Assembly (NCBI GenBank): GCA_039654915.1
Contig: CM077599.1
Span: 19,842,501 to 19,906,500 of the forward strand
From: Aquilaria yunnanensis
Taxonomy: Eukaryota; Streptophyta; Magnoliopsida; Malvales; Thymelaeaceae
Reading direction: 5' to 3'
Length of the DNA stretch: 64,000 nt
Within the stretch, counting starts at the first letter, position 1; every line of letters starts with the position of its first letter. Position numbers and translations under genes: made by a program. Of this stretch, positions 1 to 64,000 are shown piece by piece. Below the pieces are notes generated by a model. That model saw nothing but the letters and a program-made list of their open reading frames with translations, did not search any database and had not been told where the DNA came from.

Positions 1-1589
<1,589 letters not shown>

Positions 1590-1642
1590 TTTTCGAGTTT
1601 AGTCTATGGATTTTGAGAGTCTTCCGAGGGTGTTGGGTTGGG

Positions 1643-1650
1643 TTATATAG
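1643..1650 (-). promoter_or_regulatory. TATA box of the carboxypeptidase gene
   Basis: On the minus strand the sequence reads CTATATAA, about 55 bases upstream of the start codon at 1589. This spacing allows a transcription start near 1615 and a leader of roughly 25 bases. Assigned by motif and position only. Confidence 0.5.
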
Positions 1651-2565
1651 AAGGTGGCTCAATCATTACGCTACGCTCTTGCTTGTATTTTGTTTGGCCA
1701 TCGCCAAAGGCTGACACACCACAAGCACTCTGGTGTCAACTTGTTTCTCTTTCATGGAGAATGTTAAAATACGAAATATTTACGGGCTGTCCTGCACGGG
1801 CAACTACTACCTGTATACGAAAACAAACGAGTCGCCATCCCTTCACCCCGCAGTGAAATTTAGGCGATCTTATTTGGAAAAGTTCCTATTTTTTCGCTCT
1901 TTTTATATAATTTTGTTTTTGAATTTAAATCTTTTCTTTTTACCACACACAAATATTTACTATTACAAGTTTAAGGGTTTTGGATGAAGGGGAAAGGGTA
2001 AGGGGAGACTCAAATGCAGATGATGGATGTAAAGCGATATCCCTTTAGCAACCAAATTAGAAAGACCGGATGAATTTAAATTATTTTGAATGATTTCCAA
2101 ACATAGATAAATATAGCAATAAATATATAAATAAGTTTGAAAATTATTCTCTTTTCTCCAAAGAAAGAATGAGTACATTCACTTTATCAAAGGTGGTTTG
2201 CACAAACAATCCTGTTCAATAAGGCAACTGAAGGCAGATGAGGGACTTGTAATCCAATCTAAGGATCTCATCTCATTTTAACATTGTTTTGCTACAAAAT
2301 CAACACACATATTCACACACCTAGGTATATGAGTGAATTTACAAGAATTGAACTGTCGGCTGAAATTCTTTACCAACTAGTAATTATAGCAAGAAATATA
2401 TAAATATGTATAAGCTCTATATAATTAATGTAAAGAATATACTTGAAAAAATATTCATAATTAAAAACAATTGACAAACATTCTAAGACATAAAAAAAGT
2501 TACAATTTTTTTTTTTGAAACATCATCTAGGCTTGTGATTTCATTACCACAAGGACCTTGAGTGA
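1651..2565. other. AT-rich intergenic, no gene seen
   Basis: Upstream flank of the carboxypeptidase gene. Open frames here are short and of random composition. No repeat boundary or RNA gene was recognised. Confidence 0.5.
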
Positions 2566-2567
2566 TA

Positions 2568-2942
2568 CTTCCTCCGTCCCCAAAAAAAGATGAAATTTTT
2601 TTTTTTTATGAAATCCCAAAAAGGGTAAAGCGTTTCCTTTTTAGAAAAACTTTAACATCCAATTTAATTACTCTCATTTAAACTCTTACTACACAAAATA
2701 AAACTAAAAAAAAAGAACTTTTTCTTTTTTAATATTCATTAAAACTCTTATTACACAAAACCCCAGAATGAATGACTATTTTTTTAATCTTCATTTAAAT
2801 TCTCGCAACACATAACTTAAAAAATAATTTCCTTTAATTTTAGTTTCAATGGAAAAAATGAAAAAAAATATATATCATAAACTACACATGCTTTAATTTC
2901 CATGCCTAGATAAATGCATTGCTTTTTATTGGACGAAGAGAG
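2568..2942. mobile_element. Stowaway-like MITE (Tc1/mariner type)
   Basis: A 375-bp AT-rich element starts CTTCCTCCGTCCC and ends GGACGAAGAGAG, a near-inverted pair matching the known Stowaway end CTCCCTCCGTCC, and is flanked by TA on both sides (2566-2567 and 2943-2944). The interior repeats a motif resembling TTTAAACTCTTACTACACAAAA three times. It is non-coding. A diverged, right-truncated relative lies at about 51296-51574. Confidence 0.8.
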
Positions 2943-2944
2943 TA

Positions 2945-3335
2945 ACATTTTCAAATTAACAGTATTTTTTTATTTTTACTACTCAAAAATATCTTTAAAT
3001 GTGTAGGATAAAAGAAGCTGACTTTAAGGTATACATGAAGTATATACTCCACTTTGTTTGTTAAATATCTGTTAGTTTTGGTTAGATTAAATCAATGGGA
3101 ATCAACAAAATTTGGATAACTTGCGGTTTTGAGATATCTTAGTGTATTTAAAAAAATAAATAAATATAAAATTATTAAAAAGGACCATTGGTATAAAAAC
3201 TCATTTTGATATGGTAATTATCAAAACAATAATTTTGGTAATTGTAAAAAAAAAAACACTTTGATATGGCAATTATCAAAACAATAAATATGGTAATTAT
3301 CAAAAAGAGGAACCAAGTTTTGGAAATGGGAACCA
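2945..3335. repeat. AT-rich stretch with short palindromes
   Basis: Around 3205-3305 the near-palindromic motif TTTGATATGGYAATTATCAA occurs twice with TGGTAATTATCAAAA between and after. Nothing coding is seen. Confidence 0.4.
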
Positions 3336-4140
3336 AGTTTCATACAATTATACCCAACTTTGTACAATAAAAACTTGTTTATGTGTGTGTAAATCCAGTT
3401 TTGTATAATAGCAACCTAGTTTTATACAATAGTAACTCATTTTCATACAATATCAACTTAATTACATACAATATGAACATAGTTTTATATAACAATAACT
3501 TAGTTTCATACAATATGAACTTAGTTCCATATAATAGTAACCAGTAGCAGACCCAGGTTTTTAGACTTGAGGGGGTTAAGAGGCTAGGCAGAGGCGAGAT
3601 GAGCGATGATCACTAAAGTAGACTAAAGGAGAGAGAGAGGCAGAGAGACATTGAAAGAGAATGGTTTAGGATGGATATGCAATGTTTCATACGTTAAGGG
3701 AATATTGCAATGAAAAATGAAGATTTAGTAACTGTTGGAGCTATTTACCCTTTTTATATTCTTTAGTAGTTTGGGGGGGGGAGACACTTGGTCCTTAGCT
3801 TCTAACAAAATAGACAACTTAGTACCTCATATTTATAAACTTTCAAAATTCTCTGGGGGCAGCGGCACCTCTGCCTTAACATTGTTCCGCCACTAATAGT
3901 AACTTAATTTCATACAATAACAACCCATAATTACCTAATAACAACTCAATTTCATGTAATAGAAACCAATTTCAATAGGAACCCATTTTCATACAATAGA
4001 AATCCACATCGGATGTCCAATTTCAAAATTACACACTTATCGACTATCAATTTCTTACATATGCAAATCAAATGCTTTCAAACATATGTGTCAATTTGAA
4101 AACTTCATACTCATAGAATAGGTACTCATTCATACAATAA
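3336..4140. repeat. Degenerate tandem repeat, about 23-bp unit
   Basis: Units resembling AACTTAGTTTCATACAATAT recur about every 23 bases from 3340 to 3540, and again from 3900 to 3990 with scattered copies to 4140. The array is split by the insertion at 3542-3894. No coding potential. Confidence 0.65.
3542..3894. mobile_element. Short Mutator-type non-autonomous element
   Basis: A 353-bp segment of different composition interrupts the tandem repeat. It begins CAGTAGCAGACCCAGG and ends CCGCCACT, so the ends are imperfect inverted repeats of the common plant type CAGTGGCGGA. It is bordered on both sides by AATAGTAAC (3533-3541 and 3895-3903), the 9-bp duplication expected for Mutator-like transposons. 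Because the host array itself contains similar words, the duplication could be partly fortuitous. Confidence 0.6.
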
Positions 4141-4800
4141 CCAAACACAATCAAGGTTCTAAACCAACCAATGATTCATGCTACAAAATGAAGCACATGC
4201 GAGAACTGACAAAACTTAATGATTTATTGGGAAGAAAAATTTGAATTGTAACTTTAACTTGGAGAACTCAACCTCCTGCCTCACAAAAAATCAAACTTAG
4301 CCATGAGTTGTATTAAACTTGCTCTAAAATCAAAAAATTGGCGGACAAAATGGCACCCACAACCATGAACCTTTAGATTTGTAAGAGTCGGCGTAAGCAT
4401 ATCCATGGTTCATATGTTTTTCTTTGAAATCAATGACTTCTTCATGAGTTTGGAGGATGGAAAATAAAATTTGTTTGAATTTGTACGAAACTGAGGAAGG
4501 ATGGCATTAGATCTTTTTGTTTTTGTCTGTCTAGAGAATGGTGAGAATAGGTGCAATAAGGTTTTCAGGTTTCAAACTAACAGGAAAGATTTTTCATAAC
4601 AGATATATATGAAATCGTATAAGAGAATTTTGTGCTGAAATTTTATGACTACTTTTCATGTTTAAAGCTCCTGTAGGAAACATTTTCTAACGTTTGTGTT
4701 AAATGAAGTGCATATCCCATGTGGACAATGACAGTTCTTATAAAAAGGTCTATTTTAGTGTAGAAAATGAAGAATGTCTATTTTTTTAGAATATAAAAAA
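4141..4800. other. Intergenic, nothing recognised
   Basis: AT-rich sequence with no convincing open frame, boundary or RNA gene. Confidence 0.4.
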
Positions 4801-5417
4801 GATAAAAATATCAAATTTGTTACTAATGTTTTGGGTGGGGAGTGGATATGCCATTATAGTTTTTTTTTTTTTTTTTGGCTTAATCTTTTACTAATGTTTA
4901 AAAATGGGTCAAATATGCCACTGTCGATTAGAAAATAACAAAAAAATGGTAAAACTAGCAGATTTTTAAATCTTGGGGTTATTATGCATCTTCCAAAAAA
5001 TAACCTTTGAGATTTTGTCAAAAAAAGTGTCTAATTTCTGCCATTAGCGCTTCAGCCTTGTCGCTGTCTCCATCACTAACACCCCAGCCTCGTCACCACC
5101 CTTTCTTTGTCTTTGCTATCTAATCTTATCGCTGGCATTCGAGAGATAGAGTCTAACTACAAAAAATCTTTGAAGTTTATCAAAACTTATATTATCATCC
5201 TAAAATTTTAAATTTTGTTATTTTTAACATTTTTCATTAGCTTTTTAACATTTTCCGTTAGCTTTTTTATGACCAATGATATATTCACTCTTAATTTGAA
5301 ACTTCAGTAGTATATCCAATCCATTCTAAAACATTTGTGGGAGATTGGAAAAACAAAAAAACTATAACAGCATATCCGCTTCCAACCCAAAATATTGTTG
5401 CAAATTTGAAATTTCTA
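4801..5417. mobile_element. Long inverted-repeat (fold-back) element
   Basis: The left arm (about 4801-4925; CAAATTTG..., TTTTGGGTGGGGAGTGGATATGCC) is repeated inverted at about 5275-5417 (GCATATCCGCTTCCAACCCAAAA...CAAATTTG). The arms are roughly 125-140 bp and imperfect, and enclose about 350 bp with a small GC-rich patch (5040-5150). No target duplication could be fixed, so the superfamily is open. Confidence 0.65.
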
Positions 5418-7300
5418 CCTATGAAAAACCACTAAACTAGAAAATTAATAAAAGCCAAAGTCGAACTCTTTACCTCTATCTACATCCCTTAACCACTCTA
5501 TTTAATTTGCAGAGTGGTGGACCAATAAAACCGTTATATCATGAAGGCAAAAATAAAGGCTCACAATGAACTAAATTATCACACACACACACATACACAG
5601 TAAATGTATAAGGTAAAATCACTATTCATTAAATAGTATCTCAAGAAGCTATGTTTTATTATAGTTGAGGTCTTTCAGGTTTTACGCAGCAAACCCTTTC
5701 ACCCTATTAATTTAGAATAGTTCATTCTCATCCCTATTCTTATAATAGACTGTGATAGATTTTTTTATATTTTTTTATCAACATTAATACTCTTTATCTG
5801 CCTGAGCTTTTTGCTTGATTCAATAGTATTTTCCCTCTTTTCCCCTTGCACGTACTAAATGCATAAGAGTTATTCAATATTTAATAAATAACAAATAATA
5901 CAATGTCAATTTTCCTTAGCCCCCTTTTTCTCTATGTGATTCCTTTCCTAAGAGGCAATCACTTTTATTTTTTTTAGCTTTGATCACTTTTTGACTAGGT
6001 GATCACTCCCTTGAGGTCCTATATTGTTACTTTTCACGTTTTAATTGTTTCACATTTTTCTTTGGTTTAAATCTATCCTAGTCCCTGATTTATAGATTCT
6101 TCTTATTTGAAACATAAAATACTATCCATTTGGCATTTTGATCTCCAAACTTTCTTATATTTTTTCTATATTCTAAAATAAGACTTTGTCACTATGATTT
6201 GTTTTATTTTAGTAATTAGTAAAAAACCTCAAGAAAAAGTTGTAGTTTATGCAAAACAAAATGTATCTGTACAAAAAAAAAATCTACAAATCCGAACTTT
6301 AAATTATATAATTCAAATTTAATTGGTTCTTGAGTTAGAAAGAAAATATTTAATTGGATCACTGTGTCTGTAGTCTCACGCATTGTTCAGTTACTTTTGC
6401 CCATACTGCTACTGGCTCTGACATACTTCGTTGCCTAGTGTTCCCGTGACGTCACTAAAACCTCGCCGTTTTGCTGAATGCGGTGGCGGGTGGCGGCCTC
6501 CAAATCATGATATCCTCGTTTGTTTGGATTTGCAAAACAAAAAGCAATTTCTTCTTTTCTTTTCTTTTTTTCCTTTTGTTTGGACAATATTATGTAAAAG
6601 TAGTTACTACTTTTGAAATGTTATGAGACTGATTTGAAGAGATAAGAGAAATAGAATAGAAGCTTTCAAAGGATGTAATGTGTAAAAAAGAAAAAAAGCA
6701 AAACAAAAACAAAATTAAGTAATAGATGATATTTAGGTGTATTTTTACCCCTTTTCAATACTTCATTAGGAATGGAAAAAAAATCTTTAGAAATAAACTT
6801 GTATATCAGTTGAAACTTTATATTCTAAGAAGTTTAAAAAAAAAAAAAAAGAGTACTTTAAAATTTTTTTTAATCAAAGTAAATATTTTTTTTTATTAAT
6901 TTTCTTACGTTGACTTAAGAAAAAATTCATAAAAACCATCTATTAATCTGTAGAAACATATGGGTTGTTGTAAACAGAATTATCAATAAGGATTTTTTTA
7001 GTGGTTGTATAAGTAACGCGGAAGGCATGAGCCTTATAATCAGGATTGTTGGGTTTCGTATGGTATTTGTTAATTGAAAGAATTGACTTCTACTCTTTCT
7101 TCTGTAGTTATTAGCAATATAATGTTCGGGCTTTTGTTGACAAATTGATGATAGGTTTACGTGAACGAAATTATGTTTAATATTCAAGGGAATGCTTATG
7201 CACGCACTTGAAGTGGCAAATATGAACCCAAACTTATAGTGAACTAATAATATTGTTCAACCCAACTAATCTTCAAGGCTGAGGGATCATAGTTCTTTTA
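5418..7300. other. AT-rich intergenic, no supported gene
   Basis: Contains homopolymer runs, an (AC)n patch near 5580, an isolated GC-rich patch at 6380-6500 and an ambiguous old coding-like remnant at 6927-7187 (minus), listed under findings. No gene is supported. Confidence 0.4.
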
Positions 7301-7307
7301 TTGTGCA

Positions 7308-8527
7308 CATATGTCTAATTAGACATACTAACCCATCCCTTAATTTTCTATATATAAGGCATAAATCATCAAAAAAATTGACAAAAATACCCTTAGTTAA
7401 AATATTATTCTCTACAAAAAACCCTAGCTTGCTATTGCTATCTCCTCTGGTGCCGGCGTCGGTGCCAGCGCCGGTGCCGCCACTGAACTGTCATACGTCA
7501 CGATCTCACCGTATACGTCATATGCCATGTTCGAAAAAATTAAAAGTGTCTGAATGGATACCGAAAAATGTCTAAAGAAATATTTAGAAGTGTCTGATCA
7601 ATATGTAGATAATTTACTCTCTTAAAAAATAACTAATTGAAACAATAAAAAGTGTCTAAATAAATGTGTAAAAGTGTCTAAAGAAATATTTAGAAGTGTC
7701 TACCCAATACTTAGACAATTTACTCTCTTAAAAAAAACTAATTGAAATAATAAAAAGGTATCTAAATGAATGTATAAATGTGTCTAAAGAAAAGTAGCAA
7801 AATTTCTAAAGCAATACAGAAATAATTTATTTTAATAATAAAAAAATATATACAAAATAATGAAAGAAGTGTCCAAATAGAAATTTAAAAGTGTTCAAAT
7901 CAATATTTGAAAGTGTCTAAATAATCATTTAAAAAATTACATGGTTCCTTGGCGTTCCTCGCGCCTGGCCGCACTTCGCCCTTCGCCGAGCCCGGTAATG
8001 GTGATGGTGCAATGATTCGGAGATGGCTCGGCGATGTTGCGGCAATGGCTCGGATGGTAGAGATCGAAGGCGATTCGTGCCAAGGACCACGCCTCAGCCC
8101 TCGCTTTGCACCGCCGCCCTCGCCTCGCACCACCGTGCCTCGGCCCTCGCCTTTTCTCAGGCCTAGCTTCGCCTTGCCCTGCCCCGTCGATCTACCTCAT
8201 CGCATTGGCCCTCGCACCTGGCTTCGCCTCACCTCCAGACTGGTCGTGCCTTGGAATCGGAGTCGTCATCATCATTGAAGAACAGAGATCAGAGATTCGA
8301 GTAACTTGAAGCAAATCGGAGATCGATGAACAGAAATCAGAGATTGGAGAGCTGACAGAGGGAGATCGAATAGCAAGGAAGAGAGATCGAAGAGCAGAGG
8401 AGAAAAATCAAAGAACGGTGATAGAGATTGAAGAGAGAGACCAAAGAACGGCGATGAGAGAAGGAGAATTGTTTTAAATTTAGGGGTAAAATTGTAAAAT
8501 TACCTATTATGGCTAATTAGACATATG
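7308..8527. mobile_element. 1.2-kb TIR element with GC-rich cargo
   Basis: Perfect 15-bp terminal inverted repeats, CATATGTCTAATTAG (7308-7322) and its complement (8513-8527). Inside are a CCGGCG-rich patch (7450-7500), a tandemly repeated AT-rich block built on AAGTGTCTAAA (about 7540-7930), a GC-rich patch (7950-8270) and a purine-rich GAGATCGAAGAG tract (8280-8460). Open frames in the GC-rich part overlap on both strands and are not convincing genes. No clear target duplication was found. A relative of the left end starts at 32462. Confidence 0.65.
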
Positions 8528-9084
8528 TTCATGATATCCATAGTAGAAGGATCATACCCAACTCACGTAAGTACCGCAATACCCTCATTTTTATCTTTAC
8601 GACCAAAAAGATATTTTATTTATTTATTTATTTATTTTATTTTATTTTTGCAATGTGTCATAATCTTCCGTCTGAAATTTATTAATGTCTCACTTTTTAC
8701 TTTTTGACATCTCAAATTACTGCTATATTTTATCGTAGAATATCAATTTTCTTTCCTAGCAAAAAATTGTACAAAAAATCTTATGGATAAGCTAGTGTAA
8801 AGAAAATATTTTATAATGCTCCTTGACGTTAAAACTTAAAATGATCTCAAAATACATATGAAAGTTAAAGACCCCAAAAGAATTGAGAAGTGGTGGTATT
8901 ATTTAAAGCCTACCTATCATCTTTAGAGTGTATTCTTCAAAAACATTTGTATATGTTCTAATTAGTAATTCCTTTTACATTTTGGCCTCTAAAGTTTGTT
9001 GATTCGGGCACTTAATCTTATACAAGTTGATTCGCCCCCACCTTATGAAATTGTTATACTTTTTTCTTTAGCTGAGAACCATGA
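8528..9084. other. AT-rich spacer with TTTA microsatellite
   Basis: Contains (TTTA)n at about 8612-8648 and otherwise no recognised feature. The last five bases, CATGA (9080-9084), are the left target duplication of the copia element. Confidence 0.5.
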
Positions 9085-10539
9085 TGTTGGCCCAAGGAGT
9101 AATCAAGAAAGAGGTGAATTAATTGGTTTTAAAAAATTTTCCCAAAATGATTCTTTGTTGTCTTTAGTCAAGAAACAAATAAAAGAGCTTATATGAACTT
9201 GCACTACTTAGAAAATTCTACCACAACTATCCTAGAATTTGTTTTAAAAATATGCCTTGAACAAGCTAAAAAAAGGACAACAAAAGTTTGATAATCTATG
9301 AACTGAAAAATACAAAGTAGACAATAAATGGAAAAAGAGAAAGAAAGAGCTTGAACACCAATATTTTTATAGAGGTTCGGTCTCTCCTCTTGAGAGTTTA
9401 CTCCTCTCCTCAAACTTACCACTTGAGAGTTTCTTATTCACTAAGAATCACAAGAGTACACAAGAACACACACTCCTTTGGTAGTTCTCTCTACCATAAC
9501 CACTCATTAATTTTCCTATAGGCTAACTAGAAACCTTATCAACACCCTTTCCCTCACTAGTTTTCCTAGAGGTTAACTAAAAACAACATCAACTTAATCT
9601 CACCAAATGACGTTTACAATGTTACAAGCTCAAACAATAGCACTCCTGCTAGATATACAAGTGAAAGCAGAAACTCTCTTAGCAAATCTCAAATTTAGCA
9701 CACTTGATTTGATCTAGATAATGGATTCTCATTTCTAATAGCCAAAAGTTCTTCCCAAAATGTTTCTCCATGTTTTTATACTCATTTGAAAGCCAAAGAG
9801 ATATTGAAGATCCATTGGGATCGTCAGAAAACCTTCCAAGAAATCTGGTGACTATTGTTGTAAAATTTGACAACCTTTTGCTTTTGTCTAGCATTTTCAA
9901 TTGGTTGGAAAATTTTCAACCTATTGAAAATTAAGTCTTAGACCAAAAAGCAGACTTTTTGCCAATGGCTAGAATTTTGATTGGGTTGCTGTGAAATCCA
10001 CATAGCAAGCTGAACTGGAACGTGTCAAATTTAAATTTTCAAAGATTTTTATAATGCGCTTTTGCTTGAAAGACATTTCTGGCGATTTTCAACTAGTTGT
10101 TTTGCTTCTAACCAGATGTTTTTGACTTCCAGAAGCTAAAATGATTCTGTCATAAGAAATTAACCCACTGGTTCGTTTCAACTTGTTGTTTTGTAAATTT
10201 CTGAAGCTAAAATGTCTCAGGTACAAAAATAAATATGTAAACCAACTTGTTGGACCTTTTTAACTCATTATTTTTACTTTCCTTGCACCTTATTATACTA
10301 ACTTGTCAATTTTCATACCTTACTAACACATTTTAACACCAAATCACTTTACTCCAAGTTTTTGATATAAAACACTCGAGAAATCAAACTTGAGTGAAAT
10401 ACTATATCAAAATATATTTTTCTTTTCTTAAAAAAAGCTTAAACTCATTTAACCCAAGAAATAAAATATTTAAAAAGATAAGCTAACTTTGTTTTGTGAT
10501 CATCAAAATTAACTACTTAATTAATAAACAAATCCAACA
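9085..10539 (-). repeat. 3' LTR of the copia element (1455 bp)
   Basis: Starts TGTTGG and ends CCAACA on the plus strand, and is collinear with 12696-14145. Immediately to its right lies a polypurine tract on the minus strand (AATGGGGACAC, about 10540-10555), which marks it as the 3' LTR. Confidence 0.9.
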
Positions 10540-10555
10540 GTGTCCCCATTTTTTT

Positions 10556-12681
10556 ATGATGACAAAACAATCTTTTAATAAGAATATATAATATCCAAAC
10601 AACAAGCATAAACAATGTTTCTCCCTCTTTCATCAAATATTCTTCAATTTCACCTCTCCCCCTTTTTGTCATAATCAAAAAGACATATACATCATCAAAA
10701 GAAATCATGAAAAATTCTCAAACATGGTTACTACAACATGTAACGAGCTCTCCCTTAATCAAGGCATACAAACTCTAAGGTACTTTTACAAGAAACATAT
10801 GATTTCATTTAGTTCAAGCATATAAAACACTCATCCCATTTTTAAATGAACAAAATAACCAAATATCAATTAATAGGATAGCAACATAGCATTATAATTA
10901 TAAGATCATATCATCAAAAATATTGGAACAAATCCATAATGATCATGGTAATATAAAGGACATCATATATCTTTCAAGAATAATGAATAACTAATATATA
11001 CTTATTAAGTAACATACCACAACCAAATAGCTAAATGCATTCATAATTCCCATTAACCAATAAAAATCAACAATATTACAACATTAGAGTTTTAATCTTA
11101 AGCATTTGTCATTGTGCTCTAAGTTCCTTCCTTACAAGTGCTTAAAGCTTCATGTAGAATCATTCTTTGATTGCTCCATACTCTAGCACCCTATATGAGA
11201 TTTCAAGTTTTGATTTTTGGTACCTAAATTTCTTTGGGCTTTTAGGGCTAGCTTCAATAATTTTAGTTCTTTTAGAAACCATACTAATTTATAGCTAATA
11301 GGAAATTTTCCTCTTTTAAATTTGCATTCATAAGAATAATGTCCTTTTATTTCCTTTATTAAGGGATTAAAACCAATTCCCGCTTTGTCATAAACTCCTT
11401 TTTGAGCACTAAGCAACAAATCAAAGTTTTATTTACGCTTGACAAACCTAGACAAAGATTGGGCAAAATCAAGGTTCTCCTTTTTCAATTCATCTCTTTC
11501 TTTAGTCAATGAAGTATTTAATGTTTTCAATTCACCTACATGTTTAGAGAAAATTTTTTGGAATCCTTGTAAAGAGCATTGAAAGCATTTTACAATTCTA
11601 AGTATTCACTACTCATAGATATGTATAAGCTAGAATAGTCAATTGAGTAGTTATTTACTTCATCTTCCTTTTTTGCCATAAGACATAAATAGGAGTGGTT
11701 TTGATTTGTTAAGGAGGCTTCATCTTCATCTATCATCAAGCACAAGTTGACATTTTCACTTAAATCACTTAAAGTTGAACTCTCACTTGAGGATTGGTCA
11801 CTATTATTCCATGTCCTTATGGTATCTACATTTTTTTTCTTACCTCTTTTCTTTTGATTCTTGTGCTTCTTTTTCTCGTTTAATGAACAATCAAATTATA
11901 GATGTTCGGGCTCCTTGCAATTGTAGCCAATCATATCATTTTTCTTCTTCTTTGCTAAGAGAGCCTCATCAATCTTTCCTTCTTCACTTGTTGATGTGTA
12001 GTATTCTTGAGTCTTCAAAGCCATTGACTTATTCTTATTGATGAATCTTTCCTCAACTTGCTCCTTCATCTTATAAGTCAATAACTTTTCAAATAGCTCA
12101 TCTACATGCATGATTTTGATGATTCCTCCTTCATTTGTATATTATTTCCCAAGTAACTTAAGTGGTGTGAGGATTTCATTGAATTTCCTAAACATGTTTT
12201 GGATGCTTTCATTTTGCTTTATAGTGAATAACTCATAAGCTCTCATAAGCATGTACATCCTGGTGTCTTTCACTTGTGTGATTTTCTCAAATGTGACCAA
12301 TAACTTGTTCCATATATCCATAGCATTTTTACATAAAGACATTAAATTGAACACATCCGAGGCCGGTGCACAATATATAATGTTCATAGCTTTTGCATTC
12401 ATGGTGCACATAAGATCATTCTTCGGTTTATATTCCGTTCGATCTTTTGGCACTTAGTTCCCATCAATCATTTTTGTGGGAATTCTAGGATCATCTTTAA
12501 TGATCCTCCAAATAGCATGATTAATTGCTTGGATATGAATCTCCATTATAGTTTTCCACCAATTAAAATTTCTAGAATCAAACAATGATGGTCTAGATGG
12601 ATTTTGCCCCTCAAGATGCATAAAATTAATAGTTGTCATGGATCTTTTGATTTTAGAACCATAAGGCTTTGAAAACACCAA
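10556..12681 (-). pseudogene. Decayed copia gag region
   Basis: Reading leftward from the primer-binding site, a frame at 12454-12681 (MHLEGQNPSRPSLFDSRNFN) and one at 12142-12453 (IWNKLLVTFE...FRKFNEI) match the DUF4219/UBN2 gag of plant copia elements. Fragments follow at 11896-12111 (CNCKE-like remains of a zinc knuckle) and 11183-11419 (SAQKGVYDKAGIGFNP, typical of the gag-pol linker). Stops and frame changes separate the pieces, so no functional protein is expected. There is no integrase or polymerase sequence between 10556 and 11180. Confidence 0.75.
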
Positions 12682-12682
12682 A

Positions 12683-12695
12683 CTTTAATACCAAT
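12683..12695 (-). promoter_or_regulatory. Primer-binding site of the copia element
   Basis: Just inside the right-hand LTR the minus strand reads TGGTATTAAAG, close to the initiator-Met-tRNA primer site TGGTATCAGAG of copia elements. It fixes the element's orientation as minus. Confidence 0.65.
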
Positions 12696-14145
12696 TGTTG
12701 GCCTAAAGAGCAACCAAGAAGGGAGTGAATTAGTTGGTTTCAAAAAATTTTACCAAAATAATTCTTTGTTGCCTTCAGTCAAAAAAAAAATAAAAGAGTT
12801 TATGTAAACTTCCACTACTCAAAAAATTCTGCTATAAATACCCTAGAATTTGTTTTGAAAATATGCTTTGAACAAACTAAAGAAAAGGCAACAAAGGTTT
12901 GATAATCAATGAACTAAAAAATACAAAGTAGACAAGAAATGGAAGAAAAGAAAGGAAGAGCTTAAGCACCAATATTTTAATAGAGGTTCGATCTTTCTTC
13001 TTGAGAACTTTCTTCTTGAGAACTTACTTCTCTCCTCAATCTTACCACTTGAGAATTTCTTATTCACTAAGAATCACAAGAGTTATATAAGAACACACAC
13101 TCCTTTGGTAATTCTTTCTACCACAACCACTCACTAGTTTTCTTATAAACTAACTAGAAACCTCACTAATACCCTTTCCCTCACTAGTTTTCCTAGAGGC
13201 TAACTAAAAACCTCACCAACTCAATCTCACCAAATGGTGTTTACAAGGTTACAAGCTCAAATAATAGCACTCTTGCTAGATATACAAGTGAAAGCGCAAA
13301 CTCTCTTGACAAATCTAAAATTTAGCATACTTGATCTGATCTAGATAATGGATTCTCACTTTTAATGGCCAAGAGTTCTTCTCAAAAAGTTTCTCCATAT
13401 TTTTATACTTATTTGGGAGCCAAAGAGGCATTGAAAAACCTTTCAAGAAATTTGGTGACTATTGCCGTAAAATTTGACAGCTTTTTGCTTCTATCCAACA
13501 TTTTCAACCAGTTGAAAAATTTTCAACTTATTGAAAATTGAGTCTCAGACTAAAAAGCGAACTTTTCTCCAACGGCTATAATTTGATTGGGCTGTTGTGA
13601 AATCTACATGACAAGCTGACCTGGAACGCGTCAAATTTGAATTTTTAAAGATTTTTGGGACCCGCTTTTACATAGAAGACATTTTTGGCAATTTTCAACT
13701 AGTTGTTTTGTTTCTAACCAGTTGTTTCTGATTTTAATGAGCTAAAACAATTTTATCTTTAGAAATCAACCCGCTGGTTTATTTGTACTTGTTGCTTTGT
13801 AAATTCTTAGAGCTAAAATGTCTCGGGTACAAAAATAAATACGCAAACCAACTTGTTGGACCTTTTTAATTCGTTGTTTTTGCTTTTCTTACACCTTATT
13901 ATACTAACTTGTCAATTTTCATACCTTACTAACACATTTTAACACCAAATCACTTTACTACAAGTCTTTGATATAAAACACTTGAGAAATCAAACTTGAG
14001 TGAAATACTGGATCAAAATATATTTTTCTTTTCTTAAAGAAAGCTAAAACTCATTTAACCCAAGAAAGAAAACATTTAAAAAGATAAACTAACTTTATTT
14101 TATAATCATCAAAATTAACCACTTAATCAAGGAACAAATCCAACA
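12696..14145 (-). repeat. 5' LTR of the copia element (1450 bp)
   Basis: TGTTGG...CCAACA, homologous along its whole length to 9085-10539. Followed on the right by the CATGA duplication. Confidence 0.9.
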
Positions 14146-14150
14146 CATGA

Positions 14151-17060
14151 TCAATTAGTGGAATAAATTCTTAATACCAAATGATTCAGATAAAAAAAGC
14201 TCAGAGGTCAAAATGGATTAAGCAATTACATTTAAAGGGGAAAACATTTGAAGGGGAAAACTTGCAATCTGTGACCCTGCATAGTTTCTATAAAGTTATT
14301 ATGTCAGCATTTAATGTTTGACCCAGTGCTTATTTTAAGGTGTACGAAAGTTGCTCATGGTTTCTAGTTCAAGCCTTTTTTGAAAAAAACAACTCATGAA
14401 ACAAAACCTAAATCCAATTGTAAAACAAATTGAATTAATAATAATTTCAAATTCTCATCTACTTTGAATTTGAGCCAATTGCCCAAACAATCTCCACTTT
14501 GATTCAAATTCACCAAGCTACAACAAACATGAACAAACAATGGGACCACGACCACAAACACGAATATAAATGTCACACATGAAACACAATACAACAACCA
14601 ACTAAAATGATCATGAATATCACCATGAACGTCAACACTATGATGACAAGTATGCACCACAAACTCCATCATGTCAGTATCAATTCACAAACTATGATAC
14701 CACTTCTTAGAAAAAAAAATCTTCAGTTAGCTATAATGTGTAGTGGAATAATAAACACAATCCAACACAAATTTAACGTGGTTTGACTCTTAATTAGCCT
14801 AGATCCACGAATAAAATAAATTCACTTAGACAAAATGTAGAGATTATAGTAGAAGTACGACCTTAATGTGCATATTAGTTTATAGATCCTTACACATTAT
14901 CAACAACCTCAATATTTTTGCTTTCACATAATAAAATATAAGAATAACAAAAGACTTCTCATTTTATTCAACACAGCTTTTGAACCTCTCCATCTTTTGA
15001 AAAATCTTCACATTTTGCTTTTTTACTATATTGACTTTTATCTCATACTCAAAACTTTAACATAATAAGTCTTTTTATAGGCCACATATGAATCCAAACG
15101 ATATCGAAATTGTAGTACTAGATCTTAAATAAAACCTAAATCCAATCTTAAAATAATAGTAAGGGCTGTTATTACAAATATGTTGCTTGTCTCATGATAC
15201 ATGAAGGTGTAATTTTGTTGGGTGCACAAGCACTCTTTTCTATGGTAAACACATATGTTGTTTTTCTCATACTACGTACAGGTGTTGCTTACAGTTGGAT
15301 CACAAGCACTTGCTAAATGGTAGCCCTACTCAACATATGAGTAGAGGAGTAGATTCAGAAATTCTAATGTCAATTGTAATATTTATTACATCTACATTTC
15401 AATGCACTATAATGAATGTAGAAATGCCAAATGTTACTAATGTTTAGGACTTGCTACTATTATTTCTTTTCATCCCAATCTATAGTGGATATTAGGGGGT
15501 AAGAGTAGATGTACTAAAAATGTTCAGAAGATGAGCAGCAATGTCATTAAGGTGCTTGGCTTGGAATTAAATACAATGATGTACCACATAGGTATATTGC
15601 TTATTGCAGGTAAGCGGCATGCAGTGCAAATGTTTTTGCACTTTGTCATTTTATCACGAGGTCTACCTCGGTATTTTGTATACCGCTTATTTTTTGTGTG
15701 CATTTTGTTCAAAAACTATGGTGTATTGCAAATACCACAATGTATGTATCGGAATATTTTATTTTTCGCAAATATGTGTGAGATATTTTTTTTTTTGTCA
15801 TTTTATATCAAAATAATATAAATATATAAAATATTACAATATAATTAATACACATATCATAAAGTAAATATTTACTTTTATTCTTTTGGTTACCTTCTTA
15901 GTTAACATAAAAATTTAATGGTTATGTTGAGCCACCTAGGAACTCAATGTTATATTAGAAAATATACTATTATTATCAAAATATTATTTTTTTCTCTTAT
16001 ATCAATAAATTAGTTTCTTTGTTAGTATTATTTATTTTACTCTATATATAACATTTTTTTATGTTTTTTGTATTAAGAAAATATCTTCTATCATATATAT
16101 TTTATTTATATATTTGAAAAATTATCATAAAAAAAATTAGAATACATATAAAATATGAAAAAAAATTATTGAATTTATATAATCTTAAAATAATATTCTA
16201 ACATTTTTTTTTAAACGGTAACAGTATATAATGCGGTATAATATGCAGTATACCTTAAAAATTTGGGGTGCGATATTCCTAGCCGTAATAGTATTTAATA
16301 CTTTGGTGACCAGTGAAACCGTGAAAATATTTCATTTAGATGAGGGAATATGCTTTACCACATTAGTGCCATGTCAAAACTCTCATACTAGTCCGCCAAT
16401 TTCTCTAACCTTGCAAGACTATTATTGGGCCATCTTCCTCACCAAGTCTCGGGCTACTTCGCTGGTGATGGTCCTAAGGGGATTTGACCCATAGAGGATG
16501 GTTCACCATAACCCATCCTCCACTTAACACTTTGATTCATCCGACTTGCCTCTACGGATTAAATCAAATTATGGTTTAAAAGCCTTAAAGATTCTCAAGT
16601 CCAATCATACAACGCTAAAGTGAAATTAGTCTCTCCTACCATGGGGCTATTTGTCCTTCTTCCAAGTAAAACAAAGCCCATCCCAAGGCCGGCTTCAATC
16701 ATTGCCATAGGTGGTTAAAGAAGGCCATAAAGGAAGCAGTTCATGTGGGTGAGGCAATGATGAAAGACGTGAAAAATTCAAGGGGCTAGGGTTTTGGGCT
16801 AAGAAGACTTGGGAACTAAAACTGAAATTTCCCCTTATATTTTAACGGCATCAACGTTTTTAACCATTGGTGGCATGTTTGCTCCCAAATTTTAACCTAT
16901 GTGGAAAATTCGGACAAATAACAATATTAGTGGTAGATTTCCTCCCATTCTTAAACATTGGTGGAAATTTTGGTGTTATATTGAATGTATAATAACGTCT
17001 CCTGGTAGAAATAAAACTAGGCACAAGCTTTCCCTAGAAGGAGCAGGAAATAGTAGTTCG
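14151..17060. other. AT-rich intergenic with old retroelement traces
   Basis: At 14687-14705 the minus strand reads AGTGGTATCATAG, a copia-type primer site, and AATTTAACGTGGTTTGA at 14770 is a common LTR phrase, so 14.4-15.1 kb may be an eroded copia 5' end. Around 15660-16300 short words GCGGTAT and ATACCGC recur in both orientations. Open frames at 15531-15821 and 16231-16494 lack recognisable domains. Confidence 0.35.
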
Positions 17061-17072
17061 TGGAAATATGAT

Positions 17073-17080
17073 TATATATA
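17073..17080 (+). promoter_or_regulatory. TATA box of the RING-H2 gene
   Basis: TATATATA-like core (attatatata) about 30-35 bases ahead of a GC-richer leader that starts near 17105 and carries a spliced 5' UTR exon ending CAG at 17193 before GTAACAC. Confidence 0.5.
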
Positions 17081-17817
17081 CTCATTGTTCGCGATCCCTT
17101 CCCGACCCGAGATCGTGTAATGCAATAGGTTGGCGTCTGATTTTGAGTGCGTGGCTCTTCTCCTTCGACAAATCAATCCTTCGCTTGCTTCAGGTAACAC
17201 TTCTCCTGCATCCAATTGATTTCTGTTTATGCTTTTCCTATTCTTAAAGATTTCCTAGACTTACTTCCCCGATAGAGCTTGGCCATCACTTTTTCACCCA
17301 GCTAGCTAGCTTCCCGTATTAGTTCTGTTAAGGTTTAGGGTTTGGACCTTGGTACTTCTACCAAATCTGCTTCCATGCTATCGTTAACTGTGAGGGCTTG
17401 GACCCTTTCAAGATCTCCGACTGAATTGCTTTCTTGCGCGACAAGCTACCGCACGTTTATGGGTTGTGACTGTGTATTTATTTTTGAGTTCTGTTCCCTG
17501 CAAGGCAGGTTGAATTTAACATTCTAAGTTGTGTTTGGTCTGTGGAAATAATTTTAGGGGGGGCAGCTTAAATCCCAGTGCTTGGTCTGAGCTTTAATTG
17601 GCTTGAGCTGCCAATTGCGCAGGAACAACCATACCAATAGCAATAGAAGTAGCGGTCCGATTCTGCTGTAGCAGCGGGTTATTAGAAGAAAAGGGTCAGG
17701 AGAACTTTTCTTCACAGGCCAGTTCTTGGCTGGACTTGTAAGCAGTGGAGGTTGCTGAACAATTAGTTAGTTGGATTAGCAGTTTTCTGCTGAGGAGCTT
17801 TGTTAGTGCTTGCAAGA

Positions 17818-18721
17818 ATGCTTCCAGAGCCTGACGAAACCAAAGCAAATCCTGAGTTATCGGATTTAAAGAAGCCTCACACGGACATGAATGTTGATCA
17901 GCGTACTGGAGATCCTTCGGTTAAAGTTGAGGGTGTTAGCAAGGGCGATTCTAGTATAGCTACGGCTTGTCATGAAGAAGTTAGACAGACGAATGAAGTG
18001 GAAGAGCCTCCTGAGGAATCTGATGTTCTGGTTGATGAGGAAAGTGAGGCTGATAGCCTTGAATCCAATGCCAGTGAAGAGATGAGTGAGCTTACTGATG
18101 ATGCAGCTAATTCCTCTGAAGAAGAGGAAGAGGAAGAGGAGGAGGAGGAGGAGGAGAGTTCATCAGAAACAGAAACTCGAAGGCCGAGGATATGTCGTAT
18201 AGAATGGGAAGGTAAGATCAGTCCCTCATTCATTCTACTATAAATATCCTTGCTGGGAACGAAATCTGAACCGAAACGTGCATTTTGCTTAGAAATGCAG
18301 TGGACTTTGATCAAGGCTTAGAGATCATAGATTGATTTAAATACTAGCCTACTGTTATTAATCTCCATGGTTCAAAGACAGAAGATTGATGATCTGATGG
18401 TACTATTTCGCAGGTTTCTATCAAGAAACAAGGCCATTGGGGGAGGAATGTATTCTGTGTGGGTTGGATGTAGCAGGGGAACCAGAGGCAGAAGAGCAAC
18501 ACGGTTTTAATCTTCTAAGTGTGGCTGTTCTGTCATGCGGCCATGTGTTCCACAGTTCATGCTTGCAGCTCAACACACCACCAGAGCAGTCCTCTGATCC
18601 ACCATGTTTCTCATGTGCCACCCTCCCCTCTCCCTCTCTCACCAACAAGCTAAGCATGCCTATGATGAGATGCATGGCACTAGTATTTTTTTTAATATTT
18701 CAAAAATTTATGTCTATCTGA
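17818..18721 (+). CDS. Acidic RING-H2 finger protein, probable E3 ubiquitin ligase
   Basis: The coding exons are 17818-18211 and 18414-18721 (233 codons), joined GT-AG in phase 1. A non-coding first exon (to 17193) and an intron (17194-17622) precede them. The start is the first ATG in exon 2 (MLPEPDETK). Residues 1-130 are hydrophilic and acidic, with an uninterrupted run of 13 Glu followed by a Ser/Glu/Thr-rich patch, probably disordered. The C-terminal part has the C3H2C3 set C144, C147, C173, H175, H178, C181, C196, C199 (ECILCGLDV, LSCGHVFHSSC, PPCFSC), which binds two zincs and recruits ubiquitin-conjugating enzymes. RING at the very C-terminus is usual for such proteins. The last 30 or so residues after PCFSCATL become hydrophobic and AT-rich, suggesting the native end was replaced by transposon-like DNA or that a further exon exists. 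The substrate is unknown. Confidence 0.85.
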
Positions 18722-18960
18722 TTATAGATTTTATTTTGATTATTAATTATTATAAAAAGTTTAGAAATTATGATAAAGTGGGGCGATTATGAAGTAGCAT
18801 AAATTTTATGCTTTTTTTTTTTTTTTAACATCGACTCATAAAAGAGAGAAAATTATTTTATATACTAATACATTTTATAAATAGGTGGTAAAGAAGGATT
18901 TTATTTGCGAAAAAGAAAATAAAACTGAAGACATGTTGCGTTGTAGAAAATACATTAAAA
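18722..18960. other. AT-rich downstream region
   Basis: Sequence after the RING gene with a long T run at about 18812-18826. No feature recognised. Confidence 0.4.
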
Positions 18961-18989
18961 AAATACAGTTATTGAATCAATTGTTGGAC

Positions 18990-19440
18990 TTGAATCCTAA
19001 GTTTGTAAACAAATCAAACGAACACGAATCAGAGCCGTTCGTGTTCATTTGTTTAGGTTTTTAACGAACACAAACACAAACAAGTATTGATCATGTTCGT
19101 TTGTTCGTTTAGTATAAAATCGTTGTTCATGTTTGTTCATGAACAACAATAAACAAACTAAATGAATGAACTCGTTCATGAACGGCAATACACGAACACA
19201 AATGTGTTCATAAACAATGTATAGAATATGTTTATAAACAATTCAAACAAACATAAATGACCGATCGTAAGCAAACAACACACACACACACAAACAAATG
19301 AACAATGAACAAATGAATAAATAAACGAACAATAATTAAATTGCTCGTGAACATAAATGAATAAACATAGATTTGTTCGTGTTCATTTATTTAAATAAAT
19401 AAATAGAAACGGTTCATCAAATGTTTTATTCGTTTATAGC
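18990..19440. repeat. GTTCG/CGAAC-rich palindromic repeat tract
   Basis: About 450 bases built from TTCGTGTTCATTTGTT, GTTCGTTTGTTCG and their complements (AACGAACACAAACAC, CATGAACAACAATAAACAA), so the tract can fold back on itself many times. It has the look of a degenerated hAT-type or simple-repeat-derived element. No ends were fixed. Confidence 0.55.
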
Positions 19441-19570
19441 CTCATTGAATCCCCAACCCTTTGGCCTAATGACTCTAATGGATATGGGGGAGTTTTAAGG
19501 TTCAAACCCTGACCTCTCTACTTCCTCTAACATACCATATAAAAACTTATTCGGTTATCATTTTGTCCCA
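19440..19570 (+). mobile_element. SINE-like fragment with Pol III boxes
   Basis: TGGCCTAATGA (19462) resembles a tRNA-type A box and GGTTCAAACCC (19500) a B box, about 36 bases apart, followed by a T-rich and A-rich tail near 19560. This matches the architecture of tRNA-derived plant SINEs. No target duplication was found and no cloverleaf folds, so it is not called a tRNA. Confidence 0.4.
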
Positions 19571-19907
19571 AAAAAAGCTCGCATGCTTTTTTTCTTAATT
19601 AATAGTATACGTCTCCTTGTAAACTTATATGATGCTTCCGAATATTAAAAAAAAATTATGGGACTTGAGGTTGTGCATTTTTTTATGAGCTTATAATTTA
19701 TATATATTTATTTCATAATTTTCCTTAGCTTTTGTTTTGATTTATTGACTTAACAGGGCTATTACAAATGATATTTTGTATTTTTTTTATGGAGCAATGG
19801 AAATCGGCAATTTCGGCTGAAAAGAAATAAAATTGCTTTTGTTTAATTGGCACCAAAATTTTATGCGTGAAGGAGCTTTATTGAGCATTGTTTAATTTTC
19901 ATTTACA

Positions 19908-20264
19908 GGAGCAGGGATACGGTGCCGATTTGTACCATTTAGAAGCAAAGTCATACTTGGTTTCGGCGCTACTTTGGCATTAAACCTTTGTTTCGTGGAC
20001 TCCAAAAAGCAAGCTTGTGGTCGACCATTCCCATGTTGTGTGATTCAATTAGCTGCTGCCAATCAAAGCTTAACTAGGCAATTAGGAGTCATCCAGCCAG
20101 CGGCTACTCAAGCTTCAACATCCGGAACTAAGCTAGGGGCTAGTCTTGCTTGTTCAAGCAAAAGGGGTGATCGAAGAAGGCAGCCGGTTCTCTGGAAACG
20201 TGGTGTATGGAAGCTACTCGATGAAATGTCTGAAAGAAGCCGGAAGATAGCTGGGTCAATCTAA
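19908..20264 (+). CDS. Hypothetical ORF, possible exon
   Basis: An open frame without a clear start follows a good acceptor (TTTACAG at 19908) and runs to a stop at 20264: AGIRCRFVPFRSKVILGFG and onward, Arg/Ser/Cys-rich, ending MSERSRKIAGSI. The block is GC-richer than its surroundings. It could be a displaced terminal exon of the RING gene, a captured fragment inside a transposon, or chance. A second frame from the same acceptor gives a 24-residue tail ending at 19975. No family recognised. Confidence 0.25.
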   Translation, partial: GAGIRCRFVPFRSKVILGFGATLALNLCFVDSKKQACGRPFPCCVIQLAAANQSLTRQLGVIQPAATQASTSGTKLGASLACSSKRGDRRRQPVLWKRGVWKLLDEMSERSRKIAGSI

Positions 20265-22280
20265 AGACTCCTATTCTTTATTAACCACTTAAGTCAATTG
20301 TGGTATGTCGTATACAACAAAATCAAAGGAGTTAGCGGCTTTGGAGGAAGAGGTATTGAGTTAACAAAACTTCTATCTTTCCATGGGTTTTGTTACTGGG
20401 AGGATATATATTTGAGGACGGAAAAATACATAGACTAGTCTGGTTTTTCATTTTTTTCATATCTTTCTTGGTTTTTCTCTCAAACATGTTTGAGTAATTT
20501 TTCTGGTTCAGTTCTAAAGACGATTTCCATTGCCAATGCTGGTTGTGAAAATTAATTTTTCTTACTGAAATTTTCTTTAATTTCAAGTATTTACCTCTTT
20601 GTTGTTCAGATTTATTGTAATTAATTTTCTTGTTCTCGCTTGTTGGATTGGTTATCCGATTACAAATCTGCTTAATTTTCTTTCTAACCACTTAAGTGCA
20701 AAATTGGATTTAGAAGCAAGTGAATTGACTAGAGATTACTTTTATTTCTGGTTAGTTCATACGAAAAAGTAAAACAGGTTAAATTGTTCAAGTTTTTTTA
20801 TTGTTGGCTGGAATAAACTTTTTAGTTCATTGATCTTAATGCTGATTTTGAGATAATTAGAAATTAATTTTTAAAATCTGGTTACTTAAAATTAAGAAAT
20901 TAATTTGAAGCTTTTTCTGGTTAATTTTAGTGTTAAATTATTTGGGTTCTTTTTAACTTTAAAGAGAGTCCTATTTATTTGCTTGGATTGAATAAATATT
21001 TTCTTTCGATGATTAACTGTATAACTGGAATGAGTAATCAATCATGAACTGAGTGTTTTTAGTATTGGTTAATTTCATTTTGATTCTACAGTTAATTTAA
21101 TTCAGCATTCAATTCAAGAAAACCCCACAACCTTTTATTTCAGTTTTCTGACAAAAAGTTTTCGGTTAAGAAATTTTCTTGGGATTTGACCTGATTTTCA
21201 CTATTATATTACAAATTTCTTTATTCTGAGTTGTTAGGGATACTAGAATTATTTTTTACGGTTTCAACGACCATCCATTTTTTAATCACTTTCTTTATGG
21301 CATTCTCTAATTACTAATTTATAAATTGTCATAATAGAGATAGAATAACATTTTTGCAGCTAAAGTGAGAGAGGAAAAGATTTTGCCCTCTATAGAAGTG
21401 AAATAAATGACATCAGATTAAAGACTGTTGCTGGCATTAAAGTTGTTTATATAAAGGAAATACGGATTTAGAGACTAATCCCAAACTAACCAAATTAGTA
21501 GAAATTATTAATGGTCAAGTTATTTATAGTTGAAAAGGAGAGTAAACATAAGGTGTTCGAAAAAAATGTAAAGTTCTTGTTTTTTAACATTTCTTTAAAA
21601 TTAAGAGAATTTCAAGACATTTTTGTCTGAGAGGCAAAATCTCGAAAGGAATTGTAGATGAAAGTGTTGTAAGATGAGGCAAAAGTGTTTGATTGTCTTT
21701 AAATAGAAAGATATGATGATTAATAACTTATATTCTATTTTGGAAATGAGAGAAATTGTTAGATAAAAGTAAAATTTTTATACTTTAATACTTTCAATAT
21801 AAAATTTTATTAATTATGGCACAAGCATGCAATTTAGGTTTTGTAAATAACATTTAAATTATTCATCTCTCCGTTCATGTAATAGTATGATAGCCTTTAT
21901 AGATTAACATTTAGTTTTACTTGTTCATTAAATATATATACATATACATGTATTAAAGATTTTTATATGCCATTATATTTTCATTCTTGCCATGCATGCA
22001 TAAAAAAACCATTGAATTGATACTACATACATAAAGAAAATGCTAAAAAATATTGATTATATAACGTATAATAAATATAAATATAACATTATGTGCTTTA
22101 TTTATCATTAAAACTTAAATTAATAGTTTTAGAAATTTAATTAAAATTTATAAAATAATATGTGATTCAATAAATGATCTTTAGGGAAGTAAAAGTTAGG
22201 ACCAATATTTTGTAAAGGTATAATAAATGATTCCATTTGATGAAGGACCAAAGTGAAATATATTTAATGGATTTAAATTA
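20265..22280. other. AT-rich intergenic, nothing recognised
   Basis: Two kilobases of AT-rich DNA dominated by TTAATTTT-type words. Frames such as 20332-20691 (minus) are Lys/Asn-rich by composition only. Confidence 0.4.
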
Positions 22281-23790
22281 GGGTAAATTGCACAAAAAAT
22301 CTCAATCTTTTAATTTTTTGGTTGTAAAATCATCCCTAACATCGCACTTGTTGTTTAGTTTCTCTTAAAATTTTTCTCTTTTTACAAATTCATCCATGAC
22401 AACTGATTTGTAGGGGAAAATAAATATTTTATATAATCCACTAAGTATAAAAAAACTTATGGTAAACTTTAAATTAATATAAATACAAATTACCAAATAT
22501 TTTAAATTAGAACATAAAAATTGATATCAGATAATTATGTGGCATTTAATAAATTCAAACTGTTTGAAACTATTTTCTACGAAATTCAAAGTTGTAGGGT
22601 AAAATCCATATTTAATCTCATAACTTTAAAGGTCTTCCTAAAGTGGTTTTTTAAGTGACTATTAAAGTCACTTAACTCAATTAATGTGCCCTATTTTAAT
22701 GCCTACCATCAATTCTTCTGTTATTTTGGATGAAAATTGCCTACATGGTATATATATTATCACATGACAGCCACTTTTATGATAATAAGTGACTAGATTG
22801 GAGGAACAATAAAGTTTAAGCTAAAATTAACATAAAAAAGTTAGTTAATCCAATTTTTCCCAATCTTCAAGCTGATTGCCGCCGTTACCCCTCTCCATAT
22901 CTCAAACTCAAATCATGCATGCTGTCTTAACAATCTTTGTGCTCCATATACTTTCTCTCCTTGAAAACCTTCTTTAGAATTAGTATTTAACGAGAACCCA
23001 AAAGAAAAAGCCCAGATTTGTTTGATTCCGGAATGAGTTCGAACCATTTTCATCACCAACTCGAGAAGAGTGAAGGTCGAGAGGTCAGAGCCAATAAAGC
23101 AAAGAGAGTGGCAGTAATTGGCGAGGGTCGCTAGTGAGAGAGAAATTCGTAAAGAGAGAGGATGGGCATGGTGGCGATTGGATAAATAGAGACAAGTAGA
23201 CAGAGAGATAAAGAGACAGGGAGACAAAGAGATGAAGATTCGGAGGTCGGCTGTGTAGTATCAATGAAGAAGGTTTGGAGAAGAAGATTCTGAGTGAAAC
23301 CATATCTTTGGACTTTAAGATTATGCTTTTGCGTTATTCCAGTCTAAAATTTGTAGTTTTTTAGTTTAGTCACTTACTGTCATAAAAGGGACGGACATGT
23401 GGCAGCACAGGTGCCTCATAGGCAATTTTTATCCGAAATAATGGTAGAATTGATAATATGAACAAAAATGGGATAATTTAGTTAAGTTTGGGGACTTTAA
23501 TAGTTACTTTTGGAGTTAAGATACCACTTTAGGATGATCATTAAAGTTAAGGGACTAAATACGGATTTTACCTTAAAGTTGTACTATAATTTGTTAATTA
23601 TTAATGGACTATGTAGATTATAAATTTTTTTCCCTATAAATTAAATTTGTATACCAACTTGACCTAGCCTGAAACCATGGACAAATTTGTAATGGAGGGA
23701 AGATGTTTAGGACTATTAAGTAACAACTAAGAGATTAGGGATGTATTAGCAACTCAAATTAAGGATTTGGAATTTTTATGCAATTTACTC
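22281..23790. mobile_element. Outer TIR element, host of a nested MULE
   Basis: GGGTAAATTGCA at 22281 and TGCAATTTACTC ending at 23790 are inverted copies. The match continues inward (left TCATCCCTAACA..., right ...TTAGGGATGTA and AAATTTGTAATGG) for about 120-170 bases on each side. The interior is split by the MULE at 22597-23574. No target duplication was found. The terminal words resemble those of the nested MULE family. Confidence 0.65.
22597..23574. mobile_element. MULE copy 1 (978 bp, long TIRs, 9-bp TSD)
   Basis: Ends GGGTAAAATCC...GGATTTTACCTT, flanked by AAAGTTGTA on both sides (22588-22596 and 23575-23583). TIRs extend about 200 bases each (left: CCTAAAGTGG, GACTATTAAAGT; right: the inverted equivalents). 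The middle, 22860-23300, is GC-richer and purine-rich (GAGAGATAAAGAGACAG) with small overlapping frames. No transposase. Same family as 36636-37778 and 47387-48624, with interior in the opposite orientation to copy 2. Confidence 0.85.
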
Positions 23791-23799
23791 ATCGGACTA

Positions 23800-24160
23800 A
23801 AATAGAATAGTCAATATGTTAGTGACTATAATATCATGTTATTTAAATTTAATGGACTATTTAAAGTTAAGATACTGACATTAAATTAAATCATCTAGTA
23901 TATTTATTGCTAGAAACTAACTTATATATATGTGTGGGGGGGGGGGGGGGGGAGGGGGGTTAATTATGTCCGTTGCCCCTAACATTTTATTATTATCCTA
24001 TTTTGGACCTTAACCTTAAAACCTTGCATGACAACTCCCTAGCCTCAATTTTTTTATTCCATTTTAAACATTTGGAAGACGGAAAGCATTAAAATTGATG
24101 GATCTAGTCATGTGGCATGCTTGCATGGGGTGATTGGCAACAGTGGCACACTATTTCATT
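23800..24160. repeat. AT-rich spacer with poly-G run
   Basis: An almost pure G run occupies about 23935-23959. The rest has no recognised feature. Confidence 0.5.
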
Positions 24161-24171
24161 TTCATGTCAAA

Positions 24172-24182
24172 GTTGGCGGGAA
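24172..24182 (+). promoter_or_regulatory. E2F-like site upstream of orphan TATA promoter
   Basis: GTTGGCGGGAA resembles the plant E2F consensus (TTTSGCGC and TTGGCGGGAAA variants) and lies about 90 bases ahead of a TATA motif (TTTATAAA, 24266-24273). Functional status unknown. Confidence 0.35.
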
Positions 24183-24386
24183 TTTGATGTCGCCAAAACC
24201 TTTACCTTTTTCAGCTGGTGTTCAAATCAAAGAAATGCACCCACCCATCAATCAAGTGATGAAGTTTTATAAATTGGCCTGAGGGGAAAAGGGATTGTAG
24301 ATCTGACCTTGCTATTTTGGTATCACACATCCATAGAGGCAACAAGTTGGAGGCTCTGTTCACGCGGCATACCTGCAACAATCCTT

Positions 24387-24508
24387 ATGACGTTGATGGA
24401 AGCTAACCCAGGTAAGAGGTTCTTGAGATGTTTGAATTATGTCTTTGTTGATTAGTATGGCCTATCTGTTTCAAATCAGACAAAGGACGTAATCTGTGGA
24501 TTGCTAAG
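24387..24508 (+). pseudogene. Possible orphan 5' gene fragment (two short exons)
   Basis: Downstream of the TATA motif, ATGACGTTGATGGAAGC... runs to a strong donor (CAG|GTAAGAGG, exon end 24411). A 29-base block bounded by AATCAG and AAG|GTAGGT (24480-24508) continues in frame to give 18 codons. No third exon was found before AT-rich DNA, so this may be a 5' gene remnant or chance. No family recognised. Confidence 0.25.
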
Positions 24509-24509
24509 G

Positions 24510-26845
24510 TAGGTTAGAAGGATAGAAGAGTAACTGAAAGATGAGAAGGCCAAGATGAGACAATTGAAGGTTTGATTGTTTATGCTTTTGGTGGGAGTTG
24601 CATCAGGTGGCGATTTGGTTTATCTTTACAATGAGAAATATAAGAGAAATGAGACTTAAATAATCAATAAGAACACATATAATGGAAACCTAACTTTAAA
24701 TTAGTCGAATACTAATTCTAAAGTTCAATGGTAAAAACAAGTTAATTATGTGCTTGTGGACTAGATAAGTTTCAAAATTTTGAAGCTAGTGCAAATAGTT
24801 GCTACAATTGATAGGATGAGTTTGTACTTTTAATGGAGTTATCGTAATTTATGTCTATATATAAGAAACTAGGACAAATTAAATGGTGAAACTCCACCTA
24901 TGTAATATCAAAGTGGTGTCGCTTCAATTAGGAAGATTAAAGTTGATAGTCATGTGATGTTGTTAATTATTTTACCCACATTTATGCTAAATTGTAGTTG
25001 AATTTGCTAGATCTTAGTTGCATTTTATGTTTTGTATATTACATTGCATGTCTTGAGGGTTTGAGTGGTCAAATACATAGATTTGAGGCACAATTAGATG
25101 AAGAAATAAAGAAGTAAGACAAAAGAAATAAAGACAAAGAAAGCTTAGAAGAGAGGTGTCTTATAACTTTATAAGCCAAGTTTGAACCTTTTAGTGACGG
25201 ATTCAAGCTTTGGTGAAAGAATGAAACATGTAGCCCTTATTCTTAGCTTTGCGTGAGTTTTTGAATTGACACAATCGAACACCCATAGAAAAAGTTATGC
25301 TTAAAATACTAAAAGGTATTGAAGCTGTAAAAAAGAACAAAATGTGTCGATTGCGCTCTAAAGCCAGAAAATCAACCCAAGAGGTGGAAATGCAACCATA
25401 CCTCCAAAAGTGCGACGACGCTCTATCCAAACTTGCAAATGGGGACCATTTCAGGACTAAGGAGCATTTATACACTTTATGGCCTACATTACCAAGGTTG
25501 CTACTAGAGCTAGATGATATATGGAATAGGATAAGGCTCAAGATTTGCTTTTGAATCTCATTCTACCTAGGTTTTCATCATTGTTCACATTGTGCCTCCC
25601 TTAGGAAAAACACACTTATTCTTGGTGTTCTTGGGTGTTCATCTTGGATTCTTATAAGAGATTTGGAACTCTTGTGGATTTCTTAAAGACTTAAGGAGTC
25701 AAGCTTACTTCATCCATTTTGGGTTCGTTCTTTCCTCTTTCTTGAACTAGACATGGATGTTATTTAGTTTATCTTTATGTTTATTCTTCTTCTAGCTTTA
25801 GAGTGGTTTGTTTTACACTTTCTATAGTTGTAGTTACTTGACAATAGTTTTATTATGATGAATTTATGAATGGTGTTTAGACTTTCCTTTTAATACTTGT
25901 TTTTTCTTCTCCATATACTTATTGTTGCTTGATTGGTTTGTGGTAACAATCAATTGGCTTTATAAATTTTCCTTTATGCTTAGGAGAATAAAAAAAGAAT
26001 TGAACCTAGGAAAAGAAAGTGAAAATCTTGAGCATGTTGGGAAACATGTCTAGGTTGCTAGAATGATGGACGAGTGTTCTTTATAATGTCTCTATTGGAT
26101 TAGCAATTGTGATGGAAATCCTTGCTTGTTTAAGCTTGGGAAAGTGACCTTGACTTGGGAAAGTAATGGCCCAATTAGAATCATTACCAACAAGTAGGAA
26201 AATCTAAACTCTAGAAGTAATTCACCTAACTAATCTAGTCAAGTAATAAAAACCATAGGAAGTGTACTTATCTTAATGTTAAGGAAACCTTTAGTTAGAA
26301 AGTGTTGTTTGTTTTGTTTAGTTGTTGAGTGCTTGCTTAGTCTTAGGAATTTAGGTTTTCCATTTAAAATAGATTAATTGAGTAGAATAGAATTCTCCAT
26401 TCATTGTTAGTTTAGCTAAAGTGAATTGTAGAAGTGGTGATAATTGTTCAATTCAATTAACAATCCTCGCAGGATTGACACCCATTCTCTTGTACTACAA
26501 AATGATCCATGCACTTGTGGATGGAATATGGTTTTAAAGCATATTGCACACACGCAACAGAGGTACTTATTGTAAATATTTTAGAACCTAATACTAACAC
26601 AAGGCCGTATATAATAGTACTAAGGCAGAAAAAAAATCTTGATTAAATTTTGATGAGTATTACGTGTGTTATGTCTTTGATTCTAATATAAGGAGTTGAG
26701 GTTCAAATCTTCGTGATACCTATAACTTCATTAGAACTTTGAGACATATACACCAATTTAATGTTCAAATCGAAAGATACCTTATTATATACATAATACA
26801 TTATCTGGTGAAAATAAACGTATAATTTACAAATTAGTGGGGGAT
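24510..26845. other. Old LTR-retroelement leader-like sequence
   Basis: No gene supported. 25200-25560 is locally GC-richer with frames on both strands. 26440-26530 reads like the untranslated region of plant retroelements (ACAATCCTCGCAGGATTGACACCC split over 26461-26484, then TTGTACTACAAAATGATCC). The region is best described as eroded retroelement DNA, family undetermined. Confidence 0.35.
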
Positions 26846-27466
26846 TGTTAAAACATTTTTAAGTTTCATTTATAGTTTGTAAGTCCCACATAAATGAAAA
26901 TATATTTTGGTTATTTTATTTTATTTTAATTAATTTTATAAATTAATTAAAAATCAAAAGATTGTGACTCTTCTAACAATTGTGTCATTTGCAAGGGACA
27001 TATTTCTTCATAAACAATTGTGTCAATTCAAAAAGTTGTGACTTTTCTAATAATTGTGCTCTTTATAAGGGACACATTTTTTAATGAATAACTGTGTTTT
27101 TTTTTTTTCTCCAAGAGATACATATTTACAAATGATTGTATTTATTTAAGGGAAGAGTTGTGTTTTTCCATTTTTTATATAAATAAATCATTTCACAATT
27201 TGAGAGAAATTTTTTATATAGTTTATAGTTAGGGAATAATTATGTTTAGAAAAGTGAAATTATTCCATGCCTCAAAATCTTTCTTCATCTTCATCCTCCC
27301 TTATTTTTGTAACATCATCTGACATAAATTATGCTATGGCGGTTCTCGTCTTATCATTCAATAGATAAATATGATTTATTTTTACCCTTTCACTAGATAG
27401 TTGACAGATCATTAGGATGTTTAATTTAGCTTCATCTAGGATAGTAAGTATTTCTGTTTCTTAACA
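26846..27466 (+). repeat. Lone LTR (about 620 bp) with polypurine tract
   Basis: Begins TGTTAAAACA directly after AAATTAGTGGGGGAT (a polypurine tract) and ends TTCTTAACA, giving TGTTAA/TTAACA inverted ends. It carries the LTR phrase AAGTCCCACATAAATG. The upstream sequence has no recognisable pol and no partner LTR is present, so it is probably the 3' end of a decayed copia element. The right boundary is chosen by the TTAACA match only. Confidence 0.5.
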
Positions 27467-28565
27467 ATTTTGGTTCGTCTATTTCTTTGATTTTTTTTCT
27501 GGCCATTAGGCTTTCAAATTAATACTCCTGTTTTCTCCCTTCATGTTTTTTTTTCTCTCAATAAATATATCAATATTAAAAAAAACAGTACAAAAATTCC
27601 ACGTGGACTTAATATTGAGAGTAACTGGGTTTTGTTTATTTTGCAGCTTTTGAAAATTTGAACAATAGGGAACGATCTAATTGAAGGTAGTTTATGTTAA
27701 GTATGGAGAAAACAGATATGAATAAAAAAATAATAAAATAAGTGAGGTTTAGTCAATTTCTTTTCTCCATGTCATGGTATGTGGCAACAGGGAAACATTT
27801 TTGGATCGACGTTAATTATTCTGAGAAAAGATGCAGCATGGCTTACAATGATTTTGGCGATAAATGTTGCTAGAACAGATGAATCATTGAAGAGACTATC
27901 ACAAAACTCCTGTCCTTTTCCTTTTAGTAACCTTAGTTTTACATTTGTGTCTAAGATATATGTCTAGTTTGAAACACTGTGTTTAGTTTACTCAACTTTT
28001 TTTGTTTTATATACAAAATTTACTTATAGTGTTATTCTCAAGTTTAGTTACTTATTTCTTTTCCTAATTAGAAATTTTAGAATTACCTAATCAGTTATAT
28101 ATCGGAAATACCTCTTTAATCATCTTAAACTATCTACTTATGTATGAAAATAAAATTACAATTACCTTTCTCGCACTACTAGGTGCCAGCTCGCATCAGT
28201 ATTTTCCCCATTTATTTTTGCCCCGATCCGTCCAAACCAATTAACATGAGACTTGTAAGGATCGCAATTTTTTTTTAAAGTGGGATCCACATATATACAT
28301 TACTACTAAAAACTAGGTTTATATAATTAATGAAAAATAGAAATCTACTTATATGACATGTAACAAATATCTTATAATAATTTAAAAAGAGTGTTGAGCT
28401 AACATCTACTAAAAAGGTAATTTCAAAATCAAGCTTTTACCAACAAATTTTGTCTTATCAACAATACCCAAATAAGCAATTTTAGGGTTTTTATCAAAGT
28501 GAGTTGATAGAGAAGAAAAAACAAAAGTGATAGGAAAAATGAATTAGTTGTGTGAAGTTACAACT
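27467..28565. other. AT-rich intergenic, nothing recognised
   Basis: Short frames (for example 27779-27967 plus) show no domain. No boundary found. Confidence 0.4.
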
Positions 28566-28568
28566 CAG

Positions 28569-28905
28569 GTTCAATTCGTTTTAATTTAAGCCAATTTAAT
28601 TCAAAATAACTTATTTTTATGTTTACATCTTTTTTACTTGAAATCAATTTTATTTGAAAGTCAATATTATTTAGGTAAAATAATCCATTAATTGTAAAAT
28701 TTTTATAATACTATTAATTTTTTATATATTTTTTTTAAATATTAAAAAAAATTCATAGAAATTTAATAACATGATACAAATTTGTTTCAAATGGATTATT
28801 ACACCTATATAATATTGATTTTCATATGAAATTGGTTCTAGGTGAAAAAAATTTAAAACCATTTTAGATTAAGTTGACTTAAGTTAAAACGAATTAGGTG
28901 TTAGA
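28569..28905. mobile_element. Fold-back MITE, copy 1
   Basis: Left arm (TTCGTTTTAATTTAAGCCAA...) is repeated inverted at the right end (...TTGACTTAAGTTAAAACGAA). Inner words (AATAATCCATT, AATATTATTTAGG) also pair across the centre, so the whole 330 bp can fold. Confidence 0.65.
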
Positions 28906-29071
28906 AAATGTCCTAAGTTCTTTTTCTAAAAATAAAATTTATTTTCACCTCTCCCACAAGAAAAGGGCAACACAAGCGAAGAAGAGATGAAAGAAAGAGA
29001 AAATTGAAGTAATTGTTGATGTTTTTTTTTAATGGATGTGGATGTTTCTTTTTGGAGAAAGATGAAAAATT

Positions 29072-29382
29072 GTTCGTTTTAACTTAAGCCAACTGACTTA
29101 TTTTTATTTTTATATATCTTTTTACCTAAAACTAATTTCATTTGAAAGCTAATATTATGTAGATGTAATAATCCATTTGAAAGTAAATTTTCATGATGTT
29201 GTTAAATTTACTAGAAAAATTCATAAAAATTTAGTAAAATTATAAAAATTATATTTTCAATGAATTATTGCAACTACATAATATTAAATTTTAATTAAAA
29301 TTAGTTTTAGATAAAAAAGACCTAAGAATAAAAATAAGTCAATTTAAAATAAATTGATCTGAGTTAAAACAAACTGGGTGTA
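29072..29382. mobile_element. Fold-back MITE, copy 2
   Basis: Same family as 28569-28905 (GTTCGTTTTAACTTAAGCC...GAGTTAAAACAAACTG), about 310 bp, lying in the same direction 170 bases further on. Confidence 0.65.
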
Positions 29383-30870
29383 AAGTGACCACTACTTTCT
29401 TCTTTCAGCATTTACTATTTTTTATGTTATTGATTTTAATGTTAGTGAGGTACAGTAAAAAATAAAAGAGAGATCCAAATAACATTTTATAAGTTTATTA
29501 TAGATATTTTTATAAAAAAAAAAGTGATGTACAAGGAACTTCTAAGTTAATAGATCTACCTTATTATGTACAAACAAACTTATTTATTTATCATTTTTTT
29601 ATTTAAAACGTATAATGAACAGAACAACGTTTACTTTGATCTAAGTGAAAATTGCAACTAATCGTAATGGATAATACCAAGGATCTCTAACATAAAAAAT
29701 TAAAGAAATCAGCATAAGGTTAAAGGGTACAAAAAAATATGTTTGTCGGGGAAAATAATAAAGATGCAATTGCATATTCCAATACGGCTTACAAATTACT
29801 TTTTGTCATTGGGTTCAACCCGCCATTATAAACTTCACATTTTGGTCACCATAGAACATCTTTTAAGGATTTCAAAAAACATAATTGCACTTTAATTATA
29901 TTTTTCATGTTTCGCATAAGTTACTTAAAGCTTCTGCAATTGTTTCAAACGATCTCAATGTAGCAGGATAAAAATTTTAAATCTTGATAATACTTTCCAG
30001 AGAGTTCAATAGACTACTTCATTTTTTATATATGAATTCTAATTTTTATAGAGAAGCCAAAGAAGTATTTAATCAGTATTTAATGCATAGCACTTGGTCT
30101 AGTTAATGACTAAGAGCTTGAATACCCAAAGCCACTACTAGAGATTGAATTTCACCAGCACATTGTGGTCTACTACATTGCCAAATTGTGACTTGACATC
30201 TTCTATATTTTAAAAAGTAAACAAATTTTCACATAATTTTAATAGGTAATCCTTTAAATCCTAATAATATATTCGTAAAGATGTTTTTGAGTTAAAAAAA
30301 AATTATATAATTTATTATTGACTATTTTTACTTCATTTCTCTTCTGCTTCGGGACTTGATGGGTATGTCATGAAGACAGGCTTTATACAATATAACATGA
30401 TGTATTAATGTGAAAAGTAATTCATGTTTTTAGGCATAAAATTGTTTGAGAAGATATAAATACAATATAATAGAAAGAGTAGTGTTTTACTGTAGTTTGA
30501 TCAATCCTGCAATAATTCAGTGAGGGCATGTTGTACAAAAATGTGTCATCTTAAATTTTGGAATTTAGTTGCATCTATACACATGGACAAAAAGAGTTTG
30601 AGAGAGTATACCTGAACTCCTACCGTCCTCACAAGTATAAGGGTTTACATAATACCCACCCGATGGTTAGGCGATTACAGCCAATCAACTTATTATATAT
30701 ATATACACTTTTGTAATATATTTTTATGCATGTTTTCAAGAAAACATGTAGTTTAAGAATAGTTAGTAACTAAAAATATCATAAAATAAATTAGCATATG
30801 ATATTTACACTAAATTATGATTATATTTTGGGATAAAAATTATATTTGAAATAAAAATTTGTGAAACTAA
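29383..30870. other. AT-rich intergenic, nothing recognised
   Basis: No convincing frame, repeat boundary or RNA gene. Confidence 0.4.
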
Positions 30871-30871
30871 C

Positions 30872-31310
30872 AATTATCCCCCAAGTATGCCCTAACCTAC
30901 AGTTTATCCCCTCTATTTTTAAAAACCTACACTTTACCCCCTATATTTTTTACACTGTCTAATAATAATTTCTAAAACTATATTTAAGTTATATGATAAT
31001 TATTTTTCAGTAATTTCAATCTATTCAATGCTTTTTTTATAATTAATAAATATTTTAAATTATCAGTTTTTTTCCTATAAATGCATTTTCCTCCATGTAA
31101 GTGCATATTTGTATCTTTTAAAGATCGGTTAGCTTTAAAAAAAATATAAAATATCTTAAAATTATTGGAACATGATTATCAAATAGTTTAAATTAGGATT
31201 TCAGAAGTTATTATCATATACTATAAAAGAAATAGGGGCAAAGTGTAGGTTTTTAAAAATAGAGGGGCAAAGTATAGATTAGACCAAACCACAAGGAGGT
31301 CTTTGTAATT
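30872..31310. mobile_element. MITE with roughly 80-bp inverted ends
   Basis: Left AATTATCCCCCAAGTATGCC...CTATTTTTAAAAACCTACAC and right, inverted, GTGTAGGTTTTTAAAAATAG...GGAGGTCTTTGTAATT. Length about 440 bp, AT-rich interior. Target duplication not resolved. Confidence 0.65.
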
Positions 31311-32461
31311 TTTCTTTAAAATTATCTTATTTGGTAGGACTGTAGCTTGAGTTGGGTAGGACTAATTAAATCTTCACCTTCGGAAAGACCTGCTTGTAGG
31401 GGATTGATTCAGGTTTGAATGGTTGGGTTGGGTCTAAGAAGTATATGTGCAGGTAGGGTATTTTTTTTTTTTTTATACCTTTACATAAAGGTCTTGTCAA
31501 TGCATGTAATGGCACCAATTTATTTATTCATAGTAAATAGCATTCTTACTGATTACATTATTTATTTAAATTGATGAATATGTAATTTCATATTACAGTT
31601 TTTTTATTCTCATGGCAACATTGGGTGTATATAATTTATAAACTAGTTATAAAAAAAATGCAAGGGCGTGTCAGCCTCGCCGTTATTTACACCCTGTGGA
31701 AGTTGAGATCTCCCAATGAAGTGCCGAGCCTGATCCCAAACAAAGACTTCATTCCAGTAGAAGCTTGGATTTCGAAAAACCAAAACTCCCGCAATTCAAA
31801 GGTCTAAAAGTCCATAACTAAACGCCCAATATCAAAATCCAAACCCAAAGTCACATTTTTATTTTTATACAATTAATGTGATAGTTATCAACTAATTTTA
31901 AATTATTCAGTCGTTAAGATAATTGCAAAAGATATTCATGTAACTAATGATCCTAAAATAAGTATCATCTCATTGTGCCTGCAAATACCCTTAGGCAAAA
32001 GGTGGAGAACACATTGCATAAATGGGACAAAGAAGAGAAATTCTAGTTAAAGAGTAACAGGATGTTTCTTCACATGCAACAGGTTTTTAAGTTTTCAAAG
32101 CTCCCATAATTCTTCAAGTCAATTAAGCGTAAAAACTAATGTAAAAGAATATCTAGTCAAGTCAAAAGAATACACTTGTTGGGAAATACATTGTTTGTGT
32201 CGTCAGCAAATCCATATCCAAGGAATGTGGTGGAGAATGTGAGAAGATAGTCTCAACATCTTGAGGACGTCAAGCCAAATAAAATCCAATAATTGAGTTC
32301 AAATCTGAAGATTAGGGTGAAGAACACAAGTTTGGGTCTTCAATATCAAATTTAAGTCCAAAAATTTTAATTATGAAGAATTTATTTACACATTTCTTGT
32401 AGATATTGAGCATGTAAGAAGTATAACAGACTTAACTCTAGAATGAGATATTATATTATAG
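31311..32461. other. Intergenic, small GC-rich patch only
   Basis: 31660-31810 is GC-richer and open in one plus frame (MQGRVSLAVIYTLWKLRSPN) but has no recognised domain. Otherwise AT-rich. Confidence 0.35.
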
Positions 32462-32690
32462 CCATATGTCTAATCAAATATATTAACCAACCCCTAATTG
32501 TCCATATGTAACCAACCACTTAGCCCTAAATTTGATCAAATTGTTTTTAGACTAAAGTTCTCACTTTCTCTCCAAAGACTTTACATTGCTGCTGTCGCCA
32601 CCAAACTGTCATCACTCCATATCAAGGCCTTCAAGTTGATCATCCCCATCCAAATTGTGTCTTCTCTAGTCTATCATTGACTTTACTCAA
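32462..32690 (+). mobile_element. Diverged left part of the CATATGTCTAAT element family
   Basis: CCATATGTCTAATCAAATAT followed by TTAACCAACCCCTAATT aligns with the left end at 7308-7345. A GCTGCTGTCGCCACC patch then parallels 7455-7490. No right end was found, so it is truncated or badly eroded. Confidence 0.45.
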
Positions 32691-33411
32691 ATATATTAAC
32701 AAAACACCCATTTACACCCATTTACTACATGTACACATTCAAGCACCATAAACCATGGAATTATTTCATATTAAATACGGTACAAGAAAAGTCCACTAAT
32801 TTGGATTTTGGATTCCAAATAAAAAAATGAAAAATATTACTCCACTTAAATATTATTAAAATAACATGACTATCTCTTAGTTAAATGTAAAATTTGAACA
32901 ATCAAACTATTTTATCTATACTAATTGGAAAATGACTTGTAGACATTTAGAGACTAAAAGCAAACAATTCCAACACAATTTCAAACAATATAAATTTGAC
33001 ATACTTAACCTAGAAATGGAACCTGTATGAATGACAATAGCGTTATGTCATTGGTAAATTGCAGATGCATGCTCTTATATCTCATTATTACATATGACAT
33101 CCTGTCATAGGCTCTCTCCGTCTCTTGTGTCTCAAAGTAGTAAGCAAGCGAAGTGATCAAAGGTTTGAAGACAAGCAAGTAGAACCCAACTTTCTTCGCA
33201 AAAGAATCACTAAGATAAAAAAAAAATGATCTAGAACACCAATAAACAAAAGGAATGAAGCTTTTTTTCCTTCTCGTACATAATTAAGGACTTAGTTGCA
33301 CCCATAGTTGCAATGTGGTTCTTGAACCATAAAATGTGCCACATGAGCCCTCAATTTGCCAAGAGGTAGCAATGTTAACCTTTTGTTTCGTATTTTGTTC
33401 TGGTGAACGAT
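32691..33411. other. Intergenic, nothing recognised
   Basis: AT-rich with no supported feature. The right edge is the target duplication AATCTCAC of the hAT element. Confidence 0.4.
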
Positions 33412-33419
33412 AATCTCAC

Positions 33420-34439
33420 CAGGGGTAAAAATGGGCTTGGCCGAGCCGAAGCCTATTAAACTCAAGCTCGGTCCCTTTATTATTCGATACTACCCGGGCT
33501 CGAGCTCAAATTGCTCAAGCCCAATTTTTCAAGCTCGAGCTCGGCTTGAGACAGGCTTGAGGGCTCGCTGGGCTCGAATGACGAATACAAATATTTTGTC
33601 TCAGAACTATAAATTAGATGAAATATGGGGACTAAATATGTAATTTTGTACTTAAACAACTAAGGAAGGCAAAATTATAAATTCTATCCCAAACTTTCTA
33701 GTCGTTTTGCTACTTTACCCTGATTTCATAAACTTTGCGAAAGAGCCATCTTCTTCCTTAAGTAGCCGGACTGCAAAGGGTGGTGATTGTCGGTTGTCTT
33801 CATCGTCGGATGCCTTGGCCATTGTCGGCTCGAGGCGCTTTGGCAATAGAGACTCGAACTGATCCTGCGGTTTAGGGAAATTTGCAGGGGAGAATTCTTT
33901 AACCTAACGAATTAGACCAATTTTCAATGAATCGGACCCAGGGATTCAACCTCCGATCAATGACCAAAGGCCTCCGATTTCGATGATTGAATGAGAGCTG
34001 AAGGCTGAAGCTTATTGCTACCGGCAGAAACAACGACAGAGAAGATAAGAGAAGATGCGGCCACGATTAACCATTCACGAACACTAATCGTCGTCGGCCA
34101 TGGCTCAGAGGGCTCTCATCAACGGCGTGCTTTCACCATCTGGTGGTGGCCGATTAAGAGCCCAGAGTTGCGAAGGCTAAGATCGAAACTCATGAGCGCA
34201 AGGGCTAGGGGAACTAAGGGTTAGGAATCGGACCTGGTGAGAAAGAGACACCAGGTGAGGCTCGTTAGACTCACGAGCCCAGAAGGCCGAGTTCCTTTAG
34301 GTTTAAGCTCGGCCCTAAAAGAGTTCAAGCCTATTTTTCAGCTCGAACTTGAATTGGTAGAGCTCAAACTTGAATTGACATAGCTTGAAAAGTCTCAACT
34401 TAAGCTACTTAAAAAAAGCTTGGGTTTTTTTCACCCCTA
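33420..34439. mobile_element. hAT-type non-autonomous element (1020 bp, 8-bp TSD)
   Basis: Ends CAGGGGTAAAAATGGG and TTTTTTTCACCCCTA, matching the hAT end TAGGGGTGAAA, with AATCTCAC on both sides (33412-33419 and 34440-34447). Subterminal regions are full of GAGCTCGGCTTGAGC-like words. The middle (33740-34230) is GC-rich with frames on both strands but no transposase. Confidence 0.85.
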
Positions 34440-34447
34440 AATCTCAC

Positions 34448-36635
34448 TTGGCTTCAATATTGACATCAAACTCGGCTGTTGAGTTGTCCAAGGTTAGATG
34501 CATGTTAGTTTTTAGGAGTGAACGTGGTTCGAGTTGATTCAGTTTTATGGTGAAATTGAACCAACTCAAAAATGTCTCAATTCTAAAATTTTTCTACCTA
34601 ACCTAAGAACAAAGAATCGAACAGAACCAAACCAAGGTTTTGAGTTTTTTTGTTCTAGTTTTCAAATTTTTTCGGTTTATACTATATACCTATAATAACG
34701 CCAAAAATTAAATAAAATTGTATCCATAGCCAGTTTATGCAATATTCAATATAATATATAATTAAATTAACATTTAAATACATTTAGCTAGACACATTCA
34801 AAAGAATTTAAAATGTTATTATCAAAATGATTCAAAAGAGTTATTTGTAGAGTATTTTCCATCTCAATCAATTTATTTCCCTCCAGTAATTCCAACATTG
34901 ACACAACATTTAACATGGAAAATTGCGTCTTTAAGACCATATTCTTTAGCATCAAAATCTGAAATATGTTAATGCAATGAATTTCTAGTTCGCATGGCTC
35001 ATAAATGAAAAAAATATGAATATTATGTTGTATAGAGTGGTGCGGAGTAGAGAAATCAAAATCAAAATGACCCAGGAGCATTGTTGTAAAAGCCAGGTCG
35101 GACCGGCCGGTCGAAACAGCCCGACTACAAATCAGACATTACAACGGCCCGGTCACCAACTCACCAACCTATTTATTGTTTGGTCAAAACCGGTCAAATA
35201 TGGGGAAAACCGTTGAGCTGGTAAACCGTCAAACCGATGGTTTGAAAAAAGAAGAAGGAAAGAATTGTAAAAACTCAAAAAATAAAAATAAAATGAAATT
35301 GAAAAACTTGAAGAAATTGACCATCACCTTAACAGAACTAAAATAGCATAAACAAGAAATCTAATAAGCCCATCAACAAAACATGAAAGCACCGCAAAAA
35401 ATGCCTTTGATCCATCAACACTGCAACCTAAGTAACCCACAATTCTTTTGTTGCCTATAATTGCTCACCACTCTGCCTTGTCCACCCTTGTAATCTTCCA
35501 ATTTGCACTGCCGTTCTGTTTCTTTCAGCCCCAATTCCCCAGCTGAGAGTATGAGTTTAAAGTGTGTGCGCCCAACAAGATACAGAGAATAGGAAAGAAA
35601 GTAAGAATAGATACTTGAAGAGAACAAAGAATAGAAAAAATTTGAATGAAAGAACTTAAAGGGGGGAGACGTGAAGCTGGGAAGATGATGGTTTCGCCTT
35701 GCTGTTTGTAAAAGAGAGAAATTAGAAGTGTGCGGCGAATTTAGATGAGAGTTAGGTTGGTTTGTAACTTTGTATTGTGATAGAATTTATATTCGGTAAA
35801 ATGTTAGCTTAGTCCTTGTATTCTATGCATCTTTTTATTTTAACTCCTATAGTTTTGTTTTTGACAATAAAGGCACTCCTGATTCTTAATATAAAAATAC
35901 AAGTGCCTTCAACCCAATGGTTGAACCATAACCCGAAACTCTTAATGGTTTAAGGAATGATCCAAGTTTTGATACATTGCCCAGGAGTAGTCAGTTTAGG
36001 AAGCCAAGTGATAATTGAATATGAAAAAATTTCGTAAATGATCCCACAATTTTCATTTTATTTCAATTTGGGATATCAGTTTAAGAGTTTAATATAAAAA
36101 CAAAAGATGATCATCATAAGTCTTCAATATATATATATAGTATTACTGTGATTTTTATTATATAATTATATAAATACCTCGGGTTAGTTTCATATAGAAT
36201 AAGAACCAACCTAAAAACCGTCGGTTCTCCTACATATTGAGCCAACCCACGGACCATGGTTTATTTTTGCTCAACCGAATCCAACCCAACCCAATCCAAT
36301 GGGAGTGATTTAGGTTGGGTTTCGAGTTTACTTAACCCATGCTCACCCTTATTAGTTTCTAAAGTAAACTCTAACTAATGTTCACACCTTAGCCCTTAAA
36401 TTACTTCAAATGTTGCAATATTTTCTCTTGCTGGAGACGCCCTTCTTAGGGTAATCCATTTGGTCTATGGTGTGCTGCTAGCATCATGAATGACGATATT
36501 TGTTGCGTTGGTTTGTGCAGGCACAGTTGAGCTATTGAACAATTTAATATCATAAATTCAGGCCTAATCAATATAGTCAAGCTAGGATTATGATTGTTTT
36601 GTACTTGAAAATGATTTCATCATCTCTAAGTTAAA
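34448..36635. other. Intergenic with hAT-like remnants
   Basis: 34515 onward (TTTTTAGGAGTGAACGTGG) and 35080-35240 (a GGTCGGACCGGCCGGTCG block with AAACCGTCAAACCGATGG) have the style of further hAT MITEs but no paired ends were fixed. Frames at 35415-35627 and elsewhere have no domain. Confidence 0.4.
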
Positions 36636-37778
36636 GGGTAAAATTCATATTTAGTCCCCTAATTTTAAGGGTCATCCTAATGTGATCCCTTACCTCTAAA
36701 AGTGACTAATAAAGTCCCCTAACCCAACTAACGTGTTTTATTGTGGTCCTTACCGTTAGTTCTGCCATTATTTCAGATAGAAATTGCCTATATGGTACTC
36801 ACATTTGCCACGTGTCTGTCCCTTTTCATGACAATGAGTGACTAAACTGAAAGAATAACGTATTTCAAACTAAAATGATGCAAATGCATAATTACAAGTC
36901 CTAAGACATGGTTTCACCCATAATCCCGATTTCCAATCACCCAGTCCACCATCCATGCCACCGTGCACCCTCGCCTCTCCGTTGCTCCAATTTCCAATCA
37001 CCCACTCGTTTTGGAATCGGATGAACCTGATACCAATTAGGGTCGAATTGGAAATGACAAAGATCGAGTTTATAGCAGACATCGGTGTCGGATTCGAAGA
37101 ATTTAGGAGGAGGTTGCGAACAAAGAATGAGAGAAGGAGATGTCAAGGTTGTGAATAGAGATCGACGGTGCGGTGGCGGCAATTGGGTCTCCATCGATCT
37201 TCCTTGCGACCCCAATGCTCTGTTCGAAATCAAGCCTCCTTCTCTTGATGCCGCGTCCATCCTGGCTGGCCAACAATCTACGGCACTCAAGTCACAGCCA
37301 ATTTTTTCAACTCGCATCCTTCCTTCTTTGCTCATTGCTCTTCTCGACTATTTGTCTTCTGGGTTCTTGCTCGATTCTAATTCGGGATAGAAATTTGGTG
37401 GGTCTAAGGGCAGCAATCGAAACGACAACAATATTTGGCGGCAAGGATTGAATCGGCGAACGGCGGTGGCGGGATTCGGGAAGATGGGGGAAGATTGGGT
37501 TAATTAGCCTTTTAGGTCACTACAATTACTTTGTGTCAATTTTAGCTTGAATTTTATTATTCTCCCAATTTAGTCATTTCTTATCATAAAAGAGGCTATT
37601 ATGTGGTAATCTACGTGTTACGTAGGTAATTTCTATCCGAAATAACGGCAGAACTAACTGTAATAACCAAAATATGACACATTAGTTAAGTTAAGGGATT
37701 TTAATAATCACTTTTAAAAATAAAAGACCACATTAAGACGCTCCTTAAAGTTATGGGACTAAATATGAAATTTACCCT
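36636..37778. mobile_element. MULE copy 2 (1143 bp, long TIRs, 9-bp TSD)
   Basis: GGGTAAAATTC...GAAATTTACCCT flanked by TAAGTTAAA (36627-36635 and 37779-37787). TIRs of about 200 bp match copies 1 and 3. The interior 36900-37500 is GC-rich, with overlapping frames on both strands (for example 36937-37335 minus and 37085-37390 plus), which may be captured host sequence. No transposase. Confidence 0.88.
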
Positions 37779-37787
37779 TAAGTTAAA

Positions 37788-38507
37788 GCTAGCCCAAATT
37801 TGTGATTACAGTTGCATCTGCCGAACAACTTTAAACTTTGATTAACAATAAAAATTGTTTTTCCTGACGGTGGTGCCCCACCATGGTCAAGGGATCAATT
37901 AGGAAATAAAAGTGTAAGGGCAACCCTATATGTCCTGTTACTTATTGAAAACTAGCATAGAGTTAAAAAAAAAATTATTTTTTTAAAAATTATTTAAGAG
38001 TAATTTTTAGCTTTTAGTTTTAGGAGTTTAACCTCTATTATTAATAAATTATTCAAAATTATAATATTAATTACAAAAATTGTTTCCAACTATAGTGTAA
38101 GATGCAACATCTATTTCAGTTCCTGACAATGTAGCTTGTGAGCAATATCCTAGTATTGTAGCCAAGGGGTATACTGGTTGACCCTAACGGAAGTAAGAAA
38201 CGATGGCTAGCATGAATTGTTGCCTTCTGGTACTTAAAGCCTTAAAGGGCTTCCCTCCTATATTTTTACTTCAGTAACCAAAGTGCAACTGATCATACAG
38301 TTTAGGTACCAAATCTGCAATATAATTTGTCGCATTATAAATCAGAAACTATTGGAGAGCAGAACAAATCGTCAGAATAAAAGCAAAGACAGGGAAACAG
38401 GATTTTCTTCAAAAGAGAATTGATTCCACCAAAGAAAAGTCCTCGTGGCTCGTCGGAAATATTCCAATTCGGACGCATTTTAACCGGCCGGCGAGGAGCC
38501 CATCGAC
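37788..38507. promoter_or_regulatory. Upstream region of the HHP gene
   Basis: AT-rich to about 38390, then a GC-richer leader up to the start codon. A weak TATA-like CATTATAAAT sits at about 38334, some 170 bases upstream of the ATG. No other element was recognised. Confidence 0.35.
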
Positions 38508-41500
38508 ATGGAAAGTCGGAAATCCGGAAAGGCGAAAGGCGGCCAAGAGAACAGGAAGAAGCGATTCGAGAGGCAACTGGTGAGGTTTAAAGACTTGCCC
38601 GAATATTTGCAGGACAACGAGTTCATTTTGGACTATTATCGATGCGAGTGGTCTCTCAAGGATATCTTCATCAGCGTTTTCACTTGGCACAACGAAACCC
38701 TCAATATATGGACGTAATTGCCTATCAATCGTTGTTCCTCTTGATTTCGCATTTCTTCGATCGATTAACTTCCTCTTCTGATCTGGTCTACCTCTTGTTT
38801 CTGCAGACATTTGGGAGGATTTCTCATCTTCGTCTGGTTGACGGTGGTAAGCTTGGTGGCGGAGCTCGGAGATGGAGGTTTGATCTCCGGCCTGTCCAGG
38901 TTTTCTGTTGAGGGCTTTTCTGTAACTATATAAAGTTCTATGCCTTGCAGAAACTTTTCTCAACTCTTCGCCAACTTTTTCTGTAGAGGTCAAGCTTCAT
39001 GGTCGTTCTCGACGCCGATGACGCCGATGCACGAAACGAGCGTGTCTCAGACTCGCATTTTTCCAGTGAGTTCTTTTTTTTTTTTTTTTGTGGTTATTTG
39101 TTCAGAACTTTTTTATTTTCCTTTAAATCAAGAGGAGTTGTATATTTTTAGTAGAGTCACAATTTACTCGAAAATTTCAAAATTGAATCTTATAACTTGG
39201 TTATTATTAAATTTAAGTAATGTACACTAAATTCTATGACTAATTACATTTTACCCTTTATTTAGCTTGGTTGACATCAATTTTTATTTAAATTACTAGG
39301 AACTGTTTTTATGTAAATTTAAACCTAGTAATTTTTTTAAGATTAATGATTAGTTTAATTATTAATTTTTCCTCAAAAATTGGGGTAGAGTAGGTTTGAG
39401 AATTGGAGTATAAGTCTAAATAAGAAAAAAGGTGAAATTGACCCTTAACTCTATTTCAATTGTCTTTGTAGAGGATTTTTTTTAATTTTATCTCGCAGAA
39501 TATTTGTTTTCCTAAAATTCACTTTTCTAAATATTTATATATGCAGAAGATTCGATTTATTTTTTTTTTTTTAAAGAAGACTACTGCCCAGAGGTGGAAA
39601 AATGGGCGGGACATGGGGACGAGACGCCACTTTTGTCTACTTTTCTTATTTGAAACAATAATTATGCAATGGCTCCAGAACAACGAAATTCTCTCTCATG
39701 GAATATGGCAAAGCCAAAAAGCGTGTGACCTTTGGCATATTTATTTGCACTCTAAGGCTTTGAACTTTTCCTAATAGCAGGCTTAGCAGCTCAAGTACAA
39801 GTTATCGTTTTTCACCTTGGCTTCAAGCGCCAGCTAATCGCCTCAAGTACATTTTCTCTTTTTTGGTTTTCCACTTTTCAGTCTCCGTGCCTCACTCTCG
39901 TAGACTATACATGGAACTTTTTCGTATAAATTAGGATGAATTTAACCATACATGTACTAATTATGTGAGAAAAATGTTACGTTTAGTGTTAAAATTTTTC
40001 AAAATTTCCTATGTAAAAAAGTCTAAAAAATATATTAAATTTACTCTATTAGTCCTAAACTGGATGGGCCTTCATATGATAATGAAAATACTAACTTGAG
40101 ACTTGAAACCCATCAACATCCACAGGTAAATTACATAAACTTGTGAGTCTTACTGACAATTATTAATGAGTCCTTTCAGTGGTCTAAAAGTTCACTTTGT
40201 TCCATTTGTAAGTAAACTGTCGCCCCTAAGGTTTGCTTTAAAATTACATTGTCTCCCCTAATGGTGTTAACTAATTTTTCCAGGCTTTAGGAGTGCAATA
40301 TAACTGTGTGCAAAAATCAGCTCAGTTTGTGTAATTTACCTGAGAATTTATGTTGCAAAAAATTTGGTCTTTGTTTCAATTTTCAGTTTAAAATCCCATA
40401 ACATAACATGCATTACTGCGTCTAACGTCTCAACTATGGTTCTTTCGTTAGCTTTTCCGTTGATTTTGACGGAAATATATTGATGTCGCGGGAGACTTGT
40501 CCTAGTAGGCTTCGAATTGGCTTATACTGGTGTTTTATTTCCTCGTCTCTGTTTCTGTCCCGCTTCTCCCCGTTGTCGTAAAGACGGAGCGATTTTCGGC
40601 CTCGATTTTGGCCTTCGATCGACGATTGTCATCGGGGATGGTTAGGTTTGAAGATCGAGGGTTGCTATGCAGGACCCCTAAATGTCCACTTATCAATCCG
40701 GTCATCAGATCGTCAAATTGAGATCGAAAACTTAGTGATTAGGGTTCTCTATGTCTTGGAATTTGGAAACTCCAAGTAAGGGCAATTTCGGAATAGTATG
40801 TCGAAGGCAGGACAGTAATGAGGGTCGACGTAGCCCTAATTTCTTAGCCCCTAATTGTGGGGGCCGGTGGCCAAATTAACGCACTCTCCTTTGCTTTTTT
40901 TTGCCCCCTGGATAAATAGTAGTATTATTTCTCATCCAAATTACCACTCCTAATCTGAAAAAAAAAAAAGTTTTTTTTTGTGATCTTTTGAAGCAGTTGC
41001 TTCACCGAATAAGCGACCGGCTAATTTTCCGTTTAAAGTTCTCATTGATAAAATGAGTTAGTTCTTTCATGTTCCAGATATTATTGAGGTCAATTTATGT
41101 TTAAAGAAAAAAAATGTTATCGAGGTTAATTAATGTTATTTAATGAGAAATGAATATTTTAATTGTTATATATAACTTCTGTCGTGATGGTGAGGAGATT
41201 TGGCATATTATCGTCCTTTTTGGCACTGAAGCGGTGAATAGAATGAATTGTGCTGATGAACAAAATGTTGGTGTTACTTACAGGGTGTGGGAAACGTTTC
41301 TGAGGCATCAGGTTTAAGGGAAGCAGGGTATTACGAGGCCATCCCAAAATGGCCATGGTTTGTCTTCCTATCTGGCGCAATGGGCTGCTTGGTTTGTAGT
41401 GCTCTCTCCCACCTCTTCGCCTGCCACTCCGAGCGCTTCAACCTCTTCTTCTGGCGCCTTGACTATGCCGGAATCTCCCTCATGATAGTCTGCTCGTTCT

Positions 41501-41943
41501 TTGCCCCAGTCTACTACGCCTTCTTCTGCAACCCCTACGCTAGGCTCTTCTACCTCTTGTCCATATCGGTGCTTGGTGTGCTCGTCATCATCACTCTGCT
41601 CGTGCCTGAACTCTCTGCTGCTCGCTTCAGGTCCTTCAGAGCGGTGTTGTTCCTTTGTATGGGATTCTCGGGGTTGATTCCTGCTGGGCACGCGCTGTTC
41701 CTCCACTGGGGAGCGCCTCAGGTTCTTGTCTCGCTCGGATATGAGGTCGTTATGGGGGCTCTCTATGCTGCTGGGGCTGCATTTTACACCAGCAGGATAC
41801 CGGAGAGATGGAAACCTGGTAAGTTTGACATGGTAGGGCACAGCCATCAAATATTCCATGTGTTTGTGGTCCTGGCAGCGCTTACTCACAGCGTTGCAAC
41901 ACTATTGGTTATGGATTTTCGTAGTGGCTCGCCCAGCTGTTAG
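38508..41943 (+). CDS. Heptahelical transmembrane protein (PAQR/adiponectin-receptor family)
   Basis: Four exons, 38508-38713, 38807-38899, 38951-39065 and 41284-41943, all GT-AG and in frame, encode 357 residues, near the usual size of plant HHP proteins. The family are seven-helix membrane proteins related to adiponectin and progestin receptors; plant members are linked to hormone and sugar responses. Seen: a basic cytosolic N-terminus, the family signature [11 protein letters not shown] (30-40) and [11 protein letters not shown] (60-70), helix 1 about 70-89, a variable loop (about 90-155), then six helices in exon 4. [11 protein letters not shown] (177-187) and [10 protein letters not shown] (323-332) supply H181, H326 and H330, the expected zinc ligands. 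The N-terminal block looks closest to Arabidopsis HHP1 from memory. Exon 4 is strikingly GC-rich. Intron 3 is 2.2 kb and holds a MITE. The gene looks intact. Confidence 0.93.
39066..41283 (+). other. Intron 3 of the HHP gene (2218 bp)
   Basis: Donor CCA|GTGAGTTC and acceptor TTACAG|GGTGTG. Contains a poly-T run near the donor, the MITE at 40123-40342 and a GC-richer patch at about 40500-40870 on neither side of which ends were found. Open frames within it (39541-39774, 40530-40721) are not supported as genes. Confidence 0.8.
40123..40342. mobile_element. 220-bp MITE in HHP intron 3
   Basis: CAGGTAAATTACATAAACT at the left and its near-complement AGTTTGTGTAATTTACCTG at the right. Interior AT-rich and non-coding. 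Target duplication not resolved. Confidence 0.65.
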
Positions 41944-42300
41944 TGTTGACAATTGTTACCTTTGTTGGATGATTATAGCAGCTCCAGATCATGTTTCTAC
42001 CAGTTTCTTGTCAAATCCAAGGGAGTGATCCTACATATAGAAGCTCCTCTCTTTCCCCCTCTTCCGGATGGCTGTTCATTGGATTAAACAAAATTAACTG
42101 TTTAACCAGCAAAAATGTAAAAGCAACCTTTCCTGTACAATCTCCGAACAATCTTTCTTTCACAAAATACCATAGTAAGACAAAACATGTTGTATAAACT
42201 GTTGGGAAAACACATTTCCATTTGGCATATTGAGATGACAGGATTCTTGTGAAATCATTTGGAATTCTAGGTAGACCATTTTTGCTGAAAACTACCAGAT
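41944..42300 (+). other. Probable HHP 3' UTR and flank
   Basis: Follows the HHP stop codon directly. Moderately AT-rich with no open frame of note and no clear AATAAA. LINE sequence starts soon after. Confidence 0.4.
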
Positions 42301-45300
42301 GGGATTCGGATTGCATTACAACAAGAAGGCGCTTTTCTGATGGCTTTTGTCAAACAATTAAAATTTTGACTGTTGGCTATTGGAATACAGTATCTCGATT
42401 TAGCATAACTGGAAAAAAAAAAATTCTGACGGCAATAGTTGATGAAGGCTATGATTCAGCAGTGCTCTGGTCCTCTTTTGCTGATTGTTGATTTCAATCA
42501 GGCATTGTCTTCACTTGAGAAAATTGGGAGGAATGCTCATTCTTGCCCGGGCGCCGAACATTTGCAGTCCTTTTTTCATATGGTCAAATTTCAGGCAGGG
42601 TGGGGATACTTTTTATGAAGTTTTGGATAAAACCTATTGTAATGAGTATTGGCTCTTGTTACATCCGAACCCTCAACTGATAAATCTGGCTATCCAAAGC
42701 ACAGACCACGCCCCTCCACTTCTGGATACAAAGTCGATTAGGAAATTTTATCATTGGCCTATTCGGTTTGGAGCTTTCTGGCTCAAGTACCTCGAATGTG
42801 AGGAAATCATAAAATTGGTATGGAATGGTCGAGTTAGGGCTTCAAAGTTGTTTCAGGTGGCCACTAAGTGCTCCCAATTGGTACCTTCTCTTAGACAATG
42901 GAATAAACCACCTTCAGGTTCTTTAAGGCGGGAAATTGAAAGGACCGAGACTTTCTTGGAGTAAGCCCAAAATACTTTAAGCCGCTTAGCTTTTTCATTG
43001 AGATATTCTAGCTTTACGCAATAAGCATAATTCTTTACTAGCCAATGAAGAATATCTTTGGGCCCATAAGTCCCGAGTCAAATGGTTAGCGTTTTGGGAT
43101 AATCATACTAGATTTCTTCCATCTCATGACTCGAACTCGTCAGATGAATGCTCGCATATCAACCTTATTGTTAGAGGATGGCTCTTGGATTGAGGATGAG
43201 GAATTGATTAGGGGTAAGATTCAGTATCACTACTTTAGTATTTTTAATGACTTTCCTCCTCATCGTGAGTCTACCCAGTAAGTTTTTGCTTCTTCAATAT
43301 CAAGGGATTTAATTGATCAACAAAAAGTCGCTTTGTTACTACCGTTTACCAAGGAGTATATTAAGCGAATGACCTTTGATATGGGTAATTTGAAAGCCCC
43401 TGGTCCGGATGGTCTCCCAACAATAGTTTTTAAGAAGTTTTGGAATATCATGGGATACTTTATTTCTGAAGCTGCTTTAACTTTTCTTAATGGGAGCTTT
43501 ATGTTGCGGCAAATTAATCACACTTTTATTACTCTTGTTCTGATAATCTATTGTGCTAAACGGATAGACGATTTTTGCCCTACCAACCTCTATAATACCT
43601 TGTATAAGGTTATTGGTAAGGCAATGGTAAATAGGTGGAAGCCAATTATTTCATCTTTGGTTTCAGAATTTCAAAATGTCTTTGTGCTTGGTCGGAGTAT
43701 TCAGGATAATATAATCATCTCTCATGAGATTCTGCCTGCATTAAAGAATACTAATAGGCATAGTGGCCCCTAAGGATATAAGGCAATTTTGAAGCTAGAC
43801 GTTTGGAAAGCTTATGATAAACTTCGTTGGTCTTTTATAGAAAAGATTCTTCGGTGATGCAATTTCTTAAATCTTGGATCTTTCTTATTATGCAGTTTCT
43901 TACTATTGTCTCTTATTCGGTTCTAGTTAATGGTAGTCCTATAAAATGGCTTTTATCGCAAGTAGGTCTCAGACAGGGTGATTAACTATCCCCTTATCTC
44001 CTTATATTATGTGCTGAGGCCATCTCTAGTTATCTTTACCATCTTCAATCATCCAAGCATTTTCCAGGTTTAAAAGCCAATTAAAATGGTCCTTCCAATA
44101 ATCACCTATTTTTTGCTAACAATTGTCTAATTTTCTTTTGTTCATCTAAGAATGTGGTAAATGCTAATAAAAGATTCACTTTGTTTGTTTGCAGTTGCAG
44201 CTGTGCAGGAGATAAATTTCTGTAAATCTGAATGGTTGTTTAGTAAAAATGTTACTTCTTTTGCAATTCAGGAATTCTGCAACATTATTCTGTTTCCAAT
44301 CAATTCGAGAATTTTCCACTATTTAGAAGTCACTTTTTTTTTCTAGGATTTGTCCAAATCATCCTCTTTTCAATTTATTGCTGATAAGATCTCCAAAAGT
44401 TTGGACAATTCAAAATGAAAGTTGTTGAATAGTGCTAGAAGGCTAACTCTTACCCATTCTACCCTGATGTCCATCCCGGTTTACATTATGCCACTTTTTA
44501 AGGTATCAGTTACTTTGTTTGATAAGATTTCCAAAATTTTATAAAATTTTGGTGGTTTGGATCTCATAAGAAACACGACTTCCATATAAAACATAAACAC
44601 CTTCTAATGTTGCCAAAAGGGCTAGGTGGTCTGCGTATTAAGGATATGCACCTTCTTAATTAGGCTCTCCTGGCTAGGACTTTATGGATAATTTTTGCAG
44701 GGAGGAATAATTCCCTAGTTCAGAGAGTACTAATTTCCAAGCGTGGGACTAAGCAATCCATTTTGACTATAAAGTGTGGCAGTAATTCTATCCCTATATG
44801 GCATGGTTTGTTACATGGCTGTAGCCTTTTTTGTCAAACTCACAGGTGGTATATAGGCATAGGTGGATTCATGTGTTATATATGGGGGTCCACGGACCCC
44901 CTTTTAAAAAAAATGTTAATAAGGGATACATATTTTAACAATTGGACACCTTTAGTTTTTTAAGTGGAGCCCCATAATTTTAATAATTTCTATTGAAACA
45001 AAAAAATGAGCATGTATTATTCTAAGGAATACAAAAATGAGTCAATCTCTTCTATGTATAAATAATTTTCTAATGAAAAAAGTCTATACTAGCCCTAAAC
45101 TTTCATACATTTTTCCACCATGCCCTTGAGCATTTTTTTAGTCTCATTTTTGTTCAAACATATGAAAAAATGAAGGAGCTAGTCAGACACAAGATAAAAT
45201 GTAGGAGCTAAGTGGAGAGAAATATATAAGTTTAATGACTAGATGGGATTTTTTTTTTTTACATTCTATCCTACATGCACATCTCACTCATCTTCTCTAC

Positions 45301-46865
45301 AGTTCATATATAATTTTATAACTCATGTTATTGTCACTTGACTAATGTCATAAAAAAATAAATGCTCAATTTGAGTATTTTTTAAATTTTATAAAAAAAT
45401 TATCATTATATAGTACATGAGTTTAGATTTCACGTTATATATGTGAATTTATAAGTTTTATCATGTAATACTTAGTTTGATATTTATATATGCATTCGGA
45501 CTCCCCTTTGTCAAATTTCTGCATCCGCTATTGTATATAAGTGATGGTAGCTCTATATTGGTCTGGCATGATTACTGGCTTTTGAATGTTTCTCCAAAAC
45601 TGTTGAGAGCCATCTATCTAAGCTTCCAAAAGGTTAAAAATCTAAGAATGGCAGATCTGGTTATTAGAGGTTCTTTGTCTTGGGATATGGACCTTTTAAA
45701 CTCTTTGTTTCCAACTCTGATTTGTCAGATGATTTCCAATATTTCTGCTCTATCATCCTCTACAAGACCTGATTATATTTTTGGGAAGTTAGCCCGTCCG
45801 GACACTTCTAATAAAAAAAAAAGAAACGCCCTTCAACTTCTTAACCAGCCTGCCATGCTTCAAAATTTGGAGTATGGCTGTGGTGGTCTCTCATAAAATC
45901 CTAGCTTCTTTCAGGTTCTTAAGCGGCTTGTGGGCATAATGCTCCTATAGAAATTCAAAGTCTTCCTTTTTAAATGCCTGATGAACTCCTTTCTAACCGC
46001 TTCCAATATTACTACTCATGGTGATCTGGTTAGTCCTATATGTCACAGATGCAACGCTCAAATTGAATATTCTTTCCACCTATTCTGGGGCTACCAAGGT
46101 TCTATTGTTATTTGGGGAAACTTCTTTATCAATCCAATTGCTTCAAATCAATTCTTTAAGGCTTGGCTTCTGACTCTGTTGACATTAGAAAGGAAATATG
46201 ATATGGATTGGTTATACTACATTATGGCTACACTTTAGATTATCTAGCTTAGTAGAAATGAACTTCTTTTCCAAAATTCTAGCTTTAATGTTACCTCACA
46301 TAAAGGATGCTTTGATTTAGTTACTTCATAACTCCAGAGACTTTAAGCTTCATGTTTCCACGTTCGTGGGTAATCCTCCAAACCCTCTATGCCAAGTGTG
46401 GGGTCCCAGTAAGTAGAGTCATCCATCTTTTACTCTTTGGCTTTTTATTGTTGATGGTTATTGGAGGAAGTCTGCTAGTTTTAGGGTAGTGGCCTGGCTC
46501 TAGATGGGCATTAATGCCCTACCGAGATTTAAAGATGGGAAGGATTGGCAATTCTGTAGTTCGGCTTTGGGGGCAAAGGCCTGTAGCCATACATGGAGTT
46601 ATTAGTGCAGCTCAAAGGTTTCCTTTGTATTAGGTTACCATCTTTACTGACTACTCACAGCCGTTGGCAGCCTTATGAGGGATTGTGGAGCTTAGCAAAT
46701 CTATGGCTTTTCTAGCTTAAGAGATTGTTGCTTCTTTAGAGATTTTGATCGTTATGCTTTGATAGTGGTATCTCAGCAGTGTGTGTCACCTGCCCACTCT
46801 TTCGCCACTTCTCTCTTACCCTCATAATTTCCTTAGTTTTTTTTATTCTGATTATAAAAATAAAA
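42300..46865 (+). pseudogene. Decayed, 5'-truncated L1-type LINE
   Basis: In order: the end of the endonuclease (about 42300-42760; VDFNQALSSLEK, FIWSNFRQGG, STDHAPPLL), a linker (to about 43270), reverse transcriptase (about 43330-44450; NLKAPGPDGLP, then LKLDVWKAYDKLRW in another frame after a stop, QVGLRQGD, and FFANNCLIFF where the catalytic aspartate pair is lost), a thumb-like region, a 675-bp insertion at 44858-45532, SILVWHDYWL, the zf-RVT motif CHRCNAQIEYSFHLFW (46040-46095) and an RNase H-like tail (about 46430-46790). An A-rich tail ends near 46865. Many stops and frame shifts: dead. It lies in the same direction as, and directly after, the HHP gene. Confidence 0.9.
44858..45532. 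mobile_element. Mutator-type element inserted in the LINE
   Basis: A 675-bp AT-rich block starts CATAGGTGGATTCATG and ends GCATCCGCTATT (imperfect inverted ends of the TAGYGGRKKCA type also seen at 3542). It is flanked by GTATATAGG (44849-44857) and GTATATAAG (45533-45541), a 9-bp duplication with one mismatch. LINE coding sequence resumes on both sides. Non-coding. Confidence 0.75.
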
Positions 46866-47386
46866 TAAAATTATCTACTACTATAAGGGTTTAAGAAGTA
46901 GGGGAAGAGTAGTGATGTTTCTAACTAAAGTTAATGCTATAGCATGACAAAACCCTTACTATGCATGCTCATGGTGTAAAGACTTACAAAATGAGTTCAA
47001 TTTGCTTCATTTCAAATGATATTTTACTAGGGACATCACAATGATCGTGGAATTTGTTTTTTTTTTTGGTAATCTGTGGCCTTTGTTTTTATTCTCTCCA
47101 ATTACTTGATTGATGAACGGTGCAAAAGAACAACTTTTTTCGGGCCAATGCAGTTGCAAGCCTGAAACAAGTTGAGAAGGTATCCTTACCTTTTTCTTTC
47201 ATGCAGAAGGTTATGGCATATGTGGGCAGTTTTGATAATTGTAAAAGTCAAAGACCATTATATTAAAAATGTTAACAAGAAATTAGGACTTTCTAGATAA
47301 AATTACCAATGAAAAGAAAAAAAAAACTTTCACCGCCGATGGTGGATGTGATTCATGTGAAACTAAAATAAGCAACCATGACTTTT
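46866..47386. other. Intergenic, nothing recognised
   Basis: AT-rich spacer between the LINE and the third MULE. Confidence 0.4.
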
Positions 47387-48220
47387 AGGGTAAAATTTGT
47401 ATTTAGTCCCATAATTTTAAATGTCATCCTAAAGTGGTCTTTTAACTCTAAAACTGACTACAAAAGTCCTTTAACTCAATTTTTGTGTTCTATTTTGTAT
47501 CTATCGTTAGTTCGGTCATTATTTTTTATGGAGAATGGCTAGGTGGCACTCAAACTAACATGTGACATCTTATTTCATAACAATATTGAATATGTTGGAA
47601 GAATACAAAATTTTATGTTAAAATGGACGCAAAATAATAATCTTATGGGCTTAAACATATATTAGCCAACAGTTCATCAAATCTCGACCTATTTCTCTAA
47701 CCTTAGACTCTGTGTTTGACCAAACTCTGACTCCATTTCTTATTGAACTTCTCTGCTTCTCCAATCGAAATATGAGAATGAAAGTGCTACTTTTTTAAGC
47801 TTCTTTAACAATAGAGACGTATGAGTAGTGATTGGTTAAGCTAATTATAAATGCAGCTTTGTAATTGAAATCAAGGCTTCTTTTGATTTCTAGATATTTT
47901 TCTTATTCAATTTTCCAAATTTTTGCAGCGGTGCATTAGACCACCAAAGAAGCCACCAAACTTCTTAAATATCTAAGTGTTCGCAATAAGGGTTCCACTG
48001 GATTCTATCCAAAACTCGGGTAGGATTAATCGTTAGTCTCACACATTGTAGGTCTCACACCCTAGTGAATTGGGCCATGATCGACCGTGTTGGTTCGGAG
48101 GTCCGGTTTTGCCAGAATGTGAAGGGCTTCAATTTGCAAACTAGAGTTCATCCATAGAGACCACAATTTGTATGTCAGAGTTGATGGCATCGGAACTCAA
48201 AGAACATTTCACAAAGAGAA

Positions 48221-48268
<48 letters not shown>

Positions 48269-48624
48269 TGTGTGTGTGTGTGTGTGTGTAAATAAATGAT
48301 GGCGGCATAGATGGGGAGATTAAGAAACGGAGATGATGAAATTAGGGCTAAACCTTTTTAAGTCCATAAAATTATGTCTTTGTTAATTCTATCTTGTGAC
48401 TTATTATTCTTTCAGTCTTATCACTTATTGCCAAGAAAAATGATGCTATATGACAGTTTAGGTGTCACATAGGCAATTTTCATCCTATATAACATCTGAA
48501 CTGATAGTAAAGACCAAAATAGGATATACGAATTAAATTAGGGGACTTTAATAGTCATTTTTAGAGTTAAGGGACCGTTTTAGGATTACCCTTAAAGTTA
48601 GGGGACTAAATATGAATTTTACCC
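47387..48624. mobile_element. MULE copy 3 (1238 bp, long TIRs, 9-10 bp TSD)
   Basis: AGGGTAAAATTT...AATTTTACCC flanked by ATGACTTTT(A) (47378-47386/7 and 48625-48634). TIRs of about 200 bp match copies 1 and 2. The interior, about 47640-48340, includes a GGTTCGGAGGTCCGG patch and a GA/GT microsatellite. No transposase frame. Confidence 0.87.
48211..48290. repeat. (GA)n(GT)n compound microsatellite
   Basis: A long AG/GA run switches at about 48268 to about 12 GT units. It lies inside MULE copy 3. Confidence 0.9.
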
Positions 48625-48778
48625 ATGACTTTTATCAACCATAGTCCTAATAATGATATTGAGCATAATTGTCAAAGTTTAAATTTAAGTTTTAAAAACT
48701 TATGTTTCTATCATTTTAAAAGTAAAAAATGTTTAAGTATTAGTAGGAATTTGCATCTAGATAGAAAAGACTAAAATC

Positions 48779-49980
48779 CAAGGGGATCCTTTTTTTTTGT
48801 CTTAAACGGGGTCACTTGACCCTATTTTGTCCTAGCGAAGTCCCTCATTTTATTTTTTGTGGTGTCCTATTTGGGTCTTTTCCGTTTTTTGAGCTGTTAT
48901 TTTTAATGGAATTTTCACTAAAAATAACAACTCCAACCCAAAAATTAATTTATCCTATTCCTATTACCCTAAACTTTGCTCATCTTACTTTTAACACCCT
49001 AAAAGTTCTAGATCTAACACATTAGCTACCTTTTCTCCCACACACTAACTTATATTTTGCTAAGATATGGAGAAAATCGAGAAAACCAAATAAAGAAAAG
49101 ATAAAAAGATAGCAAAACTGAAGCAAAAATCAAATTGAGATTACAAATTAAAACCAAAATTGAACCAACAAAAATTATATCCACACATCTTAGAGCTTAA
49201 CAGTGGATGAGACAATCGACAGAGACGACGACATAATTAACAGAGGCAAAAAGGCAATTAACGAAAGTGCTGAGATCGAGGGACAACGAAATCAAGGGAT
49301 GACGGACGAAGGATGAGATTGACCGGATGACCAACGGAGTATGAGATCAAGAAGGATGACCAATGGAGTACATGACGATTGAGGTTTGTGTGTCGGGGGA
49401 GGGACATAGCCCAATGATAGAGTCGATGGAGATGAAGAGGTGAATGAGGAGAAAAAAAATGAGGGATGAGTTCCAATGTAAAGCTGGAGAAGATTTACGC
49501 CAAAATCAGGAAAATTTACTTTGTCTCTAACTGGAATTACTTTTGTCTCTGACTGGAATGCATAAAGGTCGACAGTGCCATCACGGTTGTTGTTGAAGTT
49601 GTTGAAGAGGGAGTTCAAAGCAGCGAGCAGGTTCAACAGCAAAAATGGAAAGGGATTTCTTACAAGATATGATGGTGGGGTTACTACTTGTGCAGAGAAA
49701 CAACAGAAGAGGCAATGGGAGAGAAATGGTTGATTTGTTAGATTGTATAATATTTATGACATTAAAAGTATGATGAATAAAGTTTAGGGTAATAAGAACA
49801 AGATAAATGAATTTTATGGACTGTAGTTGTCATTTTTTGCCAAGATTTCATTAAAATTAATAACCCAACTAACAAAAATGACCTAAATAGGATGCAAAAA
49901 ATAAGGTAAGGGAACTCGCTAGGACAAAATAGAGTTACGTAACCTGTTTAAAACAAAAATTAAAGAAAGGGAATCCACTG
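48779..49980. mobile_element. 1.2-kb element with roughly 150-bp TIRs
   Basis: Left CAAGGGGATCC...TTTTGTCCTAGCGA...CCTATTTGGGTC is repeated inverted at the right as GACCTAAATAGG...TCGCTAGGACAAAA...GGGAATCCACTG. Interior 49200-49740 holds a GA-rich patch (GATGACGGACGAAGGATGAG) with frames on both strands. No transposase; target duplication not found. Probably another Mutator-type family. Confidence 0.7.
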
Positions 49981-51295
49981 TGCATGTTATTAAGATAGAA
50001 AATGATAAAGTTTTGACTTTAATTTTGGAAAGTTAGAAGTGTTAAGAACTTCATTTCTACATTCTTAGTTTAAATTTATTGAAATTGAGTTAAAAATGTT
50101 AGGAACCTGAAAATATATAAATATGTTGTCTAATCCAATTATTATACAATCAAACTCAGCCTATTTAAATTTAAAATGAAAAAATATTTAAAGATAACAA
50201 AAATATATATATATTTTTTTCATTTTATCTCACTCTCATTCATTATAAATTTGATAACTTTGGTCATCAAAATAATGCAGATGCCAATGTATATATGAAA
50301 AAATATCAAAGATGGTGCGAATGATGGCATAAATAAGCTTGGACTATTAAATGATGGAGTGACAAAAAAAATATAAAGATATTAACTTCACATTTGGTAA
50401 CATTGACATTAACATTTGTAATGATATTACATGTGATTCATCAGATGGTTGAGATATTCTTAATTTTGATTATGAATTGTAAGTTGTAAATTTTTTTTTT
50501 CATATTATATATTTGTGGCGTAACACTCTTTTTATGATATTGGAGAATTAGTAAAGTTTTGTATCATGGACTACCTAAATGATATTTAGATGCATCGTTA
50601 CATTTTTCTTTAATAATATTATGTTTTTTCCTAAGAACTTTTTGATAAAATCATAAAATTATAGGACTTTTATGATTTTAAAACTATTTTATGGCTATAG
50701 AAAAACCAAAACTACTCTATATAAAAATTTGACTTTTGATATCTTATTTTTCAAGATTAGCACAAAACTCAAAAACTCTCTCATTTGCCGGTGGAAGAGC
50801 CATCACAAACATCCCAGCTAGTGGGCTGTGCCCTCTCTTTCCCCTTGAATTCTTTCACATCTAGTATTGGTTCCACCAACAACCATCATTGAAGAGTGAA
50901 GATGGATCAAGCTTCTGTGTCATTGAGAGAATAAAACAGCAGAAAGATACAAAAAGATGATGACCTGAACTTCACATATGATATATTTGCACTACCATTG
51001 ATCATTTTATTTCATGTGATCCATTAAATGATTGAGATGTTCTCAATTTTGGAATTGTGAATTGTGGGCGGTAGAAATTGTTTTTCTTATATTTTATATT
51101 TATGACATGACACTTTCTTCAGGATATTAGAGGATTAGTCAATGAAAATCTTTTGTAACATGGATCACCTAAGAAAATTATTTTTTGATAAAGGGGTACT
51201 TTATTATTACCCAAGATAATTTGGATGGTTATATTTTTCTTTTTAATAATATTATATGTTTTTTACTTGAAATTTTTTTGTTAAAATCTTATTAT
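49981..51295. repeat. AT-rich region with a roughly 600-bp tandem duplication
   Basis: About 50390-50650 and 50985-51270 are collinear (CATGTGATYCAT..., GTTGAGATATTCTTAATTTT / ATTGAGATGTTCTCAATTTT, CTTTAATAATATTATG...), diverged copies in the same direction. The piece between (50650-50980) contains a small GC-rich patch. No gene. Confidence 0.6.
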
Positions 51296-51574
51296 TCTAC
51301 TATTCTATCCATTTGAAAGAGGATGAAACGTATTTATTTTTTTGTAGTCCCAAAAAGAAGGAAAATGTTTTCTTTTGCCATGGTTTTTAACATCCTATTT
51401 AACTTGTTACCCTCATTTAAACTCTCACTACATAAAACTTAAAAAAAAATCTTTTATTTTTTTTATCTTTATTAAAACTCTTACTACACAAAACACCAAA
51501 AATAATCTTTCTTTATCATTATTTAAACTTTCGCTAGGCATAAACCAAGTTTTTTTTTAATTTTAATTTCAAAA
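51296..51574. mobile_element. Truncated Stowaway-like MITE
   Basis: Interior words (AGTCCCAAAAAGAAGG, TTTAAACTCTCACTACATAAAA, AAAACTCTTACTACACAAAA) follow the same order as in 2568-2942. The left end is eroded and the right end is missing, replaced by different sequence at 51575. Confidence 0.55.
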
Positions 51575-52374
51575 AGGTCTAAATACCCTTAACTTGGCTA
51601 ACTAGTACCAGTTAGTCCCTTAACTTGAAATAAGCTTATGTTGATCCCCTAGCTTGGCAATTTGGCATGGGTTAGTCCTATCACCTCATATGTTATAGTT
51701 GTGTCATTCTTTTGTAGATGTTTAGCAACATTTGGGCTGAAATATATAATAAGGGAAGCAGCATGGATAAGTAGAGCATTTCATCATTTAAAAAATAAAT
51801 AGAAATTGAAATGAATTTAACTTTGATCAAATCACGTTTATTTTTCAAATGAAAAATAAGTTAAAAATAAAAATGATAAAAATAAACTTAATTCCACTTA
51901 AAAATTTTATTTATGATTTTTATAAAAAAATATCTACGTAATAAATGAAATTGATATTTTAAAGTTGAATTACCCGAATAATTTATTAAACTTTGTTAAA
52001 TTCATAAGTTGATTATAATGTCTTTAGTTTATAAAGATGAAAACTAACAGTTCAGAAAAATCCTCATATTATTAGAAATAAATTAAAAAAAACCTTTAAG
52101 TCTCTCAATCTCCATCACATATTCATTTACTCGTTAGTAAGAGAGTAGCAGCGGGGTTAGTGGGGAGAGATCATAACAGTGTGGCCATGTTTGCTCTTTC
52201 ATATGGCTTTTCTTATGTTAGTTATGGCCGGTTGTATCTATAAGCTCTAGCTAGGGGTGATTATTCGGTTTGTTCGGTTTAAATCAAACCAAATTATTCA
52301 GTTTATTCAGTTTTTAGTTTTGGATATTAAGAAATTGAAATAACCAAATTAGTCTATAAAACCGAATTCAAACC
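51575..52374. other. Old repeat pieces at the left flank of the giant element
   Basis: 51575-51700 (TACCCTTAACTTGG, TTAGTCCCTTAACTTG) resembles a MITE end without a partner. 52256-52374 (AGGGGTGATTATTCGGTTTG...) resembles the start of a hAT MITE that is cut off at 52374 by the LTR. Confidence 0.45.
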
Positions 52375-55181
52375 TGTGGCAACGTCGGGTTTTCGGGAGT
52401 CGCCACCAATCAGTTTTCTTAGGTCGATTGGTCACCTTAAAATTGGTCTGCGAGAGTTCGGGGATCGGGAGTACGGTTACGCTAAAACAATATTGTTATA
52501 GCGCCCAAAATTGGCACCTTAGTTGATTTTAATTTTGTTTTGCTTTGCTTTTAAATAATTCTCAGTTAATTTTCAAAATTAGAAATTTTAACTGGATTAG
52601 TCGAAATGTGGATTTTTAAATTAATTAATTTGTATGAAATTTTATACTTCCGAACCATGGACTCTGCCGAGTCATTTGGACACGGAAGATTTTGATTCCG
52701 AACCATGGACTCTGCCGAGTCATTTGGACACGGAATTTTGGTGAAATTTTAATCCATATCGTAAAAATATGGATTTTTATCTTTTTATTTAATTTATTTA
52801 TTTTAAAAGTTAATATTTTCCAAACCGTAGATCCTGCCGGATCATCTGGATATGAAAATTAATTTAAATTTAATTATTTAATTAATTAATAAACGGTACA
52901 CGCAAACTGAATTTTCCTAAATGTGATTTTTTTATTATATTAAAACTAATTTTAGATTAACTATTAAAAAGTCTATCCAAATCTAATTATGTTTAATATT
53001 AATTCCTAAACTAATTCATAATTATCCAAACAAAACTATAAAAGGAAAACATAAGTAAAACAATGACCAATTTGTAAATCAGAACAACATTAGAGGCTCA
53101 ATTAGACAAATCAAATAAATTCAAGGGTAAATTATTTATTAAAAATATTTATCTAAACTAATCACACAATTATGTTTAATATTAATTTCTTTAAGTTTAT
53201 TCATACTCTTAATCAAATGAACAAACAAAAACATAAAAGAAAATAAACATTAGTGACCAAATTGTAAATCGAAACAACCTAAAAGTCTCAGATGAACAAA
53301 TCAAATAAATCCAGGGAGTAAATTATTTATTAAAATCACCAATCTAACATAATCATATAATTAAACTTAATGTAAATTCCTAAGTTAATTTATGTCTTTA
53401 ATTAACTGAACAAACAAACAAAAAAAAAAAAAAAAAAAAAAAAACACAAAAAGAAAATAAGTAAATCAGTGATCGAAATACACAAAGCAGTCATTAATCC
53501 AAAGTTAGGTAAATACCATCTCAAGTCATCTTCTTCGATTTGTTCTCTGTGGCCTTCAACCAGAAAACACCATTTTTAATTCAATCAAATATCATGCTGA
53601 TTTCAATCCAAAATCAAGGTTATATATACAATCTTATGTACGGATTTTAATAAGACTAACAATATCCAAGGAGGAGAGCACAAAAAAAAATTAAACCAGG
53701 AAAATAGACAGATGCTGCCACTTTCCTTAATCCTGTGATTTTACATAGAATGAATTCTCGAAAATTGATCTTTTAAACGCATCATATAGATACAATTAAA
53801 ATTAAAAAAAAATTTAAGATAAATAAAATAAAAATAGACACCCTAACTTGTATTCCTATGTGAATTTATTAATTAAATTGATGCACGGCCAAACCATAAA
53901 AAAATGTTGTCAGTCACTTATCTGCAAGATAAAATAAGTTAGTAACTCATGTGGAAGAAAATAAAAAGATGGAGGATTGAATAATGGTTTTACCCAAAAA
54001 TAAACAAAAAAATAATCAACTTTGACTTGTCAACGTGCAAAACTCCCAGGCGCGTCTTCATCTTCTCCCTTTGGTTCTTTCGGCGTCGAGGGCGGCGCAA
54101 GGAGGGCACAGCAAGTGGAGGCTGGAGGAGGGACTGGATCAGAACGGTGGCTGACGGCGGCTGGAAGAAGCAGGGGGAAGCACGGCGAGCGCGCGGGAGG
54201 CAAACGGAGGAGGGCGAGGTGCGAGAGTGCGCGAGACGAGGCGGCGATGGAGTCAATGGCGAAGGGAGACGGCAGTACTGGGCACGACGAGAGAAGTTAG
54301 GCGATGGCACGGGCGCGAATAGCAGGGAGGTGAGCCGACGGTGGGTGCGACGGCAGGGATTGGAGGAAAGATGGAGCAGTGGAGGCAGGACAGCAGAGAT
54401 AGCAAGTAGGGGCAGGAGGGGGCGAGGGGGCAACGCGGTGGCACGGGCGCGAACGGCAGGGAGGAGGGAGTTCTAGCTGAGAGGGAGAGAGTGAGCGTGA
54501 GAGTCAGGAGAGGCAAAGGAGAGAAGGGCGAGCGTGAGAGAAGGAGAGAGAAACCGAGAGGGAGAAGGAGAGCAGATGAGAGAGGGAGAGCGTGAGAGAA
54601 GGAGAGAGAAACCGAGAGGGAGATGAGAGAGGGAGAGCGTGAGAGAAGGAGAGAGAAACTGAGAGGGAAAAGGAGAGCAGATGAGAGAGGGAGAGCGTGA
54701 GAGAAGGAGAGAGAAACTGAGAGGGAAAATGAGAGCCGCCGGAGAGGGAGAGCGTGAGGGAGAAGATGAAGAAGAAGAACGTCAAGGAGAGAAGATAAGA
54801 TTAGAGATAAGGGGGCGAGAGAAGATAAGGGATAAGGGGAGGGGGAGCCTCTGTCGGCCACCCTCCCCATTTTTTATTATTATTTTTATTATTTTTCTTT
54901 TTTTTTTTCTTTTTAATTAATTAATTAATTAATAATTTTTAATTTTAATTAACTTAGATTTAATTTATTATTATTATTATTTTCTTCTTCTTCCCTTTTT
55001 TTTTTTTTTTTTAACAAACAAACTAAAAAAGAACGCCCCTAAAATAATATTGCCATTATTACTATTATTATTATTTTTTTAATTAAGTAATCAATTAATT
55101 AACTAATTCAATAAATTTTTTTTAATTTTTAATTTAATTAATTTTTTTTATTTTTAAGCCGGACGAAATTGGGTGTCAACA
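52375..55181 (-). repeat. 3' LTR of a very large LTR retroelement (2807 bp)
   Basis: Plus-strand ends TGTGGCAACGTCGGG and GGGTGTCAACA, so TG...CA. On the minus strand a purine-rich tract (GCAAAGGGGGGCAGC, 55182-55196) immediately precedes TGTTGACACCC, the layout of polypurine tract plus 3' LTR. The LTR contains a 48-bp direct repeat (CCGAACCATGGACTCTGCC at about 52651 and 52699, a third diverged copy near 52820), a GC-rich stretch at 54020-54480, about 52-bp GA-rich tandem repeats at 54520-54760 and several A/T homopolymers. Overlapping long frames here are compositional. The matching 5' LTR would lie beyond the right edge. Confidence 0.7.
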
Positions 55182-55196
55182 GCTGCCCCCCTTTGC
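55182..55196 (-). promoter_or_regulatory. Polypurine tract of the large LTR element
   Basis: Minus strand GCAAAGGGGGGCAGC directly next to the LTR boundary. This is the primer for plus-strand DNA synthesis in LTR elements and sets the element's sense as minus. Confidence 0.65.
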
Positions 55197-55258
55197 ATGC
55201 TTCATGGGACATGATGTATGCAAAGTTAGTTACCAAATTTCGTCCAGCTTAGCTAGGC

Positions 55259-56310
55259 ATTGAAAACCTTCTCGCCGCCTAAACTCTGAGGTTTAAGGAA
55301 AGATCCTTAGAACCTCTAACGATAGAAAAGGTTCTATCGTTATAAGATGGACTGAAAGATTGATTGTTTGTTTGAGGTTCAGGAAAGGTCCTTAGAACCT
55401 CTAACGATAGGAAAGGTTCTATCGTTGTAAGATGGACTGAATGATTGATTGTTTGTTTGAGGTTAAGGAAAGGTCCTTAGAACCTCTAACGATAGGAAAG
55501 GTTCTATCGTTGTAAGATGGACTGAATGATTGATTGTTTGTTTGAGGTTTAAGGAAAGGTCCTTAGAACCTCTAACGATAGGAAAGGTTCTATCGTTGTA
55601 AGATGGACTGAATGATTGATTGTTTGTTTGAGGTTTAAGGAAAGGTCCTTAGAACCTCTAACGATAGGAAAGGTTCTATCGTTGTAAGATGGACTGAATG
55701 ATTGATTGTTTGTTTGAGGTTTAAGGAAAGGTCCTTAGAACCTCTAACGATAGGAAAGGTTCTATCGTTGTAAGATGGACTGAATGATTGATTGTTTGTT
55801 TGAGGTTTAAGGAAAGGTCCTTAGAACCACTAACGATAGGAAAGGTTCTATCGTTGTAAGATGGACTGAATGATTGATTGTTTGTTTGAGGTTTAAGGAA
55901 AGGTCCTTAGAACCTCTAACGATAGGAAAGGTTCTATCGTTGTAAGATGGACTGAATGATTGATTGTTTGTTTGAGGTTTAAGGAAAGGTCCTTAGAACC
56001 TCTAACGATAGGAAAGGTTCTATCGTTGTAAGATGGACTGAATGATTGATTGTTTGTTTGAGGTTTAAGGAAAGGTCCTTAGAACCTCTAACGATAGGAA
56101 AGGTTCTATCGTTGTAAGATGGACTGAATGATTGATTGTTTGTTTGAGGTTTAAGGAAAGGTCCTTAGAACCTCTAACGATAGGAAAGGTTCTATCGTTG
56201 TAAGATGGACTGAATGATTGATTGTTTGTTTGAGGTTTAAGGAAAGGTCCTTAGAACCTCTAACGATAGGAAAGGTTCTATCGTTGTAAGATGGACTGAA
56301 TGATTGATTG
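55259..56310. repeat. 86-bp tandem array of paired hairpins (about 12 copies)
   Basis: Unit: GAGGTTTAAGGAAAGGTCCT, TAGAACCTC, AACGATAGGAAAGGTTCTAT, CGTTGTAAGATGGACTGAAT, GATTGATTGTTTGTTT. Each unit holds two inverted repeats: GAGGTT.AAGGA/TCCTT..AACCTC and AACGATAG/CTATCGTT. Copies are nearly identical, indicating recent amplification. Non-coding. Confidence 0.93.
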
Positions 56311-56960
56311 TTTGAGGTTAAGGAACTCTCCTTAGAACCTCGACGATAGGAACTCTCCTATCGTTGAAAGTTTGAGGTTAAGGGCCTTACCTTAGAACCT
56401 CTGCGATAAGAACTCTCTTATCGTTTAAGAAAAATTGATGATTGATTGTTTGAGGTTTAAGGAACTCTCCTTAGAACCTTAACGATAGGAACTCTCCTAT
56501 CGTTGCAAGTTTGAGGTTAAGGGCCCTACCTTAGAACCTCTGCGATAAGAACTCTCTTATCGTTTGAAGAAAAATTGATGATTGATTGTTTGAGGTTTAA
56601 GGAACTCTCCTTAGAACCTTAACGATAGGAACTCTCCTATCGTTGCAAGTTTGAGGTTAAGGGCCCTACCTTAGAACCTCTACGATAAGAACTCTCTTAT
56701 CGTTTACGAAAAATTGATGATTGATTGATTGAATGAGGTTAAGGGTCCTACCTTAGAACCTCGACGATAGGAACTCTCCTATCGTTTGAAGGAAAATTGT
56801 TTGAATGAGGTTAAGGGTCCTACCTTAGAACCTCGACGATAGGAACTCTCCTATCGTTTGAAGTAAAATTGTTTGTTTTGAGGTTAAGGGTCCTACCTTA
56901 GAACCTCGACGATAGGAACTCTCCTATCGTTTTGAAGGAAAATTGATGATTTTGAGGTAA
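56310..56960. repeat. Variant hairpin repeats (ACTC-loop type)
   Basis: Same two-hairpin plan with altered sequence: GAGGTTAAGGAACTCTCCTT..AACCTC and ACGATAGGAACTCTCCTATC, or GCGATAAGAACTCTCTTATC, in which both stem sides change together. Units with GGGCCTTACC, GGGCCCTACC or GGGTCCTACC loops alternate. Non-coding. Confidence 0.88.
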
Positions 56961-57950
56961 AGGTTCCATCCTTAAAACCTCGAATTGATTGATTGATCTC
57001 GAGGCAAAGGTTCCATCCTTAAAACCTCGGATTGATTGATTGATTTCGAGGCAAAGGTTCCATCCTTAAAACCTCGAATTGATTGATTGATCTCGAGGCA
57101 AAGGTTCCATCCTTAAAACCTCGGATTGATTGATTGATCTCGAGGCAAAGGTTCTATCCTTAAAACCTCGGATTGATTAATTGATGTCGAGGCAAAGGTT
57201 CCATCCTTAAAACCTCGGATTGATAATTGATTGTTTTCGAGGCAAAGGTTCCATCCTTAAAACCTCGAATTGATTGATTGATGTCGAGGCAAAGGTTCCA
57301 TCCTTAAAACTTCGAATTAATTGATTGATGTCGAGGCAAAGGTTCCATCCTTAAAACCTCGAATTGATTGATTGATGTCGAGGCAAAGGTTCCATCCTTA
57401 AAACCTCGGATTGATTGATTGATCTCGAGGCAAAGGTTCTATCCTTAAAACCTCGGATTGATTGATTGATCTCGAGGCAAAGGTTCAATCCTTAAAACCT
57501 CGGATTGATTGATTGATTTCGAGGCAAAGGTTCCATCCTTAAAACCTCGGATTGATTGATTGATGTCGAGGTAAAGGTTCCATCCTTAAAACCTCGGATT
57601 GATTGATTGATCTCGAGGCAAAGGTTCTATCCTTAAAACCTCGGATTGATTGATTGATCTCGAGGCAAAGGTTCAATCCTTAAAACCCCGATGATGAAAA
57701 TTGATTGATGTCGAGGTAAAGGTTCCATCCTTAAAACCTCGAATTGATTGATTGATCTCGAGGAAAAGGTTCCATCCTTAAAACCTCGGATTGATTGATT
57801 GATTTCGAGGCAAAGGTTCCATCCTTAAAACCCCGATGATGAAAATTGATTGATGTCGAGGTAAAGGTTTCATCCTTAAAACCTCGAATTGATTGATTGA
57901 TCTCGAGGCAAAGGTTCTATCCTTAAAACCTCGATGATGAAAATTGATTT
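56950..57950. repeat. 47-bp tandem hairpin array (about 20 copies)
   Basis: Unit: CGAGGCAAAGGTTCCATCCT, TAAAACCTCG, then GATTGATTGATTGATYT. CGAGG..AAGG pairs with CCTT...CCTCG. Spacer GATTGATTGAT is shared with the 86-bp array, so the arrays are related. Non-coding. Confidence 0.93.
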
Positions 57951-58489
57951 TGACTGTGGAGAAAAACTCTTTCCTCCTTTTTAAGTACCTCAGACAATCG
58001 AAGTTGAAATGTTCTATTCGGAAGTGTGAATTTTCATAATAGGTGAGTGCAAAAATTTAAACTTCGATAAGATGAGTGAATCTTGATGATGACAATAACA
58101 CTGACAAATTATGTAAAGGGAACGGATGTTTGGAATCAATATCCAAGGTTCATCTAATATTTTCTTCAGTAAATATAGATTCCCTTGTGAGATATGTCAT
58201 CCAAATAAGGTTAAAGCTTAACTACCCCAAAATGTTATGCCTAGTAGATCTAATAGGATTCGTCTCAAGAGTAATAAAAATTACTCTTTACTCAGCCATT
58301 CCAACCTAAAGGCATTGTCCCATGGTTTTAATATCAGCATGGACGAAACTATCTTATAAGAAAAGAAATTCCTTGAAAAGAAAAACTGAAACGCGAAAGA
58401 AAATGCTGATAATAAAACTAAAGGACAAGAAAAACGGATCAGATCGCTTCTTTCTTCCACAATACTTCAACAGGGTGAGTAGAGGACCA
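57951..58489. other. Spacer between LOG gene and hairpin arrays
   Basis: Downstream of the LOG stop codon on the minus strand. No repeat or convincing frame; would be the LOG 3' UTR region. Confidence 0.45.
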
Positions 58490-59119
58490 TTATGGGAATG
58501 AACTGGTCGGGAAAGACTGTCGTGTCCAGTCTATCTGAATCATTGCTGGATCTGGTTCAGGAACAAAAGCTTGTATTTTATCTAGCAATTCTTCAGCAGT
58601 TGTTGCGGATATTATGATTCGCCGTGCCACTCTTGATATGAAATTCTTCTGCATAGCATAATCCATAAAAGCTATCAGACCTGTAAAGAAATTGTTAACA
58701 TTTAAAAGCCCAATGGGTTTCTTATGCAAATTAAGTTGGGCCATGGAAGCAATTTGAAAGACTTCTCCCAACGTGCCAAAACCACCTGGTAGAGCGATAA
58801 AAGCATCAGCATTTAAAAGCATTTGTAACACACGCTCTTGCAAATTTTTAACCACTAATTCTTCTCCAATCGTGCCCCCAGAAATAAATTTCAGAGGTCC
58901 AGGGATAATGCCCAGAACTTGACTTCCTCCTAGAGATGCTGCTGATGCTACACCTCCCATTAATCCGACACTACCTCCTCCATAAACTAAATGCATTTTT
59001 CGCTCAGCTAATACTCTACCCAAATGGTTGGCTGCTTTTAAATACTCTTCATCTTTTCCAGGAAAAGCCCCAGAAAATACACAAATACTTCGGGATTTAC
59101 GAGTTGGGGTTTTCTCCAT
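58490..59119 (-). CDS. LOG-like: LOG-type cytokinin nucleotide phosphoribohydrolase, intronless
   Basis: A single uninterrupted frame of 209 residues, the usual LOG length. LOG enzymes are cytosolic and cleave ribose 5'-phosphate from cytokinin nucleotides to release active cytokinin. Motifs seen: SICVFSGAFPGK (11-22), LVYGGGSVGLMGG (44-56), the family arginine in LQERVLQM (R96) and the signature PGGFGTLGE (111-119) with E119, then GLLNVNNFF and the C-terminal PEPDP..IDW. Active-site residues appear intact. Plant LOG genes normally have several introns; none is present here, which suggests a retrocopy. The start is the ATG at 59119 (MEKTPTRK); the frame continues upstream to 59206 but that part spans the TATA motif. 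Same strand as three neighbouring ORFs and the LTR, with related upstream sequence. Confidence 0.92.
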   Translation of the reverse strand: MEKTPTRKSRSICVFSGAFPGKDEEYLKAANHLGRVLAERKMHLVYGGGSVGLMGGVASAASLGGSQVLGIIPGPLKFISGGTIGEELVVKNLQERVLQMLLNADAFIALPGGFGTLGEVFQIASMAQLNLHKKPIGLLNVNNFFTGLIAFMDYAMQKNFISRVARRIIISATTAEELLDKIQAFVPEPDPAMIQIDWTRQSFPTSSFP

Positions 59120-59150
59120 TCCTATCCTTACCCTTGTGAGAAAAGAGGAT

Positions 59151-59160
59151 ATATTTATAG
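59151..59160 (-). promoter_or_regulatory. TATA box of the LOG gene
   Basis: Minus strand CTATAAATAT, 32-41 bases ahead of the ATG, implying a very short leader. The surrounding words (TATTTATAG.GATGAA on the plus strand) recur ahead of the ORFs starting at 60352 and 61115. Confidence 0.6.
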
Positions 59161-59214
59161 AGATGAAGAGAGAAGGCAATAATTTTATTTTCAAGAATGG
59201 ATACATTATTGCCA

Positions 59215-59760
59215 GCTATTCACAGTAGCCACAAGTATGACTTTGGTCAGGTATGGGTACACTATCGTTAAAAGAGGAGGAAAATTTTCAAAATAGCTGC
59301 TAGCATGTACAGTAGTCACTACTGTAGCTTATGTCAGGAGTAGGTACGTGATTGTTGGAAGAGAAGGAAAATTTTAAAAAGTGGCAGCTATATACAGTAA
59401 TCATAACTGTATCTCATGTCAGGAGTGGGTACATTATTGGGAGGAAGGAGGAAAATTTCAAAAGCGACAGCTAGTATGTACAGTATCGTGACTATGGCTC
59501 ATGTCAGGAGTGGATACATTATCGCCGAAAGGGGAGGAAAATTTCAAAAGCGACAGCTAGCACGTACAGTAATCGTGACTTTGGTTCATGTCAGGAATGG
59601 ATACATTATCGCCGAAAGGGGAGGAAAATTTCAAAAGCGACAGCTAGCACGTACAGTAATCGTGACTTTGGTTCATGTCAGGAGTGGATACATTATTACC
59701 AAAAGGGGATGAAAATTTCAAAAGCGACAGGTAGCACGTACAGTAATCGTGACCTTGTTC
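59215..59760 (-). repeat. About 87-bp tandem repeats upstream of LOG (6 copies)
   Basis: Plus-strand unit: GTCAGGAGTGGATACATTAT, CGCCGAAAGGGGAGGAAAAT, TTCAAAAGCGACAGCTAGCA, CGTACAGTAATCGTGACTTT, GGTTCAT. Unit starts near 59248, 59335, 59419, 59503, 59589 and 59677; the copies nearest 59700 are most alike and those nearest LOG most diverged. Single related copies stand upstream of the ORFs starting at 60352 (near 60470-60530) and 61115 (near 61280-61365). Candidate promoter or enhancer array; an open plus frame through it (59416-59712) is a by-product of the repeat. Confidence 0.85.
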
Positions 59761-59803
59761 CGTCTTCTACTGGCTTTGCGTCCAGTAACGGCTTCAATGC
59801 TTT

Positions 59804-60352
59804 CTATGAATCGATGATTTGCATCTCATCTAGCTTTTTCACAAACTGGCAAACAGGATCGTTTAGGGTCAGATTCCCAAGACTGTAACGTTCTCGTTCT
59901 TTTTGGAGAATTATCCATAATCCAACAACCTCAAATTGCACTATTCCGCAAGAATGCGCTTCAAGAACCTCTCGGATATCTTCCAGAGATTCCTTACGCA
60001 AGCCATTCTTGATGAATTTTATTCTATCTTCACGATTTCTGGTAATCACTCCTGGAGAACGACATTTAGCACCGCAAATCCACCATCCACAATTATGACA
60101 AACGCCTAGCCTCTTTGCTCTTCTTTTTTTGGCATAAGCGCTTTTACCAAAGCCGGACATACGGGGAAAGAACGCATCTGGAACTTCACCAGCCGAACGA
60201 ACTTTAGCTTCGATTAGCCATCGCACATTATCAGGAATGCCTTTGTGCATAAATAGTCGGAATCGTTCACATCTAGCTTGATAAACCTTTTTAAGAACAT
60301 TTATTGGGAAAGAAGGGAAATATTTTCGTAGAGCGGAAAGAGAATACTCCAT
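59804..60352 (-). CDS. Cys-knuckle basic protein, paralog 1 of 3 (viral NABP-like)
   Basis: An intact frame of 182 codons from the ATG at 60352 (MEYSLSALRKYF). The N-terminal 65 residues are predicted helical. Then comes a strongly basic patch SAYAKKRRAKRLG followed at once by a CX2CX4CX3C knuckle (CHNCGWWICGAKC), and a charged helical C-terminus ending LDEMQIIDS. The order YA-basic patch-GxCxxC is the hallmark of cysteine-rich nucleic-acid-binding proteins of carla-type plant viruses (Pfam Carla_C4 / Viral_NABP); the rest is not recognised. Function inferred only: nucleic-acid binding. A TATA motif (ATATTTATAG, about 60406-60415) stands 50-60 bases upstream. It could instead be an element-specific accessory protein. 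Confidence 0.8.
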   Translation of the reverse strand: MEYSLSALRKYFPSFPINVLKKVYQARCERFRLFMHKGIPDNVRWLIEAKVRSAGEVPDAFFPRMSGFGKSAYAKKRRAKRLGVCHNCGWWICGAKCRSPGVITRNREDRIKFIKNGLRKESLEDIREVLEAHSCGIVQFEVVGLWIILQKERERYSLGNLTLNDPVCQFVKKLDEMQIIDS

Positions 60353-60566
60353 TGAAGGAGGCAAAGAAAGAAATTAGTGATTGTAGGAAATGAAAATAAC
60401 TAACACATATTTATAGTGATGAAAGGGATAATGCGTTAATTTACACTTACAGAAGCAAGTACATTATTGTCAAAAGAAAAGACAAATGACAGCTTATATG
60501 TACAGCAATCATGACTGTGGCTCTCATCTTCCACTGATTTATATCTAGTAATGGCTTCAATGCATT

Positions 60567-61115
60567 CTATGAGTCGAGGACTTGCTTCCCATCCAGTTTT
60601 CTTACAAGCTGGCAGACAGGGTCGTTTACAGTCACATTCCCAAGACTGTAACGGTCTCGTTCTTTATGGTAAGTCCTCCACAATTTGACAATTTGACCTT
60701 GCACTTTTCCACAAGAATGCGTTTCAAGAGTCTCTCGGATATCTTCCAGAGATTCCTTACGCAGGCCATTCTTAATGAATTTTCTTTTATCTTCACGATT
60801 TGTGGAGATGTATCCTAAAGAGCGACATTTAGTATTACAATTCCATCGCCCACATTTATAACACACGCCTAATCTCTTTGCTCTTCGCCTTTTGGCATAA
60901 CGGCTTTTACCTAAACCGGGCATGCGAGGCATAAATGCATCTGGAACTTCACCCGCCAAACGGACCTTAGCTTCAATTATCCACTGCACATTATCGGGAA
61001 TGCCTTTGCGTGTAAAAACTCTGATTCTTTCACATCTAGCAAGGTAGATCTTTTTAAGGACTTTTATTGGAATGGAAGGAAAGTATTTTCGCAGTGCAGA
61101 AAGAGTAGAATCCAT
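60567..61115 (-). CDS. Cys-knuckle basic protein, paralog 2 of 3 (viral NABP-like)
   Basis: 182 codons from the ATG at 61115, same length and layout as its neighbours: MDSTLSALRKYFPS, basic patch SRYAKRRRAKRLG (71-83), knuckle C85-C88-C93-C97, C-terminus QLVRKLDGKQVLDS. Roughly two thirds of residues match the paralog at 61403-61951 by eye, yet all three frames are open, which hints at selection to keep the protein. TATA motif ATTTATAG at about 61236-61243, 120 bases upstream. Confidence 0.8.
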   Translation of the reverse strand: MDSTLSALRKYFPSIPIKVLKKIYLARCERIRVFTRKGIPDNVQWIIEAKVRLAGEVPDAFMPRMPGLGKSRYAKRRRAKRLGVCYKCGRWNCNTKCRSLGYISTNREDKRKFIKNGLRKESLEDIRETLETHSCGKVQGQIVKLWRTYHKERDRYSLGNVTVNDPVCQLVRKLDGKQVLDS

Positions 61116-61402
61116 TGATGAGAGAAGAATTTGAGAGAAGAGGGAAATGAATCAGTTATTGTAGGAGACTGGAATAACCGAATTTAGAAGTCACGGGGTA
61201 TCTTATCCGCTGCTTAATCAGAAGGAAGAACACGCATTTATAGTGATGAAAAGGGATAACGTGTCAATTAGACTTAGGGGAGCAAATACATTATTAAAAG
61301 AAAAATGGAAAATTTTAAATATGATAAATTGTATGTACAGTGATTGTGACTGTGGCTCACATCTTCCACTGGTTTTACGTCCAGTAACGGCATTAACGGC
61401 TT

Positions 61403-61951
61403 CTATGAGTCGAGGGTTTGCTTGTCATCCAGTTTTCTTACAAGCTGGCAAACAGGGTCGTTTACAGTCAGATTCTCGGGACTGTATCGTTCTCGTTCTT
61501 CATGAAAAATGCTCCATAAACCAAGAAGTTCACGTTGCACGGATCCACAAGAACGCGTCTCAAGAGTCAATTGGATATCATCCAACGAGTCCTTACTCAG
61601 GCCATTCTTAATGAATCGTATTTTATCTTCTCGATTATCAGAGATCATTCCTAAAGAACGACATTTAGTATTACAAGTCCACCGTCCATATTTGTGGCAG
61701 ACTCGTAACCTTTTCGCTCTTCGCTTTTTGGCATAAGAGCTTCTGCCTATACCAGGCATGTGAGACACAAATGCCTCTGGGATTTTACCTGCTAGAAGAA
61801 CCTTAGCTTCGATTAACCACCGCACATCTTCAGGGATTCCTTTGTGCATCAGAACTCTTAATTGTTCACAGCGAACTTGGTAGATCTTTTTGAGAATGTT
61901 CATTGGGAGAGAAGGAAAATATTTTCGTAAGACAGAAAGAGTAGGATCCAT
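61403..61951 (-). CDS. Cys-knuckle basic protein, paralog 3 of 3, one Cys lost
   Basis: 182 codons from the ATG at 61951. Same layout as the other two but the knuckle reads CHKYGRWTCNTKC, so the second ligand position (88) is Tyr rather than Cys. Zinc binding may be weakened or lost while the rest of the protein is preserved. Upstream, the block AGTCACGGAGTACCGTATCC (62026-62045) matches AGTCACGGGGTATCTTATCC ahead of paralog 2, but no clear TATA motif was seen. Confidence 0.78.
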   Translation of the reverse strand: MDPTLSVLRKYFPSLPMNILKKIYQVRCEQLRVLMHKGIPEDVRWLIEAKVLLAGKIPEAFVSHMPGIGRSSYAKKRRAKRLRVCHKYGRWTCNTKCRSLGMISDNREDKIRFIKNGLSKDSLDDIQLTLETRSCGSVQRELLGLWSIFHEERERYSPENLTVNDPVCQLVRKLDDKQTLDS

Positions 61952-62080
61952 TTTCTAGAGGGAAGTAAAAGAAAGAAGAGAGGAAAGAATCAGTTATTAT
62001 GGGCAACTGAGAGAACCGACTTGAGAGTCACGGAGTACCGTATCCGCCGTTTAACCGAAAAAGTGGATCCTACTTTATTT
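61952..62080 (-). promoter_or_regulatory. Duplicated leader/upstream block of paralog 3
   Basis: GAATCAGTTATTRT...GGCAACTGAGAGAACCGACTTGAGAGTCACGG parallels 61150-61200 upstream of paralog 2, marking the edge of the duplicated module. Confidence 0.5.
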
Positions 62081-62084
62081 TGGT

Positions 62085-62480
62085 ATCATAGATATTTCTT
62101 ATCTTTGATATCTCGTAAGGCATGACATTGATCCAGTCCTTGACTATTGAATCCATTGTCCGCTTTTGACAAATTTTCAACGACAATATTTCTTGATGTC
62201 TGCCTTATCTTTGACCACAGCTATCTCTTATCTTAGATGCTGCTAAGCTGGCATCAATCTTGTCCTTCCAGGTGTAGCCACGATTATTGAATCAATTGCC
62301 AGGCTTTTGACAATATTGTCTACTTTATCCTTTTTGATATCTGCCTTATCCTTGGCTATAGCTATATCTTATCTTGGATACTACTAGCTGGCGTCAATCC
62401 TATCCTTCCAGGTGTAGCCTCGATTATTGAATCGGTAGCCAAGCTTTTGACAATATTGTCTACCTTATCCTTGAATTCCT
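62085..62480. repeat. 140-bp tandem repeats (about 2.5 copies)
   Basis: CTGCCTTATC.TTG, CTATCTCTTATCTTAGATGC, TGTCCTTCCAGGTGTAGCC and GCTTTTGACAATATTGTC recur at a 140-base period (for example CCTTCCAGGTGTAGCC near 62264 and 62404). Confidence 0.75.
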
Positions 62481-62481
62481 G

Positions 62482-62500
62482 ATGCGGGTTGGTCCCGCAT
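62482..62500. repeat. Perfect short hairpin
   Basis: ATGCGGG, 5-base loop TTGGT, CCCGCAT. Just past the end of the 140-bp repeats. Confidence 0.8.
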
Positions 62501-63250
62501 ATTAGCTGTGTATCCAGTGATAGATTGGTAAGAGCTGATGTTATTGAGATCTCGGCTTATACTGCTGTAGCTGTGCCGTGGATGTGCTTCCCATTTGATT
62601 CCTGTTCTGTATGCTATGTATGCATGATATGAAATGCATGAATGCAGAGCATGTGTAACTAATGGCTTTTTTTGTATGGATCTAGTTTTTTATGTCTTTG
62701 TTTTACTGGATCCTCTTTGTGATGGCTTCTTGGACTATCATTGAATCTCTTTATGCTTTCCAGCTTTTGTTCGCTGCCTCAAAAGCCCAACTCTTTTCAA
62801 AATCCCCTTTCCTTGACTTGTTCTTGAATTTTGGCCTCAATTTCTTTAAAGTTGGCTCGCCTCATAATTTATATCTCTTTCGGGTACTCATCCATTGTCA
62901 TGGATTTGATACCATCAAAGGCTTTACTTTGAATGTCTGCTTTGCCCATTTTCTTGTGACCGTGCCGACACTTACTTATCCCCATGTTATAATCTGAATG
63001 ATTGCTCTTCCTTGAACTCATGTTTTGATCCATAAGACTTGCCCCCTTGTCTATTGAGCTTCTTTGTTGGCAATCCCCTTCTTATGCTTCGTAGAGACTA
63101 CTTTGTCCCCCTGAATATGGTATTTATGTGGATAAAAGGTATCATCTCGCCTTTGATTTAACAGAAGGTCGAGCATTTCTAGACCTTTGTGATGGCACTT
63201 GATCGTAAATTTCTCTTACAAGAACCACATCTAATTAAAGAAAGACTCAA
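62501..63250. other. Interior of the large element, no gene supported
   Basis: A plus frame at 62692-62997 is hydrophobic and has no recognised domain. No minus-strand gag or pol motifs were found. Confidence 0.4.
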
Positions 63251-63251
63251 G

Positions 63252-63461
63252 CTATCTCCTCACTTTTAAGTCTACATACATTAATGAATAATGGTTTGGC
63301 CTTAAAGAAAAACATTCATCAATTTGCAAAGCTTGACAAAGTAATTTACGGTCTTTGTTTTTAATTAAAATATCCTGCCATTCTTCTCTTTCCAACTCGA
63401 AGACATAAACTGTGCAAGGCAATAAGGTAGAAACATGATTCACAAGGATAGCCTTTTAGCT
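63252..63461 (-). CDS. Hypothetical small ORF or terminal exon
   Basis: The frame is open from an upstream stop near 63462 to a TAG at 63252, without an ATG until late: VNHVSTLLPCTVYVFELERE..., ending MYVDLKVRR. Composition is protein-like. A CTACAG just upstream could be a splice acceptor. Its upstream edge lies inside a repeated block. No family recognised. Confidence 0.3.
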
Positions 63462-63780
63462 GTATGAGGATGATATCGAAAGGTAACTGTTAGGTGTGAA
63501 GAAAATTAAGTTTGAATGTTTTTTTTTTGTTTTTTGTTGCAGTCTTTTAGCTGAATGAGAATGATATTAAGAGGTAAATATTAGGTCTGAGTAAAGTTAA
63601 GTTTGAGTGGTGTGAAAGAAGGGTCTTTTAATACTACTCGTGAGCAGTATTAAATAAGGTAGAAACATGGTTCGCAATGATAGCCTTTTAACTGAATGAG
63701 GATGTTCGGTTTGAGAAAAGTTAAATTTAAGTGGTGTGGAAAAAGGGTCTTTTAATACTACTCATGAGCAAATTTGATTA
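63420..63780. repeat. Tandem repeats, about 110-240 bp spacing
   Basis: AATAAGGTAGAAACATGRTTC...GATAGCCTTTTA at 63421 and 63655, CTTTTARCTGAATGAGRATG at three places, and GAAAGAAGGGTCTTTTAATACTAC / GAAAAAGGGTCTTTTAATACTACTC at 63615 and 63738. Diverged direct repeats, non-coding. Confidence 0.65.
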
Positions 63781-64000
63781 TGGTGAAAAACTCAATAGTG
63801 ATGACCTCAAACTTGCCACTCTTTCCAGAAAATTAAACCTCATCTGTTGCCCCCCAACTATCGTGGTCTTTATGTATGCTTGGCTTGAAAGTTGCTTTTG
63901 TCTTCTAGACCGCCTTTGCAGGTTTTCAGTCTAGAATCCATAGCTCACTTTTTTTCTTTTTTTTTTCTTTTGCTCTAGTTTGAGCCCTTTTTCCTTTTTT

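Follow-up and report, generated by a model that had tools for sequence, protein, structure and literature searches.

LOGL4-like ORFs were reportedly found in two Athila-like elements by Steinbauerova et al. in 2011. In agreement with that study, the YgdH domain, which otherwise occurs in LONELY GUY (LOG) proteins, is reported in LTR consensuses of Citrus and Populus in the available text of PMC9289625. A LOG gene inside an LTR element is already known and therefore not new by itself. The Aquilaria yunnanensis element described here likewise carries a LOG-family domain, but NABP genes, internal promoters, a pol-less state and an EAR-like tail go unmentioned in the accessible part of the report on the Citrus and Populus elements, which contains neither the term nucleic acid binding nor the term Carla (PMC9289625). 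Our literature search found no published record of a LOG plus NABP cassette, nor of the EAR-like tail that most of the nearest LOG relatives have.

Other described systems share single features with this element. According to the available parts of the respective papers, the giant gypsy elements of orchids are Tat/Ogre-like, contain a captured host enzyme and have an Arg-type primer binding site (PBS), features that our element probably shares; however, their enzyme has a 2-ODD/RNA demethylase domain, their Gag and Pol form one ORF, and viral-type genes are not named (PMC9289625). TR-GAG elements have gag without pol and are able to transpose (PMC8704663, available part), and one of the copies analyzed here, E7, is alike in having an open gag and no pol. 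A TR-GAG consists of a single gag ORF, whereas our family has four accessory genes and a gag that is mostly broken, shortened or deleted; with its broken gag and four other ORFs, the element in the window does not belong to the TR-GAGs. In Retand elements, too, the 3' region is long and contains tandem repeats, together with extra ORFs whose products may bind nucleic acids, but these ORFs are antisense and mostly TRP28, while those of our element are all sense and encode NABP and LOG; the terms lonely, cytokinin, Carla and nucleic acid binding do not occur in the available text (PMC11963269). With the carlavirus-type cysteine-rich/NABP proteins (PF01623 and PF05515), the NABPs share a basic stretch and a Cys cluster. 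They differ from the viral proteins in being 182 aa long, with Pfam matches spanning 31 to 101 residues, and in being retrotransposon-borne as three paralogs. Viral relatives suppress silencing, and one is a transcription factor causing hyperplasia, as stated in the available part of PMC12172455.

The window is the whole 64,000-nucleotide stretch of DNA that was analyzed. The original prediction named an LTR-like unit with a polypurine tract (PPT), and both were located exactly: a 2,807-bp LTR, TGTTGACACC...TTGCCACA, at 52375-55181 on the minus strand, and the adjoining PPT AAAGGGGGGCAGC at 55182-55194 on the same strand. It further anticipated a second LTR to the right and a duplication of AAACC. 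Indeed, extending the assembly rightward revealed the 5' LTR at 67596-70402 (window numbering, beyond the window), which is 99.82% identical to the 3' LTR with one substitution between them, and AAACC lies on both flanks of the element, at 52370-52374 and, outside the window, at 70403-70407. Near-identical TG...CA LTRs with a short target-site duplication (TSD) are those of an LTR retrotransposon. Three bases from the 5' LTR lies the PBS TGGCGACTCCACTGGGGAC, which we take to match tRNA-Arg(ACG). The element is a complete LTR retrotransposon of 18,028 bp from LTR to LTR and a very young insertion.

Read from the 5' LTR on the minus strand, its layout is PBS, gag relic, NABP3-NABP2-NABP1, LOG, hairpin array and PPT. 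Between the gag relic (65331-66630, outside the window), beyond which the PBS adjoins the 5' LTR, and NABP3 lies an internal region (61952-64000, minus strand, running on beyond the window). It includes a tandem repeat of 140 bp (62193-62472) but no open frame of at least 130 aa wholly inside it. As originally predicted, LOG and three paralogs are intact and sense to the LTR, with all four frames open on the minus strand. NABP3 (61951-61403), NABP2 (61115-60567) and NABP1 (60352-59804) each encode 182 aa, and at the local base composition the chance of a stop-free run of this length is about 7e-6 each. The PF05515 (Viral_NABP) scores were 34.1 bits (E 3.6e-08) for NABP2, 25.5 for NABP3 and 23.6 for NABP1 at a cut-off of 23; against PF01623 (Carla_C4), with a cut-off of 20.9, NABP2 reached 25.2 and NABP1 24.1, and NABP3, at 20.4, was below it. 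Two AlphaFold models of NABPs had mean pLDDT values of 52 and 65, and a Foldseek search of the PDB with the second gave no match, so we claim no fold. No relatives of the NABPs were found in viral contigs by two scans, which gave 28 and 66 pattern stretches.

The LOG frame runs from the ATG at 59119 to the stop at 58490 and encodes a LONELY GUY-like phosphoribohydrolase of 209 aa; the chance of a stop-free run of this length is about 1e-6 at the local base composition. It matched PF03641 (E 1.6e-30, scored on a 238-aa frame starting upstream of the ATG) and contains the family motif PGGxGTxxE as PGGFGTLGE. Upstream of it, at 59246-59757 (minus strand), lies an array of about six 87-bp units, which resembles the inter-NABP spacers in sequence.

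A search of the genome for other LTR copies with LOG and the paralogs, as the original prediction had proposed, was successful: seven further copies contain LOG, the three NABP paralogs, hairpin arrays and LTRs. In the 842-Mb genome, a first look gave 3,310 LOG and 8,950 NABP candidates, and 150 of each were scored. Nine copies from five chromosome-size contigs were examined, the window copy and E1 to E8; in E8 only NABP3 is in view, which affects the per-copy cassette counts. The gene order NABP3-NABP2-NABP1-LOG is identical in all copies that could be read across the entire cassette (8/8). LTRs and lengths vary widely among the nine. TSDs were also seen in E1, E2, E4 and E5, and the PPT precedes the 3' LTR in E1 to E7, although single bases are altered in those of E2 and E3. 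Among seven dated copies (E6 and E8 were left out), LTR divergence K was 0 to 0.015; for E3, 2,212 of about 3,280 bases were aligned, and the LTR end was placed by eye.

LOG is full length in seven of eight elements, and NABP frames are full length in 18 of 24 cases (19 if a 177-aa frame is counted); E7 has open NABP2 and LOG beside its open gag. Both genes are under purifying selection, with dN/dS of 0.23-0.32 for the window LOG against nine copies and 0.25-0.36 for the NABP paralogs. The activity of the window copy itself is unsure, since 6 of the 70 conserved columns set its LOG apart from 138 relatives, and its NABP3 has a Tyr at a position of the Cys cluster that is otherwise almost always Cys.

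LOG and NABP relatives are present in other eudicots. NABP runs into LOG within a single gene model in Rhamnella and in Citrus; the NABP half of P0077 and P0105 was recognized by 54% and 52% identity, respectively, and by the Pfam matches precomputed in the database, while hmmscan reported the LOG half only. In the Rhamnella gene model P0064, NABP is joined to a C-terminus that is presumably integrase-like, and Pfam matched the NABP part only. An assignment of NABP-bearing elements of other species (P0064 and P0090) to Athila, made on motifs, is no more than a lead, as Pfam confirmed neither integrase nor protease in them. Most near LOG relatives end in a basic stretch followed by an EAR-like LDLTLxL tail, and 99 of the 120 nearest have an EAR-like LxLxL tail at the C-terminus. 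It was absent from all ten full-length LOG copies of this genome (nine distinct loci and the window) and from all 120 proteins of the native-LOG control, which, judged by their names and rank, were confined to the LOG1/LOG3 type; of the LOG5, LOG7 and LOG8 types, the tree included a single LOG8 stretch. The LOG tree comprised 57 rows after thinning of both lists and length filters that dropped relatives outside 190-232 aa and members of the LOG3 set above 225 aa; the window LOG entered it without its first two residues.

TATA-box-like motifs precede three of the genes on the minus strand, at 61235-61243 (128 bp upstream of NABP2), 60408-60416 (64 bp upstream of NABP1) and 59152-59160 (41 bp upstream of the LOG ATG). 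The distances are kept among the compared copies, all of which are close relatives: 128 bp for NABP2 (7/8), 64-68 bp for NABP1 (7/8) and 41-49 bp for LOG (7/7). No TATA-like box was found within 420 bp of NABP3, the start of which is preceded by a pyrimidine-rich stretch and a TAG immediately ahead of AAAATG.

Any gag and pol had been placed beyond the window. Gag is indeed there, as a broken relic only, and pol had no match inside the element. Thus, of the gag-protease-RT-RNaseH-integrase set of an autonomous Ty3/gypsy element, the window copy has the gag relic only. Using tblastn with one Tat-type pol query (E 1e-8), we detected neither reverse transcriptase nor integrase in any of the nine copies; by this measure, the element looks non-autonomous. 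An open gag (592 aa) with a recognizable Pfam domain is present in E7 only, and gag is broken, deleted or shortened in the other eight copies. The decay is not uniform: in E2 and E4 the gag frames are open though shortened. The element is probably of the Ty3/gypsy type and the Tat/Ogre group, a call based on the PBS and on resemblances in gag and protease, and not on RT; the gag/protease remnants and the Arg-type PBS are only suggestive of the Tat/Ogre clade.

We consider it likely that this is a non-autonomous Ty3/gypsy-type element with a conserved NABP and LOG cassette that is expressed and acts as follows. The element has kept its cis signals (LTRs, PBS and PPT), gag has decayed and no pol was found. 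An autonomous relative would supply the enzymes that copy its LTR-driven RNA. NABP2, NABP1 and LOG would each be expressed from their own TATA promoter; expression of NABP3 would rely on the LTR RNA, perhaps via splicing. The NABPs may be silencing suppressors and/or transcriptional regulators. LOG would free active cytokinin, and we infer that the element could raise it locally. Cells with an active element might then be kept dividing and permissive to transposition.

The caution that host LOG and NABP genes might merely lie beside a solo LTR has become practically untenable: the 5' LTR, the PBS and AAACC on both flanks rule this out, as does the same block with LTRs at seven other places. 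The reading as an LTR element carrying LOG and the paralogs is thereby borne out. Retrotransposons often capture genes, and K was at most 0.001 in four of the seven dated copies, as would be expected if the cassette were a passenger without a role, caught once and intact merely because the insertions are young. We regard this as unlikely, however, given dN/dS values of 0.23-0.36 for comparisons of copies and paralogs that are separated by as many as 0.83 synonymous changes per site, a LOG that mostly stays full length where gag does not, and relatives in many eudicots. It is quite unlikely that the family is autonomous and that the copies read happen to be deleted derivatives. The sample of only nine copies and the P0064 model, with its presumably integrase-like C-terminus, would fit such a family, but the one Tat-type pol query detected neither RT nor integrase in copies on five contigs despite widely differing LTRs and lengths.

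The hairpin arrays claimed in the original prediction are real; they occupy 55287-57933 (minus strand) in tandem, with periods of 86, 60/140 and 47 bp, and each unit holds one or two inverted repeats. They could be the working part, folded in the element RNA and serving either as a Dicer decoy or as a packaging or localization signal bound by the NABPs, and their presence in 8/8 copies is in line with this. So is the minus-strand folding of two of three 200-nt samples (z = -8.8, -7.6 and -1.6), although on this strand the 47-bp-period array did not fold beyond shuffles, and folding is stronger for the plus strand than in the sense orientation. In a CGATAGG stem, a G-C to A-U double change occurs in 6 of 34 distinct units. 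The covariation is nevertheless weak: in units chosen by a pattern that itself demands pairing, three pairs were changed on both sides versus 2.5 in shuffles, 262 of 500 shuffles being as high (18/500 for cells with a double change and 5/500 for the score). Moreover, a survey of recently active Retand elements found tandem arrays between pol and the 3' LTR in about half of them, according to the available text of PMC11963269. We hold a working role of the arrays to be very doubtful.

It counts against the preferred reading, a non-autonomous element with a conserved cassette, that trans-acting products would aid all elements alike, so selection in a pol-less family needs a benefit in cis or at the level of the cell. 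Such a family might live by cell-lineage drive, having given up its own replication genes while selection preserves those that make the cell in which it is active divide (LOG) and tolerate it (the virus-type NABPs), a rather improbable proposal. If true, the active copy itself would reap the benefit even though it borrows its enzymes. If the LDLTLxL tail functions as an EAR motif, the LOG relatives would be nuclear, TOPLESS-recruiting enzymes with a second job. The function of extra ORFs in plant LTR elements is mostly unknown; here, the predicted activities are testable. Hormone-activation and silencing-suppressor-type genes under purifying selection where no pol was found bear on what non-autonomous elements add to their own spread, and on the passage of genes between RNA viruses and retrotransposons in either direction. 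Annotation is concerned as well: large numbers of the LOG and "viral" genes of plant genomes may be element genes.

On the minus strand of the window (19842501-19906500 of the contig, in an 842-Mb genome), three 182-codon open frames are followed, towards the left, by an open frame of 209 codons, tandem arrays of hairpin units, a polypurine tract (PPT) and an LTR, just as the original prediction had described. The three paralogs, NABP3 (61951-61403), NABP2 (61115-60567) and NABP1 (60352-59804), match the Pfam families PF05515 and PF01623 of carlavirus and allied nucleic-acid-binding proteins; PF05515 was above its curated cut-off in all three and PF01623 in two. In NABP3 (61403-61951), an almost invariant position of the Cys cluster holds Tyr instead of Cys. 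The 209-codon frame (59119-58490) is a LONELY GUY-like gene (LOG; PF03641, 1.6e-30), and its product retains PGGxGTxxE. The PPT lies between the hairpin arrays (57933-55287) and the 3' LTR (55181-52375), also on the minus strand.

The next 10 kb rightward (L009) were also read. The matching LTR expected there was present at 67596-70402 in continued window numbering, and the predicted 5-bp duplication was borne out by AAACC on the outer side of both LTRs. The LTRs differ by one substitution and four gapped columns in 2,809 (99.8% identity), and the whole element measures 18,028 bp. Assuming 4e-9 to 1.3e-8 substitutions per site and year, the one LTR substitution gives an insertion age of approximately 0.01 to 0.04 million years. 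Three bases away from the 5' LTR lies a putative primer binding site, TGGCGACTCCACTGGGGAC, which we take to be complementary to tRNA-Arg(ACG). This fits the Arg-type site described for Ogre-like elements (PMC9289625). An extra LTR piece, 86% similar to 516 bp at one end of the LTR of this element, is located 1.4 kb past the 5' LTR (L009:7810-8339; 71810-72339). Elsewhere, the window holds a direct repeat of approximately 1.45 kb (9085-10539 and 12696-14145; 85% identical) and two host-gene exons, one for the start of a serine carboxypeptidase (1149-1598, minus strand; PF00450, 1.1e-15) and one for an HlyIII-type membrane protein (41260-41943, plus strand; PF03006, 1.2e-56).

Six further regions around LOG copies yielded seven more copies of the element, E1 to E7. 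For an eighth copy, E8, reading covered the stretch from NABP3 through the 5' LTR, with its NABP2, NABP1 and part of its LOG in a separate region (L032), so that nine copies from five large contigs were available, including the window copy. In all eight copies showing the whole cassette, the order NABP3-NABP2-NABP1-LOG was kept on a single strand and was followed by the hairpin array, PPT and LTR; other LTR copies holding LOG and the paralogs, as sought by the original prediction, thus exist. Target-site duplications were AAACC (window), ATCTT (E1), CCACT (E2), CTAAC (E4) and TTAGC (E5), the count leaving out E3, E6 and E7, each with one end not placed. LTR divergence was 0 to 0.015 substitutions per site in seven dated copies. 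E7 is a recent nested insertion inside the same family: it interrupts the protease remnant of E2 at L015:7356/7357, its LTR starting exactly at the break. A genome-wide first look returned 3,310 candidates with the LOG profile and 8,950 with the NABP2 query; as candidates rather than verified copies, these numbers would be consistent with a few thousand cassettes, each containing three NABPs. Among the best 150 of each set, 145 LOG and 138 NABP matches were stop-free, as counted by eye.

The 5' LTR and any gag/pol had been placed beyond the window. The LTR and a gag relic with broken frames (L009:1331-2630) were indeed found there, but no pol was found. In the window copy, the interval separating the NABPs from the 5' LTR had no frame of at least 150 aa. 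When one Tat-type pol of 1,447 aa, taken from beside E4, was used as query (E 1e-8), no reverse transcriptase or integrase was detected inside any of the nine copies; its few matches fell beyond the element ends. Gag was open with a Pfam domain in E7 only (592 aa; PF03732, 1.2e-11). E4 has a single 735-codon frame of shortened gag plus protease, and E2 has a 431-codon shortened gag frame and a 350-codon protease frame, with E7 between them; Pfam reported no gag domain in the frames of either copy, and both proteases were narrowly under the cut-off. Gag was broken in the window copy, E5, E6 and E8 and mostly gone in E1 and E3. Near E3, an open 521-aa frame with a viral movement protein domain (L018:1768-3330, minus strand; PF01107, 2.3e-12) adjoins a second long frame (L018:550-1728, minus strand); together they look like an endogenous pararetrovirus-type stretch.

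Full-length LOG was present in seven of eight elements, and 18 of 24 NABPs in eight elements were full length (19 if the 177-aa NABP of E1 is counted), compared with a domain-bearing gag in one of nine copies. We conclude that it is mainly the accessory cassette that is retained in these copies. E7, with the best gag of all copies, has two of its three NABPs shortened. Pairwise comparison of the NABPs of the window copy gave dN/dS of 0.25 to 0.36 (dS 0.53 to 0.83). For LOG copies picked from open ones, dN/dS was 0.23 to 0.32 (dS 0.22 to 0.28) between the window and nine other copies and 0.33 (ratio of sums) among those nine. Nine of 12 distinct full-length LOG loci that were fetched (window and E7 excluded) were open across 209 codons, one lacking the ATG.

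Upstream of NABP2, NABP1 and LOG, we observed the TATA-box-like motif CTATAAAT, a putative internal promoter, in a context common to the three genes (TTCATCACTATAAAT or close to it). Its distance was 128 bp for NABP2 in seven of eight copies (88 bp in E2), 64 to 68 bp for NABP1 in seven of eight (116 bp in E1) and 49 bp for LOG in six of seven (41 bp in the window; the region upstream of E5's LOG was out of view). No such motif was found upstream of NABP3 in the eight copies; in all eight, a pyrimidine-rich stretch ending in TAG, immediately followed by AAAATG, looks like a splice acceptor. The array upstream of LOG, with approximately six 87-bp units, resembles the NABP spacers in sequence. 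Furthermore, NABP2 (549 bp) and the next spacer (214 bp) are each 100% identical between the window (60353-61115) and E8, while NABP1 and NABP3 are 88 to 89% and the gag relic 86% identical. Such identity amid diverged flanks suggests template switching from one element RNA to another, by which modules may have been exchanged.

In a single step, LOG enzymes release cytokinin in its active form. Viral proteins related to the NABPs are suppressors of RNA silencing, and the one from Chrysanthemum virus B functions as a transcription factor inducing hyperplasia (PMC12172455, PMC8839810). Together, NABPs and LOG could loosen silencing and keep cells dividing wherever the element is active. Another element would have to supply reverse transcription and integration, a likeness to TR-GAGs, whose enzymes are thought to come from elsewhere (PMC8704663). 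In the boldest reading, the benefit would lie at the level of the cell, the descendants of a dividing cell inheriting an active copy, which would explain selection on genes with trans-acting products. LOG-like extra domains of plant LTR elements are already in print (PMC9289625). In a search covering neither most subscription journals nor bioRxiv preprints, no literature joining LOG, carlavirus-type NABPs and LTR elements was found, and a review article on extra ORFs (PMC7264820) mentions neither LOG nor cytokinin nor carlavirus.

In a 57-row tree, 47 LOG relatives and the window LOG stood opposite nine LOG1/3/8-type proteins across a branch with 100% SH-aLRT support. Multiple copies of LOG relatives occur in Reevesia, Paulownia, Populus and others. 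Of the 120 nearest LOG relatives, 99 carried LxLxL, the TOPLESS-recruiting EAR motif of co-repression, within their last ten residues; none of 120 LOG1/LOG3-type proteins had LxLxL there. A slightly different end pattern was found in 102 of the 120 relatives, 96 of these with at least three K/R in the six preceding residues. The LxLxL tail is missing in the element family to which the window copy belongs: the window LOG and nine other full-length copies have SFPTSS[VLF]P or a near match at their ends. The window LOG deviates at six of 70 conserved columns, four of them shared with P0113, its closest relative, in which a fifth is also altered. NABP relatives comprised 112 proteins, including those of Xanthoceras, Acer, Rhamnella, Parasponia, Orobanche and Citrus. 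In two gene models (P0077, Rhamnella; P0105, Citrus), an NABP part continues into LOG, hmmscan reporting the LOG half only in both, and the equal sequence sizes within two NABP/LOG hit pairs (8,723 and 4,511) suggest one contig per pair. Relatives from Orobanche, the parasitic broomrapes, were P0074, P0075, P0078, P0082, P0085, P0090 and P0101, with one cluster of 109 members. The presence of several NABP relatives in Orobanche raises the question of element exchange between hosts and parasites.
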